This document shows, piece by piece, positions 1-64,000 of a DNA stretch of 64,000 bases; position 1 is the stretch's first letter; each line of letters starts with the position of its first letter. Under the pieces are notes generated by a model. It did no database searches. It had not been told where the DNA came from and saw nothing but the letters and a program-made list of their open reading frames with translations. This DNA is from Tenacibaculum tangerinum. GTDB lineage: Bacteria > Bacteroidota > Bacteroidia > Flavobacteriales > Flavobacteriaceae. Location: positions 1,109,001 to 1,173,000 of the forward strand of contig NZ_CP122539.1 in NCBI RefSeq assembly GCF_029853675.1, given 5' to 3'. A program made the translations under genes and the position numbers.

Positions 1-228
1 TTCTTTAGCTCTATCAATAGCTATTTGCTCAACGATATCAACTATCTCACAACCACCGTAATAGCGTTTACCTGGGTATCCTTCGGCATATTTATTAGTT
101 AAAACGGATCCTTGTGCTTCCATTACTTGGTCGCTAACAAAATTTTCAGAAGCAATCAACTCTAAACCGTGTAGTTGACGTTCTTTTTCCTCTTGAATTA
201 AATCAAATATTTGATGATCTTTTTGCAT
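1..228 (-). CDS. glyA: Serine hydroxymethyltransferase, N-terminal 76 residues (partial)
   Basis: The minus strand reads in frame from an ATG at 226-228 to the window edge. The N-terminus is typical of SHMT: after about 25 residues it carries [12 protein letters not shown], followed by [19 protein letters not shown], the substrate/folate-binding start of the family. The enzyme is a cytosolic PLP protein that interconverts serine and glycine and loads tetrahydrofolate with one-carbon units. The PLP lysine lies outside the window. The gene is divergent from the fumarylacetoacetase gene, with 168 bp between the two starts. Identity is secure; only the 5' part can be described. Confidence 0.95.
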
Positions 229-396
229 GTTGTGTGTTGTTACATAAAGTAGCCAAAAGTACTAATTTTATTATTGAAATTATATGTATTTTACAAGAAG
301 TACCTACAAAAATACTTTAGCATTTTTTTTACTCATCTTTTTGGGGTAAATTGAAAAAAATATGTAGGTTTGATGAAAATATAACAAAAACGATAA

Positions 397-1674
397 ATGG
401 AAATAACTGCTAATAACCCGAATAGAAAGTCTTGGTTAACCGTAGCTGAAAACTCAGATTTCCCTATTCAAAATATACCTTTTGGGGTTTTTCTTACTAA
501 AGACCATATTGTAACGATTGGTACAAGAATTGGTGATTATGCGATTGATTTAGGCGCCTTACATCAATTAGGATATTTTGATGGAATTCCGTTAACCGAT
601 GATATTTTCTTACAAGATACCTTAAACGATTTTATTGCTGATGGTCGCAAAACATGGCGCTTGGTTCGTAATAGAATCGCCGATATTTTTGATGTAAAAA
701 ATAGTAAGCTACGAGATAATGCCGAACATAAAGAAAAGATAATCTTTAGAATGGATGAAGTTGAAATGCAACTTCCTGTTTCTGTAGGAGATTATACCGA
801 TTTTTATGCTAGTAAAGAGCATGCAACTAATGTAGGAAGCTTGTTTAGAGACCCTGAAAATGCCTTGCTGCCAAACTGGTTACAAATTCCTATTGGATAC
901 CACGGAAGAAGTTCTTCAATCATACCGTCTGGGACTCCTATTCGCCGCCCAATGGGGCAACAACGCCCTAACGAAGGAGAAACTACCCCAAACTTTGGTC
1001 CTTCAAAATTATTAGATTTTGAATTAGAAATGGCATTTATCACTACCGTTGCTAACGATTTAGGAGAACGAATTCCTATTGAGGAAGCTGAAGAATATAT
1101 CTTCGGATTGGTATTGTTTAATGATTGGTCTGCTCGCGATATTCAGGCTTGGGAATACGTGCCTTTAGGCCCCTTTTTAGGGAAGAGTTTCGCTTCAACA
1201 ATTTCTCCTTGGATTGTAACTTTAGACGCACTTGAGCCTTTTAGAGTTGACAACCCTAAGCAAGTTTATGAACCATTACCTTACTTGAAAAAAGAAGGAA
1301 AAGACAGTTACGATATTAATTTACAAATGGCTATTCAACCAGAAGGAAAAGAAGAAACTGTGGTTTGTAACTCTAACTTTAAGTATATGTATTGGACTAT
1401 GGTACAACAATTAACGCATCATACGGTAAATGGATGTCCTGTAAATGCAGGCGATATGATGGGTAGTGGTACTATTTCTGGACCCACTCAAGATAGCTTT
1501 GGGTCAATGTTAGAATTAACTTGGAGAGGTCAGAACCCTATCAAAATGAATGACGGTAGTGAGCGTAAATTCATCAATGATTACGATACCGTTATTATGC
1601 GTGGTTACTGTAAAAACGAAAAAGTTCGTATTGGTTTTGGTGAATGTTCTGGTAAAATATTACCCGCCAAATAA
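397..1674 (+). CDS. fahA: Fumarylacetoacetase
   Basis: 425 residues, the usual length for the family. It hydrolyses fumarylacetoacetate to fumarate and acetoacetate, the last step of tyrosine and phenylalanine breakdown. An N-terminal SH3-like domain (about 1-120) is followed by the catalytic FAH domain. The segment DYTDFYASKEHATNVG (about 132-146) carries the expected active-site His142, and the acidic metal-ligand segment DFELEMAF and the NDWSARDIQAWEYVPLGPF block follow. The ATG at 397 gives the expected N-terminus. The gene stands alone and ends at a strong bidirectional hairpin. No other tyrosine-catabolism gene is next to it. Confidence 0.95.
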   Translation: MEITANNPNRKSWLTVAENSDFPIQNIPFGVFLTKDHIVTIGTRIGDYAIDLGALHQLGYFDGIPLTDDIFLQDTLNDFIADGRKTWRLVRNRIADIFDVKNSKLRDNAEHKEKIIFRMDEVEMQLPVSVGDYTDFYASKEHATNVGSLFRDPENALLPNWLQIPIGYHGRSSSIIPSGTPIRRPMGQQRPNEGETTPNFGPSKLLDFELEMAFITTVANDLGERIPIEEAEEYIFGLVLFNDWSARDIQAWEYVPLGPFLGKSFASTISPWIVTLDALEPFRVDNPKQVYEPLPYLKKEGKDSYDINLQMAIQPEGKEETVVCNSNFKYMYWTMVQQLTHHTVNGCPVNAGDMMGSGTISGPTQDSFGSMLELTWRGQNPIKMNDGSERKFINDYDTVIMRGYCKNEKVRIGFGECSGKILPAK

Positions 1675-1693
1675 GCACTAAGTATAGTATAAT

Positions 1694-1723
1694 AAAAAAC
1701 CAGTTCTCGAGAACTGGTTTTTT
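1694..1723. terminator. Bidirectional terminator hairpin
   Basis: A perfect inverted repeat with an A-run on the left and a T-run on the right (stem ACCAGTTCTC / GAGAACTGGT) sits between the convergent genes ending at 1674 and 1754. It can terminate both transcripts. Confidence 0.85.
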
Positions 1724-1753
1724 ATTATACTTATTTTTGGCATCATAGCCATT

Positions 1754-3310
1754 TTAATCTTCTTCTGGAGGTGGATGTCCATGAATCTGCTCATACACTT
1801 CATCAAAATTACTACGTAAATAACTATTCAACTTTTTACGATAATCGTCTTGCAACCACTCAATGAAGTTGTGTGTACTTTTCGCGATACATTTAGAATA
1901 CCTAAAAATCCTATCGTCAATCTCCCCTCCTAGTTTTTTTGCTAAAATCAATGCATCAAAAACATCTTCACTGTTTTCAACACACATCTTAGCATGATGC
2001 TCAATTGATTTTTCTAAGACTCTTTTTGAAGATTCACCACTTTGAATCGTATCTCTGTATACTTTTTTAATATCGAAATACAAATCTTCAGTATTCGAAA
2101 ATTCAGCCTTTATTTCTGCTGGCAACTCATATCTAAAGTCACTCTCAATTTCTTCATCCGATAACAAACTATCTAAGTAAAAATTCGGGGATCTAAACAT
2201 TTTTTGCCAGTCTAAATCAGCTCCCCAAGGACCAAAACGATGGAAGTTATTTCCTAAATCAATTACATTAAATTCAGATTTTCCAGGTAAAATACGAGAA
2301 CCTCTACCAATCATCTGATAATAAAGTGTTAGCGATTTCGTAGCTCGATTCAGTATAATCGACTCTACAGTTGGCTCGTCGAACCCTGTTGTTAAAATAC
2401 TAACCGACGTAATAATGGCATTTGGCGTTTTATGAAACCATTTTAAAATAAAATCACGTTCTTTTTTAGTGTTTGTGTTATCTAAGTGTGCAATTGGGTA
2501 TCCTGCTCTCTTAAACGTATCAAATACGTGCAATGAGGTATTGATACCGTTGTTAAAAATTAGCGTTTTAGTTCCTTTTGCTCGTTCTTCATAAGCCTGT
2601 AAAAGCTTAGAAAGCATATCTGTATTTGTATATAAATCTTCTGAAGATTTTACGGTATAATCTCCATTTGCTCCTACTTCTAACGAAGTTAACCCTACAT
2701 TATAAGAGTAAATATTTGCCTTAGCTAAATATTCATTTTTAATTAAGGCTCCAATACTTTCTCCATCAATAAGTTCATCGTAGTTATCCTTCATAGGAAG
2801 CTTAATATTTGAACTTAAAGGGGTAGCTGTAACTCCAAGTATAAAAGAACTATCGAAAAACTTAAACAGTTTCGTAAACGAATTGTAGTGAGCCTCGTCA
2901 ATAATTACCAAACCTACGTCAGATATATCTAACATATCGTCATTCAAGCGATTGTTTAAGGTTTCTACCATCGCTACGAAGCAATCAAATTCATCTTGAT
3001 CGTCTAGGCTTGCCTTACTATCGATAATTTTATTCACCACATTAAACTCCTTCAACATTTTTGCCGTTTGTTTACACAGTTCTATTCGGTGCGTCATTAT
3101 CAACACTTTTTTCTGATAATGTTTTAAATATTGACGGGTGATTTCAGAGAAAATAACTGTCTTTCCTCCTCCTGTAGGTAGTTGATAAAGTAGGTGGTAA
3201 TTTTCGGGGGCATTCTCAAAACTTTTAAAAATTTTGTGCAATGCTTCTTTTTGATAATCGTATAGATTTTTCCCTTTCTTTTGTTGTGAAGTGGTTGTGT
3301 CGTTACTCAA
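1754..3310 (-). CDS. DEAD/DEAH box superfamily 2 helicase
   Basis: 518 residues. Helicase motif I is PTGGGKT (45-51). Motif II is IIDEAH, motif III appears as VTATP and motif VI as QMIGRGSR, so both RecA-like lobes of an SF2 ATPase are present. The layout resembles the RadD/YejH and type III restriction helicase groups, but there is no nuclease domain and the C-terminal 130 residues are unassigned. It probably acts on DNA or RNA in the cytoplasm; the substrate cannot be told from sequence. It lies downstream of ytxJ on the same strand, with a 70 bp gap. Confidence 0.8.
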   Translation of the reverse strand: MSNDTTTSQQKKGKNLYDYQKEALHKIFKSFENAPENYHLLYQLPTGGGKTVIFSEITRQYLKHYQKKVLIMTHRIELCKQTAKMLKEFNVVNKIIDSKASLDDQDEFDCFVAMVETLNNRLNDDMLDISDVGLVIIDEAHYNSFTKLFKFFDSSFILGVTATPLSSNIKLPMKDNYDELIDGESIGALIKNEYLAKANIYSYNVGLTSLEVGANGDYTVKSSEDLYTNTDMLSKLLQAYEERAKGTKTLIFNNGINTSLHVFDTFKRAGYPIAHLDNTNTKKERDFILKWFHKTPNAIITSVSILTTGFDEPTVESIILNRATKSLTLYYQMIGRGSRILPGKSEFNVIDLGNNFHRFGPWGADLDWQKMFRSPNFYLDSLLSDEEIESDFRYELPAEIKAEFSNTEDLYFDIKKVYRDTIQSGESSKRVLEKSIEHHAKMCVENSEDVFDALILAKKLGGEIDDRIFRYSKCIAKSTHNFIEWLQDDYRKKLNSYLRSNFDEVYEQIHGHPPPEED

Positions 3311-3380
3311 ATCTCTATAATTTTGAAATGCGCAAAAATACGAGGTATTTAAGGAAATTCCATTAAAATTGGCATCTTTT

Positions 3381-3773
3381 TTAGATTTTTTTCAGATCAA
3401 TACGGGCAATATCATAATGAGAAGCATGCGAAATTACTTCTCTGTTTTTAATTACCAACAACTGAGGAGATTGGTGTAAAACCTGAAATGTATACCCGAT
3501 TTCATTAGAAATATCTCTATAATTAAGCAAGTCGAGATAATATACTTTAAAATCTTTAAGCTCCTCATCAAAACTACTTATAAAACGTTTAATTACCATA
3601 CTGCTTATACCGCATCTTGTTGAATGTTTAAAAATAGCAACTGGTTCTTTCTCAGATATTTTTTTTATCTCTTCTATCTGCTCCAACGAGGTTAATGGAA
3701 TCCAATTAATAAATGATTCCTCCTCTTTTTTACTAGTATTTTTCTTTCCAAAAAAACTATCAAAAACTCCCAT
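3381..3773 (-). CDS. ytxJ: Bacillithiol system redox-active protein YtxJ
   Basis: 130 residues with a thioredoxin-like fold. The segment IFKHSTRCGISSMV carries the single redox cysteine in a TRCGIS context, as in the YtxJ family, and LHQSPQLLVI supplies the cis-proline loop. Members are thought to reduce bacillithiolated proteins (monothiol bacilliredoxin), and Bacteroidota commonly make bacillithiol. The gene is divergent from clpB, fitting a stress context, although nothing in the sequence shows shared control. Confidence 0.85.
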   Translation of the reverse strand: MGVFDSFFGKKNTSKKEEESFINWIPLTSLEQIEEIKKISEKEPVAIFKHSTRCGISSMVIKRFISSFDEELKDFKVYYLDLLNYRDISNEIGYTFQVLHQSPQLLVIKNREVISHASHYDIARIDLKKI

Positions 3774-3882
3774 AAATTACTTAATTTAATAGCACTATTA
3801 TTTTTAACCACTCCAAAACAGTCAAAAAGTCACTTATTTTTAAATTTTAAAGACAAAATGTCGCTTATTTAGAAAAAAAATC

Positions 3883-3900
3883 AATTGGTATTGAATTTGA
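3883..3900 (+). promoter_or_regulatory. Candidate heat-shock promoter element upstream of clpB
   Basis: AATTGGTATTGAATTTGA lies 28 bases before the clpB ATG. An almost identical block (same AATTGGTATT, three variable bases, TTTGA) occurs before the hsp20 gene at 6611-6628. Similar placement before two chaperone genes suggests shared transcriptional control. Its role is inferred, not shown. Confidence 0.5.
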
Positions 3901-3928
3901 CTTTTAGAGATAAAAAAATAAAAACGAT

Positions 3929-6532
3929 ATGAATTTTAACAATTATACAATAAAATCACAAGAAACCATACAACAAGCGCAACAATTAGCGCAAAGTTAT
4001 GGTCACAACCTTATAGAAAATGAACACATTTTTAAAGCTTTATTTTTAGTCGATGAAAATGTGCTTCCTTTCATTTTAAAGAAACTCAATATTAATATTG
4101 AGGTTATACAACAAGTAGTAGATAAGCAATTAGAGAGTTTTCCTAAAGTTACGGGTGCTGATTTAATGCTTTCTCGTGAAGCAAATAAAACACTGAATGA
4201 AGCCGCTATCATCGCCAAAAAAATGAACGATGAATACGTATCTATTGAACACCTAATCTTGGCTATTTTCAAATCGAAAAGTCAAATAGCACAGGTATTA
4301 AAAGATCAAGGAGTTTCTGAGAAAAATTTGCAAGCAGCCATTGAAGAGTTGCGCAAAGGAAACCGTGTAACATCGCAAAGTGCCGAAGAAACGTACAACT
4401 CTTTAAACAAGTATGCTAAAAACTTAAACCAATTAGCACAAGACGGAAAATTAGACCCCGTAATTGGTCGCGACGAAGAAATTAGACGTTTATTACAAAT
4501 TTTATCTCGTAGAACCAAGAACAATCCAATTCTAGTTGGTGAACCTGGTACAGGTAAAACGGCGATTGCTGAAGGTTTGGCTCATCGAATTATCCGTGGT
4601 GATGTTCCTGAAAATCTAAAGGATAAACAAATTTTTTCTTTAGATATGGGGGCATTGATTGCAGGTGCAAAATATAAAGGTGAATTTGAAGAGCGTTTGA
4701 AATCTGTCGTAAAAGAAGTTACAACATCCGAAGGAGACATCGTATTATTTATTGATGAGATTCACACGCTAGTAGGTGCTGGAGGCGGGCAAGGAGCCAT
4801 GGATGCTGCGAATATCTTAAAGCCAGCTTTAGCTCGTGGAGAATTGAGAGCTATTGGAGCTACTACCTTAGATGAGTACCAAAAGTATTTTGAAAAGGAT
4901 AAGGCTTTAGAGCGTCGTTTTCAAAAAGTACTGGTAGATGAACCGGATACAGAAAGTGCTATTTCTATTTTACGTGGTATTAAAGATAAATATGAAACAC
5001 ACCATAAAGTTCGTATAAAAGACGAAGCTATTATTGGCGCCGTAGAATTATCACAACGCTATATTACCAACCGTTTTTTGCCAGACAAGGCGATTGATTT
5101 AATGGACGAAGCTGCTTCTAAATTACGTATGGAAATTAATTCTAAACCAGAAGAATTAGACGTACTTGACCGTAAAATTATGCAGCTAGAGATTGAAATT
5201 GAAGCAATTAAACGTGAAAATGATGAAACTAAGTTAAAATCTTTAAATGCTGATTTAGCTAATTTAAAAGAAGAGCGTAATGAAATCAATGCAAAATGGC
5301 AATCTGAGAAAAGTGTAGTAGATACGATTCAGAACTTAAAAACGGATATTGAAAACTACAAACACGAAGCTGAAAAAGCGGAACGTAATGGTGATTATGG
5401 TAAAGTAGCTGAATTGCGCTACGGAAAAATAAAAGAAGCGCAAGAAGCACTTGACAAACAACAAGAAATTTTAGCAAGTCAACAAGAAAACTCTTTAATT
5501 AAAGAAGAAGTTACCTATGACGATATTGCTGAAGTTGTAGCAAAATGGACCGGGGTTCCTGTGACTAAAATGTTACAATCAGAGCGTGAAAAGTTATTAA
5601 AATTAGAAGACGAACTACACAAACGTGTCGTTGGTCAAGAAGAAGCTATTGAAGCGGTTTCAGATGCCGTTCGTCGTTCAAGATCTGGTTTGCAAAATCC
5701 TAATAAGCCTATTGGTTCGTTCTTGTTCTTGGGAACAACAGGAGTTGGTAAAACAGAATTAGCGAAAGCGCTTGCTGAGTATTTATTTGACGATGAAAAT
5801 GCCATGACGCGTATTGACATGAGTGAATATCAAGAGCGTCACTCAGTAAGTAGATTGGTGGGAGCACCTCCAGGATATGTTGGTTATGATGAAGGTGGAC
5901 AATTAACAGAGGCTGTTAGAAGAAAACCCTATTCAGTAGTGTTATTAGATGAGATTGAAAAGGCACATCCCGATACATTTAATATCTTATTGCAAGTATT
6001 AGATGAAGGTAGATTGACTGATAATAAAGGACGTGTTGCCGATTTTAAAAACACTATTATTATCATGACCTCTAATATGGGAAGCCATATTATTCAAGAG
6101 AAGTTCGATAATATGAAAGGAGATATTTATACGACCCTTGATTTAGCAAAAACAGAAGTTTTAGGGCTATTGAAACAATCGGTAAGACCTGAATTCTTGA
6201 ATAGAATTGACGATATTATCATGTTCACTCCATTATCAGAAGATAACATTAAAGAAATTGTAAAACTACAACTGAATAGTGTTAAAAAGATGATTGCGCA
6301 GCAAAATATTACATTTGATGCGACCGATGAAGCTATAGATTACTTAGCGGCAAAAGGGTATCAACCAGAGTTTGGTGCACGCCCTGTAAAACGGGTTATT
6401 CAAAAAGAGGTTTTAAATCAATTGTCTAAAGAAATTCTATCAGGAAGAGTAACTACCGATAGCATTATTTTACTCGATGCTTTTGATGACGAACTGGTAT
6501 TTAGAAATCAATCTGATTTAGTTAACAATTAA
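3929..6532 (+). CDS. clpB: ATP-dependent chaperone ClpB
   Basis: 867 residues, the family's usual length. In order: the Clp N-domain repeats (about 1-145), AAA+ module 1 with Walker A GEPGTGKT (about 204-211) and DEIH, the long coiled-coil M-domain (about 405-525), and AAA+ module 2 with Walker A GTTGVGKT (about 601-608), Walker B VVLLDEIEKAH and GAPPGYVGYDEGG pore-loop region. With DnaK it pulls proteins out of aggregates after heat stress in the cytosol. The M-domain distinguishes it from ClpA and ClpC. It is followed by its own strong terminator and then hsp20, with which it shares a putative promoter motif. Confidence 0.98.
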   Translation: MNFNNYTIKSQETIQQAQQLAQSYGHNLIENEHIFKALFLVDENVLPFILKKLNINIEVIQQVVDKQLESFPKVTGADLMLSREANKTLNEAAIIAKKMNDEYVSIEHLILAIFKSKSQIAQVLKDQGVSEKNLQAAIEELRKGNRVTSQSAEETYNSLNKYAKNLNQLAQDGKLDPVIGRDEEIRRLLQILSRRTKNNPILVGEPGTGKTAIAEGLAHRIIRGDVPENLKDKQIFSLDMGALIAGAKYKGEFEERLKSVVKEVTTSEGDIVLFIDEIHTLVGAGGGQGAMDAANILKPALARGELRAIGATTLDEYQKYFEKDKALERRFQKVLVDEPDTESAISILRGIKDKYETHHKVRIKDEAIIGAVELSQRYITNRFLPDKAIDLMDEAASKLRMEINSKPEELDVLDRKIMQLEIEIEAIKRENDETKLKSLNADLANLKEERNEINAKWQSEKSVVDTIQNLKTDIENYKHEAEKAERNGDYGKVAELRYGKIKEAQEALDKQQEILASQQENSLIKEEVTYDDIAEVVAKWTGVPVTKMLQSEREKLLKLEDELHKRVVGQEEAIEAVSDAVRRSRSGLQNPNKPIGSFLFLGTTGVGKTELAKALAEYLFDDENAMTRIDMSEYQERHSVSRLVGAPPGYVGYDEGGQLTEAVRRKPYSVVLLDEIEKAHPDTFNILLQVLDEGRLTDNKGRVADFKNTIIIMTSNMGSHIIQEKFDNMKGDIYTTLDLAKTEVLGLLKQSVRPEFLNRIDDIIMFTPLSEDNIKEIVKLQLNSVKKMIAQQNITFDATDEAIDYLAAKGYQPEFGARPVKRVIQKEVLNQLSKEILSGRVTTDSIILLDAFDDELVFRNQSDLVNN

Positions 6533-6563
6533 AAACACTTAAATAATTGTTAATCAATAAGTA

Positions 6564-6609
6564 AAGTGACATTTTTTCATTAGAATTAGTGAAAAAATGT
6601 CACTTTTTT
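6564..6609 (+). terminator. Rho-independent terminator of clpB
   Basis: A perfect 16-base inverted repeat (arm AAGTGACATTTTTTCA, loop TTAGAATTAG) is followed by a T-run, 31 bases after the clpB stop. It separates clpB from hsp20 transcription, so hsp20 needs its own promoter. Confidence 0.9.
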
Positions 6610-6610
6610 G

Positions 6611-6628
6611 AATTGGTATTTTTTTTGA
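6611..6628 (+). promoter_or_regulatory. Candidate heat-shock promoter element upstream of hsp20
   Basis: AATTGGTATTTTTTTTGA, 44 bases before the hsp20 ATG, matches the block before clpB at 3883-3900 except in the three central positions. The match continues loosely into a TATAG/TTTAG tail. Confidence 0.5.
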
Positions 6629-6672
6629 ACTATAGCATTCAAATTAATGTTTAATTTAAAAAATGTAAAGTT

Positions 6673-7101
6673 ATGTTATTAAAAAGAACTGATTTTCCAA
6701 CGTTACCAAATGTCTTTAATGATTTTTTTAGAGACTGGTCAACTTTAAATTTCTCAGATACAAATACTACCTTACCAGCTGTAAACATAAAAGAAAATGA
6801 AAATGAATTTACAGTTGATGTAGCTGCCCCTGGCATGAACAAGGAAGATTTTCAAGTAAATCTTGAAAATGATGTATTAACTATTTCTTCTGAAAAACAA
6901 GAGAATAAAGAAGATACAAACGATAACTATACTCGAAAAGAATACAGTTACATGTCGTTTAAAAGAAGTTTTACATTACCTAAAGGAATTGTTGATAGTG
7001 AAAAAATTACAGCTACCTACAAAAATGGGGAGCTAAAAATTAGCATTCCTAAATTAGAAGTAGTAAAACCCAAGCCAGCAAAACTAATTACGGTTGAGTA
7101 A
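6673..7101 (+). CDS. Hsp20/alpha-crystallin family small heat-shock protein
   Basis: 142 residues. A short N-terminal arm (FNDFFRDW) is followed by the alpha-crystallin domain (about 38-128) with the family signature VDVAAPGMNKEDFQVNLENDVLTISSEK and a GELKISIPK end, then a short tail. Such proteins form oligomers that hold unfolding proteins for ClpB/DnaK. The position directly after clpB and the shared upstream motif support a common heat response. The ATG at 6673 fits the domain start. Confidence 0.93.
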   Translation: MLLKRTDFPTLPNVFNDFFRDWSTLNFSDTNTTLPAVNIKENENEFTVDVAAPGMNKEDFQVNLENDVLTISSEKQENKEDTNDNYTRKEYSYMSFKRSFTLPKGIVDSEKITATYKNGELKISIPKLEVVKPKPAKLITVE

Positions 7102-7122
7102 ACTGAGACAGTTAAACAATAA

Positions 7123-7153
7123 TACCGAGTGTTTTTATTTAAAACACTCGATA
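7123..7153. terminator. Bidirectional terminator between hsp20 and the lipoprotein gene
   Basis: Inverted repeat with arms CGAGTGTTTT and AAAACACTCG and a five-base loop, lying between the convergent genes ending at 7101 and 7180. Confidence 0.75.
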
Positions 7154-7179
7154 TTTTATATTTCTATCGTTATAAATAA

Positions 7180-7908
7180 CTACGAGCCAGTAACTGCAAT
7201 TTCTTCTAAAATGATTTCAGAAAGCTTTTTCAGTTTATCTTCTTCATACAACTTATCAATCGCATAAAAATCTACATTCTTATTTAAAGGTTTGTAATTA
7301 TTATAATCTACAAAACGGATTCCATTCACTACTTTTTCTTCTTTTATATCTCTAAAACGCACTCCGCCTCCATTCGTATGGTATTTATATGCTACATAAT
7401 CTAACTGAAAGTTATCTTTAGCAAACCAATAGATAAATACATCGTCAAAGTCTTCTCCTCCACCCTCTTCTGTAAAGGTAATTTTAACTTTATAATATTC
7501 TTTTCCTTTAATTGTAACAGGTTCTAGCAACTTCTTTTGAACCGCTTTATCATTTAGTCCAAATGGTACTACTGAAAAATAATGAACTGAATTTACCGAA
7601 TTGCTATAACGGTTTTTATCTTTTTCCAATAATTCTACCAAGCTATCGTTTACAAAACGTTTAAAACCATCATTCGATACTATATCTCTTATCTCTGAAG
7701 AATCATTCTTTATCACTCTAATCAATTCAAATACACCTCTGTTTCTAGTAGCTATGTAATGATTTTTCCTGAAGTTAAAAGAAATTGTCGCATTTTCTAT
7801 GGTATTCAATTTTGAATACTCTATTGACTTATCTATGATTTCTTGAGCAGTGAATTTTGGTTTGCATGAAACTATTAGTAAAAGTAGTAAAATATATAAA
7901 TATCGCAT
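7180..7908 (-). CDS. Outer-membrane/periplasmic lipoprotein, DUF6503-like
   Basis: 242 residues. A short hydrophobic signal ends in the lipobox VSCK (Cys15), so the mature protein should be lipid-anchored. The rest resembles the beta-rich DUF6503 family of Bacteroidota (LolA/outer-membrane lipoprotein-like fold): an N-terminal AQEIIDKSIEYS helix and a FRDIKEEKVVNGIRFVDYNNYK block near the C-terminus, where such proteins score a substrate-like beta-sheet. No enzymatic residues are recognisable. It stands alone between terminators. Confidence 0.65.
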   Translation of the reverse strand: MRYLYILLLLLIVSCKPKFTAQEIIDKSIEYSKLNTIENATISFNFRKNHYIATRNRGVFELIRVIKNDSSEIRDIVSNDGFKRFVNDSLVELLEKDKNRYSNSVNSVHYFSVVPFGLNDKAVQKKLLEPVTIKGKEYYKVKITFTEEGGGEDFDDVFIYWFAKDNFQLDYVAYKYHTNGGGVRFRDIKEEKVVNGIRFVDYNNYKPLNKNVDFYAIDKLYEEDKLKKLSEIILEEIAVTGS

Positions 7909-8045
7909 AGATTTTGGTTTGTATTCATCTTTAGTTTAGCAAACAAATTTAGGAGTATTTATGAACTTAACTTGTTAAGTTTAACACAAAAAATAGTATT
8001 AAAATCATAGCTTAATAATTTTATTTAACAACTTAAAAATATAGT

Positions 8046-8053
8046 TATATTTG
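8046..8053 (+). promoter_or_regulatory. Bacteroidota -7 promoter element before smpB
   Basis: TATATTTG matches the Bacteroidota TAnnTTTG consensus and lies 10 bases before the smpB ATG, implying a very short leader. No clear -33 TTG is visible. Confidence 0.45.
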
Positions 8054-8063
8054 TGTTCTATTT

Positions 8064-8522
8064 ATGCAAAAAAAGATCAACATACAGAATAAAAAAGCTC
8101 GATTTGAATACGAGATACTAGATAAATATACTGCGGGTATTCAACTTACAGGTACAGAGATTAAATCTATTCGGCAAAGCAAAGCTCGAATTACCGAAAG
8201 TTTTTGTGAATTTAATGATCGCGGAGAACTTTTTGTAGTAAACATGTATATTGAAGAATATGCTTTCGGAAACCATTATAACCATAAACCTAAGAGTGAG
8301 CGCCGTTTGTTATTAAACAAACGAGAATTAAAAAAACTTGAGAAAGAAGTTGAAGCTAAAGGAAGTACTATTGTGCCTTTACGCTTATTTATAAACGAAA
8401 ACGGATGGGCTAAATTAGACATCGCTCTTGCCAAAGGAAAGAAAACTCATGATAAAAGACAAACTATTAAAGATCGTGATAACAAACGAGATTTAGCTAG
8501 AATAAAAAAGTCTTTTAATTAA
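8064..8522 (+). CDS. smpB: SsrA-binding protein SmpB
   Basis: 152 residues, the normal length. The OB-fold core carries NKKARFEYEILDKYTAGIQLTGTEIKSIR and the family signature GNHYNHKPKSERRLLL, and the basic C-terminal tail GKKTHDKRQTIKDRDNKRDLARIKK mimics mRNA in the ribosome. It delivers tmRNA to stalled ribosomes for trans-translation. Its stop overlaps the next gene start (TAATG), suggesting coupled translation with the UbiA-like gene. The tmRNA gene itself is not in the window. Confidence 0.97.
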   Translation: MQKKINIQNKKARFEYEILDKYTAGIQLTGTEIKSIRQSKARITESFCEFNDRGELFVVNMYIEEYAFGNHYNHKPKSERRLLLNKRELKKLEKEVEAKGSTIVPLRLFINENGWAKLDIALAKGKKTHDKRQTIKDRDNKRDLARIKKSFN

Positions 8523-9418
8523 TGAGTGACTCTATTCTAAATATAATTCAGTGGAAAAAAATAGTATACTTTGTTTTTATCCTCTTTTTATTTAAGTTTT
8601 GTTTTTTATATGGTTATGGTTTTGAAACAACACTTTCATTTTTTGACTTAGGCTTATTATCATTATCAAGTATCTTCTTTTTAGCTTCTGGCTACTTAAC
8701 ACGATTTCTATTTAGAACTCCGCAGAAAAAAACAAATCTTTCTTTACAAAAAGTAAAGAAGGTTTCTATTTACTTGATGCTTATCGGTATTTTAATAGGT
8801 GTCTTATTATCTTTTAAAATAGATAAAATACACTATAGCCTTATATTTATTATTTGTCCTATTTTAGTATATCTGTACTCTACAAATAATACTAAAAAAA
8901 GTTTTTTTAGCAATATCGTTACCTCTTTTTTAAAACCTTTTGCTATTATTACTTTGTGGTGGTTTGATTCTCCTGTTAATTTATCTAAAGAACAATGGGA
9001 TTTGCTTTATTACCTCCAATTAATTACCATCATCTATGCTATTATATCTTTTTTGAGTAATATTGTTTTAGGCATCATTACAGATATTATTAATATTAAT
9101 GAAGATAACTTTAACAAACAAAACACATTACCCATCGTATTGGGTCGAAAAAGAGCAAAAAACATAGCACTTATGCTTTCTATTATAGTTTTTGTTTTTG
9201 TGCTTTCTATTGCTATTGCTTGTATGGAAAATAAATTTATTTTAAAAACTATTATTTTTCTGGGCACCTTGCCAGAACTTTATTTTATTTACCGCCTTAT
9301 GAATGCTTCAGAACTAAAAGATTATAAAAAACTATATGCTACAGGTAAAGTTCTTTTATTTTTGGCATTATTAAGTATTCCTATAATAGCTTATTACTTT
9401 AAGTATGTTATCAGCTAA
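8522..9418 (+). CDS. UbiA-family prenyltransferase-like membrane protein, first Asp motif degenerate
   Basis: 298 residues with about eight membrane segments. The TLPIVLGRKRAKN segment after a DI...ED motif matches the second aspartate-rich loop of UbiA prenyltransferases. The first loop, where NDxxDxxxD should be, reads ASGYLTRFLFRTPQKK and has no aspartate. Flavobacterial homologues next to maf are often called geranylgeranylglycerol-phosphate geranylgeranyltransferase. With the Mg-binding motif lost, activity is doubtful. It overlaps smpB by one base and maf by 14 bases, so the three form an operon. Confidence 0.6.
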   Translation: MSDSILNIIQWKKIVYFVFILFLFKFCFLYGYGFETTLSFFDLGLLSLSSIFFLASGYLTRFLFRTPQKKTNLSLQKVKKVSIYLMLIGILIGVLLSFKIDKIHYSLIFIICPILVYLYSTNNTKKSFFSNIVTSFLKPFAIITLWWFDSPVNLSKEQWDLLYYLQLITIIYAIISFLSNIVLGIITDIININEDNFNKQNTLPIVLGRKRAKNIALMLSIIVFVFVLSIAIACMENKFILKTIIFLGTLPELYFIYRLMNASELKDYKKLYATGKVLLFLALLSIPIIAYYFKYVIS

Positions 9419-9986
9419 GTTACATAAATACAATGTGATTCTTGCTTCTAAATCACCCAGAAGACAAACACTGCTTAAAAGTTTAGATATTTCCTTTACA
9501 GTTGATACTAAAGAGGTAGAAGAACTGTATCCAGATAAATTGAAGCACAGCGAGATAACTGATTATTTAGCAGATTTAAAAGCGATTCCTTTTAAAAAAG
9601 AACTCAAATCAAATGATTTATTAATCACATCTGACACCATTGTTTGGATAGATAACAAAGCACTTGGAAAACCAAAAAACTATGAAGAAGCCTATCAAAT
9701 GCTTAAAAAATTGTCTGGAACAACTCATGAAGTAATTACTTCTATATGCATAACTAGCAGTTTTTTTCAACATACTTTGAACGATACCACTATTGTTCAC
9801 TTTAGAAAGTTGTTAGATGAAGAAATTGATTATTATATACAAACATACAAACCCTTCGATAAAGCTGGTGCTTATGGTATACAAGAATGGATAGGAAAAA
9901 TTGGAATTACTAAAATTGAAGGAAGTTATTTTAATGTGATGGGATTTCCTGTTCATAAACTTTATAAAGAATTATCAAAATTGTAA
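9405..9986 (+). CDS. maf: Maf-like nucleotide pyrophosphatase
   Basis: 193 residues. The N-terminal VILASKSPRRQTLL is the Maf nucleotide-binding signature, SDTIVW carries the metal-binding aspartate, and DKAGAYGIQEW matches the second signature. Family members hydrolyse non-canonical or modified NTPs such as dTTP/UTP or m7GTP to monophosphates. The start overlaps the preceding gene by 14 bases. The dTTP or m7GTP subtype cannot be decided safely here. Confidence 0.93.
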   Translation: MLSAKLHKYNVILASKSPRRQTLLKSLDISFTVDTKEVEELYPDKLKHSEITDYLADLKAIPFKKELKSNDLLITSDTIVWIDNKALGKPKNYEEAYQMLKKLSGTTHEVITSICITSSFFQHTLNDTTIVHFRKLLDEEIDYYIQTYKPFDKAGAYGIQEWIGKIGITKIEGSYFNVMGFPVHKLYKELSKL

Positions 9987-10041
9987 CTTTACCTTTTTAT
10001 AAAATACTATTTTTGACACGTATTTACACAACACAAACTAA

Positions 10042-10992
10042 ATGAAAAAATATACTTACACAGAAAAAAAAGATACCCGCTCTGGGTTTGGTGATGGTTT
10101 AACAGAGTTAGGACAAAAAAATCCTGACGTGGTAGCTTTATGTGCTGACTTAACAGGGTCTTTAAAAATGAATGAATTTGCTGAAAATCATCCTGAACGC
10201 TTTTTTCAAGTAGGAATAGCAGAGGCAAACATGATAGGAATTGCTGCTGGGTTGACCATTGGAGGTAAAATTCCATTTACGGGTACATTTGCTAACTTTT
10301 CAACTGGTAGAGTTTATGATCAAATTCGTCAATCAGTCGCTTATTCTGACAAAAATGTGAAAATTTGTGCCTCTCATGCAGGATTAACTCTAGGAGAAGA
10401 CGGTGCAACTCATCAAATTTTAGAAGATATTGGATTGATGAAAATGCTACCAGGAATGACCGTAATTAATACTTGTGATTACAGCCAAACCAAAGCAGCA
10501 ACATTAGCAATTGCTGAACATAAGGGGCCTGTTTACTTACGTTTTGGAAGACCAAAAGTACCTGTATTCATGACCGATCAACCTTTTGAAATAGGAAAAG
10601 CTATTCAACTAACAGAAGGAAACGATGTAACTATTGTAGCTACAGGACATTTGGTATGGAAAGCTTTAGAGGCTGCCGAAGCACTAGAAGCTAAAGGCAT
10701 TACCGCAGAAGTGATAAACATTCACACCATAAAACCTTTAGATGAAGAAGCAATTTTGAAATCTGTTGCTAAAACAAAATGTATCGTTACTGCCGAAGAA
10801 CATAATAAATATGGAGGTTTAGGTGAAAGTGTTGCTCGTTGTTTAGCCACTAACAACCCTACTCCGCAAGAGTTTGTCGCTGTAAATGATAGTTTTGGTG
10901 AATCTGCTACACCAGATCAGTTGATGGAAAAATATGGTTTAGATGATGCAGCCATTATTAAAGCAGTAGAAAAAGTAATTTCAAGAAAATAA
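10042..10992 (+). CDS. Transketolase, C-terminal subunit
   Basis: 316 residues corresponding to the pyrimidine-binding and C-terminal domains of transketolase or DXS-like enzymes. The catalytic glutamate lies in [15 protein letters not shown], and the segments [14 protein letters not shown] and [10 protein letters not shown] follow. The C-terminal domain (about 190-316) has the usual VIATGHLV start. In split transketolases an N-terminal ThDP-diphosphate-binding subunit of about 280 residues is needed and is usually encoded just upstream. Here maf lies upstream, so the partner must be elsewhere. A terminator follows the gene. Confidence 0.9.
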
Positions 10993-11015
10993 ATACCACT
11001 CACAAAACAATAAAT

Positions 11016-11047
11016 GCATCACTTTTTTGGTTAAAAGTGATGTGTTT
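11016..11047 (+). terminator. Rho-independent terminator after the transketolase subunit
   Basis: Inverted repeat CATCACTTTT / AAAAGTGATG with a six-base loop and a following T-run, 24 bases after the stop. Confidence 0.85.
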
Positions 11048-11090
11048 TTGTATAAGAAAAAATGTTTAACCTAAGTATAAATAATAATAA

Positions 11091-11717
11091 ATGAAAAAAA
11101 CAATTTTTATATTGTGCCTTCTAATAGGAGGTTTACAATTAGCACAAAGTCAACTACAAGGAGGTATTAAAGGAGGTATCAATTATAACTCCGATTCTTT
11201 TTCTGATGTAAAAGATGATGTGTTTGATGGAGCAAAAAGTAAAACCGGTTTTCATGCAGGAGCATGGATGCGAATAAAAATTCCTACTACTGGTCTGTAT
11301 GTTAGACCTGAGTTAGTATACACACAATTAAACAATGAAGTAATATATTATCCTGAAGGTAAACTAGTTAACTCTTTAAACAATCAAAAGGTAACTTATG
11401 AAGTTCAAAAAATAGATATTCCTGTCTTATTAGGAATTAATTTTTTAGAAGTAGGACACGCTTTTGCTGGTCCTTCCTTTCAGTATATTTTAGACTCTGA
11501 TTTTGATATAGAACAGTTAAAACAAATAAATTCTGACGGATTTTCTGTTGGTTTACAGCTTGGTGCTGGTGTAGAGTTTGGTAAACTAGGGATTGATGTT
11601 CGCTGGGAAAGAGCTTTGTCAGATACCGAAGCTGAATTTGTAGACTCAACATTTGGAACTGTTAATTTTGACACCCGAGTAGATCAGATTATTTTAGGAC
11701 TCTCTTACAGGTTTTAA
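11091..11717 (+). CDS. PorT-like outer-membrane beta-barrel protein
   Basis: 208 residues. A cleavable signal peptide (about 1-20, ending AQSQ) is followed by alternating hydrophobic beta strands: GGIKGGINYNSDSF, TGFHAGAWMRI, LYVRPELVYTQ and a terminal aromatic strand IILGLSYRF, the C-terminal signature of barrel insertion by BamA. It fits the outer-membrane beta-barrel family PF13568/PorT-like. Function is not known beyond an outer-membrane location. Own terminator downstream. Confidence 0.8.
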   Translation: MKKTIFILCLLIGGLQLAQSQLQGGIKGGINYNSDSFSDVKDDVFDGAKSKTGFHAGAWMRIKIPTTGLYVRPELVYTQLNNEVIYYPEGKLVNSLNNQKVTYEVQKIDIPVLLGINFLEVGHAFAGPSFQYILDSDFDIEQLKQINSDGFSVGLQLGAGVEFGKLGIDVRWERALSDTEAEFVDSTFGTVNFDTRVDQIILGLSYRF

Positions 11718-12160
11718 AGCATGAATGGTATCAAATAACCACTACAGTTTTTATTAGAAGTAAAGCTATAAAAGTCTCTCAAAATACAGTTGTTTGTTGA
11801 GAGACTTTTTTTTATTGTGATTTCTTATTGTTTTCGTATTTGCTCAAATGCTAATATTCTACAAGAAGTGTGTAGTATTTTGAATATTGTGAATAACAAT
11901 ACTTTGCTGCACATTTTTTAAATTGAAAACTGGGTATTACTTAAAAAATTAAGATGGTTGTATAGGTTTGAAGCACTATCTAGCTTTTAGAATGATCTTG
12001 ACCTTTGCTTTTGAAATAGTATAATTGAAAAACTAGAAGGTTAGTGAATAGATACCTGCGTTACTACGCATACATTACAAACATAAATAGTAATCAGATA
12101 GGTTGTATTTCTTTTATATATTATTTTAGTTATAAGACGCACTAAAAGAAAACAATATCT
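11718..12160. other. Non-coding gap of 443 bp between convergent genes
   Basis: Contains the terminator at 11770-11813. The rest is AT-rich with no ORF of interest, no repeat and no RNA gene that I can recognise. Confidence 0.5.
11770..11813 (+). terminator. Rho-independent terminator of the barrel protein gene
   Basis: Arms AAAGTCTCTCAA and TTGAGAGACTTT around a loop of about 14 bases, followed by a run of eight T. Confidence 0.85.
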
Positions 12161-14276
12161 CTAACTAATATTACTCCAAATCCCACTTGTTTTCCGAAGT
12201 TTTTCATAAGCTTTTCGCAGACTAGAGTTTTTTGTTTCTGACAAGTTAGGGTCTTCTTGTAGTATGCCTATCGCCACTTTACGCGCTTTATGCAATATCG
12301 GACTATCTTTAACTACATCTGCTATTTTAAGATTTAACACCCCACTTTGTTGCGTTCCCATAATATTTCCAGGACCTCGAAGTTTTAAATCCACTTCTGC
12401 TATTTTAAATCCGTCGGTAGTTTCTACCATGGTTTGTAAGCGCGTTTTTCCATCAGAAGATAATTTATAACTCGATAATAAAATACAATAGCTCTGCTCT
12501 GCTCCACGCCCCACTCTACCTCGTAATTGATGCAATTGACTTAATCCGAAACGTTCAGCACTTTCAATTACCATAACAGAAGCATTGGGTACATTTACCC
12601 CTACTTCAATAACCGTAGTGGCTACCATAATTTGAGTATCACCTTTGGCAAAGCGTTCCATTTCATAATCTTTATCAGCAGGTTTCATTTGCCCATGAAC
12701 AATACTTATTTGATAGTTCGGAGGAGGAAACTCCCGAGAAATACTTTCGTAACCATCCATTAAATCCTTATAATCCATCGCTTCTGATTCTTGAATTAAA
12801 GGATATACCACATAGGCTTGCCGTCCTTTAGCGATTTCATCTTTTAAAAACTTAAAAACACCTAACCGATTGCTATCATAACGGTGTACTGTTTTAATTT
12901 CTTTACGACCAGGAGGCAGTTCATCAATTACAGAAATATCCAAATCGCCATAAACCGACATTGCCAAGGTTCTCGGTATCGGTGTCGCAGTCATTACCAA
13001 AATATGTGGAGGAATAGCCCCTGCATGCGATGGGCTTCCTTTTTCCCATAACTTTCGTCTCTGTGCTACTCCAAACCGATGTTGCTCATCAATAATCGCA
13101 ATACCAAGGTTTTTAAATTGTACTTTATCTTCTAAAATAGCATGCGTTCCTATAAGAATGTGTAACGAACCATCTTCTAAGCCTTCATGTATTTCTCTAC
13201 GTTTTTTAACTTTTGAAGAACCTGTAAGCAATTCAACTTTAATAGCGGTATTTTCTAATAATTCTACTATTCCGTTATAGTGCTGTATGGCTAAAATTTC
13301 GGTGGGAGCCATGATTGTCGCCTGATAACCGTTATCAATCGCTAACAGCATCGTTAACAATGCTACAATCGTTTTACCAGAACCTACATCACCTTGTAGC
13401 AAGCGATTCATGTGTGCACCAGACCCTACGTCTTTACGAATTTCTTTCAATACTCTTTTTTGAGCTTCGGTTAAATCAAAAGGTAAATGATGGTTATAAA
13501 AGTTGGTAAACTCATCTCCTACCTGTTCAAAAACAAAACCTTTGAGCTTTGATTTTCGAATGAGTTTTTTCTGTAGCAATTGCAACTGAATAAAGAATAA
13601 CTCCTCAAACTTCAATCGGTATTGTGCTTTGGCTAGTAATTCTTGATTTTTCGGAAAGTGAATGTTTAATAGCGATTCCTTTTTACCCAAAAACTGATGT
13701 TCCTCTATAAAATAAGCTGGAAAAGTTTCTTCAATTTGATTATACGCTTGCTGAAACAAGTCTCTGAATCATCGTACGCATGACTTTATTAGTTATTCCT
13801 TTTGTACTTAATTTTTCAGTAGAAGGATACACGGGTTGCATCGCCATTTGCAGCTTGCTTTTGTACTCTTTGACTGTTTCCATTTCTGGGTGTGGCATAT
13901 TAGGAATACCATTATACCAATTGAGTTTTCCATAAATTACATACGGAACATTAACCTGTAAACTATCTTTAATCCATTTTACACCTTTAAACCAAACCAA
14001 GTCCATAGTACCTGTAGCATCTGAAAAAGTAGCCACTAACCTACTGCCTCTTTTTTGCTTTACAGTTTTTACACCTGTTATTTTTCCTACAATTTGTACT
14101 TCGGCAGAATTTTGTTGCAACTGATTAATCGTATAAAACTGTGTTTTATCAATATACCTAAACGGAAAAAGATGCAACAAGTCATTACACGTTTTAATTC
14201 CTAGTTCGGTATGTAACAACGCTGCTCTAGCTGTACTGACTCCTTTTATATATGTTACAGGATGGTTTAAATTCAT
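12161..14276 (-). pseudogene. recG: ATP-dependent DNA helicase RecG, split by a +1 frameshift
   Basis: Two overlapping minus-strand frames together make a RecG of about 700 residues. The 5' frame (13740-14276, 178 aa) holds the wedge/OB domain and ends MRTMIQRLVSASV. The 3' frame (12161-13759) has Walker A LLQGDVGSGKT, DEQH, MTATPIPRTLA and the RecG C-terminal GRVGRG and TQQSGVLNLKIAD blocks. An extra base at 13757 (G on the minus strand, inside a T-run) explains the break: removing it gives MIQRL-FQQAYNQ with family spacing. RecG remodels stalled forks and Holliday junctions. Either the gene is inactivated, or this is a sequencing indel. Unrelated to the divergent gene at 14338. Confidence 0.85.
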
Positions 14277-14311
14277 TAAGAACGAAAATACAAAAAGCCA
14301 TTAAAATCAAC

Positions 14312-14319
14312 TATCTTTG
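14312..14319 (+). promoter_or_regulatory. Bacteroidota -7 promoter element before the rRNA methyltransferase
   Basis: TATCTTTG followed by CAC, 18 bases before the ATG at 14338. It shares the extended TAnnTTTGCAC form with several other promoters in the window. Confidence 0.5.
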
Positions 14320-14337
14320 CACTCTTAAATTCATCAA

Positions 14338-15549
14338 ATGAGATTACATAGAAACTTGGTTTTCGCGGTTATTGATAGCTTACGCGATATTTTTAATGAA
14401 GATGTGTATGCCGATAAAGCTGTTGAAAAAGCATTGAAGAGAGATAAACGCTGGGGAGCACGTGATAGAAAGTTCGTTGCTGAAACGATTTACGAAATCG
14501 TTCGTTGGAAACGTTTGTATGCTGAAATAGCCAACGTAAAAGCACCCTATTCTCGTCCTGATTTATGGAGAATGTTTGCTGTTTGGTGCGTGTTAAAAGG
14601 AATTCAATTACCTGATTGGAATCAAATTGAGCCTACCCCTACCAGACGAATCAAAGGAAAATTTGATGAGCTACTAAAAATAAGAAAGTTCAGAGAGTCT
14701 ATTCCTGATTGGATGGACGAAGTAGGCGTACAAGAATTAGGAGAAGAAGTTTGGACGAAAGAAATAGCTGCATTGAATAAGCAAGCAGAGGTTATTTTAC
14801 GTACAAACACGTTAAATACTACAAAAACTCATTTACAAAAACAATTAGCTTCTGAAGGAATTGACACTGAAACTATCAAAGGCTATGACGATGCTTTAAA
14901 ATTAGTAGAAAGGGCCAATGTTTTTAAAACGGAAGCTTTTAAAAAAGGGTTGTTTGAAGTACAAGATGCCTCATCGCAGTTGGTAGCACCTTATTTAGAG
15001 GTAGAACCAGGAATGAAAGTAGTCGATACCTGTGCAGGTGCGGGTGGTAAAACCTTGCACTTAGCCTCGTTAATGAAAAATAAAGGACAAATTATAGCCA
15101 TGGATATTTACGAAAGTAAATTGAAAAAGCTAAAAGTGCGTGCTCGAAGAAATGGTGCTCATAATATCGATACTCGTGTAATTGATTCTACGAAAGTAAT
15201 TAAGAAGCTACACGAAAAAGTAGATAGAGTTTTAATTGACGCTCCGTGTTCTGGTTTAGGAGTCATCCGAAGAAACCCTGATAGCAAATGGAAATTACAA
15301 CCTGAGTTTTTAGATGAGATTCGTGGTACACAACAAGAGGTATTACAACAGTACTCGAAAATGGTAAAACCAGGGGGTAAAATGGTGTATGCCACTTGCT
15401 CGGTATTGCCTTCTGAAAACCAACAACAAGTAGCCTTCTTTTTAGCTTCTGATGCAGGTAAAGATTTTGCCTTTGTAAAAGATAAAAAAGTACTATCGCA
15501 TGTATCTGGTTACGACGGTTTTTACATGGCTCTTCTAGAAAGAAAGTAG
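14338..15549 (+). CDS. RsmB/NOP-family rRNA (cytosine-5) methyltransferase
   Basis: 403 residues. An N-terminal NusB-like helical part (about 1-150) is followed by a Rossmann methyltransferase domain. The SAM loop is VVDTCAGAGGKTLHLA (motif I), then DAPCSGLGVIRRNPD (motif IV with one active cysteine) and YATCSVLPSENQ (motif VI with the catalytic cysteine). The two-cysteine arrangement is diagnostic for RNA m5C methyltransferases. The target, probably 16S rRNA, is inferred from the family. Promoter at 14312 and terminator at 15574 make it a single-gene unit. Confidence 0.88.
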   Translation: MRLHRNLVFAVIDSLRDIFNEDVYADKAVEKALKRDKRWGARDRKFVAETIYEIVRWKRLYAEIANVKAPYSRPDLWRMFAVWCVLKGIQLPDWNQIEPTPTRRIKGKFDELLKIRKFRESIPDWMDEVGVQELGEEVWTKEIAALNKQAEVILRTNTLNTTKTHLQKQLASEGIDTETIKGYDDALKLVERANVFKTEAFKKGLFEVQDASSQLVAPYLEVEPGMKVVDTCAGAGGKTLHLASLMKNKGQIIAMDIYESKLKKLKVRARRNGAHNIDTRVIDSTKVIKKLHEKVDRVLIDAPCSGLGVIRRNPDSKWKLQPEFLDEIRGTQQEVLQQYSKMVKPGGKMVYATCSVLPSENQQQVAFFLASDAGKDFAFVKDKKVLSHVSGYDGFYMALLERK

Positions 15550-15573
15550 GCTATAAAAGTAACTATAGTAAAA

Positions 15574-15601
15574 AAGGCTCGGGATAATATCTCGAGCCTT
15601 T
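15574..15601 (+). terminator. Rho-independent terminator of the rRNA methyltransferase gene
   Basis: Arms AAGGCTCG(G)GAT and ATCTCGAGCCTT with a short loop, ending in a T-containing tail 25 bases after the stop. Confidence 0.8.
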
Positions 15602-15774
15602 CCTTTCAATCAACTATTAAAAACTAACGAATCACTAAACAATACTTGTTAAGTAATTTGTATATATACGACGATTGTTTACCAATGTTGTTACAGCGAC
15701 TACCTGTATTTAACATTATTTTAAGATGAAAGTATAACTACTTTTTCACCTCTTTAACAACTATTGTTGTTCAA
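15602..15774. other. Leader region before a small membrane ORF
   Basis: AT-rich sequence with no recognisable gene. At 15726 an ATG opens a three-codon ORF; one base fewer in its A-run would place it in frame with the small ORF at 15775 and extend that protein by 16 residues. Confidence 0.3.
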
Positions 15775-15906
15775 ATGTTGTGTAACTTATTTATAAGTAA
15801 AGCGGCTGAAGTATACGGGCCAGGAAACGTTCTTTTACCTATAATGGTACTCATTATTGGAGTATTTTTATTAATACATTCGAAAAAGGCAATAGCCAAA
15901 AGTTAG
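15775..15906 (+). CDS. Possible 43-residue single-pass membrane protein
   Basis: The ATG at 15775 opens 43 codons. The middle segment VLLPIMVLIIGVFLLIH is a clear membrane helix, followed by a basic tail KKAIAKS, so the C-terminus should face the cytoplasm. A plus-strand terminator starts 30 bases after the stop, which supports transcription in this direction. It could instead be the remnant of a slightly longer gene broken by an A-run indel at 15728-15731. I do not recognise a family. Confidence 0.4.
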   Translation: MLCNLFISKAAEVYGPGNVLLPIMVLIIGVFLLIHSKKAIAKS

Positions 15907-15935
15907 CTGTCTTAGTACTAAGAACGATACAATTT

Positions 15936-15964
15936 GATGCTGTCTTTTCAAGGCAGCATTTTTT
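15936..15964 (+). terminator. Plus-strand terminator after the small membrane ORF
   Basis: Arms GATGCTGtCTT and AAGgCAGCAT with a short loop and a T6 run. It faces the end of the MaoC gene at 15963 and so may also stop that transcript from the other side. Confidence 0.7.
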
Positions 15965-16424
15965 ACTCAAATAGCACAAAAATAAACTCTGCAACGCAAG
16001 CTGGTTTTTCTTGTCCTTTTATTTCTATCGTGCAATCAAAAGTTAGCTTTTTACCGCTGTGAAAATCTTGTACTTGTTTAACAGAACTCATTAGACGCAA
16101 TTCACTATTTACAGGTACCGGATTTGGAAAACGAACTTTATTCAATCCGTAGTTTAAGCCCATGGTTACACTTTTAACTTCAAATTGTTTAGAGATTAGT
16201 TCTGATAACATAGAAACAGACATGAATCCATGTGCTATGGTTGTTTTTGTCGGAGAATATTTAGCTGCCTTTTCCTCATCAATATGAATCCACTGTTTAT
16301 CGAGTGTAGCATTGGCAAAATCATTAATCATTTGTTGGGTTACAGTATACCACGCTCCTACTGGCAATTGTTTTCCTTCTATGTTAGAAAGTTGTTCTAA
16401 ATTTTCAAAAACTAATTTTTCCAT
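15963..16424 (-). CDS. MaoC-like hotdog-fold dehydratase
   Basis: 153 residues. The hydratase signature is present: an Asp-Xaa4-His type arrangement (FANATLDKQWIHID) and SPTKTTIAHGFMSVSMLS. R-specific enoyl-CoA hydratases of this family hydrate or dehydrate acyl-CoA thioesters in fatty-acid or polyhydroxyalkanoate metabolism. The exact substrate is unknown. The gene is last in a three-gene minus-strand operon after the DEAD helicase and the TRIC-like gene, with a five-base gap to its neighbour. Confidence 0.85.
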   Translation of the reverse strand: MEKLVFENLEQLSNIEGKQLPVGAWYTVTQQMINDFANATLDKQWIHIDEEKAAKYSPTKTTIAHGFMSVSMLSELISKQFEVKSVTMGLNYGLNKVRFPNPVPVNSELRLMSSVKQVQDFHSGKKLTFDCTIEIKGQEKPACVAEFIFVLFE

Positions 16425-16429
16425 CGTTA

Positions 16430-17050
16430 TTATTTACCAAAAATATCCTTTTTAATTCGCGGAAGTTCTAATTTATATTGTACGGCTATCGTTCTTACAA
16501 GAATAATAATACTTGCAGAAATTACAAACACTGCATCTTCATTTATATTAAGTGAATGTAAAAGTAAATATACAACCCCTCCTGTTAAACAGGCAGAGGC
16601 ATAAATCTCTCTATGAAAAATCAACGGAATTTCGTTGGTGAGCACATCTCTAATTACACCTCCCATAACTGCAGAGGACATTCCCATTACCAATGCTATG
16701 AATGGATGTAGGTTAAAATTAAGTCCTTTTTGAACACCTAATAGAGTAAATACACTGATACCAATGGTATCGAATAAAAACATCGTTTTTCTTAAAGGGG
16801 CTATCTTGCTTCTAAATAAGAAAGTTACCACAACGGCTGTTAATATTGTCCAGATATAATTAATATCTCCAATCCAGTTAATAGGATGTGCGTTGATTAG
16901 TACATCTCGCATCATTCCACCACCTACTGCGGTCACGAAAGCAATGATGATGACTCCAAAAACATCAAACTTTTTTCGAATCGCTACCAATGCTCCACTA
17001 ATGGCAAAAGCAAAGGTTCCGGCAATGTCTATGGCGTAAATTACTTCCAT
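16430..17050 (-). CDS. TRIC-type cation channel family membrane protein (UPF0126)
   Basis: 206 residues, about seven membrane segments in two repeated halves, each with a glycine kink followed by an RD pair: GGGMMRDVL (about 44-52) and MGGVIRDVL. This is the YadS/YicG family, related to trimeric intracellular cation channels, located in the inner membrane. The ion selectivity here is inferred from homologues. The start abuts the stop of the helicase gene without a gap, indicating translational coupling. Confidence 0.85.
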   Translation of the reverse strand: MEVIYAIDIAGTFAFAISGALVAIRKKFDVFGVIIIAFVTAVGGGMMRDVLINAHPINWIGDINYIWTILTAVVVTFLFRSKIAPLRKTMFLFDTIGISVFTLLGVQKGLNFNLHPFIALVMGMSSAVMGGVIRDVLTNEIPLIFHREIYASACLTGGVVYLLLHSLNINEDAVFVISASIIILVRTIAVQYKLELPRIKKDIFGK

Positions 17051-18169
17051 TTATATGGATATTTCAGAAAATTGTATTTGCAAGGTTCTTTCTACTTCAG
17101 CTAAACGATTTCTTTCATTTTGAAGAATTAACGCTAAAGAAACACCTCTTTTTCCTGCTCTTGCTGTTCTACCGCTACGGTGTGTGTAATATTCTAATTG
17201 CTCTGGTAATTGATGATGAATCACGAACGCTAAGTTTTGCACATCGATACCTCTGGCAGAAACATCGGTAGATACCAATACTTGAAGGTTTCCGTTTTTA
17301 AAAGCGCGCATTACTTTATCACGCTCTTTTTGTTGCATATCTCCTTCCAACGCTTCAACCGAAAAACCTTCTTCTTTTAACTCTTTTGTTAGTTTTTGGG
17401 CTCCTGCTTTGGTTCTTGAAAAAATAATACCTCTTTCAGCAGGTCTTTTTTCTAAAAACGCAACAACAATACCTGTTTTTTCAGGAATCGTTGTGGTTAC
17501 AAACTGATGTGTAATATTGGCATTTACCAATACATTTTTGTTTACCTCAACTTGTTTTGCTGATGCATTCATGTATTTTTTAATAATACTTCGTATTTCA
17601 TCGGGCATGGTAGCAGAAAACAACCATGTTTTACGAGTACCTGAAGTGTACTTTAAAATTCGATTCAGTTCTAGTTTAAAACCCATACTCAGCATTTCAT
17701 CAGCTTCGTCAAGTACTAAGGTTTTAATATTTTTCAAATCTACTTCGCCTCTTTCAATTAAATCAATCAAGCGTCCGGGTGTAGCCACAATAATGTGGGT
17801 AGTTCTTTTTAAATTATTAATTTGACGTTCAATCTTTTCTCCACCATACACCGCTTCGATAAAAATTTTATCGTCAACATATTTCGTAAATTTGAATAGT
17901 TGCTTCTTTATCTGTTGCACCAGTTCTCTTGTTGGTGATAAAATTAAGGCTTGAACAGTAGCTTTTGAGGCATCTATTTTATCGAGCATTGGTAAGCCGT
18001 AAGCAGCAGTTTTACCTGTTCCTGTTTGCGCCAATCCAATAAAATCTGAATTGTTTTCTAGTAAATACGGGATGGTTTCTTTTTGTACTTCAGTAGGAGT
18101 TATTATTCCTAACTCTTTCAATCCCTTAACATATTCTTTTCGTACTCCTAATGCGGTAAATGTTGTCAT
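17051..18169 (-). CDS. DEAD-box RNA helicase
   Basis: 372 residues. All DEAD-box motifs are in order: the upstream F and Q motif (GIITPTEVQKETIP), motif I AQTGTGKT, PTRELVQQ, TPGRLID, DEAD (EADEMLSMGF), SAT, RGIDVQ and HRSGRTARAGK. It ends soon after motif VI, so the C-terminal RNA-binding extension seen in RhlE or DbpA types is missing. It probably unwinds RNA during ribosome assembly or mRNA decay. It is first in a three-gene operon driven by a TAnnTTTGCAC promoter. Confidence 0.92.
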   Translation of the reverse strand: MTTFTALGVRKEYVKGLKELGIITPTEVQKETIPYLLENNSDFIGLAQTGTGKTAAYGLPMLDKIDASKATVQALILSPTRELVQQIKKQLFKFTKYVDDKIFIEAVYGGEKIERQINNLKRTTHIIVATPGRLIDLIERGEVDLKNIKTLVLDEADEMLSMGFKLELNRILKYTSGTRKTWLFSATMPDEIRSIIKKYMNASAKQVEVNKNVLVNANITHQFVTTTIPEKTGIVVAFLEKRPAERGIIFSRTKAGAQKLTKELKEEGFSVEALEGDMQQKERDKVMRAFKNGNLQVLVSTDVSARGIDVQNLAFVIHHQLPEQLEYYTHRSGRTARAGKRGVSLALILQNERNRLAEVERTLQIQFSEISI

Positions 18170-18540
18170 TCTATAAATTTATGAAGTGCAAAGATATTGT
18201 TTCTTTTAATGTGTTGATAGGTAGTTTCAGTTTCTTTTATGATGTTGTGGTAGTATCAAAAATACGTCATTGTACACAACAACTTCGCTACTTTCAATCA
18301 TAATTTTAAAAAAGAACTAGAAATACTGTCCGAAACTAGGCTATTATAATGAAAATTGTGTTGAATTTAGTTAAAGCTAAAACACTTAAAATAGCTTATA
18401 GTAATTATCTGAGAAAAATTAGTAAGCAAAAACTATGATTTTGTGCTGCTATTCCTATAAAAATATTTTCAAGTTTTACTATTATTGTCTATATTACATG
18501 CAAAATTACTAGTATACCTTATTTAGTACTTCTCAATGTT
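18170..18540. other. Intergenic region of 371 bp between divergent genes
   Basis: Besides the helicase promoter at 18189-18196 nothing stands out: AT-rich, no ORF over 30 codons that looks coding, and no repeat. Confidence 0.5.
18189..18196 (-). promoter_or_regulatory. -7 promoter element of the DEAD helicase operon
   Basis: On the minus strand TATCTTTG followed by CAC, 19 bases before the helicase start codon. Confidence 0.5.
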
Positions 18541-20466
18541 ATGTACGATCGAAAAACAATTGGCAGCAAGTTTTTAATTTGTTGTTTTTTTTATATAATT
18601 ATTACGTTTTTATCTTGTAATAAAACAGATAAATCTACTAAGCACTTGTTAGGTATTCCTCTTCCTAAAAAAACAACAACTCTCGTAAAGGCTATCAAAG
18701 AAGTAGAATACACAAACGGCGATTTACTAATTAGTGAGGCTAAAAAATTACAAGAGCAAACCGATAGCCTATCAAAACATCTCAGTGACTATTACATGGC
18801 AAAAGGAGAGTTTTTAAAATATTATACTTACGAAAAAATGGAAGCTTTTGAGAGTTTTTATAAAACCTTAGAAGCCATGGAGTGTTATTCGTTAATGGCT
18901 GAAATAGATTTACTAACAACTTATTTTCATTACACCTACAACGCCTTTGATAAAGCAGCTAAAAAAGTAAAGCGAAGTGAAGAATATTGTTTTAAGCCTT
19001 CGTTAGAATTAGAGCGTGAGGCTCTCATATATGGTATTTCTCCAACCGTACTTGTAAATACACCTCAAGAAAAGAAAGAGGAAATAACCTATACTTTAGA
19101 GCGTATAACTAGAAAATACCCATGGAGTATTTATCATTCTAGAATAGCTTCGAGTTTAGCAATTACGTACTATTACTCGGGAGAGTATGAAACTGCCAAA
19201 ACAATACTTTTAGAAACCATTGAAAAAAATAAAGCATTATCGTTTAACTTAGAATTATCTAGAAATTACACACTTTTATCTGTTGTCGAATCTCAATTGA
19301 GTGGCGATTTTGAGAAGTATATTGCTTATGAACTACTGAGTGCAGACTACAAAAAAGAATATGGAAACCAATACTTATCTATAAATTATCGTACAATTGG
19401 TCATCGATACTTTAACAAAGAACTTTATGAAGATGCTTTTAAGTACTATCAATTGGCGGTTGAAAGCGAGGGAAGTGATATCGCTTCTAAAAGTGTAGAT
19501 TACGCCTATTTGGGTTGGGCATATTTTCATATTGACAAGAAGAAAAATGCTCCCAAAGCTATGGAGTATTATAACAAAGGTTTAACCTACAATAATGAAA
19601 ATCATATAGGATATAAACTTATTCTTGAGAGAAAAATGTGGACTTTAGATGCGATTGGAGAAAAAGAGAAAGCTGCTGCCATGAAAGTAAAAGTCCTGGA
19701 AGCAAGAGCAAACGTCGAAAACAAAAGCAGTAAAAAACGATTTGAAGATTTTAAAATAAACTATTTATTAAGTTTAAAATCGAAGAACAATCGCTTGGAA
19801 AAACTTCAGCAAAAAAGCGAATTAAATGCGGTTCAAATTGAAAGACAACGATTTGCTATTATAGCGTTGGTTGTTTTTACCTTACTAATGCTTGTGATTT
19901 TAATGCTTTCTTACAAAAACGCTAAAAACTATAAAACTATCAAAAAGTTAAATGTAAAACTTAAAGAAAGTATTACTACTATTGAAACTAGAAACGAAGA
20001 ACTCACTCAAAAGAATGAAGAGAATTTAAAATTACTAGAAATAAATCAGCGGTCTCTATTTACAAAAACTTTTAAAGTATCTACTTACAAAGATGCGATC
20101 GATAATGTAGTAAAAGAAATTTCTAACGCACTGGAGGAAGACACCTCTATGAGTGCCAAACAACTTAGAGGTGTGAAAACGCAGCTAAAAACTATTTTGA
20201 ATGAGGATGAAATTTGGCAAGACTTTAAATTACAATTTGAAAGAACGCGTCCTAGTTTTTTTAAGAAATTATTAGACATATCTCCTAACCTTTCTGTAAA
20301 CGACTTAAAACATTGTGCTTATATATCACTGAATCTCAAAACTAAAGAAGTAGCTACTTTAATTAACATCTCTCCAAGAAGTGTTGAAACAGCTCGATAT
20401 CGATTAAAACGGAAGCTTAATTTGGGTACGGAAGATAATTTATCGGAATTTTTAAATAAATTATAA
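18541..20466 (+). CDS. TPR-containing, membrane-anchored LuxR-type regulator
   Basis: 641 residues. The N-terminus is a signal or lipoprotein segment ending FLSCNK (Cys26). About 350 residues of helical TPR-like repeats follow, then a membrane helix near 437-456 (FAIIALVVFTLLMLVILML), a coiled coil (about 465-500) and a C-terminal HTH of LuxR/GerE type (LKTKEVATLINISPRSVETARYRLKRKL, about 595-625). The layout implies periplasmic sensing and cytoplasmic DNA binding in one chain, a design frequent in Flavobacteriia. The signal and targets are unknown. The gene stands alone, so no target is suggested by context. Confidence 0.75.
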   Translation: MYDRKTIGSKFLICCFFYIIITFLSCNKTDKSTKHLLGIPLPKKTTTLVKAIKEVEYTNGDLLISEAKKLQEQTDSLSKHLSDYYMAKGEFLKYYTYEKMEAFESFYKTLEAMECYSLMAEIDLLTTYFHYTYNAFDKAAKKVKRSEEYCFKPSLELEREALIYGISPTVLVNTPQEKKEEITYTLERITRKYPWSIYHSRIASSLAITYYYSGEYETAKTILLETIEKNKALSFNLELSRNYTLLSVVESQLSGDFEKYIAYELLSADYKKEYGNQYLSINYRTIGHRYFNKELYEDAFKYYQLAVESEGSDIASKSVDYAYLGWAYFHIDKKKNAPKAMEYYNKGLTYNNENHIGYKLILERKMWTLDAIGEKEKAAAMKVKVLEARANVENKSSKKRFEDFKINYLLSLKSKNNRLEKLQQKSELNAVQIERQRFAIIALVVFTLLMLVILMLSYKNAKNYKTIKKLNVKLKESITTIETRNEELTQKNEENLKLLEINQRSLFTKTFKVSTYKDAIDNVVKEISNALEEDTSMSAKQLRGVKTQLKTILNEDEIWQDFKLQFERTRPSFFKKLLDISPNLSVNDLKHCAYISLNLKTKEVATLINISPRSVETARYRLKRKLNLGTEDNLSEFLNKL

Positions 20467-20602
20467 TACCGTAATTTCGGCGAATTCCTAAGCTATTTTT
20501 GTTTTTTAGATTCGGTAGTAATTTCTAACGATGACTCTGAAAGATAAAATTAGAACGCATCACTCACTATATTTTTTTACCGTAATTTCGAGATCTATTT
20601 TA

Positions 20603-21277
20603 TCAATCCAACATACTTTCTCCGTTTAGATTTGTAGTAAGTACCTCACTCATATAATTAAAAAACGGGCGTAGTGCTTTAAAAGCAGCATCCACTTTTG
20701 TTAAAAAATCGGGAGCCAATACTTCTTCATCTGTGAAACGTTGCATAGCTACATAGCCTTTTTTACGAATTAAATCAATATCTGGATGCTGTTTATCAAA
20801 CCCTTTAGGAGCAGTTTTAAGCTCTTCTCCCTCTAACTTACCTCCAAAATGTTGTACGTATTTTTTTTCTTCTAAAATTTCTCTAATTTCAGAAGCATCG
20901 GCTTCAAACTCTTTCCGAATACGCAAAAGATCTTTTGCATCAGGTTGCCAAAAACCACCAGCTACAAAACTATCTCCAGGAGAAATATGCAAATAATATC
21001 CACCTCTTAGTTCGGGCTTTTTTCTATGAAAAGAACCTCCAAAATGTGTTTTATAAGGAGTTTTATCTTTTGAAAAACGGACGTCCCTGTATATTCTAAA
21101 CAATTTTAGCTTATCTATTTCATCGTGTTTATTTAAGTTATCTTGAATGGTTTTATAAACTGCTTTCGCATTATTTTGAGCTTCTATAAATCGAGATTTA
21201 TGCGCTGTAAACCATTCACGGTTGTTGTTTTCTTTTAAGTCTTTTAAAAACTGAAATGTTTGTTTGTCTACTTGCAT
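20603..21277 (-). CDS. DUF2461 family protein
   Basis: 224 residues. Conserved DUF2461/TIGR02453 features are visible: NNREWFTAHKSRFIEAQ near the start, IYRDVRFSKDKTPYKTHFGGSFHR, and GYYLHISPGDSFVAGGFWQPD. Biochemical function of the family is not established. It is cytoplasmic with no signal peptide. Downstream, the sequence TACCGTAATTTCG occurs twice (20467 and 20578 regions). It is followed upstream by ychF on the same strand, with a terminator between. Confidence 0.85.
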   Translation of the reverse strand: MQVDKQTFQFLKDLKENNNREWFTAHKSRFIEAQNNAKAVYKTIQDNLNKHDEIDKLKLFRIYRDVRFSKDKTPYKTHFGGSFHRKKPELRGGYYLHISPGDSFVAGGFWQPDAKDLLRIRKEFEADASEIREILEEKKYVQHFGGKLEGEELKTAPKGFDKQHPDIDLIRKKGYVAMQRFTDEEVLAPDFLTKVDAAFKALRPFFNYMSEVLTTNLNGESMLD

Positions 21278-21403
21278 AGTACGACAGTTTTAAATTGTTA
21301 AGTATAAATTTTAAAAAACTGAAAATACGTTATTGATTTTAAAAATACGATTTATTGAACTAAAATTGACTAGTATAAGACAGCATCTCAGAATTCTAAG
21401 GCA

Positions 21404-21433
21404 CAAAAAAACTCCACCAAATTTTAGTGGAGT
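21404..21433 (-). terminator. Rho-independent terminator of ychF
   Basis: Minus-strand hairpin with arms ACTCCAC and GTGGAGT, followed on that strand by a T7 run, 29 bases after the ychF stop. Confidence 0.85.
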
Positions 21434-21461
21434 GTATATTATGTTTTAATATTGAAGAAAG

Positions 21462-22553
21462 TTACACGTTAAATCTAAAGTGCATAATATCGCCATCTTT
21501 AACAATATACTCCTTCCCTTCTACTCTCATTTTACCCGCTTCTTTTACCTTAGCTTCACTACCATACGCTACATAATCATCGTAACTAATAGTCTCAGCA
21601 CGGATAAATCCTTTTTCAAAATCTGTATGAATAACCCCTGCAGCTTGCGGTGCCGTCGCTCCTATAGGAATCGTCCAAGCTCTTACTTCTTTTTCACCAG
21701 CAGTAAAATAGGTTTGTAAGTTTAATAATGTATAAGCTGAACGAATTAAACGAGAAACTCCCGCTTCCTCTAATCCGATATCAGCCAAAAACATTTGACG
21801 CTCTTCGTAGTCATCTAATTCTGTAATATCAGCTTCAGTGCCAACAGCCAATACAATAACTTCAGCATTTTCATGTGCCACTGCTTCCTTTACTTTATCA
21901 ACATACGCATTTCCTGAAACTGCTGCATCTTCATCAACATTACACACATATAAAACTGGTTTTGCAGTAATGAATTGTAATGGTTTCACAAACTCTTCTT
22001 CCTTTTCTGTAAACTCAATAGAGCGTACCGATTTACCTTCTAACAAAGTCGCTTCTACTTTCAATAGCACTTCTAATTCTACCTGGGCTTCTTTGTTACC
22101 CGTTTTAGCCGTTCTTTTTACACGCTCTAATCGTTTTTGAACAGTTTCCAAATCCTTTAACTGAAGCTCAATATCAATAGTTTCTTTGTCACGAATAGGA
22201 TCTACAGAACCATCTACATGCACAATATTATCATTATCAAAACAACGCAACACATGCAAAATAGCATCTGTTTCACGAATGTTTGCTAAGAACTGATTTC
22301 CCAAACCTTCTCCTTTACTCGCTCCTTTTACCAATCCTGCGATATCCACAATCTCAACAGTTGCAGGTAAAACTCTTTCAGGGTTTACTAGTTCTTCTAG
22401 CTTTTCTAAACGAGCATCTGGTACGTTTACCACCCCTAAGTTAGGTTCAATGGTACAAAACGGAAAGTTTGCACTCTGCGCTTTTGCATTTGACAAACAG
22501 TTAAACAAGGTTGATTTCCCTACGTTTGGTAATCCTACAATTCCAGCTTTCAT
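21462..22553 (-). CDS. ychF: Redox-regulated Obg-like ATPase YchF
   Basis: 363 residues, full length. G1 is [12 protein letters not shown] (7-18), G3 [17 protein letters not shown], and the altered G4 gives ATP preference as in the family. A coiled-coil insert (about 125-200) and the C-terminal TGS domain with [13 protein letters not shown] follow. It binds ribosomes and modulates the oxidative stress response in other bacteria. Promoter at 22583-22590 and terminator at 21404-21433 indicate a single-gene unit. Confidence 0.97.
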
Positions 22554-22582
22554 TCTTTTATTTTATTGAAATTTTGCGAGTG

Positions 22583-22590
22583 CAAATATA
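22583..22590 (-). promoter_or_regulatory. -7 promoter element of ychF
   Basis: Minus strand TATATTTG followed by CAC, 29 bases upstream of the ychF ATG. Confidence 0.5.
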
Positions 22591-22603
22591 GATTATTATT
22601 CAT

Positions 22604-22630
22604 AAAAAAACCTCGAAATATATCGAGGTT
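22604..22630 (-). terminator. Rho-independent terminator of the ferredoxin gene
   Basis: Minus-strand hairpin AACCTCGA / TCGAGGTT followed by a T7 run, between the ferredoxin stop and the ychF promoter. Confidence 0.85.
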
Positions 22631-22666
22631 CTATTATTTCTTATACTTATAGTACTACTACAGTTA

Positions 22667-23017
22667 CTATTCGTTGTGCATAAAACGTTGTTTTGCCAAT
22701 AGCTCTTCTTCTGTTTCTACATTATCTTCATCAGGAACACAACAATCAACAGGACAAACAGCAGCACATTGTGGTTCTTCATGAAAACCTTTACACTCTG
22801 TACATTTATCTACAACGATGTAATAAATTTCATCTGAAACTGGCTCTTGATCTTCATCTGCATTGGCAGATTTTCCATTAGGTAAAACAATATTACCTGT
22901 TAAATCGGTTCCATCAGCATATTTCCAGTCGTCTGCACCTTCATAAATTGCTGTATTCGGACATTCAGGTTCGCAAGCCCCGCAGTTTATACATTCATCA
23001 GTTATTATAATTGCCAT
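22667..23017 (-). CDS. Ferredoxin with two 4Fe-4S motifs
   Basis: 116 residues. The first cluster motif is [15 protein letters not shown] (Cys 9, 12, 15, 19). The second is [22 protein letters not shown] near residues 74-95, with the longer spacing typical of the 2[4Fe-4S] Alvin-type ferredoxins. The linker between them is acidic. It carries electrons in the cytoplasm; the partner cannot be told. It is divergent from the acyl-CoA reductase with back-to-back promoters in 70 bp. Confidence 0.92.
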
Positions 23018-23038
23018 AATTAATCTCTTTCTGTTTTG

Positions 23039-23046
23039 TAACTTTG
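23039..23046 (+). promoter_or_regulatory. -7 promoter element of the acyl-CoA reductase gene
   Basis: TAACTTTG followed by CAA, 41 bases before the ATG at 23088, arranged back to back with the ferredoxin promoter. Confidence 0.45.
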
Positions 23047-23052
23047 CAATCG

Positions 23053-23060
23053 CAAAAATA
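23053..23060 (-). promoter_or_regulatory. -7 promoter element of the ferredoxin gene
   Basis: Minus strand TATTTTTG followed by CG, 35 bases before the ferredoxin start. Confidence 0.45.
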
Positions 23061-23087
23061 GTTCCAATTTAATTTAGAACCAAATAA

Positions 23088-24149
23088 ATGGATAGTATAA
23101 AAAGTAGAATTAACGCTTTTCATAAACTAGGAGAATTTTTAAGCCAGTTTTCTCAAGAAAAAATTGAGAAAAAAGAACACATAGCACACAATGAGTTATT
23201 TTTTGACGGATTTAAACACCAACTCAAAATAGCTGGTGAACACAATACTTGGTTTACCAAAGAAAATCTGCTGTTTTCTGTAGAAAATTGGGCAAAAGCA
23301 CTAACCGTAGCTAATTTAACTCAGTGGGTTTCTAAAGAAAATTTAGGTAACAATCAACCCAAAGTAGTCGCCGTTATCATGGCAGGAAATATTCCGCTAG
23401 TAGGATTTCACGACTTTTTATCCGTTCTTATTTTAGGGCATTCGGTAGTAGTCAAACAATCGTCTAATGACAAACATTTGCTTCCTTTTTTAGCCAAGTA
23501 TTTAGAATATGTGGCACCCGAATTAAAAGGAAAAATAACCTTCACAGAAGAAAAACTTACCGATTTTGATGCAGTCATAGCTACAGGAAGTAACAATACC
23601 GCACGTTATTTTGAATACTATTTTAAAGACAAACCTAGTATTATAAGAAAAAACAGAAACTCTGTTGCTGTGTTAACAGGAAACGAATCTGAAGAACAAT
23701 TACAAGATTTGAGCGAAGATGTTTTTCGTTATTTCGGATTGGGGTGCCGTTCGGTTTCAAAAATTTTTGTTCCTCAGAACTACGATTTCAATGCGTTCTT
23801 TAAAGGAATGTATCAACAACACGAAATTATACACAATACGAAATACGCTAATAATTACGATTACAACAAAGCAGTGTATTTAATGAGCGAGTTTGATATT
23901 TTAGAAAACGGTTTTTTAATGATTAAAGAAGATGAAAGCTACGCCTCTCCTATCGCTTCGGTTTTTTACGAGTATTATGACAATACTGATGATTTAAAAA
24001 TAAAACTGTGGGAAGATAGAGCGCAAATTCAGTGTATAGTCGCCAATAATTTTATTGAAAATGAAGTAGCATTCGGACAAACGCAACACCCAACCTTATG
24101 GGACTATGCCGATGGTGTAAACACCCTAGAATTTTTAGCTAAAATATAA
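23088..24149 (+). CDS. Acyl-CoA reductase (LuxC-like)
   Basis: 353 residues. The protein aligns by eye with the LuxC/acyl-CoA reductase family within the aldehyde dehydrogenase fold: the VVAVIMAGNIPLVGFHDFLSVL block, AVIATGSNNTARYFEYYF and the catalytic cysteine in FGLGCRSVSKIFVP (about residue 220). Members reduce acyl-CoA to aldehyde with NADPH. In flavobacteria a copy next to serC is common, but its physiological substrate is unclear. The gene precedes serC by 52 bp, though serC has its own promoter. Confidence 0.82.
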   Translation: MDSIKSRINAFHKLGEFLSQFSQEKIEKKEHIAHNELFFDGFKHQLKIAGEHNTWFTKENLLFSVENWAKALTVANLTQWVSKENLGNNQPKVVAVIMAGNIPLVGFHDFLSVLILGHSVVVKQSSNDKHLLPFLAKYLEYVAPELKGKITFTEEKLTDFDAVIATGSNNTARYFEYYFKDKPSIIRKNRNSVAVLTGNESEEQLQDLSEDVFRYFGLGCRSVSKIFVPQNYDFNAFFKGMYQQHEIIHNTKYANNYDYNKAVYLMSEFDILENGFLMIKEDESYASPIASVFYEYYDNTDDLKIKLWEDRAQIQCIVANNFIENEVAFGQTQHPTLWDYADGVNTLEFLAKI

Positions 24150-24162
24150 AAGAGTCTCTAGA

Positions 24163-24170
24163 TAAATTTG
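24163..24170 (+). promoter_or_regulatory. -7 promoter element of serC
   Basis: TAAATTTG followed by CAC, 31 bases before the serC ATG. Confidence 0.5.
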
Positions 24171-24201
24171 CACCTTTGTGTAGCAAAACACAACAACACA
24201 C

Positions 24202-25266
24202 ATGAAAAAACATAACTTTAGTGCAGGTCCTTGTATTCTACCTGAAGAGGTGCTTAAAAAAGCATCAGAAGCAGTCATTGATTTTAATAATGACAACCTG
24301 TCTTTACTAGAAATATCACACAGAAGCCAACCTTTTGAAGAGGTCATTGAAAAAGCAAGAAGTTTAGCCTTAGAATTATTAGGTTTGGAGAATAAAGGCT
24401 ACAAAGCATTGTTTTTACAAGGTGGAGCTAGTATGCAATTCTTAATGGTTGCCTACAATTTATTACATAAAAAAGCTGCTTACTTAAACACAGGAACTTG
24501 GAGTGATAAAGCTATAAAAGAAGCCAAGTTATTTGGCGAATTGGTAGAAGTCGCTTCTTCAAAAGATCAAAACTTTAGTTACATTCCTAAAGGATATGAA
24601 ATACCTACCGATGTAGATTATTTTCACTGTACGAGCAATAACACCATTTACGGAACACAACTAAAAAGTTTTCCTAAAACTTCAGTTCCAATGGTATGCG
24701 ATATGAGCTCTGACATTTTTTCTCGTCAGTTAGATTTTTCACAATTTGATTTAATTTATGCAGGTGCTCAAAAAAATATGGGACCAGCAGGTACGACACT
24801 TGTTGTGGTAAAAGAAGAAATTTTAGGAAAGGTAGAGCGCCAAATACCATCTTTGCTTAATTATCAAGTAATGATTGATAAAGATAGCATGTTCAATACT
24901 CCACCTGTATTTGCAGTATATACCTCTATGCTAACATTAGAATGGTTGAAAGATTTAGGCGGTATCGAATTTATCGAAAAGGTAAACGAGAAAAAATCAA
25001 ACCTATTATATAGTGAAATAGACAGAAACCCTTTATTTAAAGGAGTCGCAGCTATAGAAGACCGTAGTCATATGAACGCAACCTTTACTCTAACCGATAA
25101 AAACCTACAAGCTAAGTTTGATAGACTATGGAAAGAAGCCAATATCAACGGATTGGATGGGCATAGAAGTGTAGGCGGTTACCGTGCAAGTATGTACAAT
25201 GCCCTACCCCTATACAGCGTGCAGGCTTTGGTAGATGTAATGCAAGAATTAGAAAGAACAAGTTAG
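24202..25266 (+). CDS. serC: 3-phosphoserine aminotransferase
   Basis: 354 residues, usual length. N-terminal FSAGPCILPEEVL is the SerC signature, QGGASMQF binds the cofactor phosphate, and AGAQKNMGPAGTT contains the PLP lysine. The enzyme converts 3-phosphohydroxypyruvate and glutamate to phosphoserine in serine (and pyridoxal phosphate) biosynthesis. It heads the serC-serA-DUF1015 set, so two consecutive pathway steps are co-located. Confidence 0.97.
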   Translation: MKKHNFSAGPCILPEEVLKKASEAVIDFNNDNLSLLEISHRSQPFEEVIEKARSLALELLGLENKGYKALFLQGGASMQFLMVAYNLLHKKAAYLNTGTWSDKAIKEAKLFGELVEVASSKDQNFSYIPKGYEIPTDVDYFHCTSNNTIYGTQLKSFPKTSVPMVCDMSSDIFSRQLDFSQFDLIYAGAQKNMGPAGTTLVVVKEEILGKVERQIPSLLNYQVMIDKDSMFNTPPVFAVYTSMLTLEWLKDLGGIEFIEKVNEKKSNLLYSEIDRNPLFKGVAAIEDRSHMNATFTLTDKNLQAKFDRLWKEANINGLDGHRSVGGYRASMYNALPLYSVQALVDVMQELERTS

Positions 25267-25269
25267 ATA

Positions 25270-25345
25270 CAACGTCATTCTGAACGAAATGAACGAATCT
25301 GTTCAATAGATTATCACGTCATTTCATTTCTTATAATGACACAAC
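25270..25345. repeat. Intergenic dispersed-repeat-like element with dyad ends
   Basis: CGTCATTCTGAACGAAATGA near the left and CATTTC...ATAATGACA near the right form an imperfect inverted repeat of GTCATT ends. The CGTCATTCTGA...GAATCTG wording is typical of short dispersed elements in flavobacterial genomes; copy number cannot be tested here. Confidence 0.4.
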
Positions 25346-25360
25346 TAGTACAATATAAAG

Positions 25361-26314
25361 ATGAAAATATTAGTGAATGATGGAATTTCCGCCAGCGGAA
25401 TACAAGCTTTAGAAAACAAAGGCTTTGAAGTGATACACACAAAAGTTGCCCAAGAACAACTAGAAAACTATATAAATGAGCATACTATCGATGCGATTGT
25501 AGTGGGGAATACAACACAAATACAACAAGAATTAATAGATGCCTGTCCGAGTATTAAACTTATTGCTTGCTTAGGAACCGAGATGGATACTATTGATGTT
25601 GCCTATGCTATTGATAATGGAGTGCACGTTGTGAATAGTGAAGATGCTTCTGCAACATCCATTGCAGAACTCGTGTTTGCACACTTATTCGGAATGGTTC
25701 GCTTTTTACATCAGTCAAATCGTGAAATGCCTTTAGAAGGAGAAATGCGTTTTAATGCCTTAAAAAAGCAGTACTCACAAGGAACTGAGTTGAGAGGCAA
25801 AACACTAGGAATTATTGGATTTAACACCGTAGGGCAAGAAGTGGCAAAAACGGCAATCGCTTTAGGTATGGAAGTAATAGCTACAGATGCTGAAATAGAT
25901 AGTGCCACCATTACCATTCCTTTTTTCGATGGACAATCGGTAGATTTCTTTATCGAAACAGAAACCATAGATGCCATAGTGTCTAAATCAGACTTTATAA
26001 CCATACACCTTCCCGCTCAAGAAGCATATATCATAGAAGCCTCTTTATTTGATAAAATGAAAACAGGTGTCGGAATTATAAACACTTCACATGGAAGCGT
26101 TTTAAATGAAGTTGATTTGGTGAAAGCTATTGAAAACGAAAAGGTAAAATACGCAGGATTAGACGTCTTTGAAAGTCAGCCAACACCAGAAATTCAACTA
26201 TTAATGAACCCTGAAATATCAATGACACCTAACATTGCAAGCCTAACAATTGAAGCCCAAGAAAGAGCCGGGGTTGAGCTTGCTAACAAAATTATTGAAT
26301 TTCTAAGCGAATAA
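25361..26314 (+). CDS. serA: D-3-phosphoglycerate dehydrogenase
   Basis: 317 residues, the short form without the ACT regulatory domain. The NAD-binding loop is GKTLGIIGFNTVGQEVAK. Substrate and active-site residues of the D-2-hydroxyacid dehydrogenase family are in place or replaced by family variants: an FITIHLPA block and the GLDVFESQPTP segment. The usual catalytic histidine region reads MTPNIASLTIEAQ, with no His at the expected NxxxxT/H position, a variation worth noting. It catalyses the first committed step of serine synthesis. Context next to serC supports this over other 2-hydroxyacids. Confidence 0.85.
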   Translation: MKILVNDGISASGIQALENKGFEVIHTKVAQEQLENYINEHTIDAIVVGNTTQIQQELIDACPSIKLIACLGTEMDTIDVAYAIDNGVHVVNSEDASATSIAELVFAHLFGMVRFLHQSNREMPLEGEMRFNALKKQYSQGTELRGKTLGIIGFNTVGQEVAKTAIALGMEVIATDAEIDSATITIPFFDGQSVDFFIETETIDAIVSKSDFITIHLPAQEAYIIEASLFDKMKTGVGIINTSHGSVLNEVDLVKAIENEKVKYAGLDVFESQPTPEIQLLMNPEISMTPNIASLTIEAQERAGVELANKIIEFLSE

Positions 26315-26317
26315 TCT

Positions 26318-27556
26318 ATGGCAATTGTAAAACCATTTAAAGCTGTTAGAGCCACCCGAGACAAAGTTGCTTTAGTATCTTCTAAATCGTATGAAATTTA
26401 TACTCCTGCAGAAATCGGAGCAAAACTCGATTTCAATCCCTATACTTTTTTACACGTAATCAACCCAGGCTATAAATACCATAAACAAGATGTAACAGGA
26501 GAACAACGCTTTAAGTTGGTACACAATCGCTATTTAGAATTTAAGGAAAATGAAATCTTTAAACAAGATGAAATTCCAGCCTATTATATATATCAAAAGA
26601 GAACTCCAAGTGATAATTTCTGCGGAATCATTGCTGCTACCTCTGCTGATGATTACCATAATGAAGTAATTAAAAAACACGAAGACACGTTAAAAGAACG
26701 CGAATTACTATTTGAAAATTACTTAAAAAACACAGGGTTCAATGCAGAACCTGTACTTCTTACCTATCCTGACAATGATGTGATTAATGCTATTGTGGCA
26801 AAATATCAGAAAGAAAGAGCTGAATACGAGTTTACTACCTCTGATAAGAATTTACATTTTTTATGGATTATAAACGATGAGAAGGATGTGGCGCAAATAG
26901 CACTAGCTTTCAAGGAAGTGAATACGCTATACATTGCTGACGGACATCATCGTTCAACATCTTCATGTTTATTGGCACAAGATTTAGCCAAGGAGAACCC
27001 TGAACATACTGGGAAAGAAGACTATAATTTTTTTATGAGTTATTTGTTACCAGAAAGTCAAGTAAAAATTTATGAATTCAATAGGTTCATAAGAGATTTA
27101 AACGGATTAACTCCAGATGAGCTTTTAATAGAATTAGACACCCACTTTAGAATTGAAAACCGTGGACAAGAGTTGTACAGACCCAAAGAAAAGCATCACT
27201 TTAGTATGTATTTGAATGGGGAGTTTTATGCGTTGTACTTGCGTAAATCAGCTTATAAGTTTACCGATAGTTTAAGCGAATTAGACGCGTATATTTTATA
27301 CACAACCGTTTTAGAACCCATTTTAGGAATTAAAGATATTAGAAATGCTTCTAAAATTGTATATTCTCAAGATAAATCTGACGGATTAGAACTAAAAACA
27401 AAGGTAGATAGTGGTGAGTTTAAAGTTTCTTTCGGAATGCTACCTACCAATATTCAAGAACTAAAAACTATTGTTGATGCTGGTTTAATGATGCCACCAA
27501 AAACAACGTATATAGAACCTAAACTAAGAAGTGCTTTAACTATTTACGAGTTTTAG
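26318..27556 (+). CDS. DUF1015 family protein, possible serine kinase-like
   Basis: 412 residues. The N-terminal VKPFKAVRATRDKVALVSSKSYE and the central IADGHHRSTSSCLLA are the conserved DUF1015 motifs, with the HHR histidines in a likely nucleotide or phosphate site. The family is structurally related to ParB-like/SbnI-type free-serine kinases, which fits its position three bases after serA and in the serine cluster. The kinase activity is inference. The ATG at 26318 directly follows the serA stop. Confidence 0.75.
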   Translation: MAIVKPFKAVRATRDKVALVSSKSYEIYTPAEIGAKLDFNPYTFLHVINPGYKYHKQDVTGEQRFKLVHNRYLEFKENEIFKQDEIPAYYIYQKRTPSDNFCGIIAATSADDYHNEVIKKHEDTLKERELLFENYLKNTGFNAEPVLLTYPDNDVINAIVAKYQKERAEYEFTTSDKNLHFLWIINDEKDVAQIALAFKEVNTLYIADGHHRSTSSCLLAQDLAKENPEHTGKEDYNFFMSYLLPESQVKIYEFNRFIRDLNGLTPDELLIELDTHFRIENRGQELYRPKEKHHFSMYLNGEFYALYLRKSAYKFTDSLSELDAYILYTTVLEPILGIKDIRNASKIVYSQDKSDGLELKTKVDSGEFKVSFGMLPTNIQELKTIVDAGLMMPPKTTYIEPKLRSALTIYEF

Positions 27557-27580
27557 TTTAAGAGCTGATAAACAAGTATT

Positions 27581-28248
27581 ATGATTACAGGAATTAAAGA
27601 AAATCTTCAAAAAATAATAGCAAACCTACCAGAAAATGTAACCCTAGTAGCTGTTTCTAAAACCAAACCTATTGCCGATTTACAAGAAGCCTACGACGCT
27701 GGTCAACGAGTATTTGGCGAGAATAAAATACAAGAAATGGTGGCTAAATATGATGCATTACCCAAAGACATACAATGGCACATGATAGGTCATTTACAGC
27801 GGAATAAGGTAAAATACATGGCGCATTTTGTTGATTTAATTCATGGTGTAGATAGTTTTAAAACATTAAAAGAAATAGACAAGCAAGCTAAAAAACACGA
27901 TAGAACCATCAAGTGTTTATTACAGGCACGCATTGCCAAAGAAGACACTAAATTTGGATTGCATTTTAAAGATATTGAAGCGATTTTAGCTTCAGAAGAA
28001 TTAAAAGAACTCAAAAATGTGCAGATTGTCGGTTTGATGGGAATGGCAACTTTTACAGATAACCAAGAACAACTACAAGAAGAATTTTCATCACTAGCTA
28101 CCTTTTTTAAAAAAATCAGGAAAAATATTCCAACTTATCAATCCTTTCCATGGGCATGAGTGGTGATTATGAGTTGGCTATCAAAAATGGCAGTACTATG
28201 GTACGAATAGGAAGCGCTATTTTTGGAGATAGAAATTATATTGTTTAG
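27581..28248 (+). pseudogene. YggS-family PLP homeostasis protein, frameshifted near the C-terminus
   Basis: The first 182 or so codons give a normal YggS: AVSKTKP with the PLP lysine (Lys27), FGENKIQE, WHMIGHLQRNK and GLMGMATF. The frame then runs into FPWA and a stop at 28159. A second frame continues [35 protein letters not shown] to the stop at 28246-28248, exactly the expected family C-terminus. One missing A around 28129-28133 (CCAAC for CCAAAC) explains the break. Either a recent mutation or a sequencing indel. The protein normally buffers pyridoxal phosphate in the cytoplasm. Confidence 0.85.
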
Positions 28249-28283
28249 ATTTACATAAGTAGGAGGCTTTTAAAAAGATAGAT

Positions 28284-29363
28284 TTGTACGCAATTTTAGA
28301 CATTGAAACTACAGGAGGAAAATATAACGAAGAGGGAATTACTGAGATTGCCATCTACAAATACGACGGACATCAAATTGTAGATCAGTTTATTAGTCTG
28401 GTAAATCCAGAAAGAGAAATTCAGGAGTTTGTGGTAAAACTTACAGGTATTAACAATAAAATGTTGCGAAATGCCCCCAAGTTTTACGAAATAGCGAAAA
28501 GAGTTGTCGAAATCACTAAAGATTGCTTTATCGTAGCACACAACGCTAATTTTGATTATCGTATTCTTCGTACCGAATTTAATCGATTGGGATACACCTA
28601 CAAACGCAACACCCTGTGTACCGTTACTTTGAGTAAAAAATTAATTCCCGAAGCCCCCTCTCATAGCCTTGGTAAATTATGCAGGTTTTTAGGTATTCCT
28701 ATGGCAGACCGTCACAGAGCGAATGGTGATGCTCTAGCCACAGTACAACTTTTTAAATTGTTGATAGACAAAGACGTTGAGAAGAAGATTATTCAACAAT
28801 CTATAAAATATTTTGACAACAGGCATGTTAAATTCCACATTCAAAAAATTTTAGATAGTTTGCCTGAAAAGCAAGGAGTTTTTTATGTACACAATAACGA
28901 GGGTACTATTATTTTTATTGGTAGAGGTAAAAATATAAAGCATGAAACCAACAAACTCTTTTTAAAAGAAACCAAAAAAGCGTTAAAAGTAACAAAAAGA
29001 GTAGCCAAAGTAAGCTATGAAGAAACTGGAAATCTGCTTTTTACACGCTTAAAATACCATTTAGAATTAGAAAAATTACAGCCTAAATATAATGTTATTA
29101 GAAAAAGAAGAACTACAGATAGAGATTTTAATAACGACCACATGCTAATTGTAGATAAAGGAAGAGATTCTGGAGAACATGCTGTGATTTTAATCGAAGA
29201 AAATGAAGTAATAGGCTATACGTATACCAACCTTGCTTTTCAAGAAAATCAGTTATCTATTCTAAAATCAATGCTTACCCCTATTGAAAATAAAGAATTA
29301 GCTAAAACCATTATTAAAAACTATTTATTAAAAAACAAAGTGTCTAAAATAGTACGATTATAA
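28284..29363 (+). CDS. DnaQ-like 3'-5' exonuclease fused to a GIY-YIG domain
   Basis: 359 residues, TTG start. The N-terminal 165 residues are a DEDDh exonuclease: LDIETTGG (ExoI), HNANFDYRIL (ExoII) and HRANGDALAT (ExoIII). From about 190 a GIY-YIG-like module follows (LPEKQGVFYVHNNEGTIIFIGRGKNIKHETNKLFL), comparable to the N-terminal nuclease of UvrC, although the classic Y-IG residues are changed to F-IG. The fusion is known from Bacteroidota and related to DNA polymerase III epsilon/Cho-like proteins. Role in DNA repair is likely. The start was chosen because TTG YAILDIETTG is the first possible in-frame codon. Confidence 0.8.
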   Translation: MYAILDIETTGGKYNEEGITEIAIYKYDGHQIVDQFISLVNPEREIQEFVVKLTGINNKMLRNAPKFYEIAKRVVEITKDCFIVAHNANFDYRILRTEFNRLGYTYKRNTLCTVTLSKKLIPEAPSHSLGKLCRFLGIPMADRHRANGDALATVQLFKLLIDKDVEKKIIQQSIKYFDNRHVKFHIQKILDSLPEKQGVFYVHNNEGTIIFIGRGKNIKHETNKLFLKETKKALKVTKRVAKVSYEETGNLLFTRLKYHLELEKLQPKYNVIRKRRTTDRDFNNDHMLIVDKGRDSGEHAVILIEENEVIGYTYTNLAFQENQLSILKSMLTPIENKELAKTIIKNYLLKNKVSKIVRL

Positions 29364-29414
29364 GTTGAAAAATAATTTGTAATATTGCTATAAAGCATTC
29401 AAAAACCTGTTTTC

Positions 29415-30242
29415 TTGGATAATAAAACACTAAATTGGAGAGATAAACTACATGAAGTAATTTATGAAGCCGATACCCCAGCCGGCAAATTATTTGACAT
29501 AGCACTGCTTTTTGCTATTTTGATGAGTATTGTATTGGTAATGCTCGAAAGTGTAGAAACAATTGATAATAAATATCACCATATTTTATACGTATCAGAA
29601 TGGATCATTACCATCTTTTTTTCTATTGAATATATCCTGAGAATTATATCAATAAAAACACCCTCAAAATATATTTTTAGCTTTTATGGTATTATAGACT
29701 TGCTTTCTACGATACCCATGTACTTAACTTTCTTTTTTGTGGGGAGCCATAGTAGTTTAATTGCACTAAGAGCATTGCGTTTATTAAGAGTTTTTAGAAT
29801 TTTAAAAGTATCAAGATATATTGGGGAGTCTAATCAGTTAATAAAAGCTTTAAATGCTAGCAAGGCTAAAATTGGAGTATTCCTTTATTTTGTATTGATA
29901 ATCTGTATTATTTTAGGCTCTGTAATGTATTTTGTCGAAGGAGCAGAAAATGGCTTTACTAGTATCCCCAGAAGTATTTATTGGTCTATCGTAACACTAA
30001 CCACTGTTGGATATGGAGATATTGCTCCTCAAACTGCTTTAGGTCAATTTATTGCAAGTATTACAGTAATTATCGGTTACGCTATTATCGCAATTCCTAC
30101 AGGGATCGTAAGTTCTGAAATGACTAAAAAAGAAGTACACCTAAATACCCAATCTTGTTCTAATTGCTCTTATAGTGGGCACAAAGACGATGCAGAATTT
30201 TGCTATAATTGCGGAAATAAATTGAAGGGGAATAAGGAATAA
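29415..30242 (+). CDS. Voltage-gated potassium channel with C-terminal zinc ribbon
   Basis: 275 residues, TTG start. Six membrane segments: S4 carries regularly spaced arginines (LRALRLLRVFRILKVSR, about 116-132), and the pore loop has the selectivity filter TTVGYGD (about 196-202) before S6. After S6 a short tail ends in CSNC...FCYNCG, a four-cysteine zinc ribbon. It is a KvAP/Kv-like K+ channel of the inner membrane. The last codons are the first units of a heptamer repeat, and the TAA stop is part of that repeat. Confidence 0.9.
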   Translation: MDNKTLNWRDKLHEVIYEADTPAGKLFDIALLFAILMSIVLVMLESVETIDNKYHHILYVSEWIITIFFSIEYILRIISIKTPSKYIFSFYGIIDLLSTIPMYLTFFFVGSHSSLIALRALRLLRVFRILKVSRYIGESNQLIKALNASKAKIGVFLYFVLIICIILGSVMYFVEGAENGFTSIPRSIYWSIVTLTTVGYGDIAPQTALGQFIASITVIIGYAIIAIPTGIVSSEMTKKEVHLNTQSCSNCSYSGHKDDAEFCYNCGNKLKGNKE

Positions 30243-30358
30243 GGAATAAGGAATAAGGAATAAGGAATAAGGAATAAGGAATAAGGAATAAGGAATAAGG
30301 AATAAGGAATAAGGAATAAGGAATAAGGAATAAGGAATAAGGAATAAGGAATAAGGAA
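30229..30358 (+). repeat. Heptanucleotide tandem repeat, 18 full copies of GGAATAA
   Basis: 130 bases of perfect GGAATAA units, 18 complete plus GGAA. The array begins inside the last codons of the channel gene and ends 84 bases before miaA. Because the unit contains TAA, and seven is not a multiple of three, each frame meets a stop, but the channel stop lies in the second unit, so copy number should not change that protein. Confidence 0.97.
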
Positions 30359-30442
30359 AGTTCGTTTTTTACTTTTAAAACACAAATTAATTCACAAACT
30401 TTCAAACTTTACAAACTTTTACACTTTTTAAACTACAGTAAC

Positions 30443-31345
30443 TTGAAAAACACGCTAATAACCATAGTTGGGGCTACCGCCATCGGAAAAACAGCCTTAA
30501 GCATAAAACTAGCGCAACATTTTAAATGTGATATTATTTCGTGCGACTCTCGTCAGTTTTACAAAGAAATGACCATAGGTACCGCTGTTCCTGATGCTGA
30601 AGAACTAGCTTCGGCACCCCACCATTTTATTCAAAACAGAAGTATTTTTGAAGAATATTCAGTTGGGCAATTTGAAAAAGATGCCTTAAAAACATTAGAT
30701 AAACTGTTTACTAAAAATCCAATTCAAATCATGGTAGGCGGAAGCGGTTTGTATGTAGATGCCGTTTTAAAAGGATTGGATGAATTTCCTGAGGTAGATT
30801 CACAAATACGAAGCAATTTAACCGAAGAATTAGAAAATAAAGGAATAGAATACCTGCAAAACCAATTAAAAGAACTTGATATTGAAGCTTACAATACGAT
30901 TGCCATCGACAATCCGCATCGACTAATACGTGCACTAGAAGTTTGTATAGGCAGCGGAAAAACATACAGTTCATTTAAAAACAAACCGAAAACACCTCGT
31001 AATTTTCAAACAATAAAAATCGGTTTAAAAGCTGATAGACCCCTTATGTACAACCGCATTAATCGTCGTGTAGATATAATGATTGAAAATGGTTTGTTAG
31101 AAGAAGCTAAAAAGCTACACCCACATAAAAACCTAAACGCACTACAAACCGTAGGATACAGAGAATTGTTTGACTATTTTGAAGGTAATTTTACCAAAGA
31201 TTTTGCCATTGAAGAAATTAAGAAAAACTCAAGAAGATTTGCCAAACGACAAGGAACATGGTTTCGTAAAGACCCTACTATAATATGGTTTGACTTTCAA
31301 GAAGACGTTCAACATATTATAAAAACGATTGAAAGTAAACTTTAA
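30443..31345 (+). CDS. miaA: tRNA dimethylallyltransferase
   Basis: 300 residues, TTG start. The P-loop is VGATAIGKTALS (about 8-19), followed by the DSRQFY motif, GTAVP and the GGSGLY acceptor motif. The family end KRQGTWFRKDPTIIWFD is present. It prenylates A37 in tRNAs that read U-starting codons. The heptamer repeat upstream lies where its promoter or leader would be expected. The ATG-less start is inferred from the position of the conserved NTLITIVGATA block. Confidence 0.95.
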   Translation: MKNTLITIVGATAIGKTALSIKLAQHFKCDIISCDSRQFYKEMTIGTAVPDAEELASAPHHFIQNRSIFEEYSVGQFEKDALKTLDKLFTKNPIQIMVGGSGLYVDAVLKGLDEFPEVDSQIRSNLTEELENKGIEYLQNQLKELDIEAYNTIAIDNPHRLIRALEVCIGSGKTYSSFKNKPKTPRNFQTIKIGLKADRPLMYNRINRRVDIMIENGLLEEAKKLHPHKNLNALQTVGYRELFDYFEGNFTKDFAIEEIKKNSRRFAKRQGTWFRKDPTIIWFDFQEDVQHIIKTIESKL

Positions 31346-31378
31346 CGCTTTTTAAGAACATCACATACATCACTTTTT

Positions 31379-31386
31379 TATATTTG
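31379..31386 (+). promoter_or_regulatory. -7 promoter element of the OmpH/Skp gene
   Basis: TATATTTG, 17 bases before the ATG at 31404. Confidence 0.5.
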
Positions 31387-31403
31387 TCAAAAAACAAAAA
31401 TAC

Positions 31404-31907
31404 ATGAAACTAAAAATCACTTTTATACTTGCTTTATTTTGTATCGGATTTTCTAATGCACAAACCAAAGTCGGAACGGTAAACAGCGAATTCATAATTA
31501 GTAAAATGCCGCAAATGAAAGGTGTTTTACAGCGAGTAGAAAATTATGGTAAAAGACTAGATTCTAGTTTTCAAATAAAAACCACTCAATACAAAGCAAA
31601 AGTAGACTCTTTTAAAGCAGAAGAAAAGCTTATGACAGAAGACGATAAGAAAGCGAGGATACAAGAATTAAGAGCACTTGAGCAAGAGATGGGAAAATTT
31701 CGTCAAAATGGGGCAACCATGATGCAATTACAAAAAGAAGAAAATTTACGCCCTTTATATAAAAAATTGAGTGAAGTTATCGCAGAAGTTGCGAAAGAAA
31801 ACGGATATACACAAATTTTAACAACTACCGGAAACGAATTTGCGTACATAGATGAACGTTTTGACATTACGCAATTAGTACTAGACAAATTAGGAATTAA
31901 AGAGTAA
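31404..31907 (+). CDS. OmpH/Skp family periplasmic chaperone
   Basis: 167 residues. A signal peptide (1-19, ending SNA-Q) is followed by the Skp/OmpH start KVGTVNSEFIISKMPQM, a long charged coiled coil (about 45-115) and a C-terminal IDERFDITQLVLDKLG. Skp-like proteins carry unfolded outer-membrane proteins through the periplasm. The gene precedes a DUF1853 gene by four bases, so the two are probably co-transcribed. Confidence 0.88.
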   Translation: MKLKITFILALFCIGFSNAQTKVGTVNSEFIISKMPQMKGVLQRVENYGKRLDSSFQIKTTQYKAKVDSFKAEEKLMTEDDKKARIQELRALEQEMGKFRQNGATMMQLQKEENLRPLYKKLSEVIAEVAKENGYTQILTTTGNEFAYIDERFDITQLVLDKLGIKE

Positions 31908-31911
31908 TTCT

Positions 31912-32739
31912 TTGATGTATCAAAAACAAAAAGAGATACAGTTACAATACGAAGGATTTTTAAAAACACCTTTTCTATGGTATGGAAAAGGTGTTTTTAA
32001 TTTAGAGCAATTTCCTGCTTTAACAACTCAATCCGCTTCATATAACCAAGAAATTACCCAAAAACTACGTCTGGGAAAACTGGTAGAGCGTTTTGTTTCT
32101 TTTGAATTGAATCAAGAAAGCTCCATTTCAATTCTCGCTGAAAACATTCAAATTCAGCAAGGAAAAATAACGGTTGGTGAGTTAGATTGTTTACTCTTGC
32201 ACAATGAAACACCCATTCACTTAGAAATTATATATAAGTTTTACTTGTACGATGCCACAGTTGGAGCTACTGAAATAGCCCATTGGATCGGACCTAATCG
32301 CCGTGATTCTCTCATTCATAAAATAACAAAACTTCAAGAAAAACAACTGCCACTACTCTACTCCAATCATACCAAAACCTATTTAGAAGAAGTAGGCTTA
32401 GATGTTTCTAACATCGTACAGCAAGTATATTTTAAGGCACAGCTATTTGTTCCTTTAAAAAGCTACGGTAAAAGTGTTAAACAAGTAAATAATGAGTGTA
32501 TTTATGGATTTTATATCTATCCAAAGGAATTAGCACAATTTTCTGATAGTAAATTCTATATTCCAAACAAGCATGGCTGGTTGATAAATCCACATACTAA
32601 CGTTGACTGGTTAAACTTCGAGCAGTACACAACCAAACTTCAACAATTTTTAGAGGAAGAAAATGCTCCACTTTGTTGGTTAAAGAAACCCAATGGCGAG
32701 CTTTATAAGTTTTTTGTAGTTTGGTGGAATAACAAATAA
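31912..32739 (+). CDS. DUF1853 family protein
   Basis: 275 residues. The layout matches DUF1853: an N-terminal TPFLWYGKGVFNLEQF, LGKLVERFVSFEL, GELDCLLLHNETPIHLEIIYKFYLY and WIGPNRRDSLIHKITKLQEKQLPLL. The GELD...HLEIIYKFY arrangement looks like a PD-(D/E)XK nuclease core (ELD...E-x-K), which has been suggested for this family; catalysis here is inference. It is cytoplasmic. Confidence 0.8.
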   Translation: MMYQKQKEIQLQYEGFLKTPFLWYGKGVFNLEQFPALTTQSASYNQEITQKLRLGKLVERFVSFELNQESSISILAENIQIQQGKITVGELDCLLLHNETPIHLEIIYKFYLYDATVGATEIAHWIGPNRRDSLIHKITKLQEKQLPLLYSNHTKTYLEEVGLDVSNIVQQVYFKAQLFVPLKSYGKSVKQVNNECIYGFYIYPKELAQFSDSKFYIPNKHGWLINPHTNVDWLNFEQYTTKLQQFLEEENAPLCWLKKPNGELYKFFVVWWNNK

Positions 32740-32774
32740 CAACCAAAAAATAGTATATTTGAAACAAAAAATCC

Positions 32775-33158
32775 ATGAAAATCAGCAAGATTTCTTTGTT
32801 ATTATTATTTGCATTCATTACCCTTACCTCGTGCTTTCAAGATGAAGACAACACCTTTTCTTGTGTAAGTCCTAACATAAGTAATAATTCGGAAGCAGAA
32901 ATTTACACAAGTAAGTCTATCGAAGCAACACTTTCAAATGAATGCGATACTGCCGTAACAGTTACAAAAATAAGTGTTGGCGGACAGCATGCTGAAGACT
33001 TTAAAGTACAAGGACTATCAGTAGGAACAAACATTACAAAAAACACGGATTTTACTATTGTTTTTACACCTACTCAACTCGGTACCAGGAACGTAATTAT
33101 TTCAATCATACACGATGTAGGAGAAATTGTCATCAATCTTTCCGCAGAAGGAGTATGA
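32775..33158 (+). CDS. Small lipoprotein with a choice-of-anchor D-like Ig domain
   Basis: 127 residues. The signal ends in the lipobox LTSC (Cys20). The mature part is one beta-sandwich with DFKVQG...DFTIVFTPTQLGTRNVIISI, the pattern of ASPM/SPD-2/Hydin (choice-of-anchor D) Ig-like domains. It is probably surface- or periplasm-exposed. No partner is suggested by context. Confidence 0.7.
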   Translation: MKISKISLLLLFAFITLTSCFQDEDNTFSCVSPNISNNSEAEIYTSKSIEATLSNECDTAVTVTKISVGGQHAEDFKVQGLSVGTNITKNTDFTIVFTPTQLGTRNVIISIIHDVGEIVINLSAEGV

Positions 33159-33232
33159 TTTACATGTGCTTCTTTTAAAACAAAAACGCTTAGAAATAAT
33201 TTTCCAAGCGTTCTTTTTACTTTAAACAACTA

Positions 33233-33724
33233 TTATTCCTCATCTACTTTTTCTTCTCTTTTGTTTATAAATTCTATATCGCGCGTGTTTTTTTGCACAG
33301 AAATTGCGGCATAAATACTTAATGCAAAAGACATTGCATAAAACCCTTTTTCACTTAATAATAAGTCTGCATTCCACAAACCAACTATTAATAAAAGTAT
33401 CGAAATAATGGTTGTAAACCAGCTTATACTGTAGTAAATCTCAGTTACTTTTATTCCTTCCAACCGATCTCTAACAGATTTTTGTACCGATATTACTGAG
33501 AATAAGGCAAAAAGTAAAACCGTAAAATAGTACCCTTTTTCATTAAGTTCCATGTTTACATTCCATAAACCAATACAGTAAGAAGAAATTCCTATTAATA
33601 AAGCTACCCACGAAGCACCTACATAGGCTGAAGTTGGCTTTTGATTGTATTCTTTTAGTGTATTCTTTGTTTCTTTTTGAGCTTTCTTAATTTGTTCTAA
33701 CGAACATTCTGATTGAGTATTCAT
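33233..33724 (-). CDS. yiaA: YiaA/YiaB two-helix membrane protein
   Basis: 163 residues with four membrane helices forming an internal duplication: WVALLIGISSYCIGLWN...EKGYYFTVLLFALFSVISVQKSVRD and WFTTIISILLLIVGLWN...EKGFYAMSFALSIYAAISVQKNTRD. This is the YiaA/YiaB domain of inner-membrane proteins of unknown function. N- and C-terminal tails are charged and cytoplasmic. Confidence 0.85.
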   Translation of the reverse strand: MNTQSECSLEQIKKAQKETKNTLKEYNQKPTSAYVGASWVALLIGISSYCIGLWNVNMELNEKGYYFTVLLFALFSVISVQKSVRDRLEGIKVTEIYYSISWFTTIISILLLIVGLWNADLLLSEKGFYAMSFALSIYAAISVQKNTRDIEFINKREEKVDEE

Positions 33725-33874
33725 AAGCTTTGATTTTTAATTATGCTCCAAAAATGCTTCTTCTTGAGTGATTGTTCAAAACATTATCAACAAAAACCTA
33801 ACGATATAATTAAGATTACAATTTTAATTATCTTTATATTTACTACTAAAATCATACATAAATTTAACGATTAA

Positions 33875-35389
33875 ATGAATGGACTGAACAGTATTATTTC
33901 TTCTTTTTCTGCGGAAGAGCAACAGCGTTTTATCGTGTTTTTAGAAAAGCGAAACAAACGAGTAGACACCAAAAATATTCAATTATTCAAATTAGCTCAA
34001 AAAGGAGAAACTTCTACCAAGCTTATTTGTGAAGCGCTATACGGTGCTCAAAAAAGAGAAGCTTTTTATACACTTAAACAACGTTTGTATGAATCGTTAA
34101 TTGATTTTGTAGCCAATAATAAAATTCAAGGAGAAAATTCAGTAGACATGCTTTTGATTAAGTATGTTTTGGCTGCCAGAGACTTTTTGCTTCATAAAAA
34201 TAACAAAGCGGGTTATAAAATTTTAGACAAAGCTGAAATAATTGCAAAAGAACATCAACTGTTTCCTATTTTAAATGAAATATACCACACAAAAATTCAA
34301 TACGCACACACTATTCCATCAATTGATTTTAATAAAACAGTTGCGTATTTTAAAGAAAACCAAAGAGCTCTTTTTTTAGAAGAAGAACTGAACATTGTAT
34401 ATGCAAAAGTTAGGCATGCTTTAAAAATAAACACACATAAACATACGTTAGATTTTGAATCACTTATTAACAAGCTCTTTAAAGAACACCGAATTAATAT
34501 ACAACAAGACTTATCATTCAAATCTCTTTATCAACTCATTGCTATTGTTAACATTTCTGCTTTTATTCATAATGATTATTTAAAAACAGAAGTGTTTTTA
34601 ACTGAGACGTATAACATTCTTACTAAAAAGAAAGGAAAAGAAAAACAAGTGTTTTACCATATTAGGGTTTTGTTTGTAATAGCCAATACCTTTTTTAGAA
34701 ATAAGAAATTCAACGAGTCGTTGACGTACTTAGATAGTATGCATGGGTATATGTTACAGCATAAAAAAAAGTACTTTAATCGCTTTTATTTGAACTACAA
34801 TTTATTATTGGCCTTAAATTATAACTATACCAATAAGCAAGAAACCGCTATTAAGTTGTTAGAAACTGTTTTGCAAAAAAAGCATTCTGACATTAAAACT
34901 ATTCTTGAAATAAAATTAAGTTTAATTACTTTTTACTTTCAAAGCAATGAATTTAAGAAAGCCATGCAATTGTATAGCAAGTTTTACCACTCAGACCAAT
35001 GGTATATTGATAAAGCTGGGGTTGAGTGGACGATAAAAAAGAATCTAATCGAAATTCTATTACACTTAGAACTACAAAATATAGATTTATTTGAATCTAG
35101 ATTATTGAGTTTTAAACGAAAACATATTCAGTTCTTATTAGAAATTAATCAAAAGAGAGTAATCACATTTTTAAAATTAGTAGAACAATACTATAAAAAT
35201 CCAGCTAGTGCAACTACTTCTGATTTTTTTGATTTGGTAGAGCGTTCATTTGTTTTTGTTGAAGCCAAACAAGAAGATATTTTTGTGATGAGTTTTTACG
35301 CTTGGTTAAAAAGTAAAATGATACAACAACCCATTTATGAGGTTACTTTGGCATTGATAGAAAAAGTACAACTTCAAAGTACACATTAA
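33875..35389 (+). CDS. Large all-helical TPR-like protein of unknown function
   Basis: 504 residues, no signal peptide, almost entirely alpha-helical by composition, with TPR-like pairs such as NKFNESLTYLDSMHGY, NKQETAIKLLETVLQKK and NEFKKAMQLYSKFYH. Such cytoplasmic helical repeat proteins are typical of Flavobacteriia; none has a known activity. The N-terminal FSAEEQQRFIVFLEKRNKR may be an oligomerisation helix. No enzyme motif is seen and the context gives no clue. Confidence 0.6.
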   Translation: MNGLNSIISSFSAEEQQRFIVFLEKRNKRVDTKNIQLFKLAQKGETSTKLICEALYGAQKREAFYTLKQRLYESLIDFVANNKIQGENSVDMLLIKYVLAARDFLLHKNNKAGYKILDKAEIIAKEHQLFPILNEIYHTKIQYAHTIPSIDFNKTVAYFKENQRALFLEEELNIVYAKVRHALKINTHKHTLDFESLINKLFKEHRINIQQDLSFKSLYQLIAIVNISAFIHNDYLKTEVFLTETYNILTKKKGKEKQVFYHIRVLFVIANTFFRNKKFNESLTYLDSMHGYMLQHKKKYFNRFYLNYNLLLALNYNYTNKQETAIKLLETVLQKKHSDIKTILEIKLSLITFYFQSNEFKKAMQLYSKFYHSDQWYIDKAGVEWTIKKNLIEILLHLELQNIDLFESRLLSFKRKHIQFLLEINQKRVITFLKLVEQYYKNPASATTSDFFDLVERSFVFVEAKQEDIFVMSFYAWLKSKMIQQPIYEVTLALIEKVQLQSTH

Positions 35390-35449
35390 AAAATAGTGTT
35401 TGCAAAATGATATACTTGTTAGTCTTTTGTAAAAAAGAAACTAAACTCC

Positions 35450-36373
35450 TTACACCTTTTGTGGTTTTGAATTAACTTTCAACTTAGAAATTCGTTTTCT
35501 AGAAGTAATAAAATACACTCCCGACAACAACACTATAGATGCTATGATAGATTGTGTTGTTAAGGTTTCATCTAAGAACCACCACCCCAAAAACAAGGCT
35601 ACAACAGGGTTTACATAAGCTGATGTTGATACTTTTTCGGCAGAAACCACTTTTAGCAAATAATTAAATGAGGTAAAGGCTACGATACTTCCAAAAACAA
35701 TTAATAATACCATCGAACCCTGCGCTTTTAACGACCAATCTATTGGTGAAGACCATGGTTCATTTAACAAAAGTGATGCTATAAAAAGAAATATTCCTGC
35801 TATGAGCATTTGATAGCTAGTACTTACAAAAAAGTTTTTTGGAAGCCTCGCTTTTGCTACGAAAATACTTCCGTAACTCCAACTCAAAATACACGAAAAA
35901 ATCATTAAAACACCTCTTAGCGTATCTTTTGAAGTTGTTATTTCATTTTGACTCACTAATAAATACATTCCTGTAATTCCTAAAACAACCCCAATAATTG
36001 ATTGTGCTTGCATTTTTTTTCCATCAACCAAACGCAATAGCAGCAATACAAATAAAGGTTGCGTCGCTGCTAACAAAGCCGCAAAACCACTATCAACATA
36101 CTTCAAAGCCCAAACAAATACACCGTTTCCGTATATTAAAAAAAGAAAAGCTGCTATGGCAGCGTTTACTAATTGTTTTTTAGTTGCTTTAATAGGTACT
36201 TTTAAAAATATAGCAATGAGCATAATTAAAATACCCGATAAAGAAAATCGAGTAGCCGCTAATAATAATGGTGGTACTTCTGTCACCACAATTTTATTAA
36301 GTAAATAAGTAGAGCCCCAGATAATATAAATGGCTATAAAAGCAGCTATAATCAGCGGTTTAGATTCTTTCAT
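35450..36373 (-). CDS. EamA/DMT family transporter
   Basis: 307 residues with ten membrane helices in two EamA repeats (about 8-140 and 155-290). Features of the family: YIIWGSTYLLNKI at the start and the SAYVNPVVALFLGWWFLDE block in the second repeat. These are inner-membrane exporters or importers of metabolites such as amino acids; the substrate is unknown. It stands alone, with 470 bp of empty sequence upstream. Confidence 0.88.
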   Translation of the reverse strand: MKESKPLIIAAFIAIYIIWGSTYLLNKIVVTEVPPLLLAATRFSLSGILIMLIAIFLKVPIKATKKQLVNAAIAAFLFLIYGNGVFVWALKYVDSGFAALLAATQPLFVLLLLRLVDGKKMQAQSIIGVVLGITGMYLLVSQNEITTSKDTLRGVLMIFSCILSWSYGSIFVAKARLPKNFFVSTSYQMLIAGIFLFIASLLLNEPWSSPIDWSLKAQGSMVLLIVFGSIVAFTSFNYLLKVVSAEKVSTSAYVNPVVALFLGWWFLDETLTTQSIIASIVLLSGVYFITSRKRISKLKVNSKPQKV

Positions 36374-36845
36374 CTTTTTGTATTGTAATGAGCCAAAAGT
36401 ACGGTAAAACCTCTTTGCCTATTCTTAAAAAATCAAAATCATTTAAACTATTTGAAGCAATTTTGATTAATCATCATTCTTTCACATGAGTTTGGGGTAA
36501 AAAACAGTTATAAAAATGAGAAAATAAAGCATCTTAAAGTGTTGGTTTTTAATTTATGTGCGTCCTCCCTACCTCGTCGGAATCGATAGTTAATTGTTTT
36601 AGAACCAAGAAAAGATCACTTTTACTTTTGGAATAGAAACATTTCTATTAGCCTTTAATCTTCTATTCTGTCACCTCGAACGTATGAGAGTGGTCTTAAA
36701 ATTGCTTGTTAAACCTTTTAAAAGATTCCCCCTATATCATTCGAATGCTTTCACTTTGAGTAAAACGTGCAATAACTAATAAAATAAAACCTCCCCAGTA
36801 ATAAATAAACTAGAGAGGATTTTAAGTAAAGTCAATCTTAAAACG
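36374..36845. other. Non-coding gap of 472 bp
   Basis: No gene seen. Around 36670-36700 the words GTCACCTCGAACGTATGAGAG resemble a decayed dispersed repeat seen in flavobacteria. A weak hairpin at 36786-36823 may terminate the minus-strand gene that ends at 36846. Confidence 0.4.
36786..36823 (-). terminator. Weak terminator after the cytochrome-like lipoprotein gene
   Basis: Minus-strand arms TCCTCTC and GGGAGGT around a long loop, followed by TTTTATTTT. The stem is short and imperfect. Confidence 0.4.
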
Positions 36846-38351
36846 TTACTTTAAACTGTTTTTCATAAAGTCATCTACTTCTTGCTTTGCCTTTAAGGCT
36901 TCTACTTCATTAAATGTTTTTCCTGCTCCTCTTAATAGGTAAGCATTAAACACGTGACTTAAGTATAGTGGTGATTTCTTATTTGTTGAAAAGTTTACTG
37001 CGTTATGACAGCTAAAGCAGCTCGCCAAATTGTCTGCTTTGATATCTTTTAAACTACTTTTAAAAGTTTGTGTGTATGTTTCCATGGTCACATTAGCACA
37101 GTTTACTGAGCCTCTTGCTAGCGAAGTAGGTTCAGGTGTAGCTTTCCCTATATTTTCTCCTAAACTATTTATTGTTGCTGTTTGTTGTTCAGGAGTCAAT
37201 CCGTCTGTATCAATCCAAAGAGAGCCATTGTAAAAATAATTTTTCCATACATCGGTTAAATTTTCTTTTACACAGGTATTTAGGTTCTCTATATTATTAA
37301 AGTTTATAGGTTCTGGCTGACTTGTTTGCATGAAGTTTCCTACACTGTCTCTTGGAATTCCATATTGAAATAAATCGTATGCTTTATACGGTAACTTCGC
37401 ACTGTCTTTACCCCATTTAATTCCGTCAATTCCAGTGGTAGTTCCTTCAGCAAATAATACTTTACTGGTAGCTGAAGTTGCTTTGTTTTCTTTCCAATTA
37501 TAATTTGGTGCTAAATCATCATGCTCAAAAGTAGCCCAAATAAATTCTGGGTGATTTTCTACAATTCCTACAACGTGAATTCCTAATAACGCTACTTCGG
37601 TATTGGTGTATGTTGTTCCGTCTGTGCTCAAGGCCGCTACTGTTGTGTAATAGTTATCAATCTCTTCTTCTGCGATAGCAGTTACTGGTGTCCATGATAC
37701 TTTTAATTCTAACGAGCCTACAGGAAACGATGCTTGATTATCTTTACCTAATGTTCCGTTTATTATGGAATCTCTATACTTTTCTGATGCTTCTTTCATT
37801 GTAGGGCTTACGTGAATTGAATAAAATACGGTTTCAGACACGCCTGCTTTGTTGTAGCTAGGGTTTGTTTTTAATATTCCTCCTGATCCTGCTTGGGCTG
37901 TATCTTCTAATACTACAGCAGCTCCTGGTTGGGGTGCTACATCTTCCATGTGTGATGTTACTTGGTACATTTTCTTAGGGTTTAGAAATAATGGTAATAT
38001 TTCACCTACATATAAAGGAACTTCTTTCCCTTCTTGTTTTACAACTAATTTTTCTATTTGATATTCGGGTTTGGTTAGCCATAAAAACTTTTGCCATGAC
38101 CATTGGTGAAAAATTGCATTGGTCGTACTCGATACATCAAACGGACTTCCTTTTCCTTCTGCTGGAGCTGGGGTTTGTGTGTGAGGAAACCAATCGCTTT
38201 CACATAAACTTTGGGTTGTTGTTTTGTTGTAGGCCGTCTCAGCCACTTCTTCTGCTTTTGTATTTTCTTTTTCTTTCTTTTTACAAGAATTAAAAAACAC
38301 AACACTCATTACAAGCATTGTATTTAACATTAGTTTGGTTGCTAATTTCAT
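36846..38351 (-). CDS. Lipoprotein with one c-type heme motif
   Basis: 501 residues. Signal peptide with lipobox NSC-K (Cys23). Near residue 450 the motif CFSCH is a CxxCH heme c site, so the mature protein is probably a lipid-anchored, periplasmic, heme-binding protein. The remainder has no recognisable domain; tryptophan-rich segments (HQWSWQKFLWLTKPEYQ) are noticeable near the N-terminus. It may act as an electron carrier or peroxidase-like protein; this is inference. It is divergent from the deaminase gene. Confidence 0.6.
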   Translation of the reverse strand: MKLATKLMLNTMLVMSVVFFNSCKKKEKENTKAEEVAETAYNKTTTQSLCESDWFPHTQTPAPAEGKGSPFDVSSTTNAIFHQWSWQKFLWLTKPEYQIEKLVVKQEGKEVPLYVGEILPLFLNPKKMYQVTSHMEDVAPQPGAAVVLEDTAQAGSGGILKTNPSYNKAGVSETVFYSIHVSPTMKEASEKYRDSIINGTLGKDNQASFPVGSLELKVSWTPVTAIAEEEIDNYYTTVAALSTDGTTYTNTEVALLGIHVVGIVENHPEFIWATFEHDDLAPNYNWKENKATSATSKVLFAEGTTTGIDGIKWGKDSAKLPYKAYDLFQYGIPRDSVGNFMQTSQPEPINFNNIENLNTCVKENLTDVWKNYFYNGSLWIDTDGLTPEQQTATINSLGENIGKATPEPTSLARGSVNCANVTMETYTQTFKSSLKDIKADNLASCFSCHNAVNFSTNKKSPLYLSHVFNAYLLRGAGKTFNEVEALKAKQEVDDFMKNSLK

Positions 38352-38594
38352 GGTTGATTTATTTTTAATAGTATCCTACAAATTAGATCCTTTTGCACAA
38401 AAGTTTTTAAAATAATGTCACAAGCTCTTAAATTGCAGTTACAAAAAGCTGTTTTTTGAGACCAAGTGTAGTTTCATTTTCCAACTTTTCATAAATAGCT
38501 AAGTATACTATTTTTAAAATAGTAACTTATTTAGCAATGTATACCGAAGAAAAGACTTAGTTTTGTATCCCTTTTTTTGATAAAAAATGAAACA

Positions 38595-39068
38595 ATGAAT
38601 ACACACGAAGAATATATGAGTGAAGCTGTTAAAGCGGCTTTAAAAGGAATGCAAAATAACGAAGGAGGTCCTTTTGGTTGTATTGTAGTAAAAGATGGAA
38701 AAATTATTGGTCGAGGAAACAATAAGGTTACTTCTACCAACGACCCAACAGCTCACGCAGAGGTAACTGCCATTCGTGATGCCTGTAAAAACATTGGTTC
38801 TTTTCAGTTAGAAGGTTGTGTTGTGTATACTTCTTGCGAACCTTGCCCTATGTGTTTGGGTGCTATTTATTGGGCACGTCCTGATAAAGTTTTTTATGGT
38901 AGCAACCAACAAGATGCAGCCAATATTGGTTTTGATGATGCCTTTATTTATAAAGAAATTCCACTCCCTTACGAAAAAAGAAGCATTCCTTTTGAACAAA
39001 TAGGGCGTGATATTGCCTTAGAACCTTTTGAGAAATGGTCTGAGAAAGAAGATAAAATCGAGTATTAA
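38595..39068 (+). CDS. guaD: Guanine deaminase (CDA fold)
   Basis: 157 residues from the ATG at 38595; an upstream in-frame TTG at 38577 is less likely. Zinc ligands of the cytidine-deaminase fold are present: PTAHAEV (His and catalytic Glu) and CEPCPMC. The protein resembles Bacillus guanine deaminase in GGPFGCIVVKDGKIIGRGNN and the domain-swap C-terminal tail. It converts guanine to xanthine. The gene's natural terminator may be the hairpin at 39791, which now lies beyond a 692 bp cassette (see that entry). Confidence 0.88.
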   Translation: MNTHEEYMSEAVKAALKGMQNNEGGPFGCIVVKDGKIIGRGNNKVTSTNDPTAHAEVTAIRDACKNIGSFQLEGCVVYTSCEPCPMCLGAIYWARPDKVFYGSNQQDAANIGFDDAFIYKEIPLPYEKRSIPFEQIGRDIALEPFEKWSEKEDKIEY

Positions 39069-39119
39069 AATAGGATTATTCTCAGTTGTAAAACATACAA
39101 AAAACTACTATAGAAAGGA

Positions 39120-39644
39120 ATGAATAAAAATTTATTGGAATTATCAAGACATTGTAAAATATGTCAAAATTTAGATTTTGATATAAGCTATGGAACAAGA
39201 TGTGGATTGACTAATGAGCGACCAGACTTTGAAATTCGTTGTGGAAAAATAGACTTTGGAGACAAAGCTGAGAACTACATTACTGAGATATCTGTAGAAA
39301 AAGAATTAGTTAACAAGGCAAGATTTAATTATATAGGTACTTTTATTATGTTCCTGATTATAAGTCTAACTTTTATTGTTGGTGGAGCGCTCTTGACAAA
39401 TAAAATATTTGGATTTGGAATCTTTCATACAGCTACTCTAGTCCTAATGGGAATTGGATTATTAGCATTGCCTAAAGCTTTTGGAGCATTAAAAACTTAC
39501 AGAGCTAAAAAAGAGGTGGCTGATCAGAAAATTAAAATTCTTAATGACACTCTAAACAAATATGGAAAGAAGTATGAGATTGATTTAGAGATCAATGAAA
39601 TTCATGGTGTTAATGAAATTAAATCTAACGTAAGAATATATTAA
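39120..39644 (+). CDS. Cassette 1: hypothetical two-helix membrane protein with N-terminal cysteines
   Basis: 174 residues. Four cysteines in the first 45 residues (CKIC, CG and CG) suggest a zinc-binding knuckle. Two adjacent membrane helices follow (about 74-120), and a charged coiled-coil-like tail. I do not recognise a family. The gene starts 35 bases inside the cassette boundary at 39085 and stops six bases before the attC. The boundary GTTGTAAAAC and the end GTTTTACAAC are complementary. Confidence 0.65.
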   Translation: MNKNLLELSRHCKICQNLDFDISYGTRCGLTNERPDFEIRCGKIDFGDKAENYITEISVEKELVNKARFNYIGTFIMFLIISLTFIVGGALLTNKIFGFGIFHTATLVLMGIGLLALPKAFGALKTYRAKKEVADQKIKILNDTLNKYGKKYEIDLEINEIHGVNEIKSNVRIY

Positions 39645-39649
39645 ACGTT

Positions 39650-39783
39650 TTACAACAGGGTGTATAATTAATTGCGGCTGAATTTCCTCGTCGGAAATTC
39701 AATCTTATTAATTATCTTTCCGCAACATCGGAAAAGAACTTGCGTCCTTTTCCCGCAAAAAATCATACACAAATACGTTATAA
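39650..39783 (+). repeat. attC-like site 1 (134 bp)
   Basis: R'' TTACAAC and R' GTTATAA flank a stem GTGTAT / ATACAC, then an inner hairpin GAATTTCC / GGAAATTC at 39680-39700. Nearly identical over the whole length to attC site 3 at 42497-42630. Confidence 0.85.
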
Positions 39784-39790
39784 AAACCTA

Positions 39791-39824
39791 AAAACGCTGT
39801 TGCATTATAGCAACAGCGTTTTTT
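39791..39824 (+). terminator. Strong terminator 8 bases after attC site 1
   Basis: Perfect arms AAAACGCTGTTGC and GCAACAGCGTTTT with a six-base loop and T-run. It may be the original guaD terminator, displaced by insertion of cassette 1. Confidence 0.9.
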
Positions 39825-39907
39825 ACTCGTGCATCCATACTTCACCGTACCCAACAAACATTTTTCTATACAGATACATACTTTTATCTTTTTTATGGTT
39901 TGCTATT

Positions 39908-40044
39908 ACTCCCTTTAGGTAGTGAATACCACTCCCCTTACCGAGGGAGTATCACTCCCCTATAATGGGAGTATCGTTCCCCTTACTATAGGAGTGCCGC
40001 TCCCCTTACCGTTAGGGTGTCACTCCAATTAGGCTTCGTGTGTC
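39908..40044 (+). repeat. 23-bp quasi-tandem repeat, six units
   Basis: Units start at 39908, 39931, 39954, 39976, 39999 and 40022, each 22 or 23 bases, of the form ACTCCCCTTACCGAGGGAGT plus three bases. Several units are themselves inverted repeats (ACTCCC...GGGAGT), and the right arms drift (GGAGTG, AGGGTG, TCGTGTG). A weaker seventh unit may start at 40045. No coding frame runs through it. Confidence 0.75.
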
Positions 40045-40569
40045 GTTATAATGAGGCTTGGGGCATTATCCCGATAAAAAATGTGTTACTTTTTATGTTT
40101 ATTTTTTATATTTGGAAGGATATACGGTCGTAAAACCGTCGGCTTATGCTACTTAAAGAAGTAGTTGATGCGAAAGTGACAACAACTAAACATGCTCAAA
40201 TAGCTGCAACCTGCACAGCGATATAAAATCGTTTATGACAAAAAAACTACTTTTATTACTTATATAACTGAGCTTATGGGATTCCGTAAGAATGTATGCA
40301 CGTTATGTAGTAAGTTTGTAGGAACAGTATAATTAATAGTAACTTGTTTTAAGAACTTTATAATATCGCATGCTTTTGTTGAAATAAAAGCATGAACGTT
40401 TAACTATAACGAGTTAAAAACTATTAGAACTCAGAAATTAAAAACCCTTGTAATAGTTTAGAAAGAACAGTATATTTATTAAAAAATAAAAGCACTAAAA
40501 ATTAACAAAAAGTATCTTTATACCTCCAAATAGGTTGTATAAGAGTGCTAAAGGTATTTATATAAACAA

Positions 40570-40576
40570 GTTAGCA
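40570..40576 (+). other. Left boundary of the main cassette run, attI-like core
   Basis: GTTAGCA is complementary to the TGCTAAC that begins attC site 2, so a cassette starts here. The preceding AAACAA resembles the AAACAAAGTTAGGC end of attI1 as I remember it. No L' box of an attC is visible before it, unlike every other cassette boundary. Confidence 0.4.
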
Positions 40577-40596
40577 TTCATTAAAAAACGAAACCT

Positions 40597-41579
40597 ATGA
40601 AAAAAATAATTTTAATCGCTCTAATAGGAATAATATCAGGCTCTGCTTTTGGTCAAAAAGATATGACCGAATACAAATTATATGTTCAAAAAGCGGATTC
40701 TTTGTATGACGCAAAAGATTACAAAAACTCGGCAATCGAGTATCAAAAGGCATTTGATTCAAATAATGGCAAAGCATTTCCAAATGATAGATATAACGCT
40801 ACTTGTTCATTTGCATTAGCAGGAGAAACTGAAAAGGCATTTTATCATTTGTTGTATTCTTCAACTCACCATTAATAAAATATAAAAATTATGGTCATAT
40901 AACAACTGACCCTGACTTAAATTCACTTCACGAGAATGTTTTATGGGAAAAGCTAATTTCTGAAATTAAGGCAAACAAAGATGAATATGAGAAAGATTTA
41001 GATAAGCCTTTAGTCGCAATTCTTGATACAATTTATCAATCTGACCAAGGATATAGAAGGCAAATAAGAGATATCGAAGAAAAGTATGGCCGAGAATCTG
41101 CTGAGATGAAAGAACATTGGAAGTTAATCAATGAAACCGATTCAATTAACCTTATAAAAATCAAAAAAATATTGGACGAACGTGGTTGGTTAGGTCAAAA
41201 AGTTATAGGTAATCAGGGAAACAGCACATTATTTTTAGTAATTCAACATTCTGATTTGGAAACCCAACTCAAATATTTACCAATGATGCGTGAAGCAGTT
41301 AAGATTGGGAATGCAAGTGCAAGTAGCCTGGCACTATTGGAAGATAGAGTTGCTCTACGACAAGGGAAAAGACAAATTTATGGTAGTCAAATAGGAAGAG
41401 ACCAAGAAACAGGTGAATATTATGTGTCACCACTTATTGAGCCTGAAAAAGTAAATGAAAGACGTGCAGAAGTTGGGCTTGGAACGATTGAAGATTATAT
41501 CAAGAATTGGAATATGACTTGGGATTTAGAGAAACACAAACAAAGAACGAAAGAAATAGAATCAGAGAAAAAAGAATAA
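40597..41579 (+). pseudogene. Cassette 2: secreted DUF6624-like protein, frameshifted
   Basis: The first frame (to 40875) gives a signal peptide (SGSAFGQ) and a TPR-like N-terminus. It breaks at 40861-40866, where TTCAACTC reads in place of an expected TTCAAACTC. The second frame continues NSPLIKYKNYGHITTDPDLNSLHENVLWEKLI and then the DUF6624 core: LKKILDERGWLGQK-like, GNSTLFLVIQHSD, MREAVKIGNASASSLALLEDRVALRQGKRQIYGSQ. Function of DUF6624 is unknown. One missing A is enough to break it; mutation or sequencing indel. Confidence 0.75.
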
Positions 41580-41584
41580 CGAAA

Positions 41585-41651
41585 TGCTAACACTGTATAA
41601 GCGATAATTGCTTCCTATCGTCAGCTACTACGCTTATACTAAACGTTATAG
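41585..41651 (+). repeat. attC-like site 2 (67 bp)
   Basis: R'' TGCTAAC, stem GTATAAGCG / CGCTTATAC (nine perfect pairs), R' GTTATAG. The shortest site of the array, lacking the long inner region. Confidence 0.85.
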
Positions 41652-41673
41652 CCAATTACAGACAATTATAAAT

Positions 41674-42492
41674 ATGAAAAAAGAAAAAAACTTATTGAAT
41701 TCAATATTTCTGCTTTCTATTTTGACCTTATTGATTTCATGTAATAATTATTCGAACCAAAACATCAAAGTCATATCACCAAGTGACACATTATATGGAG
41801 ATCTTTATATCGGAGAAAACTCTTCTCCCACAAAATATTCTCCAAATGGATATTATATACAAGCTATAAAGCCAGAATATGGAATTTGGCAAAGACTACA
41901 AATCAATAATACCGAAAAAAATATAGAACCTGACATATTCTTTCATGAAGATAGGGTAAATCATAGTTACATATACGATTCATTAACTGTTGGTTTATAT
42001 AATGTTAAATATTTGTCTGAATTGAATGATACTATTGAACAAATAATAGATTTTAATCAAAGTATAAGACTAGAATTTCCAGCTAAGCTAGAAAAATATT
42101 ATAAGAAAAAGAAAATCAAAGATTTTGAAATGGGTATGTTCTCAAAAAATGACACATTACAATTTCTTTTTTTAAACAAAGGTTGTTTTGGTGGATCTCC
42201 TCCTACTTTAATAGAGTTTTTTTTCAACAAAAAAAATGAAATAGTTTACAAGGAAAGAATTATTGATGAATCTAGATTTCAAACTTGGTTATATTCTGAA
42301 AACTCAGACTATAAAGAAAATCTTAATAATTTTATCAATAGTCTTAAAGAGCTAGATGAAAACGATGAAAACTTATGCTCTTCCGAAGATGATTATGTTT
42401 TTAGAATAAAAGGAACTAATACAATTTACTGTCTGAAAGATAAATCTTGTAGACTTATGAGAGCGATCTCAAAATTGATGAAAAATAAATAA
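41674..42492 (+). CDS. Cassette 3: hypothetical lipoprotein
   Basis: 272 residues from the ATG at 41674; the longer ORF from 41608 would run through the attC site and is rejected. The signal ends in lipobox LISC. The mature protein is polar and rich in Asn, Lys and Glu, with KEE/ENDENLCSSEDDYVFR near the end; two cysteine pairs could form disulfides. No family recognised. Cassette start GTTATAGCCA and end TGGCTATAAC match. Confidence 0.65.
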   Translation: MKKEKNLLNSIFLLSILTLLISCNNYSNQNIKVISPSDTLYGDLYIGENSSPTKYSPNGYYIQAIKPEYGIWQRLQINNTEKNIEPDIFFHEDRVNHSYIYDSLTVGLYNVKYLSELNDTIEQIIDFNQSIRLEFPAKLEKYYKKKKIKDFEMGMFSKNDTLQFLFLNKGCFGGSPPTLIEFFFNKKNEIVYKERIIDESRFQTWLYSENSDYKENLNNFINSLKELDENDENLCSSEDDYVFRIKGTNTIYCLKDKSCRLMRAISKLMKNK

Positions 42493-42496
42493 CTGG

Positions 42497-42630
42497 CTAT
42501 AACAAGGTGTATAATTAATTGCGGCTGAATTTCCTCGCCCGAAATTCAATCTTATTAATTATCTTTCCGCAACATCGGAAAACGACTCGCGTCTTTTTCT
42601 CGCAAAAAATCATACACAAATACGTTGTAA
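42497..42630 (+). repeat. attC-like site 3 (134 bp)
   Basis: R'' CTATAAC, L''/L' GTGTAT / ATACAC, inner hairpin GAATTTC / GAAATTC (42527-42547), R' GTTGTAA. It differs from site 1 at only a small number of positions. Confidence 0.87.
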
Positions 42631-42647
42631 GTCATTAAAGCAAACCT

Positions 42648-43475
42648 ATGAAATACATATTATTACTCGGAATTCTGATTTCATTTTCCGGAACAAATCT
42701 TATCGCTCAATCGACTTCTGACAGTCTGAAACCAAAAATGAAAATGGTAAAAGAAGTTTTGTATAAACCTGAAAATGGCGAATTAAAAAGCCGAGAAAAT
42801 CTATTTGAAACTGATTTAAGCTCTTATAAGGTTTATGATAAAAATGAGAAGATAATCGAATTGGGACAATATGAAATAGATGGCTCTATTTACGAAACGA
42901 ATTTTTATGAGAGAGATGAAAATGGCAAGGCATTAAAAGCTATGCAAAAGAATTCTTCTGGAGAATTAAAAGGTTATTGGACTTATACATATGATGACAA
43001 CGATAATATGATTGAAGTTAAAACCTATGACTCAAACGATAATTTGGTTAAAATACAATCAAACAAATACGATGAAAAAGGTAATAATGTAGAGATGATA
43101 TTAAAAAGTCCTGAAAGTGAAAACGGCTGGAAATATCTCTATAAATATAATTTTGACAATAAATTAGTTGAGAGATTTAGATATAAACCAGATGGAAGTT
43201 TAAAAGACCGAAGAACATATTCTTACGGTAAAGACGGAAATGAGAATTTACAGTTCAAATTCAATCCTGATGGAAGTTTTATGAAGTTTGTTTCCGAATA
43301 TGACGAAATGAATAATATGACTATTCAGAACTGGTTTAACGAACAAGACGAACGAACACACCAAACTTCTTTCGAATATGTATATGACGAAAATGGAAAT
43401 TGGATTTCTAAAAGGAGAAGTTCTAATGGAGAATTAGGAATGGTTTGGGAAAGACAAATTGAATATTACGAATAA
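42648..43475 (+). CDS. Cassette 4: secreted YD-like repeat protein
   Basis: 275 residues with a cleavable signal peptide (about 1-20, LIAQS). The mature part is a series of about seven repeats of the YDENGN type (YDDNDNMIEVKTYDSND, YDEKGNNVEM, YGKDGNENLQFK, YDENGNWISK), as in RHS/YD beta-sheet repeats and WapA-like shells. Such single-module proteins in flavobacteria are of unknown role. The cassette start (GTTGTAAG) is not complementary to its attC end (GCACAAC), unlike most other cassettes. Confidence 0.7.
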   Translation: MKYILLLGILISFSGTNLIAQSTSDSLKPKMKMVKEVLYKPENGELKSRENLFETDLSSYKVYDKNEKIIELGQYEIDGSIYETNFYERDENGKALKAMQKNSSGELKGYWTYTYDDNDNMIEVKTYDSNDNLVKIQSNKYDEKGNNVEMILKSPESENGWKYLYKYNFDNKLVERFRYKPDGSLKDRRTYSYGKDGNENLQFKFNPDGSFMKFVSEYDEMNNMTIQNWFNEQDERTHQTSFEYVYDENGNWISKRRSSNGELGMVWERQIEYYE

Positions 43476-43486
43476 AAAAATACGTT

Positions 43487-43616
43487 GCACAACAATGGCT
43501 ATAAGTAATTGCTTGTTCTCGCCTACTTCTGAAAATCCTAGCGGATTTTCAGTTTAGTGTGTACTTGCAAAGTTTAGTGCTAACCCACGCAACTACCCAT
43601 AGCCGAGACGTTGTAC
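43487..43616 (+). repeat. attC-like site 4 (130 bp)
   Basis: R'' GCACAAC, stem GGCTAT / ATAGCC, second stem AGTAaTTGC / GCAAcTAC with one A-C mismatch, inner hairpin GAAAATCC / GGATTTTC (43531-43550), spacer GAGAC and R' GTTGTAC. Confidence 0.88.
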
Positions 43617-43636
43617 GCAAGCTGAAAAAACATTAC

Positions 43637-44269
43637 GTGAATTTAGAAACTGCAAAATATATAATTGACTATTTTCCAAATCTTATGACTAATGAGGAAT
43701 GGAATGCTTTGAGATATTTAAGGCTAAAATCCAAAACTCAAGGGAATCCGAAAATGGAAAAAATTCTAAAGAGTAAAGGGGATTTATCGATTAGTGAAAA
43801 CGGATTGGAATTGATTAAAAAGGGTTCTGAAAGCTTCCGATTAAATGTTGCGAAAAGAATATTGGAGGAACGTGGAGCTGATTTATTTCTAAATAAATGC
43901 CCAAATTGCGAATTTCTAGCTAGAACGCCTCAATCTAGGCAATGCAGAAATTGCGGAAATAATTGGCACAATATTAAAGTTGCGGATTTTAAGCTAAATA
44001 GTTCTTTTCAGCTAACAGGAAAACAATTTTATTTGCTTGGAGAAATAAGAAACGGAAATATAGAAATTGGAAACTTTATCGATTTAACAATGCTCGGAAT
44101 GAATTGCAAACCGAAAATCGAATCAATAGAGTTTGCTCTTAAAAAAGTAAATGGAGAAGCAACAGAAGATATTGCTTTGGGAACAAATGAATTGACTGAA
44201 TCCCAAAAGGAGCGATTAAAAAAAATCGGCATGTTCGGAACACCATTTGATATTATAAAAGAAAGATAA
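43637..44269 (+). CDS. Cassette 5: hypothetical protein with a zinc ribbon
   Basis: 210 residues from GTG at 43637, chosen because the longer frame from 43559 begins inside the attC site; an ATG at 43685-43687 is an alternative. The middle contains CPNCEFLARTPQSRQCRNCG, a four-cysteine zinc ribbon (about 86-104). An N-terminal helical part LMTNEEWNALRYLRLK precedes it. No signal peptide. Function unknown. Cassette start GTTGTACGC and end GCGTACAAC match. Confidence 0.6.
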   Translation: MNLETAKYIIDYFPNLMTNEEWNALRYLRLKSKTQGNPKMEKILKSKGDLSISENGLELIKKGSESFRLNVAKRILEERGADLFLNKCPNCEFLARTPQSRQCRNCGNNWHNIKVADFKLNSSFQLTGKQFYLLGEIRNGNIEIGNFIDLTMLGMNCKPKIESIEFALKKVNGEATEDIALGTNELTESQKERLKKIGMFGTPFDIIKER

Positions 44270-44276
44270 AGCCAGC

Positions 44277-44406
44277 GTACAACACCGTGTATAATTCATT
44301 GCTAGTACTCGCCTACTTACGAAAATCCTCGCGGATTTTCTATTCGGTTTGTATTTGCTAAATTAGTTGCTGAAACACGCAACTAACCATACACTACACG
44401 TTGGCA
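44277..44406 (+). repeat. attC-like site 5 (130 bp)
   Basis: R'' GTACAAC, stem GTGTAT / ATACAC, inner hairpin GAAAATCC / GGATTTTC (44321-44340), R' GTTGGCA. Confidence 0.88.
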
Positions 44407-44784
44407 TTAATACGAAATGAACGAGGAAATAACAGACAGAATTGAACAATATCTTGAATTAGATACAAATTATGCCATCATAATTAATGGCGATTATGGA
44501 ATTGGAAAGACTCATTATATAAAGAATCAACTTTTTCCTAAAATTGCCAAATTAAAAATCCCTAATTCAGAAAAGGACGAAACCTATATTCCCATTCTAA
44601 TTTCTCTATTTGGAGCTAAATCTATAGAAGATATTCAAAATCAAATATTTGTTGAGTTATATCCAATATTAAAAAAAAGAGGTATAAAAATAGTAGCAGG
44701 TTTAGGTAATACTGTTTTGAAATATTTTGGAAGCAATCTTAAAGATTTATTATCTGAAACAGGAACATCAAGCGAAAGTTTAAC

Positions 44785-44792
44785 TGATTACA
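44785..44792 (+). repeat. Target duplication, left copy, of the IS982-like element
   Basis: TGATTACA, repeated at 45807-45814 on the other side of the element. Confidence 0.85.
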
Positions 44793-45806
44793 ACGTGAGT
44801 TCGGGATAGTTTATCCTATTCTTTGTAAGTTATCGATATTGATATTAGGTTTAGTTGGATAAAACGAATAAGCGATTAACCCTGCGACTAAATTTAAGAT
44901 AAAGTTATCGAAGCTTCTGTGTCTTGTATGCTCTATTTGACATACGTTTTTCAAAATATCATTCACACTTTCAATAACAGCCCTTTTTCTAAGCATAATT
45001 TTATCATAGATATGCATAAGAGTATTTTTCATATTCTTTCTAATTTTTGTAACCAAATGTATTCCATCTACAAAAAGCTGTTCAAACAGTTCTTTACCTA
45101 CATACCCTCTGTCGGCAAATATTTTTCCGAACACACGATTATGAAAGGCTTTATCTTTAAGTGGTTGCCTGTCATCTATATTACCTTGCGTAATTAAAAA
45201 GTCAACGATATCGCCCTTTTCATTGATAATAATATGAAGTTTAAAACCAAAGAACCACCCCATGGTTCCTTTCCCCTTTTTTTGCGGTGTTTTTAAAAAC
45301 TTTGTTCTGCTTTTCTCTTTTATAATGACATACTTTAATAGTGGTAGAATCTAAAAAGGAGATCCCTGTACATTGACCTAAACAGTGCATTTGAAGAAAC
45401 AGTATCATAGGCACTGAACAACGCTTTTTCAATTCAACAAATCGGTTATAGGAAACTAAATCTGGAAATTCTTTTGACAAGTGTTTGCTAACATATTCGA
45501 TATAAAAGTGTTTAAAACACCTAAAACCACTAAAATGGAAAAGCACCATAATTGTGATTATTTCACTTTGGGTGAGTTTAGGCTTTCTTCGTCTAACTAT
45601 CTTTGAACAGGTTTCTAAAGCATTTTTATCAATAACTTGATTAATTTCGGTACAAAAATCATCAATTAAACAGAAAAATTCAGTAATTTTAAAATCAGAA
45701 ATCATAGTGGAAAATTTAGTTACACAATTAAAAATCAGTACTTTAATTTACTAAATTTTTCGCTTTTTTTCGTGTAATTAAAAAACTTTTTTATCCCGAA
45801 CTCACG
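44793..45806 (-). mobile_element. IS982-like insertion sequence
   Basis: 1014 bp. Perfect 15-bp terminal inverted repeats: CGTGAGTTCGGGATA at 44794-44808 and its complement at 45792-45806, with one extra A at the left. Flanked by 8-bp direct repeats TGATTACA. It carries one transposase on the minus strand. Confidence 0.88.
44811..45705 (-). pseudogene. IS982-family transposase, frame broken at an A7 run
   Basis: Two minus-strand frames overlap. The first (45241-45705) starts MISDFKITEFFCLIDDFC, typical of IS982 transposases, and contains the catalytic LDSTT block. The second (44811-45263) has KGTMGWFFGFKLH, an ADRGYVGKELFE aspartate block and the C-terminal glutamate region RKRAVIESVNDILK. 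The frames join at 45277-45283, where the minus strand reads A7 followed by G4. One A fewer restores NTAKKGKGTMGWFFGFK. The element is probably inactive, unless slippage on the A-run rescues it. Confidence 0.8.
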
Positions 45807-47207
45807 TGATTACAGTAAAATTCTAATTTGCATTGATGATATAGACCGAAAAAGTTCCGAACTTGATTTAAAAGAAGTATTTGGTTTTGTAAATAATCTT
45901 GTAGAAAATCTTAATGCAAAAATCTTACTTATCGCTAATGAAGATGAACTCAGAAAGGAAATAAATACTGACGACATAGACCATTACTCATTATTAAGAG
46001 AAAAGGTAATTGGTATTTCTGTAAGTTTTAACACTAATGTTTCTTCAACATTCGACAGAATTATTGAAGCAAAATATAAAACTGAAAATAAATCATATTT
46101 TGATTTTTTAACTGAGCATAAGAAAAACATAGTCAATAGAATTTCTCAAAATAAAGACAACCTTAGAAATTTATTATTCTTCTTAGAACATTTCAAAATA
46201 GTCTTTAACGAAACAAGTAATTATCTTTCAACAGAAAGCAAATTTGATACAATAAAAAAAGATGTACTAGAAGGTATTTTAAATTTCACTTTGCCAATAT
46301 CAATCGAGTACAAGATGGGAAAATTAAACACCTCGAATTTTTCTGAAATAAAGGAAATTTATCAAGGTTTTTCGTTTAAACTTTCGCAGTTAATTGGAAA
46401 TTCTAATAAAGAAGAAGCACCTAAAACTTACGCTGAATTATTTAAAGAAAAGTATTCGCCAGACGACAACGTCCAAAGAATATATTTTGAATCCATATTC
46501 AATTACATAACGGGAAAAACATCATTTAAAATTGTACAATTATCAGATGAATTAAATTTATTATACAAGTTTGAAGACAACACAATTCCCGAAAGAGAAA
46601 AGTTAATTTCAAAATTAAATTATTGGGATTGTGTGGATTTAAAGCACTCTGAATATCGCTCATTCACATCTTCTCTTTTAAAATATGTAGACAAAGGAGA
46701 GTTTTCTTTAGAACAATACCCTACTATATTTCACTATACGACTAGATTTAATAATCTACTTAATTACAATATTGAAAACCTCAAAAAAAGATTTAAAAAA
46801 GGAATACTTAAGGGTAAGAATAATTACCAATATGTCAGAAGTATTCATTTTCGACTATCAGTTGATAGAACAAGTGAATTTTATGATGATTTGACAGAAA
46901 TTGTTGAATACTGTGTGGAGATAAACAAAGGCATTAAAGAAGGTCAAGAATTAAAAGAATTGACTGATATATTTGATTTATTTTCATCTGACTTCAACGC
47001 TTATTTAGAAAAAGTTGAAGAGATGAATAACGAGTTTATGTTTACACCTTATTTCACAAAATATGATTTCAACAAAATTTGGAGAGTAATTAAAAAGCTG
47101 GATAATACACAAATTGTAAATTTCGGTTTCTATTTTGAGGGAAGGTATTTTAGCCCCCAATAAGTTCGGAGTACTATTTTAAATTTCAAATTAATACATT
47201 TGAAATT

Positions 47208-47519
47208 ATGAGATATAAGAAATGGACCTTAGAACAGAAGTTAGAAATATTAGCTAGTTCTGAAGAGATAGGTATAGTAGAAGCCTGTCGTAAATATAGT
47301 GTTAGTACTGGCACTTTCTATAGTTGGAAAAAGAAGTTTGAGTATAAAGGAGAAGCTGGATTGAAGGTTACCTACGATACCAAAAGTAAAGAGCTTAAAG
47401 CTGCAGAGGAAGAAAATCGTGTATTGCGAAAGTTACTTAGTGATAAAGAAATAGAACTAGAGGTACAGCGAGAACTCTTAAAAAAAAAGTTTGGGACATC
47501 AGATCCAAGAAAGATTTAG
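47208..47519 (+). CDS. IS3 transposase OrfA (helix-turn-helix)
   Basis: 103 residues. The HTH_Tnp_1 fold is seen in KWTLEQKLEILASSEE...VEACRKYSVSTGTFYSWKKKFEYKG, then a leucine-rich coiled coil (about 62-95) used for multimerisation. OrfA binds the terminal repeats. A -1 frameshift at 47483-47489 fuses it to OrfB. Confidence 0.92.
   Translation: MRYKKWTLEQKLEILASSEEIGIVEACRKYSVSTGTFYSWKKKFEYKGEAGLKVTYDTKSKELKAAEEENRVLRKLLSDKEIELEVQRELLKKKFGTSDPRKI
47483..47489 (+). promoter_or_regulatory. Programmed -1 frameshift site A AAA AAG
   Basis: The slippery heptamer A-AAA-AAG lies at the end of an A9 run, in the correct phase of orfA, 30 bases before the orfA stop. The -1 frame continues KKKVWDIRSKKDLV without a stop into orfB, so the fused OrfAB transposase can be made. 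Confidence 0.85.
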
Positions 47520-47569
47520 TAGATGTAACCTATGAAAAGCACAAGTGTAGCAAGACAAAAATTATAAAA

Positions 47570-48415
47570 ATGGTGGGTATTGTTGAGAGTAGTTATTATA
47601 GAGTTCCTAGCGGTGGCAAAAAAGGAAATAAGCCATCTAGAAAAACCTTTCACAATACAAAAGGTTTTGTGTCACAAGATGTCCTAGTAACTTCTATAAA
47701 GGAGATCTTACAGCACGAGTTTATAGATTGTGGATATCGATTAATGACTAGCTATTTGAATAGAGATGGTTACACTATCAACCATAAAAAGCTATACAGA
47801 ATTATGAAAGAAGAAGGATTGTTAAAGCTTTGCAACAGAATAGATAGAAGTGGTTCTGGACGTAAATTTGTAAAATTCAGAAAGGTTCAAACCAATAGAC
47901 CATTAGAATGCTTAGAAATGGATATAAAGATGGTTTGGATACCTAGTGAAGGCAAAAACGCTTACTTACTCTCTGTAATTGACGTTCACACACGCAGAAT
48001 ATTAAAGGATTATTTTTCATTTACTATTAAACAAAACAATGTAATAGCACTGCTATCAGAGTTATTTGAAGATTATGAATATCCTAATAACGTGGTCATT
48101 AGAAGTGATAATGGCAGTCAATTTATAGCAAAAAAAGTACGTGAATATTTAGGTTTAATCGGAGTCCAACAAGAGTTTACACATATTGCCACACCAGAAG
48201 AGAACGCACATATTGAAGCCTATCACGGCATATTAAAAAAAGAAGTTTTTAAAAGGTTCGATTATCAATACTTTGGTGAAATAGAACAGATACTAAAGCG
48301 TTACCTGAAATTTTATAACAATAGAAGACTTCACGGCCTATTGGGACGCATAACTCCAATGGAAAAATGGAATGCAGATGAACATCTAATTACTATGAAA
48401 AAATTAACAGCTTAA
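47570..48415 (+). CDS. IS3 transposase OrfB (DDE catalytic domain)
   Basis: 281 residues from the first ATG; the frame is open upstream to the frameshift site. The rve integrase core has all three acidic residues: LEMDIKMV (Asp), RSDNGSQF (Asp) and ENAHIEAYHG (Glu), plus the HGLLGRITPMEKW end. The HTH_21 domain (GYRLMTSYLNRDGY...NHKKLYRIMKEEGL) precedes it. Full catalytic set suggests an active element. Confidence 0.92.
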   Translation: MVGIVESSYYRVPSGGKKGNKPSRKTFHNTKGFVSQDVLVTSIKEILQHEFIDCGYRLMTSYLNRDGYTINHKKLYRIMKEEGLLKLCNRIDRSGSGRKFVKFRKVQTNRPLECLEMDIKMVWIPSEGKNAYLLSVIDVHTRRILKDYFSFTIKQNNVIALLSELFEDYEYPNNVVIRSDNGSQFIAKKVREYLGLIGVQQEFTHIATPEENAHIEAYHGILKKEVFKRFDYQYFGEIEQILKRYLKFYNNRRLHGLLGRITPMEKWNADEHLITMKKLTA

Positions 48416-48650
48416 CTAATAATCGAAATTTGAAAGATTACTCTTGTTTTATAGGGGTCAAAACAGGAAGGTATCGAATAAATGTTTTCGAAGGTATTTA
48501 CCCTGAAAAACAATTTTTAGAGAATCTAAATGAAAAAGTTGAGAATCTAATATTGAACAGAACTACTAACAAACTGAAAAAAGTAACCTTAGAGTTCTTT
48601 AGCAAGAAAATAAAAGAATCCATTGGAAACTTTCCTGAATAAAGTACTAA

Positions 48651-48846
48651 TGCCAACAATGTATAAAAAACATAGGGCATTTGTGCTAAACTGAAAGGTT
48701 TTTGCTTATTAACCAAGTCCGCTAAATATAAAATTTGGCGTTTATAGTAGAAAAGATAAAAGCAAAATATTTATATTTAGCTAAGTAACAAACCGAAACG
48801 AAAGTGCTTATCACCTGCCCTACGTTTCTTATACGAGACGTTACCA
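48651..48846 (+). repeat. attC-like site 6 (196 bp)
   Basis: R'' TGCCAAC, stem GTATAA / TTATAC, then AAACaTAGGGCA / TGCCCTAcGTTT with one A-C mismatch, spacer GAGAC, R' GTTACCA. The longest site of the array. Confidence 0.83.
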
Positions 48847-48851
48847 CACAT

Positions 48852-49763
48852 ATGAGAAAAACCAGTTTCATCATTTTAACTTTAGCTTTCAATTTAATGT
48901 TGAATGCTCAAAATATAGATTTTGGAAATTTTCCATCCGAAAACAATGATGAGAAACCTATTCTAACTTCTGACTTACTAAAGTCATTAAATTGGGAAAA
49001 ATTAAAAGAATTTAGTAAATCAAACGAAGGTCATTACACTTATGAAAGGAAAGACAGCTTATTAATAAAGTATGAATATGTTCAGCAAGGTCGAGTAGCT
49101 GATTTTAAAATAATAAGTTTTAACGATAAAGTATTAGAATATAGATCTCAAATATCGAATACGTCTAAAGAAACTAACACAAATTATTTTGACAAAAAAC
49201 TGTGGTTAGAATATGCTCATACTTATTTACCAAATCTTACAGATGGTTTGAAGTTGAGTATTAACGAACCTAAAAGAATTTTAAAAGCCTATTACGAACT
49301 ACTAGTAGTTGGAACTTATGATGAATATGGCTGGATTTGCGAATATTCAACAGTTGGAAGAGCAACTGACCGAAGAATGGCTGTTATCGAATTATTAGGT
49401 CGAGAAGAATTATTGTGGCAACTTCTGGAATATCCAAACGTACACGTTCAACTTTATGTTGCGGATGCATTAATTTATTCTGATTTTAGGGACAAACAAA
49501 TGATAGAGGAATATAAAGAAAATAGGAAATACAAAACTGCTCGTGAAATGATAAAGTATCTGAAAGACGAATTGTTGACCAAAGCAGAATGGGAAAAAAT
49601 ATATGAATTAAGAGATAGTAACCAAAAAGTAAGTACTTGTAAAAGCGGAACAGGGTCGTTTAAAATTTATGATAATAACACTTCCGAATTGTTAAGCGAG
49701 CAAGCTATTTCTGAAATTCCAAAAAGACATGAGGAATTGAGAGAATTAGGCTACTTGAGATAA
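48852..49763 (+). CDS. Cassette 7: hypothetical secreted protein
   Basis: 303 residues from the ATG at 48852; upstream codons lie inside the attC. Signal peptide ends near LMLNAQN. The mature protein is alpha/beta with a HEAT-like core (RRMAVIELLGREELLWQLLEYPNVHVQLYVADALIY) that resembles HEAT-repeat scaffolds. No enzyme motif seen. Cassette start GTTACCACAC and end GTGTGGTAAC are complementary. Confidence 0.65.
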   Translation: MRKTSFIILTLAFNLMLNAQNIDFGNFPSENNDEKPILTSDLLKSLNWEKLKEFSKSNEGHYTYERKDSLLIKYEYVQQGRVADFKIISFNDKVLEYRSQISNTSKETNTNYFDKKLWLEYAHTYLPNLTDGLKLSINEPKRILKAYYELLVVGTYDEYGWICEYSTVGRATDRRMAVIELLGREELLWQLLEYPNVHVQLYVADALIYSDFRDKQMIEEYKENRKYKTAREMIKYLKDELLTKAEWEKIYELRDSNQKVSTCKSGTGSFKIYDNNTSELLSEQAISEIPKRHEELRELGYLR

Positions 49764-49771
49764 AATACGTG

Positions 49772-49903
49772 TGGTAACAACGTATATAAAAAATAGCGGC
49801 TTAATTGCCTAACACAAAGTAATTTTATAAATTTAAGGTCAATATAAAACCGAAAAGTTAGTACTTAAAAATCCGCTACTTTTCATATACAAGACCGTTA
49901 CCT
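49772..49903 (+). repeat. attC-like site 7 (132 bp)
   Basis: R'' TGGTAAC, stem GTATAT / ATATAC, then AAAAaTAGCGG / CCGCTAcTTTT with one A-C mismatch, R' GTTACCT. Confidence 0.87.
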
Positions 49904-49921
49904 GCAATTTAAAAAAAGACA

Positions 49922-50602
49922 ATGAAGAAAAAAATACCAATCGGATCAAGAAAAATTCTTGACCAAGTATCATCTGGCAACAATGGGCTTTTCGAAGCTG
50001 AATTTACAGAAGATTGCGTTATAAGATTCAAGGATTCTGATTCTGAAAGTGATTTTTTCTTCGAAATTCAGAAAATTAACGCAGCTCAAGGAAATAATAT
50101 AGTTTCGTATACCATAAGATATAAACCTTCTAATGAGGAAACTTTATCACCACATCACACGAGTGTTAACCTTTCTAATTTCAGAGGTCATTTCGACAAG
50201 TGGAAAAAATTATTAATTGAAGCCAATAAAGAAAGTCCATTATTCGATGATGTATTTACACAATCTTACTATGATGAATTAGAGCCAAAATTTGAGATAT
50301 TAGATGAAGATGCGGAAATAAAACCATACTCAATTGAACAACAACAAAGAATAGTTGAATTCCTTGATAAAGCACAAAAAATATTAAACCGTCAAAAGAG
50401 AAAAAATGACCCAGAAATAAAAGAAGCTTCGGAATTAATAAAGGAAACTAAAGCTAATATTTCTAAATCTACAAAGAAAAAAGTAGTTAAGAATATCCGA
50501 AAGATTATTGCAAAGGGTTTTAAGGCTGGACTTGAAATTGGACAAAAATTGCTAATTGAATTTACAACTGAATTAGCTAAAAAATTAATAATGGGTGGAT
50601 AA
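49922..50602 (+). CDS. Cassette 8: hypothetical cytoplasmic protein
   Basis: 226 residues, no signal peptide. The N-terminal half is beta-rich and acidic; the C-terminal third is a lysine-rich helical segment (KKKVVKNIRKIIAKGFKAGLEIGQKLLIEFTTELAKKLI) that is strongly amphipathic and could associate with membranes or nucleic acid. Cassette start GTTACCTGCA and end TGCAGGTAAC match over ten bases. No family recognised. Confidence 0.65.
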   Translation: MKKKIPIGSRKILDQVSSGNNGLFEAEFTEDCVIRFKDSDSESDFFFEIQKINAAQGNNIVSYTIRYKPSNEETLSPHHTSVNLSNFRGHFDKWKKLLIEANKESPLFDDVFTQSYYDELEPKFEILDEDAEIKPYSIEQQQRIVEFLDKAQKILNRQKRKNDPEIKEASELIKETKANISKSTKKKVVKNIRKIIAKGFKAGLEIGQKLLIEFTTELAKKLIMGG

Positions 50603-50610
50603 AAAACTGC

Positions 50611-50743
50611 AGGTAACAATGCATAACCGCAATTACGGCGGATTCGACTACGTGCGAATCCACTCGGAATTGCTAACGTCAGTGCTTAACCGAAAATCAT
50701 TAACTTTAATCCCGTAACTGACGGTTATACGAGACCGTTGTGC
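50611..50743 (+). repeat. attC-like site 8 (133 bp)
   Basis: R'' AGGTAAC, stem ATAACCG / CGGTTAT, then CAaTTACGG / CCGTAAcTG with one A-C mismatch, inner hairpin GGATTCG / CGAATCC (50640-50661), R' GTTGTGC. Confidence 0.88.
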
Positions 50744-50749
50744 ATAATT

Positions 50750-51373
50750 ATGAAAACAGTACTAAAATCAATCTTTCTGCTAATTATAAGCTTCTCGTGT
50801 TTTAGCCAAAACAGCGGAAATAAAAACTTGAATTTAGTATTTTATGATGTCTGTTCTGATAAAATAATTGAACCTGAATTTGAAGTTTTCTCAATGTCGG
50901 AATTGAATTATGATTACATTACAGTCTATAAGGAAATCGACGATTGGGTACTTCAATACACAACATCAATAAAAACCAAAAATGACACCATTAGAATTCC
51001 AAAAATTCTTTTTGCAGGTGGAAACGAATTACATTCAAAACTTTGGACTTATTTGAATTGCGAGAAGGTTTGCGATGGAAAAGAAACAGATTTTTATGAA
51101 AACGGAAATAAGCGGACTGAAGGAACGTATAAAAATGGGAAACCGATAGAAATCAAAGAGTACCGAGAAAACGGAACTTTAAGAGCTCAATACTTTTATG
51201 AAAATCTGACTCTTAACTATAGTCGTGTTGATTACTACGATGAAAATGGCGATTTGGAAGAATATCAAATTTATGAGAATAAAAAGAGGAAAACGATAAT
51301 CAAAACATTTGATAAAAACGGACAATTAACTGAAACGGAAACCGAAAAAAAATATATTGAACGGAATAAATAA
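50750..51373 (+). CDS. Cassette 9: secreted MORN/YwqK-like repeat protein
   Basis: 207 residues from the ATG at 50750; the TTG at 50738 lies inside R' and is rejected. Signal peptide ends at SCFSQ. From about residue 115 a series of MORN-like units is seen: DFYENGNKRTEGTYKNGKP, EYRENGTLRAQYFYENL, DYYDENGDLEEYQIYENKK. YwqK-type MORN proteins are listed as antitoxins or immunity proteins in some genomes, but that is not shown here. Cassette ends GTTGTGCAT and ATGCACAAC match. Confidence 0.7.
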   Translation: MKTVLKSIFLLIISFSCFSQNSGNKNLNLVFYDVCSDKIIEPEFEVFSMSELNYDYITVYKEIDDWVLQYTTSIKTKNDTIRIPKILFAGGNELHSKLWTYLNCEKVCDGKETDFYENGNKRTEGTYKNGKPIEIKEYRENGTLRAQYFYENLTLNYSRVDYYDENGDLEEYQIYENKKRKTIIKTFDKNGQLTETETEKKYIERNK

Positions 51374-51377
51374 CTAT

Positions 51378-51510
51378 GCACAACACCGGCTATAGTTCAT
51401 TGCTTCCAACTTTCCTTTCGGAAAGTCCTCGCAAATTTGCTATCTTCGGTTTACGGCGGAAAATCCTCGCGGATTTTCACGCAACGAAACCATAGCCAAA
51501 CACGTTGTGT
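51378..51510 (+). repeat. attC-like site 9 (133 bp)
   Basis: R'' GCACAAC, stem GGCTAT / ATAGCC, inner hairpin GAAAATCC / GGATTTTC (51459-51478), a second inner hairpin CTTTCC / GGAAAG, R' GTTGTGT. Confidence 0.87.
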
Positions 51511-51524
51511 TTAATTTGAAAAAA

Positions 51525-52268
51525 ATGAATTGGATAGTAATATTTAATAGATTATTTGAAATAATTAATAATCAAGGAAATGACGCTTATTATGGCGGAA
51601 CTCGATTCTTAACTGCAATACGAGAAGTTAATTATGGAACGCCTTCATATATGAATTATATAGAGCAAAGAAGAGCGGAAGGAAAAAGTACAAGTCGGAG
51701 AGATTACTATTTTGAATTATTAATGGAACAGCCAGAAAATGAAAGAATTCAAGTTGTCAATAGTATTCTGGATTCAATTGAACATATCGAAACAGAGAAA
51801 ACGGAAGCAATTCGAGCAATTGTAAACCCTGCACAAACTATAGTTGGACCAGAGGCTGTAATTCCTGCTGACTTATGGAATGCAGAAAGGCTAATGGAAT
51901 ATTTAGATAATTTAGACACTTCCATTAATGAAGAAAATTATGAATACACTTTAACATTGGCATATACTTGTTTAGAGGGGTTTTATAAATCATTTATAAG
52001 GGAAAAAATTCCTGCTCAAGCACATTTGAATGACTTAACACAAATGGCTGTTCAAATTAGAAATTATATTAGAACTCAATTGGATGCTAATGGAATCGCA
52101 TATCCCGAACAAACAGTTATTTTGATTTCTACAGTAACAAATGCTGTCTGTAATGCTCGAAATAATTTTAGTGATTCACACAGTGGAAATAGAGCCGAAA
52201 AATGGCTTGCTATTTATTTACGTGACAATGTAAATGCAATAGTAAAAATGATTTTAAATTTTATATAA
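51525..52268 (+). CDS. Cassette 10: protein with abortive-infection (Abi-C-like) C-terminus
   Basis: 247 residues from the ATG at 51525. The C-terminal half (TLAYTCLEGFYKSFIREKI...NAVCNARNNFSDSHSGNRAEKWLAIYLRDNVNAIVKMI) has the RN-x-x-SD-x-H-x-G pattern of the abortive-infection C-terminal (HEPN-like) domain. The N-terminal half (about 1-115) is unassigned. It may act against phage by RNA cleavage; this is inference. Cassette ends GTTGTGTTTA and TAAACACAAC match. Confidence 0.6.
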   Translation: MNWIVIFNRLFEIINNQGNDAYYGGTRFLTAIREVNYGTPSYMNYIEQRRAEGKSTSRRDYYFELLMEQPENERIQVVNSILDSIEHIETEKTEAIRAIVNPAQTIVGPEAVIPADLWNAERLMEYLDNLDTSINEENYEYTLTLAYTCLEGFYKSFIREKIPAQAHLNDLTQMAVQIRNYIRTQLDANGIAYPEQTVILISTVTNAVCNARNNFSDSHSGNRAEKWLAIYLRDNVNAIVKMILNFI

Positions 52269-52276
52269 AAAACTAA

Positions 52277-52406
52277 ACACAACCATGGCTATAAGTAATT
52301 GCTTTTTCTCGCCTACTTTGGAAATTCCGCAGGAATTTCCAACTCGGTGCGTACTTACAAAGTTGAGTGATAACCCACGCAACTACTCATAGCCGAGACG
52401 TTAGCA
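52277..52406 (+). repeat. attC-like site 10 (130 bp)
   Basis: R'' ACACAAC, stem GGCTAT / ATAGCC, then AGTAaTTGC / GCAAcTACT with one A-C mismatch, inner hairpin GGAAATTCC / GGAATTTCC (52320-52340), spacer GAGAC, R' GTTAGCA. Confidence 0.89.
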
Positions 52407-52423
52407 AACATTTGATAAAAACC

Positions 52424-53278
52424 GTGAAATATATTCAAATTCTCATATTAATTTTCATTTTTAGTTGTTCGAATAATAAAACCAATTCGAATGACCAAGA
52501 ATTTGATTCGCAGAAAATAGACACACTGAGATATGGATATAACGGATTTAATAATGGGCTACAACTGGACTTATTAAGTGATGGACGTTTTATTAACGAA
52601 AATTATCTATTCAGTTGCTTTGGTGGCGGAGAAAGGAAAAGAGTATTCGGAACATATAAAATGGACAGCCTGAAACTGACCTTGAATCCCGAAAGAATTG
52701 AATTTATTGAATATCCTGAGGATATGGAATTAAAACCGAAAACAACCAAAATAAATTATGGGATTGACTCATTAAAAATTAAAACGGAATTTCAAGTTGT
52801 AAAATGGGAAAATAATGAATATCTGTTTTCAGAATACTTTGATTTTGGTTGGAGCTTGGAAAAAGAAAATGACTATATCCGATTTGCGGACTATATAAAC
52901 AGTGGTTTAGAACCAGAAACGAGTGGAATGTATTTAGTTCGAAAAACCAAGGATTCAATTACGTCTGAATTTGATTTAAAACAAATACCTGAAAAATGGC
53001 AAAGTTATTTTTTAAAAGAACCTGTATCTGCGAAAATTAAATACATCAAAAAAGTTATTGACCCAAACGATGAAGAAAATATCTCTTGGTTAATAGAATT
53101 GGACAAAGGAAAAAATGACAGAATGAATAATAGGCTGACCTTGGAAACAAAAGATGGCGAGTTTTTTATCGAAGTCGATTCTGTTTTGACTAACAGAAGT
53201 TTTGGAATGACCTATATGTATGATTTTACACCAAAAAAATTCCCAATCGGAACTGAGTTAAGAACAAAATGGAAATAA
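52424..53278 (+). CDS. Cassette 11: hypothetical lipoprotein
   Basis: 284 residues from GTG at 52424, which places a normal signal (KYIQILILIFIFSC) at the N-terminus; upstream in-frame codons belong to the attC. Lipobox FSC, then a polar mature protein with GERKRVFGTYKMDSLKLTLNP and a C-terminal half rich in lysine. No family recognised. The cassette start GTTAGCA is not complementary to its terminal GCACAAC, so the end may have been exchanged or truncated. Confidence 0.6.
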   Translation: MKYIQILILIFIFSCSNNKTNSNDQEFDSQKIDTLRYGYNGFNNGLQLDLLSDGRFINENYLFSCFGGGERKRVFGTYKMDSLKLTLNPERIEFIEYPEDMELKPKTTKINYGIDSLKIKTEFQVVKWENNEYLFSEYFDFGWSLEKENDYIRFADYINSGLEPETSGMYLVRKTKDSITSEFDLKQIPEKWQSYFLKEPVSAKIKYIKKVIDPNDEENISWLIELDKGKNDRMNNRLTLETKDGEFFIEVDSVLTNRSFGMTYMYDFTPKKFPIGTELRTKWK

Positions 53279-53287
53279 AAGCACTAT

Positions 53288-53316
53288 GCACAACAATGTA
53301 TTATATTAATTACTTA
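53288..53316 (+). repeat. Truncated attC-like site 11 (left part only)
   Basis: GCACAACAATGTATTATATT resembles the left arm of sites 6 and 7 (AACAATGTATAAA), but no matching L' and R' boxes follow before the next gene, so the array ends in a partial site. Confidence 0.65.
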
Positions 53317-53415
53317 AAAAAACCTTATAAATAAAGGGATTAAAAAGATTAATTTAAAAAAGGTACAACATAGGTATAACATTTTAACCTATAATTAGAA
53401 GTGATCTAAAGGCAT

Positions 53416-53450
53416 AAAAAAACCGCTTCTAAATTAATAGAAACAGTTTT
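53416..53450 (-). terminator. Terminator of the DUF6266 gene
   Basis: Minus-strand arms AAAACtGtTTCTA and TAGAAgCgGTTTT around a short loop, followed by a T-run, 26 bases after the stop. Confidence 0.75.
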
Positions 53451-53475
53451 CAAATTGTATTTAAACTTAAAGTTA

Positions 53476-54117
53476 TTAAGCAGCCGTACCAGAGCCTAAA
53501 TACACACTATTTGATACTTGACTACCATCTGCAGAAACAAACGCCATAAATAGCTCTACTGTGTCCCCTGCATAGGTATTTGGAATTGTTACCGATTGAG
53601 AACCTGCTGTTCTGTCTGCACCATCTAAAATATAGACAGATTCTTTTTTACTTGGATTGTAAACCAACACCATTACTTTATCTGTTGCATTTGCGTTACC
53701 CTCTGCCGAGTTATCTCCCCAACCAAAATCCACTTGTCCTGGTGTTGCTAAATCTGTAGTGCCATTTAAAACACCTGATAAAGAACCCCTACTTAAAAGA
53801 GCTAATGAATAATCTATCGTAAAGTTAGGTGCCGTACCTCCTACCGCATTATTTAACACATAAGACATCGCTGCATTAAACTCTGTTTTTTTTGTTGCAA
53901 AAGACTTGTAACCAATTTTTACAAAATCTTTGTTTGCTTGTAAATATTCCAGCGTGATAGTAAATTTATTACGTTGATTTACTTGCCCTTCAGTTCTAGG
54001 GTTTGCTACACTAGATGGTTTTATTCTTATATAGTCAATACCTTTCCAATTACCACCTATAATATTACCTACTTTACCTGATAATCCTCCTAAAATACCT
54101 TGTGAAATCTTTCCCAT
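53476..54117 (-). CDS. DUF6266 family protein
   Basis: 213 residues. The N-terminus MGKISQGILGGLSGKVGNIIGGNWKGIDYIRIKP is typical of the DUF6266 family, which is common and often multi-copy in Flavobacteriia. No signal peptide. The rest is beta-rich, with no known catalytic motif; a phage- or secretion-related role has been suggested but not shown. It is separate from the cassette array (opposite strand) and has its own terminator. Confidence 0.8.
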   Translation of the reverse strand: MGKISQGILGGLSGKVGNIIGGNWKGIDYIRIKPSSVANPRTEGQVNQRNKFTITLEYLQANKDFVKIGYKSFATKKTEFNAAMSYVLNNAVGGTAPNFTIDYSLALLSRGSLSGVLNGTTDLATPGQVDFGWGDNSAEGNANATDKVMVLVYNPSKKESVYILDGADRTAGSQSVTIPNTYAGDTVELFMAFVSADGSQVSNSVYLGSGTAA

Positions 54118-54448
54118 TTTTATTACTATTTAAAATTAATACTCCTTCGGATTTGGTACGGACTTGGCACTACTTTAAACTTTTATTACTATTAATATAA
54201 CGAAAATAGCACCATTCTACTAGTATTCTTAAGTTTACGTTGCCTTTGCTTTAGACTTCTTTTGTTTGCGTTATCTTCAATATAAAACACCTTCAAATCA
54301 TTTATTTTTCAATTACCTTTTGTTAGTCTTCTTTCTTCTATTTATTTTTTGAAAAGAAAAAAATGAGAGCTTCTATTATTGTGGCGTGGATGAGGCTGTC
54401 AAGGTTTTTGGATAAAAGTTTTTTGAGTTAATATGTTTAATAAAAAAG

Positions 54449-54482
54449 AAAAAAGTTTGTCAAAAAAAGTTTGTCAAAAAAA
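54449..54482 (+). repeat. 14-bp direct repeat AAAAAAAGTTTGTC
   Basis: Two and a half copies in a row (54449-54461 with six A, 54462-54475, and a partial copy from 54476). Confidence 0.8.
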
Positions 54483-54516
54483 GTTTTATTCAAAACCCGT
54501 AGGGCTTGACCTTTAT

Positions 54517-54533
54517 AGCCTAACGCGTTGGCT
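54517..54533 (+). promoter_or_regulatory. Palindromic operator candidate before the HTH gene
   Basis: AGCCTAACGCGTTGGCT is an inverted repeat with one mismatched pair, centred on AACGCGTT. A second small hairpin GTGG-TAG-CCAC follows directly. They lie 52-68 bases before the excisionase-like gene and could be its own binding site. Confidence 0.45.
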
Positions 54534-54584
54534 GTGGTAGCCACATATATTTGCTGCCTTTTTTTATTTTAATACTTATATACT

Positions 54585-54917
54585 ATGGAAAACCCTTTTG
54601 AAATTATTAACGAGAGATTAAAAAACATTGAAAATTTACTTGAAAACATCTATTCTAATATTGGAAGAAGTGAAACTAATATTATCACTTCTAAAATTAT
54701 GGATATTGAACAATTATCTGATTATTTAGGTTTATCGAAATCACATATTTACAAATTAACGAGTTCTCATAATATTCCTCATTCCAAAAGAGGTAAAAGA
54801 CTTTATTTTGATAAAGAAACTATTAATACTTGGGTGTTAGAGCATAAAATTTGGACACAAGATGACATTAAAAAACAAGCTGCTGATTATTTGATTAAAA
54901 AAGGGAAACACTTTTAG
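54585..54917 (+). CDS. Excisionase-family helix-turn-helix protein
   Basis: 110 residues. An N-terminal coiled coil (about 5-30) is followed by a HTH_17/excisionase domain (MDIEQLSDYLGLSKSHIYKLTSSHNIPHSKRGKRLYFDKETINTWV, about 43-88). Such proteins act as Xis-like factors or transcriptional regulators on mobile elements of Bacteroidota. No integrase or mobilisation gene is seen beside it. A palindrome lies just upstream. Confidence 0.8.
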   Translation: MENPFEIINERLKNIENLLENIYSNIGRSETNIITSKIMDIEQLSDYLGLSKSHIYKLTSSHNIPHSKRGKRLYFDKETINTWVLEHKIWTQDDIKKQAADYLIKKGKHF

Positions 54918-55586
54918 GGGAATTAACACTTAAAAAAACAGGTTTTAGTACCGTATTGAGCGTAGGATGAAGCATTTGTATGGGTAGCGTTTTAAATAGT
55001 TGTTTGATAAAACAGCATTTAAACGAGCTACTTATACAGGATTTTTAGACAATAGCTTATTGCTTTTTTGAGGTACGATAAAAAGTAATGTGCTATGGCG
55101 TATTACTACACTTTATAAACCTATTTTTTTATAACCGCTGACTGGGGTGGTGGGGAAAAGTGGACTATGATATTTGTTAACGAAATGAAACAAACAAAGA
55201 CTTGAGATAAGGAATACATGGACTTAACGATGGTTTTGTGCAGCTTGAATGAGATAACTAATTATTCTTTGTAGTTGTAAATTGAGCGTTGGAATAGCGG
55301 CTATTTTACATAATTAGGTTATAGACCCTGTAGTTTACGAAAGAGGGCTATAACTACCTGTTATGTATATATAGCTTGGGTGAGTTTAGGGTTTTTATGA
55401 TAAAATAATACTTTATAGCTTATTGCAGTTTGGTTTGATTTTATGAAAAACCAAAGCCGTAATATGCTATTACCTTAAAGACAAAAAAACGCTAAACTTG
55501 TAGGGGTGAGCGGAACAACACAAAAGACAGAGGGTTTTTGCTTTTTCGCAAAAAACTGGGTTTTGGGTTGTGCGGACTTTTAATTA
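54918..55586. other. Non-coding region of 669 bp
   Basis: No plausible ORF on either strand. It contains an imperfect inverted repeat at 55511-55575. The composition is less AT-rich than the surrounding genes and repeated words such as GGGCTATAACTACC hint at remnants of a mobile element. Nothing else recognised. Confidence 0.45.
55511..55575. other. Long imperfect hairpin next to the operon end
   Basis: Outer arms CGGAACAACACAAAA (55511-55525) and TTTTGGGTTGTGCGG (55561-55575) match in 12 of 15 positions, and an inner TTTTTGC / GCAAAAA stem lies between. It lies 12 bases beyond the last gene of the minus-strand operon, so it may be a terminator or a recombination or origin-type structure. 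Confidence 0.5.
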
Positions 55587-56048
55587 CTACTTTATCTTAC
55601 TAAATTTTGGTGCGTTACTCATATCATTGAACTTTGGATATTTACCATTTTTCTCAATGTAAATTGCCCAACAATCATATTCACACTTTGCTACTTCGCC
55701 CATTATTCTTAAATCTTTAGGTAATGGGTTTTTAATGTTACATTCAAAAGGTCTTATTGCAACATAGATATTGCTCTTTACCTCATCATAGTCTTGATAA
55801 GCATATAAGAATCTATCCGCACCACCGTGATGTGTTCTAATCTTTTTAATAGTCGCATCAAATTGACGTAAACGACTTCTTAAACCACCTTTTGAGTTAG
55901 TCATTCCAATATATTCCAATTCTGGAATAAAGTCAAAAGTATTAAGAAGTTTAGATGAAACAGCAATAAAATAAATACCAGGATACTTAATACCATCTAA
56001 ACTATTTCTATCTTCCCATTTCACCCAATTTGTAAACTTTTCTACCAT
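55587..56048 (-). CDS. GIY-YIG-like nuclease domain protein
   Basis: 153 residues. The motif PGIYFIAVSS (about 23-32) and EYIGMTNSKGGLRSRLRQF (about 45-63) give the GIY and YIG signatures and the arginine of the nuclease helix. Length fits a single-domain GIY-YIG endonuclease. It is the last gene of the coupled minus-strand operon, six bases after the 192-residue protein. A DNA-cutting role in the defence operon is inferred. Confidence 0.6.
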   Translation of the reverse strand: MVEKFTNWVKWEDRNSLDGIKYPGIYFIAVSSKLLNTFDFIPELEYIGMTNSKGGLRSRLRQFDATIKKIRTHHGGADRFLYAYQDYDEVKSNIYVAIRPFECNIKNPLPKDLRIMGEVAKCEYDCWAIYIEKNGKYPKFNDMSNAPKFSKIK

Positions 56049-56054
56049 AATATT

Positions 56055-56633
56055 TTATTGTAATAATGATGCGTAGTTACGTGTGTTTAAAAATTGACCG
56101 AATGCAAAAAAGGCTTCATCTAATTTTTTTATGTCTTTTATGTTTTGTGAGGCTATAAGTGGTAAATACCGTTCAAAATAGAATTGTTCTTTAGCTTTGT
56201 TATTTATTGAGGTGTTTGAAATATTTAACCAATCTTCTTTATGGATAAATAAAAATGTTCTGTGTATGTGCTGGTCATAGATAGGGTATTTAGTTGGTTT
56301 TATGATGTGTAGTAAAAATATCTTCCAAACAGCAGATAGGTTTATAAATTCCTTTTTAAATACTTTAATATCTAAAACATCATTATTCTTTAACTTATTA
56401 ATTATTGTTAGTTTGGTTATAATTTTAGTATCTAAAGACTTTTGCTTTTGAACACTTAAACGCATACCGTTTTTCCATTCATATAAGTTTTGAATATCTG
56501 TTTTGGTTAATGTTTTTTTACTAATTGATGCTCTATAAATAGGCTCGTTTGAGAAAGAATATAATTTTGACCAACTATCTACGAAACCCTTAAAATTATT
56601 AGCAATAGCGTTATTTATAATTGGCAACTTCAT
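56055..56633 (-). CDS. Unknown protein of 192 residues in the defence-like operon
   Basis: The protein is mostly helical. The segment ISKKTLTKTDIQNLYEWKNGMRLS and the conserved-looking IKPTKYPIYDQHIHRTFLFI resemble HhH-GPD/OGG-like glycosylase fragments seen in restriction-linked genes, but no HhH signature is certain. I cannot name it. Its ATG overlaps the stop of the ATPase gene by one base (TAATG), so it is translated with the ATPase. Confidence 0.5.
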   Translation of the reverse strand: MKLPIINNAIANNFKGFVDSWSKLYSFSNEPIYRASISKKTLTKTDIQNLYEWKNGMRLSVQKQKSLDTKIITKLTIINKLKNNDVLDIKVFKKEFINLSAVWKIFLLHIIKPTKYPIYDQHIHRTFLFIHKEDWLNISNTSINNKAKEQFYFERYLPLIASQNIKDIKKLDEAFFAFGQFLNTRNYASLLQ

Positions 56634-58351
56634 TACGTTTTTAATAGAGCTTTAATTCTACCAATTGTAACTATAGCTTCTTCTAATTCACGCTCATACA
56701 ATGGTGTCGTTGACGAATGAGAAGATGGATTTAAAATTCTATCCATTATTGTTTTCAAATCTGCAAACAGAGCATCTTTGCTTTCCTGAATTTCGTATTG
56801 TGAGATGATGTATCTGTTTAATTCTCGTTTTATAATATCTAACTTTCTTTTATCATCATCAGATAAAGTACCATCAGCTTGATAGTCTGTTTCTATCTTT
56901 TTTAGTGTTTCAACAGAAATATCTTTGTTTACAAATAGCTTTTCAAAATTACGTCTTTCATTTTGAGTGAACTTTTTATAAGCACTTTCCAACCTTTCTG
57001 ATAGAGGTCTAAAATCTTTACTAAAATCAGGATCTGTGTAATTTTTTAAAATCGCTTCTAATTCTTTTCTTAATTCATTGCCACAAGAATCAAACTCACC
57101 ATCTGCTAAAAACTTTTGAGCTTTTTCTATATGCGACCTGTCATTACGCAATTTGGGTGCTTCGTTAGTGTTTTCTTTTTTGCTTAAATTGTAATATTGC
57201 CAACTGTTAGCATTGGTATAATTTTTTAAAATGTTATAGAAACCTTTATCGTGTGTTAGTATTACTTTTTGGAATTTATCAAAAAACCTCAAACTTGGTT
57301 TATTATGTTTGTTTAGAATCATTTTTATTACCTCAATTCTATTTGCCATATCTAAACTAATAAGCATATCATCTAACACCAATAGTTTACAATCTGAATC
57401 CTGAATACGAGTTCTTAATGCACCTATACGAATTGCTATAGCTATTCTTGTTAATTGCGCTTCATTTAATAGCGATTGTACTCTTTGAATTGAAATCCAA
57501 TCTGAAGTATCAGGGTTGAATTGCTCAACTACTAATTTAATGCGAAGTTTACTTTGTCTTTCAGCTATTTTATCCTCTTCCCATATTTTATTTTTGATTA
57601 AATCAAAATTGAACTGTTTGTCAAAATTTAAATTAACTCGAACTACATCTTCATTGTTAAAAAAATGTTCTTTGATTATGGCATTAGCAAATCTTTGAAT
57701 ATCTGAAATTAAGACTTCTAATTCTTGATTAAGAGTATTTACAGAAGCAACATAATTATTTTTTCTTGCACTATTATTCCTTGTAGGATGACCATTATTA
57801 GACCTCGGAACGTCTTTTGTGATTCTTTTTATTTTGTCTAAAATGGTTTCATCTGTAACGTTATCTGTTAAATAAGGAAAAATATCCCTTTCAAATACTT
57901 GCCAAAGATTTACATCGTATTTATGAGAATCTCTGTAGAAATTGCTTAACAGTTTGTAATTAATGAAATCACTTGTTGTATTTAAAAGTTTTATGTCTGT
58001 ATTACCAGTTGTGTTTATACTGGCTTCCGAGATACGCATTGTTGTTTTTTGAGTGCCTTGTGCTATTGTTAAATCTATATAAGCATCTTCGGCTTGTGCC
58101 TCAAAAATGTTACGTAAAGATTGGTGCGTTGTAGCATCTGCACTATCAAAAAACCTAAAGTATTTTTCTACTTCTGGCTTTGTTTTTATACTGCTTTGCA
58201 AAAAGGTATAAATACCCCAAAATATTGATGACTTACCAGCTCCATTATTACCATAGATTAATACATTTTTATTTTTGAAATCTATAGTTTGTTCCTCTCT
58301 AAATGCCTTGAAGTTCTTAAATGTTATTTTTTCGATAGTTTTATTTGCCAT
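56633..58351 (-). CDS. RecF/SMC-like AAA ATPase of the defence-like operon
   Basis: 572 residues from the ATG at 58349-58351 (MANKTIEKIT), which follows the stop of the methyltransferase with one base between; the longer ORF overlaps that gene and is rejected. The head has FKNFKAFREE and Walker A GNNGAGKSS (34-42). The ABC-like signature region and Walker B CKLLVLDDMLISLDMANR follow about residue 325. Between them lies a coiled coil. This is the RecF/RloC/OLD-like group, common in phage-defence loci, often acting as a sensor. Confidence 0.78.
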   Translation of the reverse strand: MANKTIEKITFKNFKAFREEQTIDFKNKNVLIYGNNGAGKSSIFWGIYTFLQSSIKTKPEVEKYFRFFDSADATTHQSLRNIFEAQAEDAYIDLTIAQGTQKTTMRISEASINTTGNTDIKLLNTTSDFINYKLLSNFYRDSHKYDVNLWQVFERDIFPYLTDNVTDETILDKIKRITKDVPRSNNGHPTRNNSARKNNYVASVNTLNQELEVLISDIQRFANAIIKEHFFNNEDVVRVNLNFDKQFNFDLIKNKIWEEDKIAERQSKLRIKLVVEQFNPDTSDWISIQRVQSLLNEAQLTRIAIAIRIGALRTRIQDSDCKLLVLDDMLISLDMANRIEVIKMILNKHNKPSLRFFDKFQKVILTHDKGFYNILKNYTNANSWQYYNLSKKENTNEAPKLRNDRSHIEKAQKFLADGEFDSCGNELRKELEAILKNYTDPDFSKDFRPLSERLESAYKKFTQNERRNFEKLFVNKDISVETLKKIETDYQADGTLSDDDKRKLDIIKRELNRYIISQYEIQESKDALFADLKTIMDRILNPSSHSSTTPLYERELEEAIVTIGRIKALLKT

Positions 58352-58352
58352 A

Positions 58353-61300
58353 CTAACTTTGTAAAATAGGTTTAAGAATATTAGGGCTAACAATAGGGAA
58401 TTTTAGTATTTTATTTCTAACAGGATGGTCTGGATGTGTTAAAACTTCGTATAGCTCCCAAATGAGTTTCCCTTTTTTATCATCATCTAAACTATCAAAA
58501 GTACTATCACCAAAAACATTATTAATTTCTTTCTCAACTAATTGTGTAATCGCAATATCGTTAGATTCCATATGTTCTTTGAAGTAGAGTTCAAAAACAC
58601 AGCCGTCTATAATCTCTTCAAAATGCTTTGCTATAATTTCATTTTTAACTTCTTTATTTATTGATAAAGAAAGTCTTTTGTTTGTTTGGAATACTATTGC
58701 GACCAATGTCTCCAACAATCTATTTCCATTTGGATAAACCAATGGAAATTCACGAATATCTTTTACTAAAATTTTTGGGAATGCCCCTTTCGTAGCTTTG
58801 GGTGAATAATTGAAATGATAGAATGTGGCTAATTTTGAATTTAAGATTGCCCATAAAAACTCTAAAGTAAACAAATCCTCTTTTTCAATTATTGAAATTA
58901 ATTGGGGGTCATTAACAAATGTTTCAGTTATAAGTGTTGCTATTATTCTTGGATTGGTTATTTCCCTAACAAGTATTCTTTTTTGATTAAAGAATTTTAA
59001 ATCAATATAACCTGCTAAATGCTTACCATATTTAATATAAGATATTTTGGATTTATTGATATTTCCATATTTATCTAATTCCCTTCCAAATATTTCAGGC
59101 AAATAATCAGAATTTACTTGATAATCTGAATGCCATAATCTTTCATTTACAATCTGATTACCTTCCTCTTTCCCATAAACTTTTATTAAATCACTTCTTC
59201 TATATGGAATATAACCTTGAGAAATTTCATAAAATTCTTGAAGTTCATTTTTGCCTTCATTTATAGTAGAAACAATATCAATGATTTTTGAATCAAGCAT
59301 AAATGCTAAACCCCAGTTTTGATTCATCTCTATTAAATCATTAATTGATAGAGAAGTTCTTTGTTTTTGAATTAATTCGGAAAAATTTTCTTGGTCTTTA
59401 GTTTTTCTATAACCTACAAATTGACTTGAGCCTTTTTTCCACGTATTAATTGTATTTTTTACAGTAGCTGTTTGAAAAATATTAAATTTCGTACAGTCTA
59501 AAATTTCAGTCAATTCCCATTTATTAAAGAGTTCTATTCTATAAGAAGCAGCGAACGTATTAAATAAATAAGTGTTAGGTATTATATACGACAAAACACC
59601 GTTATCTTTTACTAATTCGTGCGCTTTTTCCGTAAAATAATAGTAAATTTCAAAGTCTGGTACTTTACCCAATGACTTTAAGACAGATTCTCTATAGTTG
59701 CCTTTGATTGATACACCGTAAGGTGGATTACCTATTACAATATCAAAACCAGTGTTTTCATTAACTATAGGATTCAATATTTCAGGAAAATCTAATCGCC
59801 AATCAAAATGATTAAAAGGTTCTTCATTATTTTTTAATGTATCAACTTCCTCTAAAGTTTTTTTCCAACTTTTGATTTCATTAATTCTCTCATTTTGCGC
59901 TTTTGTTAGCTTTTTACCGTCTTGTTTATGAAATGGATTTGAGCTAATCATTAACTCTAACTGCTCACTTAAAATATTTAGTTTGAGTAAGCGAATTTCT
60001 TTAGCTAACCTTGGTTTAGTTTTATTGTTAGCCTTGAAGTATTCCTTTTGTTTTTCGGAAATTTGTTTCAATAAGTCTTGTATTCTTTCTTGATGAGGGT
60101 TTCCAAATAAATTACTTTGTGTTCCTTCTTCAACTTCCCAATCAATTTCTATAATTTCATCACCAAACTTACTTACTAATGAATCACCTACAACTATTTT
60201 ATAAACCAGATTAGGTAATGGTTTCGGTTTTTCTTCATCTACAATTAGGCTTAACCAAAAGCGTAATTGCGCAATATCTACAGCACCTTTTTCTATGTCT
60301 ACTCCATAAATAGAATTTTGTATGATATTTTCTTTTACTGTAGCTGGACTCCATACTTTAAAGCCTAAATCGAAAGCAATACGCTCTTTTAAAGTAAATA
60401 TTTCGTGAAGTAACCCCATTGGGAATGCTCCAGAGCCAATAGCAGGGTCGCATATTTTTACTTTATCTAAAAGATTGTCTATTTCTTTAAGTTGAGTGTC
60501 TCTTAATCCTTCTTTATTTTTTTGCTTTACAAATAGACTGATTCCGTCTTTAACGTTATCTCCTAAATGTGTTACTAAATACTCAATTAAGGATTCTTGA
60601 GTCATATACTGCACAATTTCCTTTGGCGTATAGAAAGCACCTTTGTCTTTATTATCTTCCAGTAGGTTTTCAAAAATATGACCTAACATTTCAGGGTCAA
60701 CCGCTATAGTATGCTCCTCTGGGCTGTTTTCGTAAATCGTGAAATTAAAGCGATTAAAAAACTCAAATAGTTTTGAAAAGTATTCATTTGGAAATTCTAA
60801 CAGGTTTAAATTCTCATAATCTTTTTCAAATAGACCACCATTCAAATATGGTATTTTAACTATTTCCCCTTTTGGCATTTCAAAGTCATCATTTTTACGA
60901 GGTTTGTTCAAAGTTTCATAAAACAACTTCGAAAGCCAATCTTTGTAAAAATTATTGCTACTACCAGATTCAATGAAGTAATTTTCTAAAAAGTTTTTAT
61001 CACCATCAGCTTTTTCATAATCACCAGTTGGTGATGCCATCCAACCTTTCTTCTGCAAAAAATAAAGAAATACAATTTGTCCTAAAAGTTTCTTACAAAA
61101 ATCTCTCGCATATTTCTTTGCAATCGTTAATTCATTATCATTTACAAAGTCTTTATTCTCATTAAAAACTTCCTTCAAAAATTTCGGTGGTTTATGTGCT
61201 TTAACTAACTCATATTTGCCACCTTTTTTCTGAAATTCTTCTCCAGTAAGATACTTAACGAACTTCGCATAGTGGGTTTCTCGATACTCATCAAAAAACT

Positions 61301-61868
61301 CTTTAGACATTGCCTCAACAGCAAATGCCTCTTGTATGTCTTTAACTTTTATTTGAAACTTGCTATCTAACTCTTGAAATCGGTCTATTGCTGTACGGTA
61401 GGTTTCCTCTGTATCACCAAACACATAAGTATAACGTTTTGGATTGGTTTCTTTGGTTTGTACTTGACCATCTTCAAAAAAACTATCATACGCTATAAAA
61501 GAGAAACGCCAATGTTTGTCTATAACATCTTCATATTTAAAAGTTGCAAATACTGCGTTGTTACCAATAATTAGTTTTTTTACTAATGCGCCTAAACCTA
61601 CACGAGCAATTTTAACTTGTCCGAAGTCTTCAACGGTTACCTCATACAATTCTATTTTGCGGTTGTCGTGCGTTTTGAACTCACCATACTTTACCACTTT
61701 TTTAGCTGTACGTTTTTCGGTATCGGTTAATGCTACTTCTTGTTCACCTTCTTTGTTATAAATTATATAATCTTTTACAGATTTGTTGAAAATAGGCGTT
61801 AGTACATTTTTCTCAAATGAATCTCTATTATAACTTTTTTTGAATATTTGATATAGTGTGCTTTCCAT
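58353..61868 (-). CDS. Eco57I-like class I adenine DNA methyltransferase
   Basis: 1171 residues. SAM-binding motif I is KICDPAIGSGAF (about 474-482), the catalytic motif IV is NPPYG (about 713-717), the N6-adenine type. A large N-terminal part (1-400) and the C-terminal target-recognition-like part are of the Eco57I/type IIG kind, but no nuclease motif was recognised. The start codon overlaps the helicase stop by one base. With helicase and ATPase it looks like the modification arm of a defence system (BREX/DISARM-like type). Target sequence unknown. Confidence 0.85.
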   Translation of the reverse strand: MESTLYQIFKKSYNRDSFEKNVLTPIFNKSVKDYIIYNKEGEQEVALTDTEKRTAKKVVKYGEFKTHDNRKIELYEVTVEDFGQVKIARVGLGALVKKLIIGNNAVFATFKYEDVIDKHWRFSFIAYDSFFEDGQVQTKETNPKRYTYVFGDTEETYRTAIDRFQELDSKFQIKVKDIQEAFAVEAMSKEFFDEYRETHYAKFVKYLTGEEFQKKGGKYELVKAHKPPKFLKEVFNENKDFVNDNELTIAKKYARDFCKKLLGQIVFLYFLQKKGWMASPTGDYEKADGDKNFLENYFIESGSSNNFYKDWLSKLFYETLNKPRKNDDFEMPKGEIVKIPYLNGGLFEKDYENLNLLEFPNEYFSKLFEFFNRFNFTIYENSPEEHTIAVDPEMLGHIFENLLEDNKDKGAFYTPKEIVQYMTQESLIEYLVTHLGDNVKDGISLFVKQKNKEGLRDTQLKEIDNLLDKVKICDPAIGSGAFPMGLLHEIFTLKERIAFDLGFKVWSPATVKENIIQNSIYGVDIEKGAVDIAQLRFWLSLIVDEEKPKPLPNLVYKIVVGDSLVSKFGDEIIEIDWEVEEGTQSNLFGNPHQERIQDLLKQISEKQKEYFKANNKTKPRLAKEIRLLKLNILSEQLELMISSNPFHKQDGKKLTKAQNERINEIKSWKKTLEEVDTLKNNEEPFNHFDWRLDFPEILNPIVNENTGFDIVIGNPPYGVSIKGNYRESVLKSLGKVPDFEIYYYFTEKAHELVKDNGVLSYIIPNTYLFNTFAASYRIELFNKWELTEILDCTKFNIFQTATVKNTINTWKKGSSQFVGYRKTKDQENFSELIQKQRTSLSINDLIEMNQNWGLAFMLDSKIIDIVSTINEGKNELQEFYEISQGYIPYRRSDLIKVYGKEEGNQIVNERLWHSDYQVNSDYLPEIFGRELDKYGNINKSKISYIKYGKHLAGYIDLKFFNQKRILVREITNPRIIATLITETFVNDPQLISIIEKEDLFTLEFLWAILNSKLATFYHFNYSPKATKGAFPKILVKDIREFPLVYPNGNRLLETLVAIVFQTNKRLSLSINKEVKNEIIAKHFEEIIDGCVFELYFKEHMESNDIAITQLVEKEINNVFGDSTFDSLDDDKKGKLIWELYEVLTHPDHPVRNKILKFPIVSPNILKPILQS

Positions 61869-64000
61869 TATTTAGCTTCGATATAAGATTCTGAAATGAC
61901 AATTTGAGGTTTACTAAATAGTGAAGCTCTTTGTTGTTTTATTCTTGCTGTATCGCTAAAGTTCATTGATTTTAAAACATCGTTAAATACATTCTCAACA
62001 ACCTTTTGAGGGTCGTTTTCTGTATTAGATTTAAAGAACTTGTTTAATTTGTTAGGTAGTTGTCTGTGAGAACCTTTATAAATTTCGTCTAATGCTCTTT
62101 GTAATTGATGTTTTATAAATTCGTTTTCGGCTACACCAATAAAAAACTCTAATTGTGTTATTACTTTCTTTTCGGTAGCCGATAGTTGTGCCTTGGTCAC
62201 ATTTTTAGTTTCGATGTTTTTGGCAATCGTTTTAAAATGCGTTAAGGCTTTTGATACTTGTTTATGATGATACTCTGGTAGTTTAACTGCTTTTTCTTTT
62301 GTGGTTGCTTTGAAAATTTTAGCCGCATTAACAAAGGTGAGTTCGTGAACTATATTGTTTTCATCTGTTTTATAGAAAACACCTGGGTGACCTTCGCTTT
62401 TTATATAGGTGATGGATGCGTTATCTACATTGATAAATGAATCTATATTACTTGTTTTACGTGCAATACGAGACTTTTTAGGAATGTTTTTGATTTGGTT
62501 GAACTTTGTGATGTTATTCTTTTTAAAATCTCTTAATTCCTGTAAAAACAATAAAGTCTCGTTAATATCTTCTTTTAATTTAGAGCCATATAAACCAGCT
62601 TCACCAACTTCTTCTAATTGCGAATAAATTTGACTGTCCTCTCCAAAAGCAGAGTGAAACGCCTGTAACTTTTTAATTGCAGTATTGGTTAATTTAATTT
62701 GGTTATCTGATTTGTCTGATGGATAGAAATTAAATACGTGTATCTCATCGGCTTCCGTACCAATACGATTAACACGCCCTATACGTTGCATTAAACGAGT
62801 AGAGTTCCAAGGTACATCATAGTTAACAATAACATTTGAGCGGTGTAGGTTGATACCCTCTGCCAATACTTCGGTAGTAAAAATGATATTATAATCGTTT
62901 TTCCAATCTGCCTTTTCTTGATTAGCATCAAAGTTTTCTAATATAATTGGAAACTTATCTTTACGGTTGTCTGCACTAATGGTCAATATTTTATTTATGC
63001 CTATATCGTGTAGCGTATCACTAACATATTCAATAGTTTCTTTTGATTCAGAGAATACTACTAATTTACCAGAATGATTGTTTTTCTTATTTAGGAATTT
63101 AGATTTTAAATCGGCTATGAACTTGTCTAATTTAGGGTCGTAATCGATTTTTTTCCAATCTTCAACTAATTGTTTAATTTTCTTTTCATCATCCTTTAGT
63201 AACTCAATAAAATCTTCTTTAAAGTCTTCGGCTACATATATTTGATTATTCCCACCTTTTTCATTTATCTTTTCCTCTAATGCTTCTTCGTTACCCTCAT
63301 TTAAGTATTTATTGACGTCAATATCTGGTGCAACATAGACTTTGTTATCTTCAAACATTTTAATCATATGTTTGGTGTTTCTATGTAGCCTTGAAAGTGA
63401 CATTTTAAAAGCATAAAAACTACTTTCTAAACGCTTAACCAATAAGGTTTTCATAATAGCAGATAGCCTGTTGGAAATAGAAGTAACATCACCATATCTC
63501 TTTCTGTCCTCTTCATTAATAAGATATTCTATAGCTCTATATCTATAAAACCCTAAACCATCAACTGGATTTCTGTTTTCATCCATTGAAGTAAGCATTG
63601 TAATTGTACTATCGAACAAAACACTTAATGCGTCATCAAATTTATACTTTACTTCATTAGGTGGATTAATTTTAGGGAATACAATACCTTGTTCCTCAAT
63701 GTCTTTTTTAAAGTCTTCATTGTTTACAATATCTGTACGACTACGACGAATTACTAGAGGCTCAATGACTTTATCCCTAATTTTATCGAATATTGCTTTT
63801 ACTTTATCTATATCAAGAATATCATCTTTTTTTAACTCATCATATTCATCTTTCAGAGGTTGAAAAAAGGCTTGTAAATCTTTCACACTTGGTAGATTAG
63901 CATTTCTTTTATCTTGAAATAAATAGATTTGATTCTCAATATCAGCAGGATGATTATTTAGTGGTGTCGCAGAAAGCAACATCACTTTTTTTCGAGTGTC
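61868..64000 (-). CDS. SNF2-like helicase, C-terminal part (partial)
   Basis: The minus-strand frame is open to the window edge: 710 residues are visible, beginning DTRKKVMLLSATPLNN, so motif III is near the edge and motifs I and II lie outside. Motifs V and VI are visible as TTEVLAEGINLHRSNVIVNYDVPWN and RLMQRIGRVNRIG. The C-terminal region (about 480-710) is unassigned. SNF2-type helicases with this C-terminus accompany adenine methyltransferases in several defence systems. Its stop overlaps the methyltransferase start. Confidence 0.82.
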   Translation of the reverse strand, partial: DTRKKVMLLSATPLNNHPADIENQIYLFQDKRNANLPSVKDLQAFFQPLKDEYDELKKDDILDIDKVKAIFDKIRDKVIEPLVIRRSRTDIVNNEDFKKDIEEQGIVFPKINPPNEVKYKFDDALSVLFDSTITMLTSMDENRNPVDGLGFYRYRAIEYLINEEDRKRYGDVTSISNRLSAIMKTLLVKRLESSFYAFKMSLSRLHRNTKHMIKMFEDNKVYVAPDIDVNKYLNEGNEEALEEKINEKGGNNQIYVAEDFKEDFIELLKDDEKKIKQLVEDWKKIDYDPKLDKFIADLKSKFLNKKNNHSGKLVVFSESKETIEYVSDTLHDIGINKILTISADNRKDKFPIILENFDANQEKADWKNDYNIIFTTEVLAEGINLHRSNVIVNYDVPWNSTRLMQRIGRVNRIGTEADEIHVFNFYPSDKSDNQIKLTNTAIKKLQAFHSAFGEDSQIYSQLEEVGEAGLYGSKLKEDINETLLFLQELRDFKKNNITKFNQIKNIPKKSRIARKTSNIDSFINVDNASITYIKSEGHPGVFYKTDENNIVHELTFVNAAKIFKATTKEKAVKLPEYHHKQVSKALTHFKTIAKNIETKNVTKAQLSATEKKVITQLEFFIGVAENEFIKHQLQRALDEIYKGSHRQLPNKLNKFFKSNTENDPQKVVENVFNDVLKSMNFSDTARIKQQRASLFSKPQIVISESYIEAK

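Follow-up and report, generated by a model that had tools for sequence, protein, structure and literature searches.

The window analysed here, a whole stretch of 64,000 nt of Tenacibaculum tangerinum (GCF_029853675.1, NZ_CP122539.1, positions 1,109,001-1,173,000, forward strand), contains a run of cassettes and palindromic sites, and the question it raises is whether this run is an integron. The preliminary description called it an integron-type array: the layout, the circle junction, the single direction, the attI and the change of content agree with that name, and the action of an IntI on attC sites is unsupported. An integron in the strict sense is unsupported, because no match in the genome exceeds the IntI cut-off, the recombinase found before arrays of this kind is insertion-free and the site ends are off the consensus. 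Judged from sequence comparison, the array would be one of several in an integron-like, IntI-independent cassette system of the Bacteroidia, a reading with a probability of about 0.8.

The array starts 17 nt past the end of the deaminase gene, which C0 adjoins, and shows no attI ahead of C0 (Table 1). All cassette ORFs share one direction (+), as previously described, apart from the inserted transposon at 44811-45705. The first inventory of the array missed the attI with the recombinase tail (40437-40571) and the two transposons within one cassette gene. This gene, in C5, resembles the PADLOC candidate PDC-S49 (first fragment, E 2.2e-22). The partial last site, listed in the same inventory, gives no match with covariance model R1, and its left half is common to a same-genus genome (G661).

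Table 1. Features of the cassette array and its flanks (positions of the window; bits are scores of covariance model R1; start match, cassette start against its own site).
Feature	Position	Strand	Evidence
Left flank, cytidine/deoxycytidylate deaminase family gene (PF00383)	38577..39068	+	Pfam; precedes array site in same-genus genomes too
Cassette C0, hypothetical protein, ORF 39120-39644	39085..39776	+	start match 11/14
Site 1	39642..39790	+	AAC at 39654; 100.9 bits
Dispersed module with attI at its end	39853..40572	+	repeat copies in genome
Last codons of recombinase gene, remainder missing	40437..40461	+	identity to L009 recombinase gene end
attI, ends ATATAAACAA|GTT	40466..40571	+	comparison with other attI copies
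Cassette C1, DUF6624-type gene in two frames (40597-40875, 41106-41579)	40570..41644	+	start match 10/14; Pfam
Site 2, short	41577..41658	+	AAC at 41589; 46.5 bits
Cassette C2, hypothetical protein	41645..42623	+	start match 13/14
Site 3	42489..42637	+	AAC at 42501; 106.2 bits
Cassette C3, weak RHS/YD repeat match	42624..43609	+	start match 7/14, mismatch
Site 4	43479..43623	+	AAC at 43491; 126.9 bits
Cassette C4, hypothetical protein	43610..44399	+	start match 12/14
Site 5	44269..44413	+	AAC at 44281; 110 bits
Cassette C5, one gene split by two transposons	44400..48839	+	start match 13/14
Transposon inserted in C5, DDE_Tnp_1_3 transposase in two frames	44811..45705	-	Pfam
Transposon inserted in C5, HTH_Tnp_1 and rve (IS3-type) frames	47208..48415	+	Pfam
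Site 6, long	48643..48853	+	AAC at 48655; 59.7 bits
Cassette C6, hypothetical protein	48840..49896	+	start match 13/14
Site 7	49764..49910	+	AAC at 49776; 94 bits
Cassette C7, hypothetical protein	49897..50736	+	start match 13/14
Site 8	50603..50750	+	AAC at 50615; 102.6 bits
Cassette C8, MORN_2 repeat protein	50737..51503	+	start match 13/14; domain match
Site 9	51370..51517	+	AAC at 51382; 106.5 bits
Cassette C9, AbiJ-like abortive-infection protein	51504..52399	+	start match 13/14; protein match
Site 10	52269..52413	+	AAC at 52281; 122.9 bits
Cassette C10, hypothetical protein	52400..53291	+	start against partial site behind C10 5/14, mismatch
Partial last site, left half only	about 53281..53317	+	sequence; common to G661; missed by R1
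Right flank, DUF6266 gene	53476..54117	-	domain match; same right flank in G661

The ten full sites on the + strand that had been described are all recovered by the covariance model, at 46.5-126.9 bits; since this model was trained on these ten sites and six sites outside the window, the independent support comes from its matches in other loci. The genome itself shows at least 92 site matches at E up to 1, and those at E below 1e-3 form at least 17 blocks, 150 first-look candidates having been scored for both counts. A search of the window against Rfam gave no match. Exact-stem scans missed most sites and showed a downstream excess of only two-fold (22 matches downstream versus 11, 17 and 24 in three other classes, whose base counts differ), and the covariance model was used instead. 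The paired L''/L' arms are borne out, their structure being kept while the sequence varies, with changes on both sides in three of the six L-arm pairs. In an alignment of 16 sites, 96.9% of the stem cells are paired, versus 17.5-35.6% with the partner slid by 1-3 columns, and the covariation score is reached by none of 500 shuffles; two of the five covariation measures (pairs changed on both sides and further pair types) are the same as in the shuffles. The attC ends attributed to these sites do not hold: RYYYAAC and GTTRRRY are each present in none of the ten window sites and, over all loci, in four of 127 sites each and never together. The near-constant ends are YAAC (125/127) and GTTR (122/127).

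In the window, nine of the 11 cassette starts complement their own site, with 10-13 matching positions of 14, in agreement with the earlier claim; the two exceptions are the cassettes beginning at 42624 and 52400. For 91 pairs of consecutive sites, taken from the window, locus L009 and other loci, the own match has a mean of 7.54 of 10 positions versus 3.56 in other pairings, and the maximum of 5000 permutations is 4.16. Position 11 of the cassette start is A in 125 of 127 cases and is mispaired in 71 of the 72 well-matched pairs, in which the flanking bases on both sides match; the mispair is mostly A.C, and G.T on the opposite strand. When sites are reconstructed in their circle form, the bottom strand is the more stable one in 71/72, versus 71/150 in a random control. 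The lowest-energy folds show the outer arm paired in 71/72 sites and, with free spacing, an inner helix of at least six pairs in 62/72 (top) and 63/72 (bottom); with a fixed 3/5 spacing the inner arm is kept in only 10/72 sites on either strand. Among the 13 sites of the window and L009, 11 have the longer inner helix on the bottom strand. The crossover would fall at G|TT, as in integrons, and the recombining form is predicted to be the folded bottom strand, because most stem mispairs are A.C when read on the top strand and become G.T pairs on the bottom one.

The statement that the array lacks an integrase stands for a whole gene in the window; the window does contain the last codons of a recombinase gene and an attI, and a frameshifted long recombinase copy heads another attI and array in the same genome (G000:C1:241377-242330). 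The genome-wide search for IntI, suggested in the preliminary description, gave ten matches, none over the TIGR02249 cut-off. The L009 recombinase, scored with the part before the frameshift, reaches 114.8 bits with this model (cut-off 265), shows XerA as its best NCBIfam model (133.7 bits, cut-off 220) and is below the XerC/XerD cut-offs (TIGR02224, 95.5 bits against 335; TIGR02225, 101.3 bits against 330). The region of the IntI-specific additional domain (patch III / I2) has 74-75 residues in 102/102 family rows versus 116 in 19/19 IntI; an insertion of about 41 residues is absent from all the former and present in all the latter, and residues 200-247 of 2a3v have no counterpart in the recombinase. 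The family is Xer-like, and the genome has its own XerC/XerD-type genes besides. It shares with XerC, XerD and XerA the catalytic domain without insertion (74-75 residues versus 79-82 in the two own Xer-type genes), and differs from them in an extra N-terminal domain, in the arrays behind the gene and in forming a separate clade, in a midpoint-rooted tree of 41 of the 102 family rows and nine Xer rows that carries a long-branch warning. Because of the long branches and the partial set of rows, no sister relation to IntI is claimed, although the tree shows one on this rooting. For the N-terminal domain, the first guess, HARP, was rejected after a search with the predicted fold, which puts XPB at rank 1 and HARP at ranks 4-5, all matches being weak. 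This fold weakly resembles the XPB damage-recognition domain, and the domain may read the hairpin, as IntI does via its own insertion.

Some family members are named integron integrase or integron-related in NCBI and UniRef. The family may be among the insertion-free members of the "Integron-like subgroup" of simple tyrosine recombinases (Mol Syst Biol 2021, PMC8138268); in the portions of that paper available to us, no cassettes or sites are described for such members and neither Flavobacteriia nor Bacteroidia are mentioned. TnpF, beside tet(X3) on plasmid pHH1107, shows 57% identity to family residues 145-371 and ends 195 nt upstream of tet(X3), an arrangement like that of a recombinase end and a first cassette, but it is only a C-terminal fragment, and the TnpF/tet(X3) region gave no site match and no start/own-site pair at the scan threshold. 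Plasmid-borne copies of the family with arrays do exist. Among phage records, 18 match at E up to 1e-30, all of them over less than 80% of the query.

The module that ends in the attI of the window has three more copies of similar length in the genome. Over 137 nt (40437-40572) it matches, at 93% identity, the end of the genome's own recombinase gene at L009 together with the attI behind that gene; an origin of the module as a decayed recombinase gene was rejected, as the DNA-level match is limited to the last codons. The genome contains six attI copies; behind every one lie sites of the same orientation, and the copies at four places are 99-100% alike. One recombinase may serve several of them in trans. 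The attI, which ends in A|GTT, is located 84-145 nt behind the recombinase gene end in 25 of 34 traced arrays. As a sign of a promoter (Pc) that would read into the array, the Bacteroidota -7 motif TAnnTTTG occurs in 12 of 25 attI, in the 110 nt that precede G|TT, versus 6.3% of random stretches, and is absent from the attI of the window and of L009.

Recombinase, attI and array follow one another in one direction in many Bacteroidota. At 80 recombinase loci the site matches used are 110 downstream on the same strand, none downstream on the opposite strand and one on each strand upstream, where twice as much DNA was scanned. The family is present in 132 of 295 sampled genomes of the class, and IntI in one of the same 295. 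Sites are found in 84 of them: 58 of the 132 with the family versus 26 of the 163 without it (p 1.5e-7). The comparison of cassette content between relatives, also suggested beforehand, shows two other cassettes between the same flanks in G661. Of 58 same-genus genomes, 40 match the left flank. Eight same-genus left-flank stretches show the right flank in one (L170); L167 and L168 end at contig ends, and none is seen in the others. Site matches in these stretches occur only in L170 and, about 15 kb off, in L169. Reading these genomes as empty sites was rejected, since L170 alone of the eight shows the right flank.

Compared with integrons, including CALIN, the system shows the same one-direction units ending in palindromic sites, the circle-junction signature and an attI beside a recombinase. 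In integron attC the bottom strand is the more stable one, as it is here. The differences are a recombinase that lacks the IntI insertion and has the extra N-terminal domain, sites without RYYYAAC/GTTRRRY ends, an outer arm that extends over 14 positions and whose position 11 is a fixed mispair, an attI that follows the recombinase gene at its 3' end, in one direction with gene and array, and the presence in one chromosome of several attI copies that have no gene. It is very unlikely that this is a classical array (CALIN), with an IntI now lost or located elsewhere and the Xer-like gene as a mere neighbour. The layout of array, attI and palindromic sites fits that explanation, the database names above agree with it, and IntI over the cut-off is common in other classes of the phylum (105/395 sampled genomes). 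It was rejected because IntI is absent over the cut-off from the own genome and from 294 of 295 genomes of the class, the insertion is missing and the site ends fail; moreover, attI-array blocks trail the Xer-like gene in one direction at many loci. A non-mobile palindromic repeat family, MITE- or REP-like, placed by chance between small genes, is scarcely credible. The number of site matches and blocks in the genome would suit it, as would the dispersed attI module, but it gives no reason for a sequence one gene upstream to complement its own arm, for placement on one strand behind one recombinase gene or for flanks that stay while the content is exchanged. Its rejection, in the main, comes from the tests of the circle junction and of the neighbourhood.

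The remaining explanations accept the cassettes and concern how they move. That the same system uses double-stranded sites, with the hairpins and the A.C/G.T bias serving, for example, RNA structure or replication, is doubtful. Xer recombinases act on double-stranded dif, which is in its favour, and the lowest-energy structure of three among five in-array bottom strands is a different one. The family also has no counterpart of the IntI insertion, by which folded single strands are recognised (role of I2 as given in the part of PMC7790495 available). However, the arms change sequence with pairing kept, the mispair is fixed at one position in nearly every pair and the non-coding bottom strand is almost always the better folder; a structure in the mRNA would thus have the poorer fold. 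Unlikely, too, is that the arrays are old products of the system whose only reshuffling now comes from homologous recombination among their near-identical sites and attI modules: the frameshifted recombinase and the likeness of the attI copies in this genome point that way, and the exact G|TT joints, the intact start/own-site pairs in nine of 11 cassettes and the intact recombinase genes adjoining sites in two same-genus genomes (G029, G088) argue against it.

In the preferred reading, the IntI-independent cassette system, a Xer-type tyrosine recombinase and not IntI is predicted to insert circular cassettes at the attI beside its gene, and the same enzyme would excise them through the palindromic sites. 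Since the only long recombinase copy of T. tangerinum is frameshifted, the arrays are probably frozen in this genome now. Chances are about even that the Bacteroidia have their own integron class, with a Xer-type recombinase, an N-terminal reader of DNA distortion replacing the I2 helix, recombination of folded bottom strands that carry an A.C/G.T wobble code and one recombinase for many dispersed attI platforms.

Searches of an open-licence literature library, preprints excluded, gave no description of such a system, and no claim is made that it is unpublished. In the available parts of the respective papers, the one complete integron that IntegronFinder 2.0 names for Bacteroidetes proper is that of Salinibacter (PMC9024848), and use of the program on one Tenacibaculum genome, which may or may not carry the system, gave no integron (PMC10013915). 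The system would explain the scarcity of integrons in surveys of the class. Single-strand cassette recombination is thought, according to the part of the source available, to have arisen with the gain of the I2 helix by the integrase (eLife 2020, PMC7790495); if the reading is true, a widespread system of the same layout that has no such insertion would represent either a second solution or a branch that predates it. Since the cassettes include defence-type genes (PDC-S49-like and AbiJ-like), the system may be a large route of gene exchange missed by standard tools and, if true, would give bacteria a second system in which genes are exchanged as cassettes.

Together, the cassette array of T. 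tangerinum and its recombinase are best read, from sequence comparison, as representing an integron-like class in its own right within Bacteroidia. The preliminary description treated the array as an integron, and its layout does work like that of an integron, but the search of the full genome (a single contig of 3.61 Mb) for an IntI, which it had also proposed, shows none over the family cut-off. The recombinases have no IntI insertion and the sites do not pass as attC at their ends; because these tested defining features failed, the system is not placed among the integrons. In the openly licensed journal papers searched, no description of this cassette system was found (PMC9024848, PMC8618304, PMC9668308, PMC8138268, PMC7790495, PMC10013915, PMC2426708, PMC5458099, PMC8400371). 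Features outside the cassette sites are collected in the table.

Features of the cassette system (window, bases 1109001-1173000 of the T. tangerinum contig G000:C1)
Feature	Location	Strand	Remarks
Recombinase gene, 343-codon frame	G000:C1 241377-242330	-	Frameshift after RHSFATH motif
Fragment of second family recombinase gene (locus L010)	G000:C1:842575-842832		Site block at 845220-859949 nearby
Dispersed, apparently non-coding module ahead of attI	Window 39853-40430		CTCCCCTTA-type short repeats; copies at loci L176, L177, L178
attI	Window 40466-40571		Preceded by last codons of recombinase gene; 137-nt stretch shares 93% identity with L009 copy
Transposon in C5, DDE_Tnp_1_3 type	Window 44811-45705	-	
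Transposon in C5, IS3 type	Window 47208-48415	+	
TnpF (C-terminal fragment) and tet(X3)	L187, plasmid pHH1107, FJ012881 6028-8049		TnpF 57% identical to recombinase family

The covariance model of the sites (R1; 145 positions, 10 pairs), trained on 16 sites, ten of them from the window, recovers all ten full sites first described there, which form part of its own training set. With E up to 1 as the limit, it matches at least 92 sites genome-wide, a lower bound because 150 of the 4051 first-look candidates were scored. Two further sites are located about 10 kb to the right of the window on the same strand (L012 5284-5431 and 6014-6158).

For a cassette that had passed through a circular form, the start would have adjoined the end of its own site and should therefore be complementary to the left arm of that site. 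The complementarity first noticed in nine of the eleven cassettes of the window holds (9/11), and over 91 consecutive pairs of start and own site the match averages 7.54 of 10 positions versus 3.56 in all other pairings, the maximum mean of 5000 permutations being 4.16. Per-position counts, numbered from the GTT, were made on the 72 well-matched pairs of the 91. Matching reaches at least 94% at arm positions 4-9, 75% at position 10 and at least 86% at positions 12-14, whereas position 11 carries a mispair in all but one of these 72 pairs (59 of A with C and 12 of A with G), and an A.C mispair on the top strand is a G.T on the bottom strand. Among 12 inner arms which align gap-free at fixed spacing, 25 of the 33 mispairs are also A.C.

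Each of 72 cassette starts was joined to its own site and folded as DNA on both strands. In 71 of them the bottom strand folds more stably (mean -31.4 versus -27.1 kcal/mol for the top strand); random 150-nt control stretches show this in 71 of 150. For the outer arm taken by itself, the bottom strand is favoured in 69 of the 72 joined sites, and the lowest-energy fold keeps this arm paired on either strand in 71. An inner helix of at least six pairs is present on the top strand in 62 and on the bottom strand in 63 of the 72, and in 11 of the 13 sites of the window and L009, the locus with the frameshifted recombinase gene, the inner helix is longer on the bottom (e.g., 16-19 versus 6-7 pairs). 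However, when the strands are folded as they stand in the array, the bottom one takes another lowest-energy fold in three of five sites. On the computed folding energies, the bottom strand is the predicted recombining form.

Behind the L009 recombinase gene, an attI and then another array run in its direction. Its family is large: of the 7999 scored matches listed, at least 7147 proteins have an E value of 1e-3 or lower; among these, the best named belong to Tenacibaculum, with Polaribacter, Zobellia and others lower, and some members carry the database names integron integrase or integron-related. In the IntI of structure 2a3v, about 48 residues are without a counterpart, and in the alignment the compared region has 74-75 residues in all 102 family rows whereas it has 116 in all 19 IntI. 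In a quick tree of 69 rows, whose long branches drew a warning, one clade (SH-aLRT 93) unites the 41 family rows and another (100) the 19 IntI, with nine XerC/XerD apart (99). In the AlphaFold model, about 72 residues form an extra N-terminal domain. The closest structures to the whole model are VchIntIA (2a3v) and those of archaeal Xer, and the top fold match of the domain alone, under the safe level of the tool, is the XPB damage-recognition domain. Movement of cassettes by the recombinase, the strand which it would use and the role of this domain are predictions.

The recombinase loci correspond to the best 80 of 576 relatives in a scan of named genome contigs and contain 112 of the 135 site hits used. 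Of these 112, 110 lie behind the recombinase on its own strand and none behind it on the opposite strand, with one and one upstream. At least one hit is present in 32 of the 80 loci; 29 have less than 1 kb of downstream sequence, mostly at contig ends, and the 32 belong to the other 51. No hit is present in 14 loci with at least 1.5 kb of downstream DNA. In 295 genomes of the class Bacteroidia, the family (presence cut-off of our choice, E up to 1e-75) is found in 132, IntI in one and sites in 84; sites occur in 58 of the 132 genomes with the family versus 26 of the 163 without it (p 1.5e-7). Elsewhere in the phylum Bacteroidota IntI is common, exceeding the cut-off in 105 of 395 sampled genomes, with one of the same class among the matches listed, and IntI and the recombinase family seem to divide the phylum between them.

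The first cassette was traced for 34 arrays, and in 25 it starts 84-145 nt behind the recombinase end. The bases ahead of it end in A|GTT in all 25 and in AACAA|GTT in 13. TAnnTTTG is present within 110 nt before the attI G|TT, the inferred crossover, in 12 of the 25 versus 6.3% of random stretches; it is absent from the 110 nt ahead of G|TT in the window and L009 attI of T. tangerinum. This genome contains six long attI copies (100, 100, 99, 99, 93 and 79% identity, the first being that of the window) and three other short matches. All six long copies are followed by sites in their own direction, and four, including that of the window, form the end of modules that resemble one another and measure about 0.7-1 kb; one of these contains an insert of about 0.5 kb. 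Parts of this module match the same-genus loci L167-L169 at 73-78%. We infer that the attI platforms arose as copies lacking the recombinase gene and were served in trans.

Cassette content differs between relatives, a comparison which the preliminary description had proposed, at one locus: in the same-genus genome G661, two other cassettes occupy about 1.7 kb between the deaminase and DUF6266 flanks, versus eleven in 14.2 kb in T. tangerinum. The right flank is 88% identical over 988 bases, and the array has the same partial site at its right end. Within the window, C1 encodes DUF6624, C3 shows weak RHS/YD repeats, C8 is MORN_2, and C5 is a relative of the PADLOC defence candidate PDC-S49, broken by two transposons. 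For C0, C2, C4, C6, C7 and C10 no convincing family was found; of these, C6 and C7 alone give weak PADLOC matches, and the NCBIfam search covered C0, C2, C4, C6 and C7. C9 is AbiJ-like; its relatives include proteins of Acetobacteroides (order Bacteroidales) and Flavobacterium with 72% identity and of an Ignavibacteriales MAG with 64%, which is consistent with transfer across orders.

Matches covering at least 80% of the recombinase query are found in eight of the 246 plasmid records with a match, and three Bacteroidota plasmids were examined. Behind the recombinase, the Chryseobacterium sp. SNU WT5 plasmid shows two site hits and that of Rufibacter tibetensis four; the C. oryzae plasmid has none, but its attI end lies where expected. 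For five of the six hits the best start/own-site match has A against C at position 11, and the sixth is a tie. In pHH1107, TnpF is 195 nt ahead of tet(X3) and a TATATTTG motif is located in the interval; the site model and the script for matched ends gave no match in this stretch. Since this distance equals the spacing from recombinase end to first cassette, tet(X3) may be a former cassette of a system of this kind.

The 81 T. tangerinum sites with E below 1e-3 are grouped in 17 blocks, 11 of them without a long attI copy. Site blocks lie within G000:C1 88314-240273 (-) and 736759-1630076 (+). With the origin assumed at dnaA (250958), 14 of the 17 blocks (76 sites) are co-directional with replication, an arrangement that would keep the strand with the better fold to one side of the replication fork.
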